Of a DNA stretch of 41,344 bases, positions 1 to 41,344 are shown piece by piece. How positions within the stretch are numbered: the first letter of the stretch is position 1; the number at the start of each line of letters is the position of its first letter. The notes beneath the pieces are model-generated. The model was not told the DNA's origin, made no database searches, and saw nothing but the letters and a program-made list of their open reading frames with translations. The translations under genes were made by a program, and so were the position numbers. Source of the DNA: Clostridiales bacterium. GTDB taxonomy: Bacteria > Bacillota > Clostridia > Peptostreptococcales > Anaerovoracaceae. The DNA lies in contig SVCV01000002.1 in the NCBI GenBank assembly GCA_015058185.1, positions 1-41,344 of the forward strand, given 5' to 3'.

Positions 1-107
1 ACCGGAAGAGCCTGGCAAACCAATACGGAAATCCCAACGAAATCATCCGCCGCCCCTTCGACTGGGAAGAAGCGGAACGGATCTTAAACGAAGAATATCT
101 GATGTAA
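1..107 (+). CDS. 3' end of a CDS truncated by the window edge (C-terminus ...RKSLANQYGNPNEIIRRPFDWEEAERILNEEYLM*)
   Basis: Open frame from base 3 to TAA at 105-107, followed by a terminator hairpin; product not identifiable. Confidence 0.55.
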   Translation, partial: RKSLANQYGNPNEIIRRPFDWEEAERILNEEYLM

Positions 108-130
108 GTACCATCTTCATCCTTTAAAAG

Positions 131-163
131 ACAAGACCCGGAGATCTCTCCGGGTCTTGTCTT
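131..163. terminator. Bidirectional intrinsic terminator between convergent genes
   Basis: acaagacccggagatctctccgggtcttgt perfect hairpin, A-rich 5' side and T-rich 3' side. Confidence 0.75.
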
Positions 164-165
164 CT

Positions 166-840
166 TTATACCCACTGAATGTTTTCTTTTCCGGCACCCA
201 GCTCAAAGTGATATTTCACAATGCCCAGATCCACTTTTGCGAAGAAGCCCAATTTCGCCTTTGCAGCCACTTTTTCATCCTTTTCGAGACTCAGGTAGAA
301 TTGCTGCTGATTGACGGCTGTAGGGGCTAAAAGAGCGGTTTCCACGCCCTTCCGGAACCAGTCCGGAGAGTCGGAAGTCAGGTTGCTGACTTTTTCGGAA
401 GACTTCGACTTGTGGGGTGTTCCCGGGGTGACGCCATAACCCAAAGCAATAACAAGAAGAAGCTTCTCCCCTTCCCGAACGTCCACAGGTGCATGGCCCT
501 TCTTGTATGTAAGACCGACCCAACAGGTATTGAGTCCCAGCTGCTGGGCCTTCAAAACCAGCCGCTGTCCGAAGTATCCGCACTTCTCCTCAAACCCCTC
601 ACCGGGAGTTCCCACCAAAGCGAAATAGTTGGCTGCATTCTTTACCAACCCGTAAGAAGTCTTTCCTGCGCCGAAGGCCTTCGGCTCGTTCACCATAAGC
701 TGGATCCGAAGGCCGCTTTCCTCGTTGCAGCGCCGAACTTCTTCCTGAAGAACGGCCAGAGCCTCCGTCTCTATGGGCTTATCGGAATACAAACGAACGC
801 TGTGGCGTTCGTTTATTGCCTGCAGAATATCCATGCGCAA
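166..840 (-). CDS. Nitroreductase family protein (TM1586-like)
   Basis: 224 aa; N-terminal INERHSVRLYSDKPIE motif, AQQLGLNTCWVGLTY, C-terminal nitroreductase-like half. Confidence 0.8.
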   Translation of the reverse strand: MRMDILQAINERHSVRLYSDKPIETEALAVLQEEVRRCNEESGLRIQLMVNEPKAFGAGKTSYGLVKNAANYFALVGTPGEGFEEKCGYFGQRLVLKAQQLGLNTCWVGLTYKKGHAPVDVREGEKLLLVIALGYGVTPGTPHKSKSSEKVSNLTSDSPDWFRKGVETALLAPTAVNQQQFYLSLEKDEKVAAKAKLGFFAKVDLGIVKYHFELGAGKENIQWV

Positions 841-847
841 CCCTTTC

Positions 848-880
848 TAAAAAAAGGACCCGGAGATTTCGATCCGGGCC
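848..880 (-). terminator. Intrinsic terminator of the pyrH-...-nfeD operon
   Basis: Minus strand GGCCCGGATcgaaATCTCCGGGTCC followed by TTTTTTT. Confidence 0.7.
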
Positions 881-893
881 ACTCTGAAATGTC

Positions 894-1337
894 TTATTTT
901 ACGACCAGCTTTACACCCTCAATACGGAGGATGGTAACTTCCCGTCCCTTAGGAATGGTAACGGAGGGATCTTCTGCAATGGCAGTCCACTGCTGATGAC
1001 CTACGCTGGCGATACCGGAACGCTGGGGAGTAATGTCGGCAACCACAAGTGCTTTCTGTCCGACCAAAAGCTCTTCTTTTTCCATGACCTTGCCCTTGCG
1101 GACCCGCTTTTCCAGCAAAGGCTTTGTAAGATAAAGCATAACGATGGAAATGGCAACAAAAGCAGCCACCTGAACGATGGTAGGCAGTTTGAGAACGGCG
1201 ATGACCGCAGCAGCCAGGGCACCGATGGCAAACCAGATCGTGGTCAGGCCACGGGAAAAAACTTCAACGACAGCAAAGATCGCAGCGATAACGACCCATA
1301 CGAGAATAATGTGTTCTAAAAAGAAGGATGTATCCAT
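894..1337 (-). CDS. NfeD-like membrane protein (short, protease-less type)
   Basis: 147 aa; two to three TM segments (WFAIGALAAAVIAVL) plus C-terminal OB-like domain (VGQKALVVADITPQRSGIASVGHQQWTAIAE). Confidence 0.8.
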   Translation of the reverse strand: MDTSFFLEHIILVWVVIAAIFAVVEVFSRGLTTIWFAIGALAAAVIAVLKLPTIVQVAAFVAISIVMLYLTKPLLEKRVRKGKVMEKEELLVGQKALVVADITPQRSGIASVGHQQWTAIAEDPSVTIPKGREVTILRIEGVKLVVK

Positions 1338-1338
1338 G

Positions 1339-2421
1339 TTAATTTTCCCTTTCCATTTCCAAGTTTTCTTCTACCAGCTTCAAGAGAGCTTCTACCATCT
1401 GGCTTTCCTCTACCGTGTGAAGGGATTCTCCCTTTCGGAATAAAAGGCCTTTTCCTTTTCCGCAGGCCAAACCCAAATCCGCATGACGGGCTTCACCGGG
1501 GCCGTTTACTTCACAGCCCATGACCGCTACAGTCAAAACCGGAAGTCCTAAAGCTTCCCTTTGTGCTTCGATGGGTTCCAGGGCCTTTTGTACGGTTTTT
1601 GCTACGTTTTCCAAATCCACGGAGGTTCGTCCGCAAGTGGGACAGGACACCAGGTTAATGGAACCCTTCCGCAGGCCAAGAGCCCGCAGAATATCTTTGG
1701 CCAGATAAACCTCCTCAACAGGATCTCCCGTAAGAGATACCCGCATGGTATCACCGATACCATCCAGAAGAAGAGAACCGATACCAATGGCGGATTTTAA
1801 ACGTCCCCGATCCCCGGGACCGGCTTCTGTAAGGCCGATATGTAAAGGAATGTCCGTCTGTGCGGACAAAAGGCGATGAGCCGCAAGATTTAACGGAACA
1901 TCGGAAGATTTCAGCGAAAGGACCAAATCATGGAATCCGAAGGCTTCCACTTTTTCCGCAGTCCGCAGAGCACTTTCCGCAAGGGCCTCCGCCGTAGGAC
2001 CGCCATACTTTGCCAGCAGTTCCTTTTCCAAGGATCCGGAATTGACCCCTACACGAATGGGGATCCCTGCAGCTTTTGCCTCGTCCAAAACCGCCTTCAG
2101 CCGGTCTTCGCTGCCGATATTTCCGGGGTTGACCCGAACCTTGGATGCACCGGCTTTAATGGCCGCAATGGCCAATCTATAGTCAAAATGGATATCCGCA
2201 ACTACGGGCAAGGGAGACTCTTTGCAGATGGTCTTCATGGCTTCCGCAGCTTCCATATCCGGAACCGCACAGCGTATGATCTGGCATCCGGCTTCCGCAA
2301 GGCGCCGGATCTGATCCAAAGTCGCTTTCGGATCCCGGGTATTTGTGTTGGTCATGGACTGGATGCTCACGGGAGCACCGCCGCCGATAGGAACATTGCC
2401 GCAGAACACTTGCCTGGTCAT
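1339..2421 (-). CDS. ispG: 4-hydroxy-3-methylbut-2-en-1-yl diphosphate synthase
   Basis: 360 aa; GGGAPVSIQSMTNTNTRD, CPTCGRTSVDL, VMGCEVNGPGEARHADLG. Confidence 0.97.
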   Translation of the reverse strand: MTRQVFCGNVPIGGGAPVSIQSMTNTNTRDPKATLDQIRRLAEAGCQIIRCAVPDMEAAEAMKTICKESPLPVVADIHFDYRLAIAAIKAGASKVRVNPGNIGSEDRLKAVLDEAKAAGIPIRVGVNSGSLEKELLAKYGGPTAEALAESALRTAEKVEAFGFHDLVLSLKSSDVPLNLAAHRLLSAQTDIPLHIGLTEAGPGDRGRLKSAIGIGSLLLDGIGDTMRVSLTGDPVEEVYLAKDILRALGLRKGSINLVSCPTCGRTSVDLENVAKTVQKALEPIEAQREALGLPVLTVAVMGCEVNGPGEARHADLGLACGKGKGLLFRKGESLHTVEESQMVEALLKLVEENLEMEREN

Positions 2422-2467
2422 TTTCGGATTTCCTTTCTGTAAAATTTCCTTGTTTTATATACCACGT

Positions 2468-3487
2468 TTAGTTCAGAATAAACCGACCTACGTCCTGGAA
2501 GACCAAATAGCCCGCCAGGGCCATGATCAGAACAAATCCAATAAAATGGATCTTCCCTTCCATGTCATCGGTAAGTTTCTTTCCCGTAAAGAGCCGAATG
2601 ATCATGAGAAGCAGCCGACCGCCGTCAAGAGACGGGAACGGGATCATATTGATAATGGCCAGGTTCAGACTGATAAGAGCCATCAGGTTGGCAACATAGA
2701 TGAATCCCAGCTTTGCTTGCTGATTGATAATGGTGACGATGCCTACAGGCCCCACAAGATCCGTCATGGATCCCCGGCCGGTAAAGAGCTGCTTCAGATA
2801 AGTGGCCATATCCGACAGGATCTCGCCGCAGCTGTCCACAGCCAAAGGTAAGGACAGGAAAAAGTTGTGGGAAACCGTAGGGATCACACCGATCACAAGG
2901 TCTCCCTGTACCTCATCCGTGACCGGCGTACAGGTAAAGGTAAGCGTCTCTCTTCCGCCATCTCCTGCGCGAAGAATGGTTACCGTAACAGGAGAACCCC
3001 CATTTTGGTTAATGATCTCTTTCACATCTTCCCAGGAGCGGATCTTTTCCCCATTGACTTCTTTGATCTTATCACCGGGCAAAATTCCCGCTTCGTAAGC
3101 GGGAGAGCCATCCCGCACTTCCGAAAGGTCATTGGCGTAAAAACCTACAGCCGTAAGCATGATGGCCACGATCAGGATGGCCAAAACCACGTTCATTAAA
3201 GATCCGGCAACGACTACGAGGGCCTTGGCCGGGAACTTTTTATTGTTAAAAGCCCGGGGATCCGGAGAATCCTCATCCTCCCCTTCCATTCGGACAAAAC
3301 CGCCGATAGGCAGGCACCGAAGGGAGTACTCCGTATCGCCCTTCTTTTTGTGGAAGATCCGGGGGCCCATTCCCAAGGAGAATTCGTTGACCCGAATCCC
3401 TACTGCCTTTGCGGTGATAAAATGGCCGAATTCATGAGCCAAAATTAAAACGCAAAATACAATTATGGCGTAAATAGCTGTCAGCAT
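2468..3487 (-). CDS. rseP: RIP metalloprotease RseP (site-2 protease)
   Basis: 339 aa; HEFGH zinc motif, PDZ domain, NMIPFPSLDGGRLL. Confidence 0.95.
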   Translation of the reverse strand: MLTAIYAIIVFCVLILAHEFGHFITAKAVGIRVNEFSLGMGPRIFHKKKGDTEYSLRCLPIGGFVRMEGEDEDSPDPRAFNNKKFPAKALVVVAGSLMNVVLAILIVAIMLTAVGFYANDLSEVRDGSPAYEAGILPGDKIKEVNGEKIRSWEDVKEIINQNGGSPVTVTILRAGDGGRETLTFTCTPVTDEVQGDLVIGVIPTVSHNFFLSLPLAVDSCGEILSDMATYLKQLFTGRGSMTDLVGPVGIVTIINQQAKLGFIYVANLMALISLNLAIINMIPFPSLDGGRLLLMIIRLFTGKKLTDDMEGKIHFIGFVLIMALAGYLVFQDVGRFILN

Positions 3488-4617
3488 GCGTTGATTTTCC
3501 CCTTAACTTCTTTATCAATCTCTAAGATATCCTGCAATCCCGGATCCCTGACCGGAATATGCTGTTCCATTTCCCTTTCAATGATATGCCCAATATCCGT
3601 GAAACCTATCTCTTTTTTCAGGAATTTTGCAACCAGAGCTTCGTTTGCACCGTTGAGGACCACGGGATAGCTGTCCCCTGCTTCCATGGCTTTATAGGCG
3701 AGATCCAGACACTTAAAGACCTTTCGGTCCACCCCTTCAAAGGTCAGGCTGCCTAAAGAGATAAAATCGATGCCCTCATCGGAATTGGGGATCCGGTCAG
3801 GCCAGCCGAGAGCCAAACTGATGGGGATCCGCATATCGGGAAGGCCCAGCTGCGCAAGGACGCTGTGATCCTTAAACTGAACCATGGAATGAACAATGCT
3901 TTGAGGATGAACCAGCACCCGAACCTTTTCAGGAGGCAGGTTAAAAAGCCAACAGGCTTCCATAACTTCCAGCCCCTTGTTCATCATAGATGCAGAGTCG
4001 ATGGTGACCTTGGCACCCATGGACCAGTTGGGATGGCGAAGCGCTTGCTCCACGGTGACCTGTTCCAGCTGCTCCAAAGAATAACCGCGGAAAGGACCGC
4101 CGGATGCCGTGAGATAAATGTTCTCCACTTCCCGGTTTTCGTTTCCTTCGAGGCACTGGAAAATAGCACTGTGTTCGCTGTCCACAGGAAGCAGCCGCAC
4201 GCCTGCAGCCTTTACCTTGTCCATGACCAGCTTACCGCCGGCAACCAACGTTTCCTTGTTGGCAAGGGCAATATCCTTGCCCGCATCAATGGCGGCACAG
4301 GTGGGTTCCAGACCGGCAATGCCTACCAGAGAGTTCAAAACCAGGTCGCTGTCCCCTTCCTTCGCCAAAGTCTTAAGCCCTTCCGTTCCCCACAGAACTT
4401 CCATTCCGGGAAATTCTTTCTGCAGAGCCAAGGCGTCTTCCGGGCTTTCAACACAAAGGGCCCGGGGCTGAAATTGCCGGGCCTGAACCTTTAGAAGCTC
4501 TATATTCCTTCCGCAAGTCAGGATCTCAACCTGAAAACGGTCCGGATTTTTTTCGATAATATCCAGGGCCTGGGTCCCAATGGAACCCGTAGACCCGAGA
4601 ATCGTGATTTTCTTCAT
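3481..4617 (-). CDS. dxr: 1-deoxy-D-xylulose 5-phosphate reductoisomerase
   Basis: 378 aa; ILGSTGSIGTQALDI, ALANKETLVAGG, LPVDSEHSAIFQCL, TASGGPFRG. Confidence 0.97.
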   Translation of the reverse strand: MKKITILGSTGSIGTQALDIIEKNPDRFQVEILTCGRNIELLKVQARQFQPRALCVESPEDALALQKEFPGMEVLWGTEGLKTLAKEGDSDLVLNSLVGIAGLEPTCAAIDAGKDIALANKETLVAGGKLVMDKVKAAGVRLLPVDSEHSAIFQCLEGNENREVENIYLTASGGPFRGYSLEQLEQVTVEQALRHPNWSMGAKVTIDSASMMNKGLEVMEACWLFNLPPEKVRVLVHPQSIVHSMVQFKDHSVLAQLGLPDMRIPISLALGWPDRIPNSDEGIDFISLGSLTFEGVDRKVFKCLDLAYKAMEAGDSYPVVLNGANEALVAKFLKKEIGFTDIGHIIEREMEQHIPVRDPGLQDILEIDKEVKGKINAC

Positions 4618-4634
4618 AAAACTACCTTCAGATG

Positions 4635-5429
4635 TTATAGGATCACCAGGGAGATATAGTAGTAGATGATAGGGGCGGTAAAGAGAACGCTGTCAAAGCG
4701 ATCCAGGATCCCGCCGTGTCCGGGGATCAGATTGCCGTAATCTTTGATGCCCATCTTTCTCTTGAAAATAGAGGCAGTCAGGTCACCCAGCTGTGCAACG
4801 CCGCCGGCGATCACACCGATGATGATGCAATGGATCAGCAAATCATGGGATACGAAGATCAAACCGAACAGGAAGCAAAGAACGGTACTTCCTACAAAGC
4901 CGCCGATGCAGCCGGCAACGGTTTTCTTAGGGCTGATCTTGGGGCAAAGCTTTCTCTTACCAAAGGCCATTCCTGCGAAATAAGCAAAAATGTCTGCGCC
5001 GAAGGAAGCGAAAATAACCAACCAAACCAAAATCCCGTGCTGGGTCTGATCGATGAGAACGATGTGGAAAGAGAAAAATACCACATAAACGATGCCGATA
5101 ATGGTGGACATACCGTCCTCCAGCTTCCGCTCATCAATGCGGAAGAGGTACAGGAAGGACAGGAATACCATGGCAAAGAGCCAAAGCAGATACCAATTGG
5201 TGTCGATCACCATAGAGGTTCGAAGGACGCCAATGGCATATAAGGTCACGGCTGCAAGATAGCCGATCCAACGGCAGGGCCGGACTTCCATCTTATCGAA
5301 ACCGTTATAAAATTCGCGGATGCCGAGCATGGCGATCACGAAGCAGCCTGCAAGAAGAACCTTGTCCCCAAGGAACACGATCACAAGCAGGGGCAGCATG
5401 ATGCAGCCGGATAAAATTCTGGTCTTCAT
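4635..5429 (-). CDS. cdsA: Phosphatidate cytidylyltransferase
   Basis: 264 aa; multi-TM with signature ...SIFKRKMGIKDYGNLIPGHGGILDRFDS. Confidence 0.96.
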   Translation of the reverse strand: MKTRILSGCIMLPLLVIVFLGDKVLLAGCFVIAMLGIREFYNGFDKMEVRPCRWIGYLAAVTLYAIGVLRTSMVIDTNWYLLWLFAMVFLSFLYLFRIDERKLEDGMSTIIGIVYVVFFSFHIVLIDQTQHGILVWLVIFASFGADIFAYFAGMAFGKRKLCPKISPKKTVAGCIGGFVGSTVLCFLFGLIFVSHDLLIHCIIIGVIAGGVAQLGDLTASIFKRKMGIKDYGNLIPGHGGILDRFDSVLFTAPIIYYYISLVIL

Positions 5430-5465
5430 CTATTTTCTCCAATGGAAGGTCGCCCTTCCCTTTTA

Positions 5466-6179
5466 TTAAGAACGAGCACCACCGAAAAGCCGGCTTCTGC
5501 TCTGATATTCCGTAATGGCCTTCTCCAAACATTCCGGAGTGAAATCCGGCCAAAGGACATCTGTAAAAACAAGTTCGCTGTATGCGCTTTGCCAAAGGAG
5601 AAAATTGCTCAGACGGATCTCCCCACTGGTGCGGATCACCAGATCCGGATCCGGAACATCGGGAGCATATAAATTCTGAGAAATCATTTCTTCCGTGATC
5701 TCCTCCGGCTTCAGTTCACCGGCGGCAGCTTTTTCCGCCAAGGCACGGACACTGTGGACCAGTTCATTTCTTCCGCCGTAATTCAAAGCGATACAAAACT
5801 GAAGACCCGTATTGTCTTTCGTAGTCTCCAGGGCATTTTCCAGGGTTTTCACCACAGCAGGGTCTAAATTTTTCCAATCCCCAAGGATCCGAAGTTTAAC
5901 ATTATTCCGATGAAGTTCCGCCAGTTCTCTCTCGATGTAAACGAGCAGAAGACGGAAGATCCCGGAAACCTCCTCCAGAGGACGCTTCCAGTTTTCCGTG
6001 GAAAAAGCATAGACCGTCAGGTAGGAGATCCCTATATCCGAGGCAGCTCTGACAATTTTGATCAAAGCTTCCATACCTTCATTATGTCCGAAAAGCCGGG
6101 GTTTGTTTCTCATTTTCGCCCACCGTCCGTTACCATCCATAACAATGGCAACATGGGCAGGCAGTCTTGTCAAATCCAA
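5466..6179 (-). CDS. uppS: Isoprenyl transferase (undecaprenyl diphosphate synthase)
   Basis: 237 aa; HVAIVMDGNGRWAK, GGRNELV, PDPDLVIRTSGEIRLSNFLLWQSAYSE. Confidence 0.97.
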   Translation of the reverse strand: MDLTRLPAHVAIVMDGNGRWAKMRNKPRLFGHNEGMEALIKIVRAASDIGISYLTVYAFSTENWKRPLEEVSGIFRLLLVYIERELAELHRNNVKLRILGDWKNLDPAVVKTLENALETTKDNTGLQFCIALNYGGRNELVHSVRALAEKAAAGELKPEEITEEMISQNLYAPDVPDPDLVIRTSGEIRLSNFLLWQSAYSELVFTDVLWPDFTPECLEKAITEYQSRSRLFGGARS

Positions 6180-6191
6180 TGCTCCTCCTCC

Positions 6192-6401
6192 TTAGCAGTC
6201 AGCTTCATACGCAGGAACCCTGCAAACGGTCAGCAAAAGACCCTCTTCCGTTTCTTTCTGGCGAATCACGCGAAGAGGTCCTTCTACAGGCTGTCGGCTG
6301 CGGGGATCAGTTTCCTCAATACGGCAGGAAAGTCCCTCAAGCACATTGAGCGCCCGGGACAATTCCATACCTAAAACATTTGATACCTTCTTATCCGGCA
6401 T
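6192..6401 (-). CDS. Small 69-aa protein with a PASTA-like half-motif, between frr and uppS
   Basis: Frame MPDKKVSNVLGMELSRALNVLEGLSCRIEETDPRSRQPVEGPLRVIRQKETEEGLLLTVCRVPAYEADC; ATG at 6401 sits directly after the frr stop (6403); start chosen downstream of the longer listed ORF. Confidence 0.7.
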   Translation of the reverse strand: MPDKKVSNVLGMELSRALNVLEGLSCRIEETDPRSRQPVEGPLRVIRQKETEEGLLLTVCRVPAYEADC

Positions 6402-6402
6402 C

Positions 6403-6957
6403 TTAAACTTCCATAATTTCCTTTTCTTTGTTGGCGCAGATCTCATCAATTTCCTTGATGCAGTTGTCGGTCAGCTTCTGAACGGCATCCAGTTCACCCT
6501 TCAGATCGTCTTCGGTCAGTTCGCCGGCCTTTTCCTGCTTCTTCAAAGAATCGTTGGCATCACGGCGCAGGTTACGTACAGCAACCTTGGATTCTTCGCC
6601 CAGCTTCTTAACGGTCTTGGTCAGTTCCTTACGTCTTTCTTCTGTAACCTGGGGAATTACCAGGCGAACTACCTTACCATCGTTGGAGGGATTGATTCCC
6701 AGATTTGCAACGTTGATGGCCTTTTCGATGTCTGCGATGGACTTGGGATCGAAGGGAGCGATCATCAGAGTCCGGGGATCGGGAGCAGAAATGTTAGAGA
6801 TATTCTTTAAGGGAGTTTCCATTCCGTAATAGTTAACAACAACACGGTCCAGCAGTGCGGGGTTTGCCCGGCCTGCCCGAACGCTGTTCAGTTCGCTCTT
6901 TAATGCGGACTTGGTCTTTTCCATTTTTTCCTTTAAATTAGTCTGGACATCACTCAT
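6403..6957 (-). CDS. frr: Ribosome recycling factor
   Basis: 184 aa; [52 protein letters not shown]. Confidence 0.97.
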
Positions 6958-6991
6958 GGTTTATACCTCCTGAAATTTATAATTTATTATG

Positions 6992-7696
6992 TTATTTAAT
7001 GATAGTACCGATTTTTTCGCCGCAGGCTGCCCGAAGAACGCCGTCCTTCTCGCTGAGGCCAAATACATGAATGGGAATGTTGTTTTCTTTGCAGATGGAG
7101 GCTGCCGTAGCATCCATAACCCCCAGTCCCAGGGTCAGGATATCCTGATGGGTAAGGCTGTCAAAGCGCTTGGCATCGGGAACCTTTTCCGGGTCAGCAT
7201 CATAAACAGCATCGATCTTCTTTGCCAAAAGGATCACTTCTGCGCCCACTTCGGCTGCCCGCAGTGCAGCGGTAGTGTCCGTGGAGAAGAAGGGACTGCC
7301 GGTTCCGGCTGCAAAGATCACGACCTTACCGGCTTCCAGATGATCCATGGCTTTCCGGCGGGCATAGGGTTCTGCAACCTCCCGCATTTCGATGGCAGTC
7401 TGAACTCTTGTGGGAATTCCGACGGCTTCGAAAGCGGACTGCAAAGCCAGGCCGTTCATGCAGGTAGCCAGCATGCCCATGTAATCCGCCGTAGGACGAT
7501 CCATGTTGTTGCTGGTGCGGCCTCTCCAGAAATTTCCGCCGCCGACTACGACTGCGACCTGGATCCCCAGATCCGTCAGCTGCTTTACCTGAGCAGCTAC
7601 ACCGGCAAGCATCTCATCATTTAAACCAAAATGGGTTTCGCCCGCAAGGGCTTCCCCACTGATTTTCAGTAAAACTCTCTTATAAATTGCTTTCAT
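6992..7696 (-). CDS. pyrH: UMP kinase
   Basis: 234 aa; [41 protein letters not shown]. Confidence 0.97.
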
Positions 7697-7775
7697 GAAA
7701 AGTCATCTCCCGGAAGAAAACGTCTTCCTTAATCCTACGGCCTGTCCGGCCGTTATAACAGCTTATATTTAAAAT

Positions 7776-7804
7776 ATCATATCATAAAAGAGCAATAATG
7801 ACAA
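7776..7804 (-). promoter_or_regulatory. Sigma-A-type promoter for pyrH
   Basis: Minus strand TTGTCA - 17 nt - TATGAT, about 80 nt upstream of pyrH ATG. Confidence 0.6.
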
Positions 7805-7891
7805 TCGCAAGTTTACACACAACATCATGTATTATAACTTGCTTTTTGAAGAAATCATGGTATCTTATATTGTGTCAAAAGATATCCCTTT

Positions 7892-10033
7892 TTGTCACAT
7901 TATTCCCATAAGGGGCAGGCTCCGAAAAATCCGGATCCTGGCGGAATAAGTGACGCTTTTGGCAAAATCGCATCTCTGTTTGAAGGCACAAGTACAAAAG
8001 GATTAGAGAAGATGAAAAAAATGTTTGCGAAACGAGATTCTTTCGGGAAAAGAAACTTCCTGAAGAAAGTATGTATCCCATCATGGACGGACCGTTTCCC
8101 GTTTTTAGGATTGGTCGTCCTTTCTGTGATTCTGACCATCGTGGTTGAGATTTTGAGCCGCAGATCTTTATCAGGCGGAATCCAATTTATTGGAGAAGCC
8201 CCCCTGATGTTCGGTGCAAACTGCCTGATCATCCTCACCACCCTCTCCCTGTCCCTTCTGACGACCCGCAGAACCTTCGTTACCTTCCTGCTTTCCGTTT
8301 TTTGGCTGGCTTTAGGGATCGTAAACTGCGTTCTGATGAGTTTTCGGGTCACGCCGCTCACCGCCATTGATTTGGCCATTCTGAAATCCGTTCTCAGTAT
8401 CATACAGGTATATCTGTCCCCCGGCGAGATCATCGCTGTGGCCGCAGGTGTGGCTGCGTTGGTCATCGGCATTCTCGCGGCATGGAAATTCCTTCCCCGC
8501 AGCAAGTTCTCCGTCAAACATGTACCCATCACAGCGGTCATGATCCTGCTTTTCGTAAGCGGCAGCCTGATCACATCCAATGCCTCTAACGCAAATGACG
8601 GCTTTGAAAATCTTCCGGATGCTTATGAGAACTTCGGGTTTGCCTATTGCTTTACCACAAGCCTGATCGACCAGGGGATCGATAGGCCCGAAGGATACGC
8701 AACGGAGGTCGTCGAAGATACCATAGACGAAATCCGGGAAGCTGATGTGCAAACCCAGGAAGAGACCGCAGCCAAACCCAATATTATCATGGTACAGCTG
8801 GAATCTTTCTTCGATGTTTATCGGCTGAAAAACGTAGAATTTTCCGAGGATCCTATCCCGGTTTTCCGATCCCTGCAATCGGAGCTGGGCAGCGGCTTCC
8901 TGAAAGTTCCCTCCATCGGATCCGGAACGGCCAATACGGAGTTTGAGATCCTGACCGGTATGAGCCTGGACTTCTTCGGTGCGGGTGAATATCCTTATAA
9001 AACCGTTCTGAAGAATCAAACCTGTGAAAGCATCTGTTACAATCTGAAAGAATTGGACTATACGGCCCACGCCATTCATAACCATCAGGGAAGTTTCTAC
9101 GATCGTCATGAAGTGTTCAAAAACCTGGGTTTTGACACCTTTACCTCCCTGGAATATATGGAGAATGCCGAACAAAATGAGATCGGTTGGGCAAAGGATC
9201 AAGTGCTGACCGAGGAAATTTTCAAGGCTCTTCACGCTACAAAGGAACAGGATTTCATCTACGCGATCTCCGTTCAGGCCCACGGGAAATATCCTGACGA
9301 GGTAAAAAACGAATACAGCAGCATCCAATTGGAAAACCCGGAAGATCTGCCCTACGAAGAGAAGGAAGTTCCCTTTGAATACTATCTGACGCAAATTCAG
9401 GAAACCGATGCGTTCCTTGGAGATCTGACCGAAGCTCTTGCGAAATACGAAGAACCCACTGTCCTGGTTCTTTATGGAGACCATCTTCCCAGCCTGAGTC
9501 TGGAAGATGAAGATCTTTGGGATGGAGATCGGCTGCAGACCGAATATATCATCTGGAATAATTTCGGGGCAGCAATGTCCGCAGAAGATCTCAGCACCTA
9601 TCAGCTGACTGCCCATGTACTGAAACAGCTGGGGATCGAGGAAGGAACTCTGACACAACTGCACCAAAACATGTCGGAAGATGCGGATTATCAGAAGCAC
9701 CTGGAGCTGCTGCAGTACGATATGCTCTATGGGAATATGGATACATACGGAGGAACATCTCCCTTCCTTCCCACTGACCTGCAGATGGGCTTAAAGGAGA
9801 TCCGGGTCACTTCCGTAAAACCCTGCAATTCCCAATACACCTACGTTCGGGGCAACCATTTCACACCCTTCAGCAAGGTATTTCTCAACGGAGAAGAGAT
9901 CGAAACCCATTATTTAGATCGAAATACAGTGGTAATTGAGGCATCTGAAATCATGAAAGGAACGGTCTTTACAGTGTCACAAGAGGCTGAAGACGGGGTG
10001 ATCTTAAGCACCTCCGATGAATGGATCTATTAA
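7892..10033 (+). CDS. LtaS-like sulfatase / alkaline phosphatase superfamily membrane protein
   Basis: Multi-TM N-terminus then NIIMVQLESFFD, GSGTANTEFEILTG, LVLYGDHLPSL; start uncertain (TTG 7892 or ATG 8012); C-terminal Ig/TIG-like extension. Confidence 0.88.
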   Translation: MSHYSHKGQAPKNPDPGGISDAFGKIASLFEGTSTKGLEKMKKMFAKRDSFGKRNFLKKVCIPSWTDRFPFLGLVVLSVILTIVVEILSRRSLSGGIQFIGEAPLMFGANCLIILTTLSLSLLTTRRTFVTFLLSVFWLALGIVNCVLMSFRVTPLTAIDLAILKSVLSIIQVYLSPGEIIAVAAGVAALVIGILAAWKFLPRSKFSVKHVPITAVMILLFVSGSLITSNASNANDGFENLPDAYENFGFAYCFTTSLIDQGIDRPEGYATEVVEDTIDEIREADVQTQEETAAKPNIIMVQLESFFDVYRLKNVEFSEDPIPVFRSLQSELGSGFLKVPSIGSGTANTEFEILTGMSLDFFGAGEYPYKTVLKNQTCESICYNLKELDYTAHAIHNHQGSFYDRHEVFKNLGFDTFTSLEYMENAEQNEIGWAKDQVLTEEIFKALHATKEQDFIYAISVQAHGKYPDEVKNEYSSIQLENPEDLPYEEKEVPFEYYLTQIQETDAFLGDLTEALAKYEEPTVLVLYGDHLPSLSLEDEDLWDGDRLQTEYIIWNNFGAAMSAEDLSTYQLTAHVLKQLGIEEGTLTQLHQNMSEDADYQKHLELLQYDMLYGNMDTYGGTSPFLPTDLQMGLKEIRVTSVKPCNSQYTYVRGNHFTPFSKVFLNGEEIETHYLDRNTVVIEASEIMKGTVFTVSQEAEDGVILSTSDEWIY

Positions 10034-10041
10034 AAAGAAAA

Positions 10042-10096
10042 AACGGCCAGCGGGCCGTTCTCACAAAAAAACTGCTCACGCAAGAGCAGTTTTTTT
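10042..10096. terminator. Tandem terminator hairpins between convergent LtaS-like gene and rnpB
   Basis: aacggccagcgggccgtt (T-tract on minus side) and aaaaaaactgctcacgcaagagcagttttttt (bidirectional). Confidence 0.8.
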
Positions 10097-10102
10097 CTAT
10101 AC

Positions 10103-10470
10103 AAATGATGAGCAAGCCGTAAGCCGGGTTCTGTCATTGCAGCCATCTATCTGGGACTGCTGTCGCCAGCAGCCTCGTGCGGCCTACCTCTCGGGAAGCG
10201 GCGGGCAACCGCCTTTCTGCGAAAGCCGAAACTTTCGCACCCTATTGGCCTTGCTCCGGGTGGGGTTTGCACGGCCGGCCCGTCCCCGGACCGCCGGTGA
10301 GCTCTTACCTCGCCATTTCGCCCTTACCTGAATTGCTTCAGGCGGTATGTTTCTGTTGCACTTTCCCTAAAGTCGCCTCCGCCGGACGTTATCCGGCACC
10401 CTTGCCCTGTGGAGCCCGGACTTTCCTCACGGGATCGCTCCCGCGCAGCTGCCTGGCCTACTCATCATTT
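10103..10470 (-). ncRNA. rnpB: RNase P RNA, bacterial class A
   Basis: Minus strand AUGAGUAGGCCAGGCAGCUGCGCGGGAGCGAUCCCGUGAGGAAAGUCCGGGCUCCACAGGGCAAGGGUGCCGGAUAACGUCCGGCGGAGGCGACUUUAGGGAAAGUGCAACAGAAACA ... ACAGAACCCGGCUUACGGCUUGCUCAU: universal P RNA core motifs. Confidence 0.96.
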
Positions 10471-10478
10471 ATAAGCGT

Positions 10479-11285
10479 TTAATATTTTTCCGTATTGAAA
10501 GGATCTGTATTCACAGCGGACTCCACGATCTCCACGGAGTCTCCAACCATTTCCCGAAGCTTTCGTGCAAAGTTTTCCACGAAGATAGCTTCTGTACCGA
10601 AATGTCCCGCATCGATCATGCAGATACCCAGTTCCAGGGCGTCCAACGCTCCGTGATGACGAACATCGCCGGTAATAAACAGATCACACCGGTTGTAAAG
10701 AGCCGTTTCCAGCTCCTGTCGACCGCCTGCACCGGTACAGACTGCCGCAGTCTTAATGGGGGTCTCAGGATCCCCTACCAAACGAATATGGTTTAAATTC
10801 AGGGCTTTTTTCAGCCGGTCACCCACCTCTCTGAGAGTCAGAGTTTCCGGGAATACACCCATTCTTCCAAAGGCCGCTACATCCCGTCCAGGGAGATGCA
10901 TGACCAGGTTTTCCACCTGTTCCATGCCGGCCTTTTCGGCAATATAGTCATTGTTTCCGCCCACTGCCGCATCAAAGGAAGTATGTGCGGAATAAACGGA
11001 GATCCCATTTTGGATCAAACGGATCACATAACGTCCCGGAACCTTTTGAAGATCCACGGTTCGGATGGGGTTAAACAGGAGAGGATGGTGGCAGAGGATC
11101 ATATCCGCCCCGCAGGCTGCTGCCTCATCAATGACTCCGGAGGTGATCTCCAAAGCCACCAGGATCTTATGTACTTCTTCCCGGCCCAAATCGATCTGCA
11201 TCCCACAGTTATCCCAGTCAGCAGCCAGGTCTAAAGGTGCGATGGTATGGACTGCAGAAAGCAGTTCTTTTAACGCCATGGCCAT
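10479..11285 (-). CDS. Nif3-like dinuclear metal-centre protein (YqfO/GTP cyclohydrolase I type 2 homolog)
   Basis: 268 aa; DNCGMQIDLG, ILCHHPLLF, YSAHTSFDAAVGGNNDYIAE, TGDVRHH, DAGHFGTE. Confidence 0.95.
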   Translation of the reverse strand: MAMALKELLSAVHTIAPLDLAADWDNCGMQIDLGREEVHKILVALEITSGVIDEAAACGADMILCHHPLLFNPIRTVDLQKVPGRYVIRLIQNGISVYSAHTSFDAAVGGNNDYIAEKAGMEQVENLVMHLPGRDVAAFGRMGVFPETLTLREVGDRLKKALNLNHIRLVGDPETPIKTAAVCTGAGGRQELETALYNRCDLFITGDVRHHGALDALELGICMIDAGHFGTEAIFVENFARKLREMVGDSVEIVESAVNTDPFNTEKY

Positions 11286-11288
11286 AGG

Positions 11289-11993
11289 TCATACATCCTT
11301 TCTTCGCTGTTTCAATCCTTCCAGCTGGATCATAAGATCTTCTGTGGGGACCTCGTCCTCGCCGGGAAAACTCCGCAGAGTTCTGGCGGAGAGGATCTCC
11401 TCAAACATTCGGATCTTTCGATCGGTAAATTCCCCCAACAGAGGATCTTTTTCCCGAAACAGCAGCGGACTTAAGAGAAAGTCCACCGGATGTTCCGGCT
11501 TATAAGTCCATTCCTTTGCAGGCTCCACTACGAGGATCTCGCAGATGTAGCGCCCTTCCCTCACCAGCTTTTCCGCGGTAATGGGAAGTCCCTTTTCCCA
11601 AAGGTACTGCCGAAGCTTGTCCTGGGCATTCCGGGGCTGCAGGATCAATTTTTTAAAATTCCGGGTCTTTTCCAAATCATGGTCCAGAATATCAGCAATG
11701 AGCAGACCGCCCATACCGGCGATCACTACCGTATCCGCTTCCTCCGGACCGAAAGGCTCCAGACCGCTTCCCAAACGAAGGTCAAAGGCCTCTCCGGGAA
11801 CCAGCTTCTCCAAATTTCCTTTGGCTTTTGCCAGGGGGCCCTCATTGACATCGCAAAGGATCACATGGGGGCAGATCCCCTTTTGCCAAAGAAAAAGCGG
11901 AAGAAAACCATGATCGGTTCCTACATCCGCCATTCTTTCACCGGGGGAAACAAAATCAGCTATAATCTGCAAACGATCTGATAATTTTTTCAT
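11289..11993 (-). CDS. trmK: tRNA (adenine(22)-N1)-methyltransferase TrmK
   Basis: 234 aa; MADVGTDHGFLPLFL, VVIAGMGGLLIADIL, LILQPRNAQDKLRQYL. Confidence 0.93.
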   Translation of the reverse strand: MKKLSDRLQIIADFVSPGERMADVGTDHGFLPLFLWQKGICPHVILCDVNEGPLAKAKGNLEKLVPGEAFDLRLGSGLEPFGPEEADTVVIAGMGGLLIADILDHDLEKTRNFKKLILQPRNAQDKLRQYLWEKGLPITAEKLVREGRYICEILVVEPAKEWTYKPEHPVDFLLSPLLFREKDPLLGEFTDRKIRMFEEILSARTLRSFPGEDEVPTEDLMIQLEGLKQRRKDV

Positions 11994-12017
11994 ATGGCTA
12001 CAGGGAGCAGGCCCGGC

Positions 12018-13143
12018 CTACTCCAGATAATCCTTCAACTTTTTGCTGCGGCTGGGGTGACGGAGCTTACGCAGAGCCTTGGCTTCGATCTGACGGATCC
12101 GTTCTCTGGTAACGTCAAAGCGCTTGCCCACTTCTTCCAGAGTTCTTGCCCGGCCATCGTCCAAACCAAAACGGAGACGCAGTACCTTCTGTTCTCTTTC
12201 CGTAAGAGTATCCAAAACTTCCACCAACTGTTCCTTCAGCATAGAGAAAGCGGCAGCATCAGCGGGAGCGGGAACTTCGTCGTCAGGGATAAAATCACCC
12301 AGATGGCTGTCTTCTTCTTCGCCGATGGGAGTTTCCAGGGATACAGGTTCCTGGGCGATCTTCAGGATCTCACGAACCTTTTCTACGGAAATATCCATTT
12401 CCTTGGCAATTTCTTCAGGGGAAGGTTCTCTGCCGTATTCCTGAAGCAGCTGACGGGAAATGCGGATCAGTTTGTTGATGGTTTCCACCATATGCACGGG
12501 GATACGGATGGTTCTGGCCTGGTCCGCAATGGAACGGGTGATGGCCTGCCGGATCCACCAGGTGGCATATGTACTGAATTTGTAACCCTTTCTCCAGTCA
12601 AACTTATCCACCGCTTTGATCAGGCCTAAGTTACCTTCCTGGATCAGATCCAGGAACAGCATTCCGCGGCCCACATATCTTTTCGCAATGCTGACAACCA
12701 ATCGAAGGTTGGCTTCGCAAAGACGCTTCTTAGCTCTTTCGTCCCCTTCTTCCATCATCTTTGCCAGCTCGATTTCTTCGTCTGCAGACAGAAGAGGAAC
12801 TTTACCGATCTCCTTCAGGTACATTCTTACAGGATCGTCTACCGCAATGGTCTTGGGAAGCGTGGCTTCCAGATCGATCTCACTGGTTTCATGCACCAGT
12901 TCCAATTCAGGATCATCTTCCTTTTTCCATGCTGATGATCTCAAAATCATCGGGATCGGATTCGGTCACGATGTCTACGCCATTGGATAAGAGGGCCTCG
13001 TAAAGATCATCCATCTGGGCCTTGTCCATATCAACATGTTCCAAATGATCAGCGATCTCCGTATAAGTGATGCTGCCCTTTTGCTTGGCCTTTTCCATCA
13101 AATCATTGATATATTCAAATTTCTTTTCGTCGTTGGTATCCAT
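12018..13143 (-). pseudogene. rpoD: Primary sigma factor RpoD, interrupted by an apparent single-base frameshift (two ORFs: 12913-13143 region 1.1; 12018-12950 regions 1.2-4)
   Basis: C-terminal ORF has [77 protein letters not shown]; upstream ORF is a sigma region 1.1-like KFEYINDLMEKAKQKGSITYTEIADHL; frames join if one G is removed from ATGGAAAAAGGAAGAT. Confidence 0.9.
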
Positions 13144-13144
13144 T

Positions 13145-14935
13145 TTAAAACCCATTTTCAACATCCCCTTTTCCTGACTGCTTCTGAAGTTCCATCAATT
13201 CTTTCGTCAATTCCTCGATAGCTCCCCGATCCGTTTCATCATCAAGCAGGGACAAACGCATTATGATATCTTCTTCTCGTCTTGTTTTTTCATTGCTTTG
13301 AATGTGGTGAACGCAATCCCGGAACACTTCTTTATCCCGGCCGGCGATCCTTACATTCTCCAATATATCTTTTAAAACCGTCCGATCCGAATCTTCCAAA
13401 CTGTCTTCCAAAAGCCGGAGATCGATCTCTCCATCGCCCCTATAAAGGGATTCGATCAGTTGGAATATCCGTTTGTGGACAGGCTTTTCAAATACTTCTT
13501 TGTACGGCTGGATCTTCGGAATGTACTCCCCTTTCAGGAGTGCCAAGCGAATGAGGTTTCGCTCCAGCATATCGTTCCCCCGACCGGGCCGTCTGCCCTC
13601 AGGCTTCTTTTGTCCTGTGGACTGATCTCCCGCAGGAGCTGCATTCACGGGACGCTGCTTATTATGATTTCCAAAGACCTCTAATCTTATTGCACCCTCG
13701 GAAATACCCGCTTCCGCGGCGATTTTTCCCACATAGGCATCCGCTTCCATAGGGCTCAGAGCCCGAAGGATGGCAGCAGATTCCTGCAGATAACTGATCC
13801 GGCCTTCTGTGGTCTTCAAATCTGTCTTCTTTTTGAGAAGATGAAGCTTGAAATCAACCAGCGGCAAAGCTTCTTCCACCAAACGGAGGAAAGCATCTTT
13901 CCCGCGAAGCTTAATGTAGTCATCCGGATCTTTCCCTTCCGGAATCATAAGAACCTTCGCCTTGCAGCCTGCGGCATAAAGGACATCCACACCCCGAAGG
14001 GCTGCCTTTTGTCCGGCGGCGTCAGCATCATAAGCAAGGACTACATTTTTCGTGTACCGCTTCAGCATAGCGGCCTGATTTTCCGTAAGGGCAGTACCTA
14101 AAGAGGCAGCTACATTCCGGATCCCATGTTGGTACAGAGAGATCACATCCATATAGCCTTCCACCAGGATCGCACAATCCTCACGGTTAATATCCTGTCT
14201 GGTAAGATTTAAACCATACAGGTTGTTTTTTTTCAAAAACACGGTGGATTCCGGAGAGTTCAGGTATTTCGGCTCATCGTCCCCCAGGGTTCGTCCGCCG
14301 AAGCCGATGACCTTGCCCCGTGTATTGATAATGGGGAACATGACCCTCGACCGGAACCGGTCATAATATTTGGTTGGATCCTTTTTTCCCTGGGAAATCA
14401 ATCCCAGTTCCATCAGGGACTCTTCCGCAAAGCCTTTTTCCTTCAAATGGAGCCACAGGCTGTCCCATTCATCATCGGCAAAACCGATGCCGAACTTTCG
14501 CAAAGTCTCCACATCAAGCCCCCGCTTCATCATATACGCGTTGGCTTTGTTGGCATCCTTTCGGAATCGTTTATAGAAAAAAGCGGCAGCCTCCCGATTC
14601 ATTTCATAAAGGGCATTCTTCTTCCCTTCCGAAGCGAACTGAGAGGTGTCCAGAGAAATTCCATATTGCTCCGCCAGCTTCTCTACAGCTTCCTGGAAGT
14701 CCAGGTTATGGTACCGCTGGACGAAACCGATCACATCGCCGCCTTCCCCGCAGCCGAAGCACTTATAGGTTTGGCGGGTTTCCGAAACGATAAAAGAAGG
14801 TGTTTTCTCATTGTGAAAAGGACAAAGTCCCTTGTAGTTACCGCCCGTCTTTTTCAAAACAACAACACGGCCGATCACATCAACGATATTGCACCTGCTT
14901 TTTATTTCATCTACTATGTTTTCACGAAAGGCCAT
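13145..14935 (-). CDS. dnaG: DNA primase
   Basis: 596 aa; zinc finger CPFHNEKTPSF...CFGCGEGGD, RVMFPI...GRVIGFGGRTL-like, AILVEGYMDVISLYQ. Confidence 0.97.
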   Translation of the reverse strand: MAFRENIVDEIKSRCNIVDVIGRVVVLKKTGGNYKGLCPFHNEKTPSFIVSETRQTYKCFGCGEGGDVIGFVQRYHNLDFQEAVEKLAEQYGISLDTSQFASEGKKNALYEMNREAAAFFYKRFRKDANKANAYMMKRGLDVETLRKFGIGFADDEWDSLWLHLKEKGFAEESLMELGLISQGKKDPTKYYDRFRSRVMFPIINTRGKVIGFGGRTLGDDEPKYLNSPESTVFLKKNNLYGLNLTRQDINREDCAILVEGYMDVISLYQHGIRNVAASLGTALTENQAAMLKRYTKNVVLAYDADAAGQKAALRGVDVLYAAGCKAKVLMIPEGKDPDDYIKLRGKDAFLRLVEEALPLVDFKLHLLKKKTDLKTTEGRISYLQESAAILRALSPMEADAYVGKIAAEAGISEGAIRLEVFGNHNKQRPVNAAPAGDQSTGQKKPEGRRPGRGNDMLERNLIRLALLKGEYIPKIQPYKEVFEKPVHKRIFQLIESLYRGDGEIDLRLLEDSLEDSDRTVLKDILENVRIAGRDKEVFRDCVHHIQSNEKTRREEDIIMRLSLLDDETDRGAIEELTKELMELQKQSGKGDVENGF

Positions 14936-15022
14936 GTTCTCTTACCCCAATCAGCCCCGAATAAGCGAGACTAAGCTTGGTTTCTTATTCTACAAAAAAC
15001 GGCACTTTCCTTTATTTTTTAT

Positions 15023-16030
15023 TTAAATATTTTTTTCCATTTTCAATCGGGCATACAAGGTCTTGGCATACCGTTCCGTCATGCCCGCAATATGATCCTT
15101 TACCAGCTCTTCCGCACCCCATTCCGGGATCATGACCCGGAATTCCTCCGGCAGCTGCTCAGGATTTTCCTTGTAAAAATCATAGAGGAAATGGATCATA
15201 GTGCCGATCTCTTCCAGATCCTCAACTTTTTTCACATCTTTATTGTAGTATACCCGCTCAAACATAAAAGCTCTCAGTTTATTCATGTAGAATAAACATT
15301 CGTCGCTCATGCGCAGCTTGTCCTGGCCATAGCTGTTTTCCACCAGATCCATGACCAAAGTGTGGATCCGGGCACCATGGCCCTGACCTAAAAATTCCGC
15401 ACAATCGGAGGGAATATCGCTTTCCTGAATAATACCGCCCCGAACAGCGTCATCGATATCGTGATTGATATAGGCGATCCGGTCGCTGAAGCGAATGGCC
15501 TGTCCTTCCAGGGTAAAGGGGATCGTATCGCCGGTGTGATTCAGGATCCCATCGCGAACTTCTTCCGTCAGATTCATCAGCTTGCCACCGGCACGCCGTT
15601 CCAAATAATCCACGACCCGAAGACTTTGTACATTATGGCGGAAGCCGCCGGAATGGCACTGATCCAAAATGGATTCTCCGCTGTGACCGAAGGGAGTATG
15701 ACCCAGGTCATGGCCCAGTGCAATGGCCTCTGTCAAGTCGTCGTTGAGTCCCAAACAGCGGGAAATGGTCCTTCCGATCTGGGCAACTTCCAATGTGTGC
15801 GTCAGGCGAGTCCGATAATGGTCCCCTTCCGGAGCCAGGAAAACCTGGGTTTTATGCATCAGCCGCCGGAAAGACTTGGAATGCACGATCCGGTCACGGT
15901 CTCTTTGGTAATCCGTACGCAAAGGACACTTCTCCTCGGGATTCTTCCGTCCCCGGGACTCTGCAGCCAAAGATGCAAAGGGAGAAAGGACTTCCCTTTC
16001 CCGTCTTTCAATATCTTCTCTGAGGATCAA
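15023..16030 (-). CDS. dGTPase-like deoxyguanosinetriphosphate triphosphohydrolase (HD domain)
   Basis: SFRRLMHKTQVFLAPEGDHYRTRLTHTLEVAQIGRTI, GHDLGHTPFGHSGE; TTG start at 16030 chosen for AGGAGG 8 nt upstream; listed ORF extends to 16105. Confidence 0.93.
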   Translation of the reverse strand: MILREDIERREREVLSPFASLAAESRGRKNPEEKCPLRTDYQRDRDRIVHSKSFRRLMHKTQVFLAPEGDHYRTRLTHTLEVAQIGRTISRCLGLNDDLTEAIALGHDLGHTPFGHSGESILDQCHSGGFRHNVQSLRVVDYLERRAGGKLMNLTEEVRDGILNHTGDTIPFTLEGQAIRFSDRIAYINHDIDDAVRGGIIQESDIPSDCAEFLGQGHGARIHTLVMDLVENSYGQDKLRMSDECLFYMNKLRAFMFERVYYNKDVKKVEDLEEIGTMIHFLYDFYKENPEQLPEEFRVMIPEWGAEELVKDHIAGMTERYAKTLYARLKMEKNI

Positions 16031-16091
16031 ATGACTCACCTCCTGATTTGCCGTCTCATTTTCCGTGGAAATAAGGGCCGGCTTATACAAG

Positions 16092-16119
16092 GAATTCACG
16101 AGCACAGGCTCGTGAATTC
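16092..16119. repeat. 28-nt perfect inverted repeat (12-bp arms, 4-nt loop) between pit and dgt
   Basis: gaattcacgagc acag gctcgtgaattc, no U-tract on either side. Confidence 0.85.
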
Positions 16120-16147
16120 TGATAAAAATAATTCCGGATTATTTTAT

Positions 16148-17140
16148 TTACATAGCCAAACCAAGGAGCAGAGAACATCCTGCGCCGAGAGCGATGGTAA
16201 TAGGCAAAGTAATGACCCATGCAATGGCAATATTACCGGCTGTGTTCCACTTTACTGCACGCAGTCTCTTAGCGGTACCAGCACCCATGATGGAGGTGGT
16301 GATAACCTGAGTGGTACTTACAGGCGCACCGATAAAGGAAGCGCATTCAATTACCGCAGCGGCCGTAGCCTGTGCTGCAAATCCATTGGCAGGAGTCAGC
16401 TTGGTTACGCTTCCGCCCATGGTCTTCATAACTTTCCATCCGCCTACGGCAGTACCGGTAGCCATGGTGCAGGCACAGATGATCTTTACCCACAGGGGAA
16501 CATCTGCATCCGCTCCGAGGAAACCGCCGGTAATGAGGGCCAGCGTGATAATACCCATGGTTTTTTGGGCATCGTTGTTTCCGTGAGAGTAAGCTACCAA
16601 TGCAGCAGAGAAGATCTGCAGCTTGGAGAATACTTTATTTACCTTGTTATTGGGGCGATTTGCAAGGAAGTTGAAAATCACCTTCATGACAAGAAAACCT
16701 AACAGGAAGCCGACTACGGGAGAACAGAACAGAGGGATTACGACTTTGTTCAGAACCCCTGTCCAAATGATATGCTCAAAGGACATGCAGTAGCCGATGG
16801 TAGCACCTACCAAACCGCCGATAAGGGCATGGGAGGAGCTGGAGGGAATGCCGAAATACCAGGTGATCAGATCCCAGATAATGGCCGCGATCAAAGCAGC
16901 CAAAATTACATACTGTTCCAACTGGATATCCACCAGACCGCTGGAAATGGTCTTTGCAACCTTTTCCCCCATCAGGGCGCCGATCAGATTCATGGCGGCA
17001 GCCAACAGGATCGCATTCCGGGGAGTCAGGGCTCTCGTATAAACCGATGTGGCAATGGCACAGGCGGTATCGTGGAACCCGTTAATAAATTCAAATACAA
17101 GCGCAGCAATGATGACGCATAACAGAATCGTACTAAGCAT
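16148..17140 (-). CDS. pit: Inorganic phosphate transporter, PiT family
   Basis: 330 aa; FINGFHDTACAIAT, GIPSSSSHALIGGLVGA, AYSHGNNDAQKTMGII. Confidence 0.95.
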   Translation of the reverse strand: MLSTILLCVIIAALVFEFINGFHDTACAIATSVYTRALTPRNAILLAAAMNLIGALMGEKVAKTISSGLVDIQLEQYVILAALIAAIIWDLITWYFGIPSSSSHALIGGLVGATIGYCMSFEHIIWTGVLNKVVIPLFCSPVVGFLLGFLVMKVIFNFLANRPNNKVNKVFSKLQIFSAALVAYSHGNNDAQKTMGIITLALITGGFLGADADVPLWVKIICACTMATGTAVGGWKVMKTMGGSVTKLTPANGFAAQATAAAVIECASFIGAPVSTTQVITTSIMGAGTAKRLRAVKWNTAGNIAIAWVITLPITIALGAGCSLLLGLAM

Positions 17141-17756
17141 GCTTCATGACCACGCCTTCGATAATATTGGCAACGCCCTCACAGGCGTCAATGGACTCTT
17201 CCAGAAGATCAAAGATCAGCTGCCACTTAATGATCTCCACAGGATCTTTTTCTTCCCGGAACAGACGGCTCATGGCGTCTCTGTAAACCAGGTCGCCTTC
17301 GTTTTCCAGGCGATTGACTTCGATGACCTGCTCCATGACCTTCCGATCCTTCTTCATATTGCCCAGGTGAGCAAACAAAACCTTCAATTCGTCTACGCTC
17401 TTGACAATGATTTCCGTCATAGCCTTTGCTTCAGGCCGCATGCTATGTACATCAAAAACGAGGAATCGGTTTGCAACTTCTTCCATAGAGTCTACGATAT
17501 TGTCCATTTCTCTGGCAATATCGTAAATATCTTCTCTGTCGAAGGGGGTTACAAAAGATGCGTGAAGGGCTTCCAATACCTTATGGGCCTCTTTATCGCA
17601 TTCCGTTTCCAGTTCCTTCATATGTTCCACTTTTCTGCGAACATCCACGTAATCCGTTACCAGTTCGTGAAAGAAAAGTGCAGCAGAACCAATATGTTCA
17701 ATGGAATTCTGAAAAAGCTGAAAGAAAGTATCTTCTTTTTTTCTTACTCCGATCAT
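17133..17756 (-). CDS. DUF47 / PhoU-like phosphate transport accessory protein
   Basis: 207 aa; helical, VTPFDREDIYDIAREMDNIVDSMEEVANRFLVF, ENEGDLVYRDAM; overlaps pit start. Confidence 0.93.
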   Translation of the reverse strand: MIGVRKKEDTFFQLFQNSIEHIGSAALFFHELVTDYVDVRRKVEHMKELETECDKEAHKVLEALHASFVTPFDREDIYDIAREMDNIVDSMEEVANRFLVFDVHSMRPEAKAMTEIIVKSVDELKVLFAHLGNMKKDRKVMEQVIEVNRLENEGDLVYRDAMSRLFREEKDPVEIIKWQLIFDLLEESIDACEGVANIIEGVVMKHA

Positions 17757-17771
17757 CTTATCCTCCTGTTG

Positions 17772-17812
17772 AAAAAAAGAGTCTGAGACACACTAAAATG
17801 CATCCCAGACTC
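17772..17812 (-). terminator. Terminator of rpsB-tsf
   Basis: Minus strand GAGTCTGggatgcattttagtgtgtctCAGACTC followed by TTTTTTT. Confidence 0.65.
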
Positions 17813-17883
17813 TATTTATGCGTGTTTCTGCAATTGATCGTGCATCAGCTTTGATTTCGCCTGGGGCTCGTCAGTAAACTGTA

Positions 17884-18798
17884 TTACATTCCCATCTGCT
17901 TTGCTACTTCTTCTGCGAAGTTTTCTTCCTTCTTTTCGATGCCTTCGCCTACTTCGTAGCGGACCATTTCAACAACCTTGATGGCCTTGCCGATTTCCTT
18001 GGCTACGTTGTTTACATACTGCTCAACAGAGATTTCGCCGTCCTTAACGAACTTCTGTGCCAGCAGGCAGGTTTCCTTCAGTTCCTTCTTCAGGCGGCCA
18101 ACTACCATCTTTTCAACGATGTCTGCGGGCTTGCCTTCGTTCAGAGCCTGCTGAACCAGGATGCGCTTTTCGCTTTCGATGTATTCGGGATCAACTTCAG
18201 CTTCGGATACGAAACGGGGATTCATGGATGCAACCTGCATTGCAACGTCCTTACCAACTACGGTAACTTCTTCAACAGAAGCTTCGGTTTCCAGACCTAC
18301 CAGAACGCCGATGCGGCCAGCGCCGTGGATGTAACCAACGTATACGGTGCCGGGCTTGTTGCAGCAAGTGAAACGACGAACGTTCATGTTTTCACCGATC
18401 TTGGAGATCAGACCGTTCAGAGTAGCTGCTACGGATTCGCCGCCGTTGTAGGACATTTCCATGAATGCTTCCAGGTTAGCATCACCGGCATCCAGAGCCA
18501 TGTTTGCCAGACCGTCAACGAATGCTACGAATTCTTCGTTCTTTGCTACGAAGTCGGTTTCAGAGTTTACTTCAACGATTGCTGCCTTCTTGCCGTCTGC
18601 AGAGAAAGCAACCTTTACCAGACCCTGAGAAGCAACACGGCCAGCCTTCTTGGCTGCCTTAGCCAGACCCTTTTCACGCAGGATCTCAATGGCCTTTTCC
18701 ATATCGCCATCAGCTTCGATCAGAACCTTTTTGCAATCCATCATGCCTGCGCCGGTACGTTCGCGCAGTTCTTTTACCATACCTGCAGTAATGCTCAT
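17884..18798 (-). CDS. tsf: Elongation factor Ts
   Basis: 304 aa; VKELRERTGAGMMDCKKVLIEADGDMEKAIEILREKG, EVNSETDFVAKN. Confidence 0.97.
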   Translation of the reverse strand: MSITAGMVKELRERTGAGMMDCKKVLIEADGDMEKAIEILREKGLAKAAKKAGRVASQGLVKVAFSADGKKAAIVEVNSETDFVAKNEEFVAFVDGLANMALDAGDANLEAFMEMSYNGGESVAATLNGLISKIGENMNVRRFTCCNKPGTVYVGYIHGAGRIGVLVGLETEASVEEVTVVGKDVAMQVASMNPRFVSEAEVDPEYIESEKRILVQQALNEGKPADIVEKMVVGRLKKELKETCLLAQKFVKDGEISVEQYVNNVAKEIGKAIKVVEMVRYEVGEGIEKKEENFAEEVAKQMGM

Positions 18799-18854
18799 GG
18801 TTATTATCTCCTTTTGTACTTCTGGTTTCGAAAAACCTTAACGAGAGTTATTGA

Positions 18855-19589
18855 TTATTCAGCGTCTGCGCGAGCTTCTGCAGCTGCTTCGCCTTCGTCA
18901 TAGGATTCGCCCTGACGAGCTTCGATAACTGCGTCTGCCATCCGGCCTGCGATCAGCTTAACTGCTCTGATTGCATCGTCGTTTGCGGGGATGATGTAAT
19001 CTACATCGTCGGGATCACAGTTGGTGTCAACGATACCGATTACGGGGATACCCAGGATCCGTGCTTCCTTAACAGCGATCTTTTCCTTCTTGGGGTCAAC
19101 TACGAAGATTGCTGCGGGCATGCCGGGCATTTCCTTGATACCGCTCAGATATTTTTCCAGCTTTTCCTGTTCCAGGCGAAGCTTGGTTACTTCCTTCTTG
19201 GTGAGAGCATCGAAAGTGCCATCATTTTCCATAGCCTGAATGTCGTTCAGTCTCTTGATACGGGTTGCGATGGTCTTGAAGTTGGTGAGCATACCGCCCA
19301 GCCATCTTTCATTTACGAAGAACTGACCGCAGCGGCGAGCTTCGTCAGCGATTGCAGCCTGAGCCTGCTTCTTGGTTCCTACGAAGAGGATGGGCTTACC
19401 GGTTGCTGCAACTTCCTTCATGAAAGCATAAGCTTCATCGATCTTCTTTACAGTCTTCTGCAGGTCGATGATGTAGATACCGTTTCTTTCGGTGAAGATG
19501 TAGGGAGCCATCTTGGGGTTCCATCTCCGGGTCTGATGACCGAAATGTACGCCGGCTTCCAGTAACTGTTTCATAGAAATAACTGCCAT
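18855..19589 (-). CDS. rpsB: Small ribosomal subunit protein uS2
   Basis: [46 protein letters not shown] at 19589 (MAVISMKQ) favoured, AGGAGG about 9 nt upstream. Confidence 0.97.
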
Positions 19590-19728
19590 TTTCATTTACC
19601 TCCTGGTTATTCATCCACCCGGTGTTCCCCGAAAGCACTTAGTTCAGGCACCAGTCTTCAAGTGGCCGGGTGTGCAGATTTGCCTTTCAACAACATAGAA
19701 AGGCAGTATGCAAAGGCATACCTGGATT

Positions 19729-19757
19729 ACTATACTACATCAACCCCGTATTTGCAA
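19729..19757 (-). promoter_or_regulatory. Sigma-A-type promoter for rpsB-tsf
   Basis: Minus strand TTGCAA - 17 nt - TATAGT; implies about 130-nt 5' leader. Confidence 0.6.
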
Positions 19758-19866
19758 GATAAAAAATCAAAACTTAGCGATTTTTTTTCAAACCGCAATT
19801 CCATTCCACGCTTTCCCGTTGTTTTTGTAGAAGTTACCGCTGTTGTGCAACGAAAAGGAGAAAACA

Positions 19867-20610
19867 ATGTTCATATTCACAGCATACGTCAAAGACCCAA
19901 AAGATCTTCAGCAGCTGAAAAATCTTCTGCAGGAAATTTCATGGAAACCGTCCTGGAAATATCAACTGTTCACCAACTGGAGAAGTCTGCTCCAATATTA
20001 CAGGGAGCACCCCTCGGATCTGCAGTTGGTCCTGATCGACATGGATGAGGATGCGGCACCGGCCGTCCAGAAAGCCAAAGAACTGTTTGCCATAGAGCCC
20101 AATGTCAGGATCATCTTCTGCGGGCCGAAGGGTACGGATATCCCGGCTTTGTACGAAGCAGATCACCTGTATTTTCTGTACCGCCCTTTCCTTCGAGAAA
20201 AGCTGGCAGCGGCCATGGAGAAAGGCGCACGAGCCCTGGGAAAGGGGATGCAGGAGCAGCTTCATGTGGTCAACCAGAAAGGGATCCATTCCCTCTCCAA
20301 GGACAATATCACATTCATCGAAAAAAACCGGCGGATGGTCCATGTCCATACAGGCGACAGCAGCTGCAGCTTCTACGGCAGGTTTTCCGAACTGGAACCA
20401 TATTTAGACTCCCGATTCTGCCAATGCCATCAAAGCTACATCGTCAATCTGTATCAAGTCAGGGAGTTGGAACAGGAGTCCCTCACATTAAAAACCGGAG
20501 AACGGATCCCGGTCAGCAAGAACCGCAAAAAACTGGTGCGGACCCACTACGAAAAATTCATTCAGCAAAAACCCTATTGGCAAAAGCTGCAAAAGGATCC
20601 GCACAAATGA
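19867..20610 (+). CDS. LytTR-domain transcriptional regulator with degenerate receiver-like N-terminus
   Basis: C-terminal GIHSLSKDNITFIEKNRRMVHVHT...FCQCHQSYIVNLYQVRELEQESLTLKTGERIPVSKNRKKLV; GGAG SD before ATG 19867. Confidence 0.85.
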   Translation: MFIFTAYVKDPKDLQQLKNLLQEISWKPSWKYQLFTNWRSLLQYYREHPSDLQLVLIDMDEDAAPAVQKAKELFAIEPNVRIIFCGPKGTDIPALYEADHLYFLYRPFLREKLAAAMEKGARALGKGMQEQLHVVNQKGIHSLSKDNITFIEKNRRMVHVHTGDSSCSFYGRFSELEPYLDSRFCQCHQSYIVNLYQVRELEQESLTLKTGERIPVSKNRKKLVRTHYEKFIQQKPYWQKLQKDPHK

Positions 20611-20620
20611 TTTTTTTCGC

Positions 20621-22117
20621 ATGAAAATCAGGAAAAGACCCAAAATATTCTTCATGGAAAAACAACTGACAAAATCCTTGGATGAAAACTTACGGATCCT
20701 GAAAAAGATCCTGGACCCCAATGAAGCGGTGCTGTTCCGCCCCTTCTGCAACCGAAAAGATCCTCGCAGACGCTTTTGCCTGATCTACATCGACGGCATG
20801 GCAAACAGCCGGATCGCCGCCGAAAACGTGCTGGCTCCCCTTATGGAGAAGGACTTGCCCCGGTCCGGGAACCTGGCACAGCTTCTGAAAGACTCCTTTA
20901 TCGAAACCAGTGAGACCAAGATCACCGAAGACCTGGACAGCCTGCTGATCGAACTGTTTACCGGCAACGGGATCCTTTTGGTGGACGGCGATAGCCAAGG
21001 GCTGGCCGTAGGGATCCGAAACTGGACCCTGCGATCCATCTCCGAACCGGAAGGAGAAAAAGTGCTCCAGGGACCACGGGAAGGTTTCACGGAGGGGCTG
21101 GTTCTAAACCTGGCTATGCTGCGGCGAAGGATCTGGAATCCGGATCTGAAATTCCGCTTTATGAAAATCGGAAAGCAGACCAACTGTCGGGTATGCATGG
21201 TATATCTCGAAGGGATCGCCAACCCGGACATTATCGCGAAAATGGAGAGAAAGCTGAAGGAGATCGACATTGATGCGGTTTTGGACACCAATTATATTGC
21301 GGAGCTGATCCGAGGAAATCCCCTTTCTCCCTTTAAGACCACCGGAGCAACGGAGCGGCCGGACGTGGCAGCAGCAAAGATTTTGGAGGGACGGATCGTC
21401 CTGATGGTGGACGGCTCTCCCGTAGCCCTTACAGCGCCCTTTCTTTTTCTCGAATACTTTCAAACCAATGACGACTACTATTCCTGGTTTTACTTCGGAA
21501 GCATCGGGCGCATTCTGCGGATCCTGGGATTTCTGATCACTACCTGTCTGCCGGCCTTTTATTTGTCGCTGGTGACCTTTCATCAGGAACTTTTGCCCAC
21601 CAGGTTTTTACTGAATCTGTCGTCGGCGAGATCCGGACTGCCCTTTCCTACTCTGTTTGAAATGATCCTCTTGATCCTGGCCTTTGAATTGATCCGGGAA
21701 GGAGGATCCCGAATTCCCTCAGGCTTCGGGCAAACCTTATCTATCGTAGGAGGATTGGTTTTGGGACAGGCTTCCGTAGAAGCCCAATTGGTAAGCATCC
21801 CGGTAGTGATCATCATCGCCTTTACCGGCATCACCGGACTTATCGTTCCGGCACTGAAAGGTCCCGTCATATTTATCCGCATCATATGGCTTCTTCTCTC
21901 CGCGGTTTTCGGCATCTTTGGGTGCTTTATCGGCATCATCACATTGCTGATCCACCTGTCCTCTCTGGACAGTTTCGGGATCCCGTACACCGCGGTTTTG
22001 GCCAAGACCATGAAGCAGAAAAGTCAGGACACCCTGATCCGGTCCCCCTGGAACCGCATGATCTTCCGACCGGAGAAAATCGCACCGAAGAACCGACGGA
22101 GGCAAAGGAGACCCTAA
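20621..22117 (+). CDS. GerA family spore germination protein (A subunit)
   Basis: 498 aa; CRVCMVYLEGIANPDIIAKMERKL, GRIVLMVDGSPVALTAPFLFLEYFQTNDDYY, FELIREGGSRIPSGFGQTLSIVGGLVLGQASVEAQLVS. Confidence 0.95.
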   Translation: MKIRKRPKIFFMEKQLTKSLDENLRILKKILDPNEAVLFRPFCNRKDPRRRFCLIYIDGMANSRIAAENVLAPLMEKDLPRSGNLAQLLKDSFIETSETKITEDLDSLLIELFTGNGILLVDGDSQGLAVGIRNWTLRSISEPEGEKVLQGPREGFTEGLVLNLAMLRRRIWNPDLKFRFMKIGKQTNCRVCMVYLEGIANPDIIAKMERKLKEIDIDAVLDTNYIAELIRGNPLSPFKTTGATERPDVAAAKILEGRIVLMVDGSPVALTAPFLFLEYFQTNDDYYSWFYFGSIGRILRILGFLITTCLPAFYLSLVTFHQELLPTRFLLNLSSARSGLPFPTLFEMILLILAFELIREGGSRIPSGFGQTLSIVGGLVLGQASVEAQLVSIPVVIIIAFTGITGLIVPALKGPVIFIRIIWLLLSAVFGIFGCFIGIITLLIHLSSLDSFGIPYTAVLAKTMKQKSQDTLIRSPWNRMIFRPEKIAPKNRRRQRRP

Positions 22118-22791
22118 TGAGAACTGTAATTTTAGTGCTTCTTATACCCGCCCTTCTTTTTCTGGGCGGATGCGATTCCGCAAGAGAGATCAACGATATG
22201 GCCATCGTCTCCGGAGCCGCCTTCGACTGGGATGCAGAGCAAGAAACCTACCGGGTGACTGCGGAGGTGGTAAACAGAGAAGCCGAACCGGGATCACAGG
22301 CATCTCCTCTCGTCATTGATGGAGAGGGAAAAACACCGGAGGAAGCTATGGCGAATCTGGATTTCAAAACCAGCAGAAAGATCCTTTGGAGCCATGCAAG
22401 AGTTCTTATTCTGAGCAAAGAAACAGCAAAAGCCGGTATTGCCCCCTTTGTGGAAATGGTCATGGCAGACAACTCTCTTCGTCTCTCCACGGAGCTGCTG
22501 ATCGCGGACATGGATTCCGCTGAAAAGGTTTGGGAGATCACAACAGATGCTACGGAGATGATCGGATTCGACCTGGATGACATGATCCACGAAGCGAGGG
22601 AAAGCGGCGGGGTACCGAGCCTGCGGGCATACCATGCCAAAATGCTCCTGGAAACCGCAGGCCAGCCGGTGATCCCCATGATCGGTATGGATGAACGGGA
22701 AAACGCAGTTATTACCGGTGCCGCGATTCTGCAGGGGGATAAAATGGTTGGCAGCCTTTCCCGAGAGGAGGCGGAAGCACTATGCAGATAA
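22117..22791 (+). CDS. GerC-type germination lipoprotein, N-terminal domain only
   Basis: Lipobox LLFLGGCDS, AREINDMAIVSGAAFDWD, REAEPGS; starts TAATG-overlapping the GerA stop; 224 aa, ends at EEAEALCR* where GerC C-terminal domain would normally begin. Confidence 0.88.
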   Translation: MRTVILVLLIPALLFLGGCDSAREINDMAIVSGAAFDWDAEQETYRVTAEVVNREAEPGSQASPLVIDGEGKTPEEAMANLDFKTSRKILWSHARVLILSKETAKAGIAPFVEMVMADNSLRLSTELLIADMDSAEKVWEITTDATEMIGFDLDDMIHEARESGGVPSLRAYHAKMLLETAGQPVIPMIGMDERENAVITGAAILQGDKMVGSLSREEAEALCR

Positions 22792-23648
22792 AGCGTGTCC
22801 GTCAGGAATATCTGTCCCTTCTGTATTTCTGCGGACCCTTCCTGCTCCTGGGCACATATGCCCCTCCCGGCTCCGGTATGTGGGCCGAGGTATTGATCGG
22901 TGGCGGGCTTGCCATGATCCCTTTGGGATTATATGGGCTTCTGCTGAAAAAACTGCCCTGGACACTGCCCTTACGGATCGCAGCGGGATGCCTTGCGATC
23001 CCCCTTGCCGCTTTCTCATTAAAGGCCTTCGCGGAATTCCTCCACACCTGCGTTCTCCCGGAGCTCCCCCCATGGAGCCTCCCTGCAGTCCTCCTGGCCA
23101 TGGCGGTTTGGGCCGCCATAAAAGGACAAAGAACTACAGAAGGCTTTGCCCGGCTGATCGGACCGGCGGTTCTCGTATTTTTTATCATCGTCATTCTGTC
23201 AGCAGCTCTGAAAATCGACCCCCAGTACCTATCTCCGCAAAAACCCTTTGTAGTGGAAATGTTCCGCTCCGGGATCCTTTTCGCCTGGCTGCTGTATTTT
23301 CTCCAGGGATTTGTCCTTATGACCGTATTGGCCAGCAGGAAGCCTTCGGAAGAAAATCCGGAAGGAAAGGATGATTTTTGGAAAAAAAGCAATGCCTTTC
23401 GGGAGATCGCTTTGGGAATGGCCCTGAGCATCCTGCTTATCGGAGGAAGTCTGTTGGCATCTGTTTTAGCGATGGGTCCGGAAGTCTTTGAAGCCCTCAC
23501 CTTCCCCTTTTACTATCCGCCGGGGCTGGCCCGGGACACAGAGTATTTGGAGAGGATCGAGATCCTTTGGCTGGCCATTTTGTTTTTTGCGGAATTCGCA
23601 AGGCAGGCGACCCTGTTCACTGCCCTTCGAAAAATCTTCAAACCATAG
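22782..23648 (+). CDS. GerB-type spore germination permease (short, 288 aa)
   Basis: Multi-TM APC-like membrane protein in gerA operon context; ATG overlaps GerC stop by 10 nt. Confidence 0.8.
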   Translation: MQIKRVRQEYLSLLYFCGPFLLLGTYAPPGSGMWAEVLIGGGLAMIPLGLYGLLLKKLPWTLPLRIAAGCLAIPLAAFSLKAFAEFLHTCVLPELPPWSLPAVLLAMAVWAAIKGQRTTEGFARLIGPAVLVFFIIVILSAALKIDPQYLSPQKPFVVEMFRSGILFAWLLYFLQGFVLMTVLASRKPSEENPEGKDDFWKKSNAFREIALGMALSILLIGGSLLASVLAMGPEVFEALTFPFYYPPGLARDTEYLERIEILWLAILFFAEFARQATLFTALRKIFKP

Positions 23649-23860
23649 AAATTTTCGGGATTCCCGCCGCTTTAGCACGCTAAAATCTCTTATGAAATTT
23701 TCAAAATATTACTGGACAAAAAATGGAATATGATGTAAAATTATTCCTGATGTTTAAAATGCAAATGGCCCGGTCTGCATCTTTGTTGGAATCGTCGACA
23801 TTTCTCCCATTTTAAATGTTAAAAACAAATGCTTGTGTAAAACACGGAGGAAAGAAATCA

Positions 23861-24034
23861 ATGGAAGACAAGACACTCGTATGTCAGGACTGCGGTCAGG
23901 AATTCGTATTCACCGCAGGTGAACAGGAATTCTACAAGGAAAAAGGTTTTGACAACGAACCCAAGAGATGCAAGGCCTGCAGAGATCGGAAGAAGAACGA
24001 AAGACGCCAGAGAGCTGAAAGAGAAAACTTCTAA
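23861..24034 (+). CDS. Small zinc-ribbon domain protein
   Basis: MEDKTLVCQDCGQEFVFTAGEQEFYKEKGFDNEPKRCKACRDRKKNERRQRAERENF; two CxxC knuckles; SD ggagg upstream. Confidence 0.9.
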   Translation: MEDKTLVCQDCGQEFVFTAGEQEFYKEKGFDNEPKRCKACRDRKKNERRQRAERENF

Positions 24035-24052
24035 TTCCAATACAATGCAACC

Positions 24053-24087
24053 AAACCGGAAGATCGAAAGATCCTCCGGTTTTTCTT
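24053..24087 (+). terminator. Intrinsic terminator after zinc-ribbon gene
   Basis: aaccggaagatcgaaagatcctccggtttttctttt. Confidence 0.75.
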
Positions 24088-24091
24088 TTGC

Positions 24092-24775
24092 TTAAATTCC
24101 TCTGAGGAAAAGGCTTCGCAAGGCCCCCTGCGTTTTCCGGGAACCTCCGACGGAAGGTTCGAAGGGGATCTCCCCTTCTGTGGAAACGGAGCCCTCCGCC
24201 GGGGAAGACCTGTGGCTCTGAAACATGTGCTGTTCCTTTTCCTGCAGCAGCCGCAGAATGGATTCCAGCCCCATGTTTTGATCCAAAACCGCTTCCCGGA
24301 TGCCGGGACTGTATGCCTGCCATTGCGGATCAGGAAAGATACAGTCGATCTCCTGCAGGAAACTGCACAGATTTCTCCGAAAGGAGGTCTCCCGGGAACC
24401 CAGGGGAACGTAGAGGATCCGGGGAGAACCCTCCTTTGGATGCAGAAAAACATGATCCGTGTCCAGAAGAAAAAGCTCCGGTACCAATAAATGATCCCGG
24501 GCTTCCATCAAAACGGTCACGATCCCGGACAGGATCCGCAGCAAATCCACGCATAACAATTCCTTCTTTGTTAAACAAGCTTTCAATGAGAGCAGATCCC
24601 GACAATCGTAATAAAGAACCGCCTCGCCCGCCCCCTCTATAAGCCGGGCAGGCGGGATCCCCGGACATATATGGCCGCATAAAACAGCCCGTTCATAATA
24701 CAGCAGCTGACCGGAAGAAAGCTTTACGCCCACCTTCGGACAACCCATAGCTTCCGTATGAAAGATTCCATCCAT
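24092..24775 (-). CDS. DUF6382-like protein associated with Tad locus (no FHA domain visible)
   Basis: 227 aa; KVGVKLSSGQLLYYERAVLCG...LLSLKACLTKKELLCVDLLRILSGIVTVLMEARDHLLVPELFLLDTDHVFL...ILYVPLG pattern. Confidence 0.6.
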   Translation of the reverse strand: MDGIFHTEAMGCPKVGVKLSSGQLLYYERAVLCGHICPGIPPARLIEGAGEAVLYYDCRDLLSLKACLTKKELLCVDLLRILSGIVTVLMEARDHLLVPELFLLDTDHVFLHPKEGSPRILYVPLGSRETSFRRNLCSFLQEIDCIFPDPQWQAYSPGIREAVLDQNMGLESILRLLQEKEQHMFQSHRSSPAEGSVSTEGEIPFEPSVGGSRKTQGALRSLFLRGI

Positions 24776-24813
24776 ATGATCATCCTTTCTGTTGATTCTT
24801 TATCGGCCACGGC

Positions 24814-25620
24814 CTACGGTTCGGACCGCAGACCGCCGCCGCAGATCTGACAGGGACTATATCCTTGATCCACCGCCTCCCGGGCCGTCATTTCCGCAAC
24901 ATACCGATCCACCTGATAACAGGACCTGCGGTGATAAGTTTCTCCGGCCCGTGGAAAGCAATAAACCCGGTTTCCTACAAGAAGAGACTGGGGTTCACAG
25001 TGGCTGCAGGGAGCATATTGCCGCCGCAGAGAATCTGTCAGGATCCGCTCCTCCGCGGAAACCTCTATGATCACGCAGCCGGCTTCATGAAAGCGCTCAC
25101 CAGCCCGAGGAAACACATAAACCAACGAACTTCCCCGATCCTCTCGAAAAACAGCAAACCCTGCAGCGGGATTTCTTGCGGGAGCTCCGGTAAAGCCCCT
25201 CAGCAAAAGGTTCGATTCCAGAGTTGTATTTTTCGGGAAGTCCAAAGGCAGCGGGATCCGGCCCTTGCAAGTCACAGACAAACGGATCAGATCCTCCTGC
25301 CCATCTTCCATATATAGATATTGAAATTCTTTTATCCGCAGTCCTTCAACCCGATCCCCCTGTTCCGCCCGGATCCGGGAAAGTACACTTTCGGAAAAGG
25401 CGAACCTTGTCAGGAGGTCTTCTGCGGTCTCCGGCAATATCTCCGCGTCCGAAAGAAAGGCCCCTGCAGCCAATCGCTCACTTTCTTCAAGTAAGGAATG
25501 GAGGATCCCTTCTTCCGTGGCAATGAGACGGCTCAGACAGGCAAGAGCCAGCAAAGCCACCAGGAAAACCGGAAGAAATAGGGTGGTCTCCACCACAAGG
25601 GAGCCCTTTTTATTCGTCAT
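24814..25620 (-). CDS. TadE-like pseudopilin with C-terminal tandem Cys/His motif domains
   Basis: N-terminal MTNKKGSLVVETTLFLPVFLVALLALACL (prepilin-type); C-terminal VYVFPRAGERFHEAGC...YAPCSHC and VYCFPRAGETYHRRSC...GYSPCQIC; start placed at 25620. Confidence 0.75.
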   Translation of the reverse strand: MTNKKGSLVVETTLFLPVFLVALLALACLSRLIATEEGILHSLLEESERLAAGAFLSDAEILPETAEDLLTRFAFSESVLSRIRAEQGDRVEGLRIKEFQYLYMEDGQEDLIRLSVTCKGRIPLPLDFPKNTTLESNLLLRGFTGAPARNPAAGFAVFREDRGSSLVYVFPRAGERFHEAGCVIIEVSAEERILTDSLRRQYAPCSHCEPQSLLVGNRVYCFPRAGETYHRRSCYQVDRYVAEMTAREAVDQGYSPCQICGGGLRSEP

Positions 25621-27130
25621 AGCCCTGGGTGATGGCAAATGTACCAAACCGCTGTCCCCTCTTTCCGAAAAATCCGCTTCGCCGCACCACTTCGGCGGTA
25701 AACGCCACACTGCAATAACTGTCTTTCATAGCAAATCCGCTGTCGTGGGAAGCCTGCAGATTGATTTGGATCAGATCCATGATCCGAACCAATTTTGCCT
25801 CCCGGTCCGTCAAAAGAAGAAACAGAAACAGATAATTTTCATAGTGCAGTCCCCGGCCTTCGCCTTCCGCAGCCGATGCATTTTCCACCGTGCCCGAAAG
25901 GCTTAAAATCCAGCTTTCCCGGGTTTTAAACAAGGGGACCCGCTTCCCATCTTCCAGCCTCTCCATATCCTTTCCCGCCTCAGCGCCGGCCCATGCCAGA
26001 GCAATAACAAACTGTAAAATGGGAGCTGCAGGCCCAGGCAATATGGACGCTGCCAATGCCAGAGTTTCCTGATATTTGACCTCATCGGTGTAAATATGGA
26101 TCAGGTTCAGAGCCGTTCTGAGGGTGATCAGCGAAGCCTTTGTCCGCTGATAGTTGGCATCATCGCTCATCTGCCCGAAAAGGACATACTCCCCTTCGTT
26201 TTGGAAATAGTGTTTCCCCTCGCCTTCCCGGCTCAGATGACTGTCAAAGTACCTTACTATGTATGTAGAGAGAAGAAAGTTTTCTTTCAGGTCAGCGGCG
26301 GCATTCTGCGCCGGGCTGCCGGAAAGGGAGAAAGCCATGCCCTTATCCACCTCTAAAAGACGGCTGGGCAAAATGGACATATATTCCTCGTTGGCAAGGA
26401 CCCGGATCGTCTCATCTTCGAGGGATTCCTCCGGCCTAAAACCGGAGGGTTCCGGGAAAAGGGAGCCTTCCAGAAGCTCAGGATCTCCTGAGGAAAATCC
26501 GTTTATTTGGGATTGCAGCATATTCACTGCCCCAAGGGCATGTCCTTGGGCCTGCGCATAATTCTCCTCCGCATAAGCCAAGTCACCATCCTCCGAAGAG
26601 GAGGTCTCTTCCAGCAACCGTTTGGCTGCCTGAAAATCCTCTGCTAAACTGTCAGAAACCCCGATCAAATGATTGAGGGTGCTGATCTGCCCAAGCAACC
26701 CGGCAAGAGCTTCCCAGGACTGTGGATCCGTAAGAATGCGGCCTTCCATGTACTCCTGAATTTGAAAGGATACGGCTTCCGGTGAAAGAAGAGAACCTTC
26801 GGACAGGTTCCCTTTCACGGACTGCAGTTCCAGCCGCAGCAGATCCGCAGCCCCTGCACTTTTCGCAAATCCGGCCTCCCCATATTGACGGATCCGGGAC
26901 TCTAACAATTCCTCGTTCAAACTGACTCCGAAAAGACCGTATTCCTGAAACAGTGCCCGGTCGTATTCCGCCAAAACGGACTGGGCAGCCAGCCGCAGGA
27001 TCCCATCCGCGGTACTTCTGGCCGCATATCCGGCGGAAGCTTCCGCAAAGGTACCGGTGATCAGAACGAAACTGAGGAGGATCGCGGTCAGAAAGACGGA
27101 AGAAAAGCCTTTGCGGGAGTTAAGGTTCAT
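25610..27130 (-). CDS. TadG/DUF5702-like pilus-assembly associated protein
   Basis: 506 aa; N-terminal RKGFSSVFLTAILLSFVLITGTFAEASAGYAARSTADGILRLAAQSVLAEYDRALFQEYGLFG. Confidence 0.75.
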   Translation of the reverse strand: MNLNSRKGFSSVFLTAILLSFVLITGTFAEASAGYAARSTADGILRLAAQSVLAEYDRALFQEYGLFGVSLNEELLESRIRQYGEAGFAKSAGAADLLRLELQSVKGNLSEGSLLSPEAVSFQIQEYMEGRILTDPQSWEALAGLLGQISTLNHLIGVSDSLAEDFQAAKRLLEETSSSEDGDLAYAEENYAQAQGHALGAVNMLQSQINGFSSGDPELLEGSLFPEPSGFRPEESLEDETIRVLANEEYMSILPSRLLEVDKGMAFSLSGSPAQNAAADLKENFLLSTYIVRYFDSHLSREGEGKHYFQNEGEYVLFGQMSDDANYQRTKASLITLRTALNLIHIYTDEVKYQETLALAASILPGPAAPILQFVIALAWAGAEAGKDMERLEDGKRVPLFKTRESWILSLSGTVENASAAEGEGRGLHYENYLFLFLLLTDREAKLVRIMDLIQINLQASHDSGFAMKDSYCSVAFTAEVVRRSGFFGKRGQRFGTFAITQGYDE

Positions 27131-27429
27131 AGACTTCCCCCTCCGTCAGCTTCGCTGACAGCTCCCCCGCAAGCGGGGGAGAGACTGCGCAACAATTTCA
27201 CTTCATCAAAAGCTAAACTTGCTCCATTGGCTCGGCTTTCCACATGTTCCATAGCCTGGTCCCGAGCGTCTGTATAAAGCTGAATGTTCACCGAGAGAAG
27301 GCCGGTTACGGACAAGATCACCAAAGGCACGATCATGGCAGCCTCCACAAATGCGGTACCTTTTCGGTGCCGAAACCCCTTTAAAAATCGCTGTGCAGAA
27401 GATCGTAAAATGTTCCGTTTACAAAGCTG
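27127..27429 (-). CDS. TadE-like pseudopilin; start codon unresolved
   Basis: ...LKGFRHRKGTAFVEAAMIVPLVILSVTGLLSVNIQLYTDARDQAMEHVESRA; N-terminus of the listed ORF (to 27540) is out-of-frame flp sequence; 5' boundary given is approximate. Confidence 0.65.
   Translation of the reverse strand, partial: QLCKRNILRSSAQRFLKGFRHRKGTAFVEAAMIVPLVILSVTGLLSVNIQLYTDARDQAMEHVESRANGASLAFDEVKLLRSLSPACGGAVSEADGGGSL
27134..27190. repeat. Short palindromic repeat element (two adjacent hairpins) at the 3' end of the tadE-like gene
   Basis: ccctccgtcagcttcgctgacagctcccccgcaagcgggggagag: gtcagcttcgctgac + ctcccccgcaagcgggggag. Confidence 0.65.
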
Positions 27430-27524
27430 GTGATCTGTTCTTTGAAGATCAGTCCCAGCCCAATGGCGATGGCCACCAAAATGGCCACCTGCACCAACTC
27501 CATTCCTTTTTTGCTGTTTTTCAT
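27381..27524 (-). CDS. Flp-like type IVb prepilin (47 aa, not in ORF track)
   Basis: MKNSKKGMELVQVAILVAIAIGLGLIFKEQITSFVNGTFYDLLHSDF*; located between tadC and tadE-like. Confidence 0.8.
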   Translation of the reverse strand: MKNSKKGMELVQVAILVAIAIGLGLIFKEQITSFVNGTFYDLLHSDF

Positions 27525-27547
27525 ATTCCATTCCTTTCATTTTTCAC

Positions 27548-28327
27548 CTACATGGACATCATGGCGGGCATGATGGTAATAAAGATCAGCACCAGCAGCT
27601 GGATCATCAAAGGAAAAACCATCTTAGTCTCCGCCTGGCGGCTCCATTCCTGGATCCGGGTCTTCCGGCTGTTTAAAAGCAGCTCCCGTTCCGCTTCCAG
27701 TTTCTCTCGAAGAGAACTTCCCTTCTGCATACTGTGGCTGAGAATGGCGGAAAACCGCATGAGTTCCCGAATTCCAAGCCCTGCTGCAAAGTTTTGAAAC
27801 TCCCGAATAAAAGAAGCATTACTTTCCCTGACCCTGGACTGCAAACGATACAGCTCCCGGTACAAAGGTGCAGGCGGTTCATCCGAAAAATCCGGAGCTC
27901 CCTCTTCCGCAAGCCGTTGCATAGCAGAAGACAGCACCAAACCGCTGTTTAAAAGAAGCAGCAGCCGATCCACAAAATCCGGGTAATCCCGCAAAATCCA
28001 CTCCTTATCGCGCCGGATCTCCTTTTTCGGGCCGTCATACCGTTTCATATAAATGATCAGAAACCCCATGATCCACCCAAAAGCAAGCAGCCCCCAAGGA
28101 CCCTCGCTTTCCGAATAAGAGCCGAACAGACAGCACAGAAGAAACAGCCCGCCAAATCCGAAAAAAAGGCTGAGATAAGCATTTTTTGTACGTCTGCGGA
28201 ACCTATAGATCTTATGTTCCCAGGACGCAGCGCCGAAGGTTTTCGTATAGAGTTCCCGGAAAACTGCAGGCCGGCCCTGAAGCTGGTCCGAAACGATCCG
28301 AAAAAAACATTTCAAGCGAAAAATCAT
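27548..28327 (-). CDS. tadC: Type II secretion F-family protein TadC-like
   Basis: 259 aa; DYPDFVDRLLLLLNSGLVLSSAMQRLAEEG, LMRFSAILSHSMQKGSSLREKLEAE. Confidence 0.88.
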   Translation of the reverse strand: MIFRLKCFFRIVSDQLQGRPAVFRELYTKTFGAASWEHKIYRFRRRTKNAYLSLFFGFGGLFLLCCLFGSYSESEGPWGLLAFGWIMGFLIIYMKRYDGPKKEIRRDKEWILRDYPDFVDRLLLLLNSGLVLSSAMQRLAEEGAPDFSDEPPAPLYRELYRLQSRVRESNASFIREFQNFAAGLGIRELMRFSAILSHSMQKGSSLREKLEAERELLLNSRKTRIQEWSRQAETKMVFPLMIQLLVLIFITIMPAMMSM

Positions 28328-29127
28328 CCCTTGTCACCGGTGAGCCAAAGGCTCCAAAGCCCGGCAGCAGTAAGACCGATCAAGGCACCGGTCATACAGA
28401 TCCGCCCAACCACAGTCTCGTACATAACGGACAGATAATCAAAGGCCGTAAGCCGCAGAAACAAAAGAACCATCAGAGGCATCAGAGTCAGAAGTACCGA
28501 CTCCATCCGCTTTTGGGCCGTAAGGACCCGAAGCTCCCGGCGCAGGTCGATCCCCTCCACGAGAAGGTCCGCTGTCCGCCCAATGACCCAGGGCATATCC
28601 CCACCCATCCGGCGGCAAAGGGAGCAGATTCTGCTGAACCGGAGGATCTCCTCGATACGGCTTCGTTTCCCGAAACTGACCAAAACCTGATCCACTGGAA
28701 CCCGGCTCTCCCGAACCTCTAAGGTCATGCGCCGAAGCTCCATACAGATCAAAGCCTTTTCCGGGTAGATCAGCCGCAAATTCTCCCGAGCCTCCTCAAG
28801 AGCATGATCCAGCTGGCGCCCGGAAGCGGTGGAAGCCGAAAGAGAATACAGCAGATCCCGGAATTGCTCCCGAAGCTGCCACCGACGCTTCTCCGCCCGA
28901 TACCGGCAATAAAGCACTCTAATGGGAAGGGCACCTGCCGAAAAGCACAAAGCTGCCCACAGATGGTTATAAAACAGAAAAGCAGCGCCGGCGGACAATC
29001 CGCCCCCAATGGAAAAGATCAGGACGGATTCCAGCAGACCCGGTTCGTAAAGGTCGTAATTGATCCCTCTCTCCGGTACGTAATCCCCCGCAAATTCATC
29101 CCCAACAGAAACAGGTTTTCGAATCAT
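28324..29127 (-). CDS. tadB: Type II secretion F-family protein TadB-like
   Basis: 267 aa; QFRDLLYSLSASTASGRQLDHALEEARENL, SRICSLCRRMGGDMPWVI. Confidence 0.88.
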   Translation of the reverse strand: MIRKPVSVGDEFAGDYVPERGINYDLYEPGLLESVLIFSIGGGLSAGAAFLFYNHLWAALCFSAGALPIRVLYCRYRAEKRRWQLREQFRDLLYSLSASTASGRQLDHALEEARENLRLIYPEKALICMELRRMTLEVRESRVPVDQVLVSFGKRSRIEEILRFSRICSLCRRMGGDMPWVIGRTADLLVEGIDLRRELRVLTAQKRMESVLLTLMPLMVLLFLRLTAFDYLSVMYETVVGRICMTGALIGLTAAGLWSLWLTGDKG

Positions 29128-30343
29128 AGTCCACCCCCTGCATCACCAGCTTGTCCCGATTCCGAAGCTCGTTTCCCGTAAAAACCAGCCCATTGTTTTG
29201 TTGATACTTAAATATGGTATTAATTAAAAACTTTCCTTCGGATAAACCTTGAATTTCTGCGATTTCCAGAACTTTTCGGCTTCGGTCCGGCAACCGCCCA
29301 AGATGGACGATAACGTCGATGGCAGAGGCGATTTGCCCCCTTACAGCCTCGATCGGAAAGTCCGCAGCCGTAAGATACATGGCCTCCAAACGGGAAAGCA
29401 TCCCTTCGGGCGAATTGCCGTGACCCGTGGATAATGACCCGTCATGGCCCGTAGACATAGCCTGGACCATATCCATCACTTCCGCCCCCCGAACCTCTCC
29501 CACAATGATTCGATCCGGCCGCATCCGGAGGCTTGCACGGATCAGCTGACGCAGAGTGACCGCCCCTTTTCCCTGGGCATTTCCGCTCCGGGTCTCCAGC
29601 CGCACGATATTTTCCACGGAAGCGATCTGCAGCTCCGCGGACTCCTCAATGACGATCAGCCGCTCCTCTTTCGGAATGTAGTTCGAAAGCACATTGAGGA
29701 AGGTCGTCTTTCCGGAGCTTGTCCCGCCGGAAATGAAAATGTTATACCGAGCCTGCACCAGCATCTTTAAAAAAGCTGCAGCTTCCGGCGTTATGGTTTC
29801 CCATTCCAGCAGATCCTCCATATTGATCCGGGTCCTGGGAAACCGCCTTATATTTAAAATCGGTCCGTTTACCGCCACATTGGCATAAACCGCACTGAGC
29901 CGGGAACCGTCCTCCAAACGGGCATCCACAATAGGATTCAAATCGTTGATCTCCCGATGGACCCGGGCAGCCAGTCTTCGGATCACTTCCTCCAGATCCT
30001 CCCGGCTGTCAAATCGCAGATCCGTACGCAGGATCCTGCCATCCCGCTCGATAAAAACCGTGTCCGTGCCATTGACCATGATCTCATTGACCGCTTCATC
30101 CTCGGCTAAAGGCTGCAGAATATCCAACGATCTTCGGGTCACATGAAAAACGGTCCGCACAAGAGCCTCTTTTTGCCGATGGTCCAGCAAAACAGCCTCC
30201 TCACAGCCTAAAACCAGTTCCTCGATCAGCTGAAAAGCCTCCTCATCGGAGACCTCGGTTTCCAGCGAATTGATGGCCGACCGGGCGGACTGGATCAACT
30301 TCTTTTCCAGGGTTTTCTCCCACTCCTTCCAGGATCTCTGCAA
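29096..30343 (-). CDS. tadA: Tad pilus secretion ATPase CpaF/TadA
   Basis: 415 aa; [62 protein letters not shown]. Confidence 0.95.
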
Positions 30344-31376
30344 TCGTTCTCACTCCCATTCCAAACCCTCTGCTGGGGTCGATACACCAATAACCGTCCT
30401 GAATAAAAAAGCTGTCCGGATCATTTTCGATCGGGATCTCATCCGGTTCCAGAAGCTGTTCCGGAGTCCAAAAGTTCCGTACAGGAACCAGCTTGTCCGC
30501 CAGGGGCTCTCCCCCGCTTTGCAGCAGAAAATTTCGGATCCGATCCGTGCGGACCCGATCCGGCAAGGTACCATCTGTAAGGCAAAATAAGCTTCGGCAC
30601 AGATCCGCCAAAACCGGAAAATTTCCCGTCACAGACTCCCCAAAATCCAGCAGAACCCAATCATACCGACTTCGCCCCCAAATGTCTCCTAAAAGGACGG
30701 TAAGGTCCTCAAAAGCCAAACTGCGAAGCGCATTGGGTCCGGATCCAAAGGCAAAGGTCTCCACCCCGAAAACATTCCGCAGCAGAAAGGGCTCCAATGA
30801 CGCCGCCCATTCCCGGCGGTTGTCAGAAAACAGGTAATATAAATAATCACCGAAGGGCCGAACCTCCGGATCCCGAAGGAAAAACAGCTCCGTAAGGGGC
30901 CATTCCTCAAGGCTGAGGTAAAGTACCTTTCTTCCATAATAAAAGGCCAGCTCGTTAGCCACCGCTATGGCAGCCGAAGTCTTTCCCCTTCCGCCGAGAA
31001 AGCCTGCGGCAGCAGCCTTTGCGAGGTCCAGTCCGGGAGGCAGACCGACACCATGATCCCGGCACAGAAACTCCAGTTCCGCACCCAGCCGGTGCACTCC
31101 CATATACTTGTACAGAACACAGGGGCCCTCCCCCGGATCGGACCCTGAGGAAGGACCTATAGGGTCGTCGGAAAGATACACGATTTTTCCCGGAAAATCC
31201 TCCGGCAATTCCGGGAGAAGATCCGTGACCAGCAGATCCGCAGAATCCATCGAAGCTTCCGCAAAACCGGGAAACACACCTATGGAAAATCGGGGATATC
31301 CCTCTCCCAAGGCCATCCCCAAAGCTTGTCCATATGCTTCCTCTTTCGTGACCAGAACCAGCCGGATCTTTTCCAT
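30243..31376 (-). CDS. tadZ: CpaE/TadZ-like ParA-family ATPase
   Basis: GFLGGRGKTSAAIAVANELAFYYGRKVLYLSLE, YDWVLLDFGES; located upstream of tadA; start at MEKIRLVLV (31376). Confidence 0.85.
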   Translation of the reverse strand: MEKIRLVLVTKEEAYGQALGMALGEGYPRFSIGVFPGFAEASMDSADLLVTDLLPELPEDFPGKIVYLSDDPIGPSSGSDPGEGPCVLYKYMGVHRLGAELEFLCRDHGVGLPPGLDLAKAAAAGFLGGRGKTSAAIAVANELAFYYGRKVLYLSLEEWPLTELFFLRDPEVRPFGDYLYYLFSDNRREWAASLEPFLLRNVFGVETFAFGSGPNALRSLAFEDLTVLLGDIWGRSRYDWVLLDFGESVTGNFPVLADLCRSLFCLTDGTLPDRVRTDRIRNFLLQSGGEPLADKLVPVRNFWTPEQLLEPDEIPIENDPDSFFIQDGYWCIDPSRGFGMGVRTIAEILEGVGENPGKEVDPVRPVGHQFAGNRGLR

Positions 31377-31476
31377 TTTTATACTCCGCTTCAAATTTAT
31401 GTAACAATTTATTACAATACTACCATATTATTCCAGCACCATCAACCCGTCATCGTTCGACAAATTTCGACAAAGC

Positions 31477-31722
31477 CTATTCCTCGGACCCGTCAAAAAT
31501 AATGATATCTTCCCCGATTTTTCGAATGGAAGCCCAGGGAAGCTGACGAAATTCCTCCCCGTAGCCGAAAAAGCCGCGGCCGGAACCTTCTTCCTGTACC
31601 AACACAGCCCGGATCTTTCCGGAACGACCGTCGAAAAGCAATTCCGCATCGCCAAGTTCTCCGTAACGGGCACCTCTGACCACATCCACGATTTCTTTTT
31701 CACCGAGTTCGGAAAGTCTCAT
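31477..31722 (-). CDS. YlmC/YmxH family PRC-barrel sporulation protein
   Basis: MRLSELGEKEIVDVVRGARYGELGDAELLFDGRSGKIRAVLVQ...LPWASIRKIGEDIIIFD. Confidence 0.9.
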   Translation of the reverse strand: MRLSELGEKEIVDVVRGARYGELGDAELLFDGRSGKIRAVLVQEEGSGRGFFGYGEEFRQLPWASIRKIGEDIIIFDGSEE

Positions 31723-31762
31723 AAATTCCCTCCTGAAAGGCAAGAATAAAAGCAATAAAATA

Positions 31763-31790
31763 AGGGATCTGCGTCGTTTGACAGATCCCT
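31763..31790. repeat. Inverted repeat (9-bp arms) in the divergent ymxH/tepA intergenic region
   Basis: agggatctg cgtcgtttga cagatccct. Confidence 0.7.
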
Positions 31791-31817
31791 ATACTCTATG
31801 AAAAACAGGAGGCTTCC

Positions 31818-32567
31818 ATGACGAAAACCAATATGGAGTTTACACGTGCCATGAAAATGGAGGAAGAACCGGAAGAAAAAGAACCGGAAAAGTGCAAAGA
31901 ACAAAATAATGAAAGTAAAGTTTCCCAAATCAGCCAAAACATCGACAATTTCGGCGTGATCAACAATGCCTTTGATTTCAGCAGTCCCATCCAATATCTG
32001 ACCATCATCGGCAGTATCGAAGGCCACACGGTTTTGCCGCCCCAGGATAAAACCACCAAATACGAACACATAATTCCCCAATTGGTGGCCGTAGAGGAGA
32101 ATCCGAATATAAAGGGTCTCCTGACCATTTTAAACACCGTAGGGGGCGATGTAGAGGCCGGATTGGCCATTGCAGAACTGATCTCTACCCTTTCCAAGCC
32201 TACCGTCTCCCTGATTTTAGGCGGGGGTCACAGTATCGGCATCCCCCTGGCCACAGCCAGTAAGTATTCCTTTGTGGCGGAAAGTGCCACCATGACCATG
32301 CATCCCATGCGCATGTCCGGCCTGGTCATCGGTGCCGAACAGACCTACGAATACTTCCGGCGGATGCAGGATCGGATCGTAGACTTTATCGTCCGGACCT
32401 CAAAAGCCAGCAAAAAGACCGTGGAAAAACTCATGAATGCCACCGACAACATGGCCAACGATGTGGGCACCATCCTCTACGGGAAAGAAGCCGTACAGAT
32501 CGGCCTTATCGACGAAGTCGGCGGACTGGATAAGGCGCTGGGGAAGCTGAAAGAGATGATTGGGTGA
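31818..32567 (+). CDS. ClpP-family protease TepA-like (translocation-enhancing protein)
   Basis: 249 aa; YLTIIGSIEGHTVLPPQDKTTKYEHIIPQLVAVEENPNIKGLLTILNTVGGDVEAGLAIAELI, GGGHSIGIPLATASKYSF; SD caggaggc. Confidence 0.92.
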   Translation: MTKTNMEFTRAMKMEEEPEEKEPEKCKEQNNESKVSQISQNIDNFGVINNAFDFSSPIQYLTIIGSIEGHTVLPPQDKTTKYEHIIPQLVAVEENPNIKGLLTILNTVGGDVEAGLAIAELISTLSKPTVSLILGGGHSIGIPLATASKYSFVAESATMTMHPMRMSGLVIGAEQTYEYFRRMQDRIVDFIVRTSKASKKTVEKLMNATDNMANDVGTILYGKEAVQIGLIDEVGGLDKALGKLKEMIG

Positions 32568-32600
32568 CAACGGTGGCCCGGAGGGCCGGAGGGGTTGCAT

Positions 32601-32635
32601 AAAAAAACAAGGGACGGATCTCTCCGTCCCTTGTA
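32601..32635. terminator. Bidirectional terminator between tepA-like gene and the SLH operon
   Basis: aaaaaaacaagggacggatctctccgtcccttgtaattt. Confidence 0.85.
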
Positions 32636-32647
32636 ATTTAGGTTCAG

Positions 32648-35600
32648 TTATTCAGCATCATTTGCTTCGCAGTAGCGCATGAGGATGGCTGCTACCTGAG
32701 CTCTGGTGGCTTCACCCTGAGGTGCCAGGGATCCGTCGCCCATGCCATTGATGAGGCTCTGTCCTACGGCCCAATTCAGTGCGGGGATGGCGTAGGAGCT
32801 GATGGCTGCTTCATCGGGATAGCCGATCAGGTTTTCTTCCAAAGTCAGAGATTCCAGACCCTTGTACTGTGCGTAGCGGAAAAGGATGGTTGCCAGCTGT
32901 TCGCGGGTAATGTCATCCTTGGCTCCGAATTCGCCGCTGGTGTAGCCGGTAACGATCTTGTTTTCGGCTGCCCATGCAACTGCGTCGGAGTACCATTCGC
33001 CGGCGGCTACGTCAGAGAAGCTGCTGTCGGATACTGCGGGGGAACCTTCCAGTCTCCAAAGGATGGTTACGATCATGCCTCTGGTGGTGGTGGCATTGGG
33101 GCTGAACTTGTCAGCTGCAGTACCGTTCATCATGCCCTTGTCGTATACATACTGTACAGCACTTGCGAACCAATCGGTGGCTGCTACGTCGGTGAAGATC
33201 TGATCTACGGGAGTAACTTCAGGTTCTTCAGGCTTTACGGGAGGCTTGGGTGCAGGAGCTGCGCCGCCACCGCCGCCCATGGATACGGTGTACAGAACAA
33301 CGGATCCGGCAAGATTTTCGTACTTGTCAGCATCGTCGGGAGTAAACAGCCACTTATAAGAAGTATTGGCCTTTACTACGGTGCTCAGAGGCAGAGGAGT
33401 CATTCCGTCTGCAGCTACCCACTTTACAGTACCCTGCATGTTGGTAACACCCATGTCGAGAGCCAGATTTGCATCTGCTAAAGTCTTGCCTGCTGCGGTG
33501 ATCTCGTCATAAGTAACGCCTACTTCGGGAGTTGCCTTTGCGATAGCCAGCAGGATGGTGCCGGAACCGGCCTGTGCTGCGGTTTCTGCGGTAGCAGGCT
33601 TGTTGTACTTAATGGTTACAGCATACTTACCGGGAACGGTAGGTGCGGTGCTGGAGGTAGTACCGGTGGCCAGGTTAGTGTAAGATTCTACCGTGTAGTT
33701 TTCTGCATCCTCTACATCTTCCATCAGCAGATCTTCAACAGTAGTACCGTCCAGATCTTCCAGACCCAGTTCGGTATCACCGACTCCGATGGAAACGATT
33801 TCTGCATCGGTAATATCCAGAACCAGAGATACCTTATCTACGGTGTAGTTTGCATTAGCGATAGTGAACTGAATGTCGCTGATCGTCTTAGTACCTACAG
33901 CTGCATCTGCGGGAGTAATGATCCGCAGAGCACCATCCACAACTTCTACGGTGATACCGTCGGGTGCAGTGTAAGTGATGTCGGTCACTTCTTCGGTCAT
34001 GCCGAATTCAGCGGGATCCACATCCAGCATAGCATCCTTGCCTACGGTCTTGCTCAAGCTGTACAGAGGCATTCTTACCTTGTTGATGGTGAAGCTGGTG
34101 AGAGAACCGTCTTCTGCTTCTGCTGCCAGAGCGTAGTTTTCGGTCCATGCTTCGTTCAGAGCTGCAGCCAGAGCGTAAGTGCCTGCATCTACGGGCTTGT
34201 CAGCTTCGCCGCCGTAAGTAACGTCGATCACGGGAGCTTCGCCTGCGGCTGCGCCGCCGATCACTGCGTATACATTGTAGTCTGCAGCGCCGTTGTAATC
34301 GTAGGAAGCGCCGGGAACGGCTGCCAGCTTCCAGGTCAGGGTTGCCTTGTTGATCTTGGCAGCTTCGGTGAGCTTGTAGTCCTTACCGTTGGTCAGAGTG
34401 TAATTCTTTGCGGCATCGCCCTTCAGAGTTACATTTACGGTAACATCTACGTTTGCGTCGTCAGCATTCTTATCGGGGAATACTGCGGTGGCTTCGAAAT
34501 CGGTATCCTTTACCAAGTCGCCGCTTACACCGGGGATGGTGATGGCGGTGATGGCAGCGGATGCGGTTCCGTCATAAGTCTTATCGGTTACGGTCACTGC
34601 GGAAATTGCAGTTTCCTTCTTGGTGATGGTTGCACGGATGTCAGCGGTCAGTCCGTCTGCCAGTGCATAGTTGGAATCTGCAGCCAGTGCATCGGGAGTG
34701 AAGATGACCTTAGTGGCATCGGTGTTTGCGCTGTCGAATACAGCATTACCGGTGAGAGTCAGTTCCGTGTCTTCGCCTGCCAGTGCGGATGCCTTAACAT
34801 CCATGGATACTGCACCCAGATCCTTGGTACCGTCGTAAACCTTGGTGATGGCTTCGCCGGTGTACTGCAGGTCTGCAGCGGTCAGAGTCTTGGGAGCTAC
34901 GGTTACAGTACCGGAGTAGACCACCTGTTCGGGATACAGGTCAGAACCGAACATCAGCTTCCAGGAGTGTTCACCCTTTGCGGGATACTTGTCATAGTCA
35001 TCGCTGCCGTCGATAACAAACCACATTCCGCCATTGATGGGATTGCCATCGGGATCGAATGCGTAGATATCATAATTGTCAGCAAGGATTTCATTCCAGC
35101 TGTCGCCGTATACAGGATTTTCCTTGATCTTAAGCATCAGCTCCAGAGTTGCGGGAACATAGCCCTGTCCGGGAATGTATACTTCGTAGGAAATGTTCTT
35201 AGCGGTTACAGTTACAACCAGGTTATAGTTATTGTAGTTGGTGCTCTTGATGGGCAGAGTTACGGTGGTAGCAGTATCTTCTGCCTTAGCATTTGCCTTG
35301 ATCACCAGCTTGCCATCTGCCAGAGCGGCGGAGGTTACGAAGCTGTTGTCAGCGATGGTTACATCGCCAACCAGAACTGCACCTGCGGGCAGAGTCAGAG
35401 TCACGGTCTTGCCCTCGCTTACGGTTCCGTCAACGGGAACGTTTACGCTAAGTTCCTTGGCACCGGTCCAGTCAGCCTTTGCGATGGACGCGGCGACGGT
35501 CAGGTTACCTACGTTTGCAAGCTTGTAGTTGCCTGCATCCGCACCGGTCAGACCGTTCAGTCTGATGGCTGCTGCATCGGTTCCTACATCGGTACCTGCG

Positions 35601-38600
35601 AAAGCAGTGAAGGTGTAAGTTGCGGTAACGTCGTCACCTGCCAGTGCATCGGTTGCCAGTGCACCGGTCAGAGCTGCATCGCCAATAGCGGTGCTGCCGT
35701 CATAGGTCTTGGCATACTTCAGGTCACCAGCAGTTACGGTCAGAGCCTTCTGGGTGATCCGTGCGGAAATGTCATAGGTCAGACCAGCTTCCAGTACATA
35801 GTTATCATCAGCTGCCAGTGCATTGGGAGTGAAGATGACCTTGTTAGCGGTGGCTACATCTGCGCTGTTGAATACGCCGGTACCTTCCAGAGTCTTGGTT
35901 CTGTCGCCAGCAACCAGACCGGAACGTACGGTAACGGTTACGTCACCAAGGTCAGTGGTGCCATCGTATTCTTTGGTAATGGTACCGCTGTAGTACAGGT
36001 TTGCAGCGGTCAAAGTCTTGGGAGCTACGGTTGCAGTGCCTTCCAGTACCACTTCATCGGTGTAGGAACCGTCGGTGGCGGTGAAGAGCAGCTGCCAATC
36101 ATGGGCGCCCTTGGTGGGATATGCATTTGCATCTACGCTGAGCTTGTAAGTACCGGCTACAGCACCGTCGGGACCTTCGGCGTAGAAGCGAGAGGTCTTC
36201 ATGCTTACGATCTGGCTCCATCTGTCGCCGTATACGGGCGCAGCCTTGATGGTCAGTGCCTTTTCTGCGGTTACAGCATCAGTGAAAGCAGCATCCATGA
36301 AGAAGTCGATATCCTTGGCGGTTACGGTTACCACCAGGTTATAGTTATTGTAATTGGTGCTCTTGATAGGCAGAGTTACGGTAGTAGCAGTATCTTCTGC
36401 CTTAGCGGTAGCCTTGATCACCAGCTTGCCGTCTGCCAGAGCAGCGGAGGTTACGAAGCTGTTGTCAGCGATAGTTACGTCGCCAGCCAGAGCTGCGCCT
36501 GCGGGCAGAGTCAGAGTGATGGTCTTGCCTGCGGTTCCGTCAACAGGAACGTTTACGGAAGCGGTAGTTGCGCCGGTCCAGTCAGCCTTTGCAATGGAGG
36601 CCAATACGGTCAAGGTGCCGGCATTGGTCAGTCTATAGTTACCAGCATCCGCACCGGTGAGGCTGTTCAGACGGATGGTAGCGGAAGTAGTACCTACATC
36701 GGTACCATCAAAAGCAACGAAGCTATAAACAGCGAAAACTTCGTCGCCGGGTAAAGCGTTAGTACCCAGGTTTCCGGTTGTAACAGCGTTGCCCTCCGCC
36801 TTGCTGCCATCATAGGTCTTGGCGTAGGTCAGGTCGTTTACAGTTACGGTCAGAGCCTTCTGGGTGATCCGGCCGCTCAGGTTCAAAGTAATGTCATCTG
36901 CCAGTACATAGTTGGTGTTGGCAGGATTTTCGTCATCAGCAGTGAATTTTACGGTCTGAACACCGGCATTCTTGCTGGAGAAAGTAACCGTTCCGGGAAC
37001 CTTAAAGGAAGCATCGTTGTTCTTCATAGAGGAAGAATAAACGGGTACGTATACGGTTTCACCATAAGCGGTATTACCGTCATATTCCTTTTCAACAGAT
37101 ACGCCACGGTAATCCAAATCGGAAGCCTTCAGTTCCCAGGGAACTACCATGAGATTATTTATAGCGAATACTTCGATATCGGTATACTTCTGTCCGTTGA
37201 TGGTGCCGTTGAACAGCAGAGCCACATCATGCTTGCCCGCGGAGGGATAAGCGGAAGCATTCATAGCCGCACCGTCAACTTCCCAAGTGTACTGAGCATC
37301 GGTGCAAGTGAAGTCGCCTACCTTTGCCACGATATTCTTATCGTTGCCGATAATGTCGCTCCACTTCATGCCATAGGTGGGTTCGCTTTCCAGCTTAATA
37401 CCATTGCCGGGAGCAACGGCTGCGCCTGCAAAGCTGAAGGCTACATCTACCATTTCTACATTGATGATACCCGAAACTTCAGCACCTAAGTAGTTTTCGG
37501 TACCAGTGAAATTATAGCTGATCTGTGCAGTATCGCCCTCGTTCAGCTTCTTCAGAGCTGCCTGGATGAGAATCTTACTGGTCTTTCCATCATAAGAGTA
37601 AGTAACAGCACCGGTTGCCAATTCATCGCCAACACCCTTGATCGCAACATCCTTAAAGGTGCCGATTCCAACCGCTACCTTCTGATTCTTATCGGTAATA
37701 TCCGTTACATCTTCGCAAGGATTGATCTTTGCAATGGTGGTAACGGTAGCAGTATTACCGGTTTCAAAGGTATACCATTCCTGGCCTCTTTCGGTCAGGG
37801 TGAAGATGGCATCCAGGTCATAGGTCCCTACATTCTTGCTGGGGAAGAGGTCGGGATCATAGAAGAAGAATATTTCCTCGCCTTCACCGAAGGGATAGAA
37901 GGTGTCGCCCTGCATGCCGACAGCCTTCAGATAGCCATTTGCAGCGATTCCGGTATGTCCATCATAATCCTTGTCTTCCACTTCGAAGAAAATGTTTTCC
38001 TCCGTAATGGTGTAAGGCTTTACCGTTACCTGAACAGTCTTAAAGCTCTTGGCATATTCATCGGTTTCGGATGCGGAAACCACGATGGTTGCAGTACCGG
38101 CCTTCCGGATGAGAATTCCGCCGAGGCCATCTACACCAACAACACTATTATCGCTGGACGCATACTCAAGAGTACCATTACCGATTTCGAGGGAGGCACC
38201 AACATTCAGGCCGGTGTCACCAAAAGTAAATTCGCGGGTATCATCAAAGACCACGATCTTCTGTGCATCTTTGTCAGCAGTCTTGGGGAAAGTTACATTA
38301 AAGGTCAGAGTAGAGCCATTTGCAGCAACCTGAACCTTGTTTGCCGCAACATCACCGAGAACAGCAACAGTTGTACCATTTGCAAAGATATAACCAGCTT
38401 TGGCGGTCAGGGTTACAGTTGCAGTGTAAACCGTGTTCTGTGCGAACTTATCACCTACAGCAGGAGACCAGGAAATGGTACCAGTGTACTGATTGGTTTC
38501 AGCAACAGCAGTATCAGGAGCTGCGTTCTTTACGGGAGCATCAATACCGGTAACATCGATGGTACCGGAGATTTCTTCAATTACAGCAACACGAGTAGAC

Positions 38601-39091
38601 TGGAGTTCACCGGTTACGGCAACACCTTCGCCACTAAAGGACATTGCATAGGAATTGCTTTCGGTGTCAATTTTAATTACAGCAGCACCAATGGAAGCAT
38701 CGTCCTTGACCCGGAAAGTTGCCTTAATGATATCAACAGAAACAGCTTCTGTGGTATCTGCCATAGCCATGGATCCTACGGAAATAAAACCGGCAGTAGA
38801 GTGATCCGTTGCCATCATCATTTCCATAGCAGCATTGGGAGCCGTGTAAACAGGATCCCCTACGAGTTCCAGTCGGGTGCTGTCATAGGTAATGTTACCA
38901 TCATAACCAGACAGTCCTGCGGAAGCCTCCATTCTCAGTGCCACTTCAAAGGTTTCCCCAGCTTTGTAGGTTACCTTTTCGGGCATGATCAGGTTCTGTG
39001 TGGCAGTTTCACTGTCAGCAAAAACAGCTGCAGGGAACAATGCGATCAGCATCGCTACCACGAGAACCCAGGCCAGTGTTCTTCTTTTCAT
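32648..39091 (-). CDS. 2147-aa surface protein: signal peptide, N-terminal cohesin-like domain, Ig/YDG-type repeats, three C-terminal SLH domains
   Basis: N-term LIMPEKVTYKAGETFEVALRMEASAGLSGYDGNITYDSTRLELVGDP (cohesin); repeated K(T/E/V)YDG(S/T) motifs; C-term DVAATDWFASAVQYVYDKGMMNG, DVAAGEWYSDAVAWAAENKIVTG, SSYAIPALNWAVGQSLINGMGDG (SLH). Confidence 0.92.
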   Translation of the reverse strand: MKRRTLAWVLVVAMLIALFPAAVFADSETATQNLIMPEKVTYKAGETFEVALRMEASAGLSGYDGNITYDSTRLELVGDPVYTAPNAAMEMMMATDHSTAGFISVGSMAMADTTEAVSVDIIKATFRVKDDASIGAAVIKIDTESNSYAMSFSGEGVAVTGELQSTRVAVIEEISGTIDVTGIDAPVKNAAPDTAVAETNQYTGTISWSPAVGDKFAQNTVYTATVTLTAKAGYIFANGTTVAVLGDVAANKVQVAANGSTLTFNVTFPKTADKDAQKIVVFDDTREFTFGDTGLNVGASLEIGNGTLEYASSDNSVVGVDGLGGILIRKAGTATIVVSASETDEYAKSFKTVQVTVKPYTITEENIFFEVEDKDYDGHTGIAANGYLKAVGMQGDTFYPFGEGEEIFFFYDPDLFPSKNVGTYDLDAIFTLTERGQEWYTFETGNTATVTTIAKINPCEDVTDITDKNQKVAVGIGTFKDVAIKGVGDELATGAVTYSYDGKTSKILIQAALKKLNEGDTAQISYNFTGTENYLGAEVSGIINVEMVDVAFSFAGAAVAPGNGIKLESEPTYGMKWSDIIGNDKNIVAKVGDFTCTDAQYTWEVDGAAMNASAYPSAGKHDVALLFNGTINGQKYTDIEVFAINNLMVVPWELKASDLDYRGVSVEKEYDGNTAYGETVYVPVYSSSMKNNDASFKVPGTVTFSSKNAGVQTVKFTADDENPANTNYVLADDITLNLSGRITQKALTVTVNDLTYAKTYDGSKAEGNAVTTGNLGTNALPGDEVFAVYSFVAFDGTDVGTTSATIRLNSLTGADAGNYRLTNAGTLTVLASIAKADWTGATTASVNVPVDGTAGKTITLTLPAGAALAGDVTIADNSFVTSAALADGKLVIKATAKAEDTATTVTLPIKSTNYNNYNLVVTVTAKDIDFFMDAAFTDAVTAEKALTIKAAPVYGDRWSQIVSMKTSRFYAEGPDGAVAGTYKLSVDANAYPTKGAHDWQLLFTATDGSYTDEVVLEGTATVAPKTLTAANLYYSGTITKEYDGTTDLGDVTVTVRSGLVAGDRTKTLEGTGVFNSADVATANKVIFTPNALAADDNYVLEAGLTYDISARITQKALTVTAGDLKYAKTYDGSTAIGDAALTGALATDALAGDDVTATYTFTAFAGTDVGTDAAAIRLNGLTGADAGNYKLANVGNLTVAASIAKADWTGAKELSVNVPVDGTVSEGKTVTLTLPAGAVLVGDVTIADNSFVTSAALADGKLVIKANAKAEDTATTVTLPIKSTNYNNYNLVVTVTAKNISYEVYIPGQGYVPATLELMLKIKENPVYGDSWNEILADNYDIYAFDPDGNPINGGMWFVIDGSDDYDKYPAKGEHSWKLMFGSDLYPEQVVYSGTVTVAPKTLTAADLQYTGEAITKVYDGTKDLGAVSMDVKASALAGEDTELTLTGNAVFDSANTDATKVIFTPDALAADSNYALADGLTADIRATITKKETAISAVTVTDKTYDGTASAAITAITIPGVSGDLVKDTDFEATAVFPDKNADDANVDVTVNVTLKGDAAKNYTLTNGKDYKLTEAAKINKATLTWKLAAVPGASYDYNGAADYNVYAVIGGAAAGEAPVIDVTYGGEADKPVDAGTYALAAALNEAWTENYALAAEAEDGSLTSFTINKVRMPLYSLSKTVGKDAMLDVDPAEFGMTEEVTDITYTAPDGITVEVVDGALRIITPADAAVGTKTISDIQFTIANANYTVDKVSLVLDITDAEIVSIGVGDTELGLEDLDGTTVEDLLMEDVEDAENYTVESYTNLATGTTSSTAPTVPGKYAVTIKYNKPATAETAAQAGSGTILLAIAKATPEVGVTYDEITAAGKTLADANLALDMGVTNMQGTVKWVAADGMTPLPLSTVVKANTSYKWLFTPDDADKYENLAGSVVLYTVSMGGGGGAAPAPKPPVKPEEPEVTPVDQIFTDVAATDWFASAVQYVYDKGMMNGTAADKFSPNATTTRGMIVTILWRLEGSPAVSDSSFSDVAAGEWYSDAVAWAAENKIVTGYTSGEFGAKDDITREQLATILFRYAQYKGLESLTLEENLIGYPDEAAISSYAIPALNWAVGQSLINGMGDGSLAPQGEATRAQVAAILMRYCEANDAE
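35202..37450. repeat. Long tandem intragenic repeats, period about 1.1 kb, within the SLH gene
   Basis: Segments starting at 35202 and 36318 are near-identical (ggttatagttattgtaRttggtgctcttgatRggcagagttacggtRgtagcagtatcttctgcc...); encoded DNSFVTSAALADGKLVIKA(N/T)AKAEDTATTVTLPIKSTNYNNYNLVVTVTAK appears twice. Confidence 0.9.
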
Positions 39092-39132
39092 GCTTTTAAC
39101 CTCCTGAAAAATATCTATCGTTTTGCTTCGTA

Positions 39133-40062
39133 TTACTTATCAACGGGGAAAGTAGACCCGCTCTTGTAACGAAGAATGTTTACAGCATCAGTGGAGTTTG
39201 CCTTGTTGTCACCATTAATGTCAGCCAACAGCTTCTGATAACCAGTAAACTTTGCACCATTTCTCAAAGTCTGTACCGCATCGGTGGAGTTGATCTTACC
39301 ATCCTTGCTGACATCTCCGTAGTTGTACAAGGCAACCGCGTCCAGCTCAACCGCAGAAGTACTTACCGTAACGGATTCTTCATAAGGTGCGAAGTGAGGC
39401 TTTTTAACGGCGAGGGTATATTTTGCCGCAGATACGGTGTTGAAAGCAAAGGTTTCAGCCGTTTTCTTACTGGTGGTATTATCCACAATATTACCGCCGG
39501 CGACCGTCAAAACCGCGGAGTAAGAAGCGGAGGCTCCGCCCTCTTTGGTCAGGGTAACGGTGGTATCACCGGTTCTCCATGCAGCAGTGTTGGAAGAAGC
39601 TGCAACGGAACCGCTTACGGTTACGCCGGGAACGCCCTGAAGGTAACCCAGATAAATAGGACTGGCGATTCCGGTTCCGGTAATGAAAACCTTGTTGTAG
39701 AACTCACCGGTCGCGGGAGAATACTCTCTGGGAATAAAACCTTCCGTGGATCCAACGCCGCTGAAGCTTACGCCGGAATTATCGGATGCGGTCTGGTCGA
39801 TATACATGATATCATCCGCGGTAAAGGAAGGCATATCTTCATCATTGTCCGTATCCTTTACGATCAGAAGAAGGTACTGTCCTTCCGGAACAAAGGCTAC
39901 CCCCTTCCCTTGCAGGAATTCCGCGGCAACATTGACCGAATAGGTATAATTTCCGTTGCTTTCTGTATAGTCGATCTGACTGCCTGCACCGAATGCCGTC
40001 ATGGGAACCACAACCATGCACAGTGCCAGAAGAACAACTAAAAGTCTTTTTACTCTTTTCAA
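39133..40062 (-). CDS. Secreted dockerin type I protein (309 aa)
   Basis: Signal peptide MKRVKRLLVVLLALCMVVVPMTAFGA; C-terminal GDVSKDGKINSTDAVQTLRN...ADINGDNKANSTDAVNILRY, two dockerin Ca-loop repeats. Confidence 0.9.
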   Translation of the reverse strand: MKRVKRLLVVLLALCMVVVPMTAFGAGSQIDYTESNGNYTYSVNVAAEFLQGKGVAFVPEGQYLLLIVKDTDNDEDMPSFTADDIMYIDQTASDNSGVSFSGVGSTEGFIPREYSPATGEFYNKVFITGTGIASPIYLGYLQGVPGVTVSGSVAASSNTAAWRTGDTTVTLTKEGGASASYSAVLTVAGGNIVDNTTSKKTAETFAFNTVSAAKYTLAVKKPHFAPYEESVTVSTSAVELDAVALYNYGDVSKDGKINSTDAVQTLRNGAKFTGYQKLLADINGDNKANSTDAVNILRYKSGSTFPVDK

Positions 40063-40083
40063 AATTCTTCTCCTCCTTCCGAT

Positions 40084-41157
40084 TTATACGAAGTCTCGCA
40101 GCAAGGGAGACATCACTAAGAGCCAATCGTTCATAACGATTTGTTCCGTTTCCCCATTCAGATCCCAGGGGGCAGCAATGGGGGCGATGATGACCAACCG
40201 ATTGGTGTTTTCCCACTCTACATCGCAAGCCAACGCTTCGGCGATGCAGCGGATGGGAACGAAGGTCCGCCGTTCCACGATCTCCGCGGGAGCATCCTGG
40301 GTGTATTTCACGCCGTTTACCAGATAGTGATCCGCACCGATGGGAACCTGGATCACCTTATCGCCCTTTTTGACCGTGGCGGTTCGGGTATCGTTGTCCC
40401 AAAAGACGTCGGCACCCAGGCTTTCGGAAATGTACCGAAGAGGAACCATGGTCCGGCGATTCTTGATATAGGGAACCACATTCTTGTTGTCCCGATCGAT
40501 CCAGGTAAGACCGCCCTCTTTCACCGCAGCGTAATTACCGATTTGAAGACCTACTGTACCGGCATTCCGTTGTTCCTTGGTGAGAACCGCAGGTTCGGGG
40601 GTTGGCTCTATGGGATCCGGTGCAGGAGCAGGCGCCGCAGTGCCATTGGCAACAGTGATCTTTCCTTCCTGAACCTTTCCGGTTATCGCAACGCCCTCCA
40701 AATTAAAGGCCATTGCGTATTTTGCATTATCCGTGTCGATCTTAATGATGGCATCGCCTTTGGGAGCACCGGACTTCACTCGAAAAGTAACCTTGATAAT
40801 GTCCGTTGTCGCAGCGGCGTCCGTATCCTTCATAGCCATTGAGCCGGTGGAAATAAATCCGGCAGAAGAATCGGAAACCATCATCGCTTCCATAGCAGCA
40901 TTCGGAGCTTTAAAAACAGGCTCCCCGACTACCTCGAGCCGGCTGCTGTCATAGGTAATATTACCGTCGTAAGCCGAAAGACCTGCAGAAGACGTCATCC
41001 GAAGGGTAACATCAAAGGTCTCTCCGGTCTTGTATTCCGTCTTTGACGGAAGCACCAGTTCCTGTGATGCGGTCTCCCCTGCCCCAAAGGCCGCAGCCGG
41101 GAACAGCGAGATCAGCATCATGGTGACCAAGAGCAATGCGACAGCTCTTTTCTTCAT
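40084..41157 (-). CDS. Secreted cohesin-domain protein with C-terminal copper amine oxidase N-terminal ('stalk') domain
   Basis: Signal peptide MKKRAVALLLVTMMLISLFPAAAFGA; LVLPSKTEYKTGETFDVTLRMTSSAGLSAYDGNITYDSSRLEVVGEP; YIKNRRTMVPLRYISESLGADVFWDNDTRTATVKKGDKVIQVPIG...VERRTFVPIRCIAEALACDVEWE. Confidence 0.9.
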   Translation of the reverse strand: MKKRAVALLLVTMMLISLFPAAAFGAGETASQELVLPSKTEYKTGETFDVTLRMTSSAGLSAYDGNITYDSSRLEVVGEPVFKAPNAAMEAMMVSDSSAGFISTGSMAMKDTDAAATTDIIKVTFRVKSGAPKGDAIIKIDTDNAKYAMAFNLEGVAITGKVQEGKITVANGTAAPAPAPDPIEPTPEPAVLTKEQRNAGTVGLQIGNYAAVKEGGLTWIDRDNKNVVPYIKNRRTMVPLRYISESLGADVFWDNDTRTATVKKGDKVIQVPIGADHYLVNGVKYTQDAPAEIVERRTFVPIRCIAEALACDVEWENTNRLVIIAPIAAPWDLNGETEQIVMNDWLLVMSPLLRDFV

Positions 41158-41240
41158 AAAATCCTCCTTTAAATCGGGAGAGATCGGGCCTGCCATGTCC
41201 GAAAAAAGGACAGACTCCGCCCACTATATTTATTCTATAG

Positions 41241-41270
41241 ATTATACACCCGAAAGCATATGAAAGTCAA
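41241..41270 (-). promoter_or_regulatory. Sigma-A-type promoter for the cohesin-dockerin operon
   Basis: Minus strand TTGACT - 18 nt - TATAAT about 85 nt upstream of ATG 41157. Confidence 0.65.
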
Positions 41271-41344
41271 AGATTTGATAAAATTTTCTACACAATTATC
41301 GCTCCCTCGAAACAGAGGAAATAATAAAGCTGGCGATCATTTCA

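Follow-up and report, generated by a model that had tools for sequence, protein, structure and literature searches.

Cohesin and dockerin modules are known mainly from cellulosomes. What, then, could they be doing in an operon of three genes in which no glycoside hydrolase or CBM is recognised by Pfam search of the three products? This question is raised by a window of 41,344 nucleotides, which is the whole stretch of DNA analysed here (contig SVCV01000002.1), from a Clostridiales MAG of 1.56 Mb that is 84% complete. On the minus strand of the window, three adjacent genes encode proteins of 357, 309 and 2147 amino acids. They are separated by gaps of only 21 bp and 41 bp, each start is preceded by a good Shine-Dalgarno sequence, and the set lies between one promoter-like site and one intrinsic terminator (Table 1). 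The gene coordinates, the single promoter, the single terminator and the lack of a visible glycoside hydrolase or CBM had already been given in a preliminary description made from the letters alone, and all of these hold; the Pfam search that it proposed returned cohesin, dockerin, SLH and YDG matches in the three proteins. We consider it likely that the operon is a dedicated non-enzymatic surface display, in which one client protein is docked onto two wall-anchored cohesins, one on a CuAO-type protein and the other on an SLH protein.

Table 1. Features of the cohesin-dockerin operon, in order of transcription (positions are those of the window)
Feature	Position	Strand	Evidence or remark
Promoter-like site, TTGACT-18-TATAAT	41241..41270	-	11/12 to consensus; best of 3 in region
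Gene 1: signal peptide, cohesin, CuAO-N1 domain and a conserved C-terminal tail with RDF as its last residues	40084..41157	-	Pfam; orthologs P0009, L122, L119, L120
Gene 1 cohesin	40732..41058	-	PF00963, E 1.7e-12 to 2e-11; cohesins are best fold matches
Gene 1 CuAO-N1 domain with the conserved tail; probably binds the cell wall	40087..40482	-	PF07833 (Cu_amine_oxidN1), 2e-34
Gene 2: signal peptide, YIDQ domain, transthyretin-like domain, dockerin; TTG start	39133..40062	-	Sole dockerin protein found in genome
YIDQ domain, conserved beta-domain	39631..39894	-	Held-out profile, E=1e-7; no Pfam match
Transthyretin-like domain (CarboxypepD_reg/PEGA-like), flanked by YIDQ and dockerin	39328..39630	-	Weak in window protein; PF13620 5.3e-9 in ortholog L119; aligned
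Dockerin, two calcium-loop repeats, Ser-Thr at positions 10-11 of both	39169..39321	-	Dockerin_1 PF00404, E 1.9e-8 to 3.2e-8
Gene 3: signal peptide, cohesin, YDG/MBG-like repeats, three SLH (SLH-anchoring scaffoldin)	32648..39091	-	Pfam
Gene 3 cohesin	38663..38980	-	PF00963, E 1.6e-9 to 3.3e-9
Three SLH domains of gene 3	32690..33196 (33077-33196, 32891-33022, 32690-32821)	-	Domain search
Intrinsic terminator at operon end	32601..32634	-	12-pair stem 32634-32607, then T run

How firmly can the two cohesins be called? They score 44.7 and 37.5 bits against a curated cut-off of 24.1, and a cohesin sequence profile run against PDB sequences matched solved cohesins at 9e-12; a phmmer search of PDB with one of the cohesins as query gave no match. 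A single-sequence model of the gene 1 protein, of low confidence overall, has cohesins 6kgf, 6kge and 6kgc as its top PDB fold matches (Foldseek probability 1.00, E 0.02). The cohesin of gene 3 is called by Pfam if its N-terminus alone is the query (3.3e-9) and is missed if the full-length protein is used, a query that gives three SLH (8.9e-29) and six YDG (1.4e-24) matches. Between them the two cohesins share 60% identity, while neither exceeds 24% identity to the other cohesins of the family that were compared, and the earlier view of them as paralogs therefore stands.

Both proteins have counterparts among the anchoring scaffoldins. Gene 1 combines a cohesin and a CuAO-like domain on one secreted protein, as the nonSLH-anchoring type requires, and by this architecture it is an OlpC/ScaG-like scaffoldin. 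In OlpC and ScaG of C. thermocellum, A. cellulolyticus and C. clariflavum, one type I cohesin is likewise joined to a CuAO-like (CSBM) domain (PMC3413522), which in OlpC binds the secondary cell wall polymer (Pinheiro et al., cited in PMC4582956), and the CuAO-like domain serves as an anchor criterion in PMC11557425. By analogy with OlpC, the CuAO domain of gene 1 is probably a cell-wall anchor; it had been called a stalk in the preliminary description, while the OlpC literature points to wall anchoring instead. The C-terminal 173 residues of gene 1 are 48% identical to those of its ortholog in Clostridiales UBA10908. Gene 3, having a cohesin and SLH domains on a single protein, has the architecture of the SLH-anchoring scaffoldins SdbA and ScaF (PMC3413522). 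It differs from these in its stalk, some 1800 residues long and containing the YDG repeats, and in that its MAG has neither a primary scaffoldin nor dockerin enzymes. About 14 further SLH proteins are encoded elsewhere in the MAG, and SLH anchoring is therefore in use in this organism. Both architectures thus occur in cellulosomal species (PMC3413522, PMC11557425), apart from one reversal: the CuAO domain precedes the cohesin in OlpC and ScaG (PMC3413522) and follows it in gene 1, a difference that we have counted against the display reading. The cohesin of OlpC and ScaG receives cellulosomal enzymes, whereas the sole client in the window operon is a non-enzymatic protein.

What is this client? 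The complete two-repeat dockerin that had been noticed in the middle gene is confirmed at 34.1 bits against a cut-off of 22.9; both loops are complete and keep their calcium positions (DVSKDGKINSTD, DINGDNKANSTD), and the nearest solved relatives are the type I dockerins of C. thermocellum, 1daq/2mte. Two more domains of the protein, absent from the preliminary description, precede the dockerin. The first, which we call YIDQ, covers about residues 55-145 with the motif DxIxYIDQ...SF...P, and is matched by no Pfam model. A YIDQ profile that leaves out the window sequence and draws on one SLH protein together with dockerin proteins from other genera matches gene 2 at 1e-7, the next unrelated ORF being at E=1; a profile built from out-of-family clients only matches it at 5.3e-18 over residues 26-300, the best of 200 shuffles reaching 0.06. 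The second is transthyretin-like. By these matches the protein belongs to a conserved family in which YIDQ, usually a transthyretin-like domain, and then a dockerin follow one another. No catalytic domain was found on it with Pfam or NCBIfam (the NCBIfam matches are sub-threshold noise), and since it has none, its role may be structural or adhesive. A single-sequence AlphaFold model of the protein had a pLDDT of 34 and was not used.

Is the operon a piece of an ordinary cellulosome? A genome-wide profile search of the MAG, 84% complete, found one dockerin and two cohesins, all inside the operon, so that the dockerin count proposed in the preliminary description ends at one. The search gave one cohesin per protein and no scaffoldin with several, and no dockerin-bearing glycoside hydrolase, the single dockerin being on a protein without a catalytic domain; none of the three operon proteins bears a cellulose-binding CBM. 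Because these few modules are all in the operon and its products lack a catalytic domain or CBM, the operon is not a cellulosome fragment of the ordinary kind, which the counts rule out in a MAG missing 16%. Further dockerins could sit in that missing part, and many dockerins occur in some genomes of the same family, e.g., G081, G145 and G156.

If the three genes form a working unit, is their order kept elsewhere? A first contig scan with P0003 alone as query gave no match. An alignment scan of named genomes with the cohesin-CuAO protein found four relatives, and in 4/4 the gene for a YIDQ, transthyretin-like and dockerin protein lies directly downstream. Among them is UBA10908, of the same family as the window, where the start of a third secreted protein follows (L110, identical to L121); the order of cohesin/CuAO gene and client gene is common to UBA10908, L119, L120 and L122, and these four genomes have 1-2 dockerins each. 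In L122 the third protein has 1971 residues and three C-terminal SLH domains, which is the order of the window. The conservation of gene order, for which the preliminary description had asked, is thus found in other Clostridia, and its proposal of a non-cellulosomal surface module encoded in one operon is sustained, there being no other dockerin or cohesin in the MAG and the order recurring in genomes with so few dockerins. A cohesin at the N-terminus of the third protein is unsupported by hhalign in UBA10908 and L122; that N-terminus in UBA10908 has only a weak similarity, which is partly signal peptide.

Within the window's own family, YIDQ occurs in 6 of 298 genomes from 4 genera, and there it adjoins a cohesin-SLH gene (L068, L069), is carried on an SLH protein (P0006, L108) or adjoins an SLH gene (L109). 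In a class-wide sample, a profile of YIDQ with the transthyretin-like domain has matches in 33 of 391 genomes, and some of these matches cover just the generic transthyretin-like portion. From client matches we compiled 21 loci, namely the window, L110, L122, L119, L120, L143-L147, L149-L155, L157, L160, L068 and L069, which were picked by their client rather than at random and include several close relatives. A cohesin or cohesin-like gene adjoins the client in 16 of these 21 loci, in at least five families of Clostridia, and in most of the 16 it is of the cohesin plus CuAO type; a giant SLH gene adjoins in a few, as in the window. A cohesin-like CuAO gene is the neighbour in families f29, f28 and f55, the cohesin of f28 being called by Pfam at 1.2e-5 with a giant SLH gene ahead of it. 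In f18 the client is followed by two Pfam-called cohesin-SLH genes. The neighbour in f61 is weakly cohesin-like (hhalign 90-92%), and the f61 loci L146, L147, L149 and L153 are borderline entries in the count. The other five loci have no clear cohesin neighbour. No cohesin is recognised beside the client in f21, and a test of the neighbour in L160 did not find it to be one. It is to be noted that the cohesin-like domains of L119, L120, L144, the L150 group and f61 are too diverged for Pfam, and that the calls for diverged orthologs come from purpose-built profiles, which miss the window cohesins directly, together with hhalign probabilities of 68-92%.

Positions 10-11 of the dockerin repeats are described as the recognition residues (PMC8063739, PMC3413522), and in 22 of 28 proteins they match between the two repeats, against a mean of 4.8 with shuffled partners and with none of 20,000 shuffles reaching 22. 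They vary between species all the same, being ST/ST in the window and AS/AS, VY/VY, VF/VF, PK/PK and others elsewhere. Such symmetry, taken in the literature to mean that the dockerin can sit on one cohesin in either of two ways (PMC8063739), is the pattern that would be expected of functional dual-orientation dockerins. Loop positions 7-8 are also symmetric, while positions 2 and 4 are not, and a recent duplication of the repeat may therefore explain a part of the symmetry.

How might the three products work together? Under the display reading, genes 1 and 3 would set two cohesins on the cell wall by different anchors, the CuAO-type one on the secondary wall polymer and the SLH one, and gene 2 would supply a single client, a secreted YIDQ and transthyretin-like beta-sandwich with a calcium-folded dockerin. 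Its dockerin would plug into either cohesin, one at a time, and because its two repeats are alike it could sit in either of two orientations. The client would thereby be displayed on two mounts, the CuAO one short and the YDG-SLH one long. What we observe are the domains, the operon signals, the lack of further dockerins and cohesins in the MAG and the recurrence of the client beside a cohesin or cohesin-like gene; what we infer are binding, stoichiometry, wall anchoring through CuAO and the role of the client. Mounts of other kinds stand beside the same client as well: a cohesin-SLH protein in L068 and L069, and two of them, both Pfam-called, among the client neighbours in L157. YIDQ is also found on SLH proteins in P0006, L108 and L161, which suggests wall attachment as the requirement.

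The preliminary description had proposed another arrangement, in which the dockerin protein is a bridge from the SLH-anchored scaffold to a further cohesin protein that is secreted. Could the client really join the cohesins of genes 1 and 3 in a ternary complex? One operon does hold two cohesins and one dockerin, and a symmetric dockerin offers two similar faces. However, the client has one dockerin module only, which in a bridge would have to occupy two cohesins simultaneously, and of this we see no sign; symmetric dockerins are reported to bind a single cohesin, in one orientation or the other (PMC8063739). Both cohesin proteins are, moreover, probably anchored, since a wall-anchoring function is given for the CuAO-like domain (PMC11557425, PMC4582956), and a bridge would then be unneeded. 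Single cohesin genes at several orthologous loci, e.g., L069 (which ends at the contig edge), L119 and L120, also speak against bridging, and we regard it as unlikely.

It is quite unlikely, too, that there is no docking at all, the cohesins being Ig-like spacers, the dockerin a calcium-binding cap, and the genes co-expressed parts of an S-layer. Such an idea would suit the large repeat-rich SLH protein of gene 3, the high divergence of the cohesin-like neighbours in some families, and the presence of YIDQ on SLH proteins without a dockerin. Against it, the dockerins retain their calcium residues and the symmetry of their recognition positions, even as the latter vary between species, and dockerin and cohesin-type domains lie in neighbouring genes across families. 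What if the neighbours are not each other's partners, the cohesins taking dockerins of other bacteria and the dockerin plugging into foreign scaffolds? Scavenging of this kind has been suggested for P. guangzhouensis (PMC11557425), and both window repeats bear the Ser-Thr code of C. thermocellum dockerins; yet the adjacency of client and cohesin in the loci counted above and the species-specific recognition residues favour a cognate pair, and make such community docking very unlikely. A cellulosome remnant, with enzymes lost and three scaffold-type genes kept, is in our opinion the least probable, for although C. thermocellum type I is similar in its module types and in the recognition residues of its dockerins (PMC3413522) and same-family genomes such as the three named above have many dockerins, the client forms a conserved protein family without enzymatic function, which has neighbours of its own in several Clostridia families. 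That an already disfavoured relic should recur with its gene order intact, in genomes that have only 1-2 dockerins, would be unexpected.

With the display reading preferred, what is new in it? Cohesins and dockerins outside cellulosomes have been on record since at least 2009, with no clear role (PMC9012536, where Peer et al. are cited). The window resembles those cases of modules without a cellulosome, as it does ANME archaea, L. sulfuriphilus and others (PMC11557425); it differs from them in that a specific client family and the cohesin gene next to it have been kept together as an operon in several families of Clostridia. The cohesin/dockerin glycoside hydrolases of C. perfringens and the mucinolysome of Limousia are similarly small or non-cellulose assemblies of the gut (PMC12997984), but they join glycoside hydrolases, while the window operon has no catalytic domain. 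Searches of the open-access literature gave no account of an operon conserved around a non-enzymatic client, a scope outside which most subscription papers fall. Thus, modules and architectures are already known, and the conserved non-enzymatic operon appears undescribed. Docking modules probably also serve to anchor one specific protein, not an enzyme, on the cell surface, and the closed system of one dockerin, two cohesins, and a conserved client and gene order makes a non-cellulosomal docking role testable with three proteins. It also brings a client domain, YIDQ, that has no Pfam entry, and the naturally diverged cognate pairs could serve as orthogonal protein connectors.

From where, finally, might such a system have come? 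It is tempting, though tentative, to suppose that a wall-anchored cohesin with a client of YIDQ, transthyretin-like domain and dockerin, and optionally a giant SLH protein, together form a surface system that is ancient and widespread among Clostridia, that its cohesin-dockerin pair is a non-covalent anchor replacing direct SLH fusion, and that the anchoring scaffoldins of cellulosomes could be a derived use. Mounts of other kinds stand beside the same client as well: a cohesin-SLH protein in L068 and L069, and two of them, both Pfam-called, among the client neighbours in L157.

In the window, the cohesin-dockerin operon adjoins a Tad/Flp-pilus-like secretion cluster, which consists of a T2SSE ATPase, two T2SSF proteins, DUF5702 and DUF6382. 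The ClpP-family gene lying between them runs towards the cohesin-dockerin operon and is therefore placed outside it.

Coordinates of the features discussed
Feature	Location	Positions	Strand	Remark
Tad/Flp-pilus-like secretion cluster	window	24092-31394	-	
ClpP-family gene	window	31818-32567	+	between Tad/Flp-pilus-like cluster and cohesin-dockerin operon
Dockerin in 83-aa frame	L110 (UBA10908)	2654-2794	-	
YIDQ/TTL operon	L156	6658-14912		
YIDQ/TTL operon	L158	6983-14162		
YIDQ/TTL operon	L159	6317-12082		
Two-cohesin SLH cluster	L070, contig G010:C43	14123-15577 and neighbours	-	
Cohesin-dockerin operon	L073, contig G237:C28	1211-16337		

How is the same client type arranged in other Clostridia? 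In UBA10908, the short dockerin frame comes right after a giant protein ending at 2876, and this order suggests a frameshift. Thus, UBA10908 probably has a giant TTL (transthyretin-like)-dockerin protein upstream of Coh-CuAO, as do L119, from a relative with a named genome, and L143, a YIDQ-TTL profile locus. Three other profile loci (L156, L158 and L159) encode YIDQ/TTL-type proteins of 435-522 aa without a dockerin, and downstream of each YIDQ/TTL gene follow a protein of 290-358 aa and then a giant protein. This is a dockerin-free surface operon with the client type of the window operon.

Other loci carry cohesins and dockerins together with different partners. A second conserved pair, a dockerin protein (640-690 aa) followed by a cohesin-like protein (about 420-435 aa), is found in L083 (G188), L084 (G151), L085 (G109) and L087 (G162); its principle is that of the window operon while the client is different, carrying SH3_3 and cadherin-like domains in L084. 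In L084, L085 and L087 the pair is flanked by thymidine kinase-like and MgtC-like genes, labels judged from sequence appearance only, and L086 has a comparable pair in other surroundings. Two genomes from the window's family, G145 and G274, have 21 and 12 dockerin matches, respectively, with no cohesin among the matches listed, and so their dockerins may pair with unrecognised cohesins. A further small non-cellulosomal set is the L070 cluster. It encodes an SLH protein and two dockerin proteins, one of them resembling a secreted phosphoesterase, as well as a 2228-aa protein in which two cohesins are combined with three SLH domains.

In the L073 operon, the cohesin-dockerin system is tied to a MoxR-transglutaminase system: beside a MoxR-type AAA ATPase and a TgpA-type transglutaminase membrane protein, the operon encodes two proteins with one cohesin each and a giant dockerin protein, which also carries PQQ-like repeats and a cadherin-like domain. 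Its remaining products are a 378-residue protein and a large one that has no match in Pfam. A similar operon is present in L072, and another, interrupted by the contig end, in L071.
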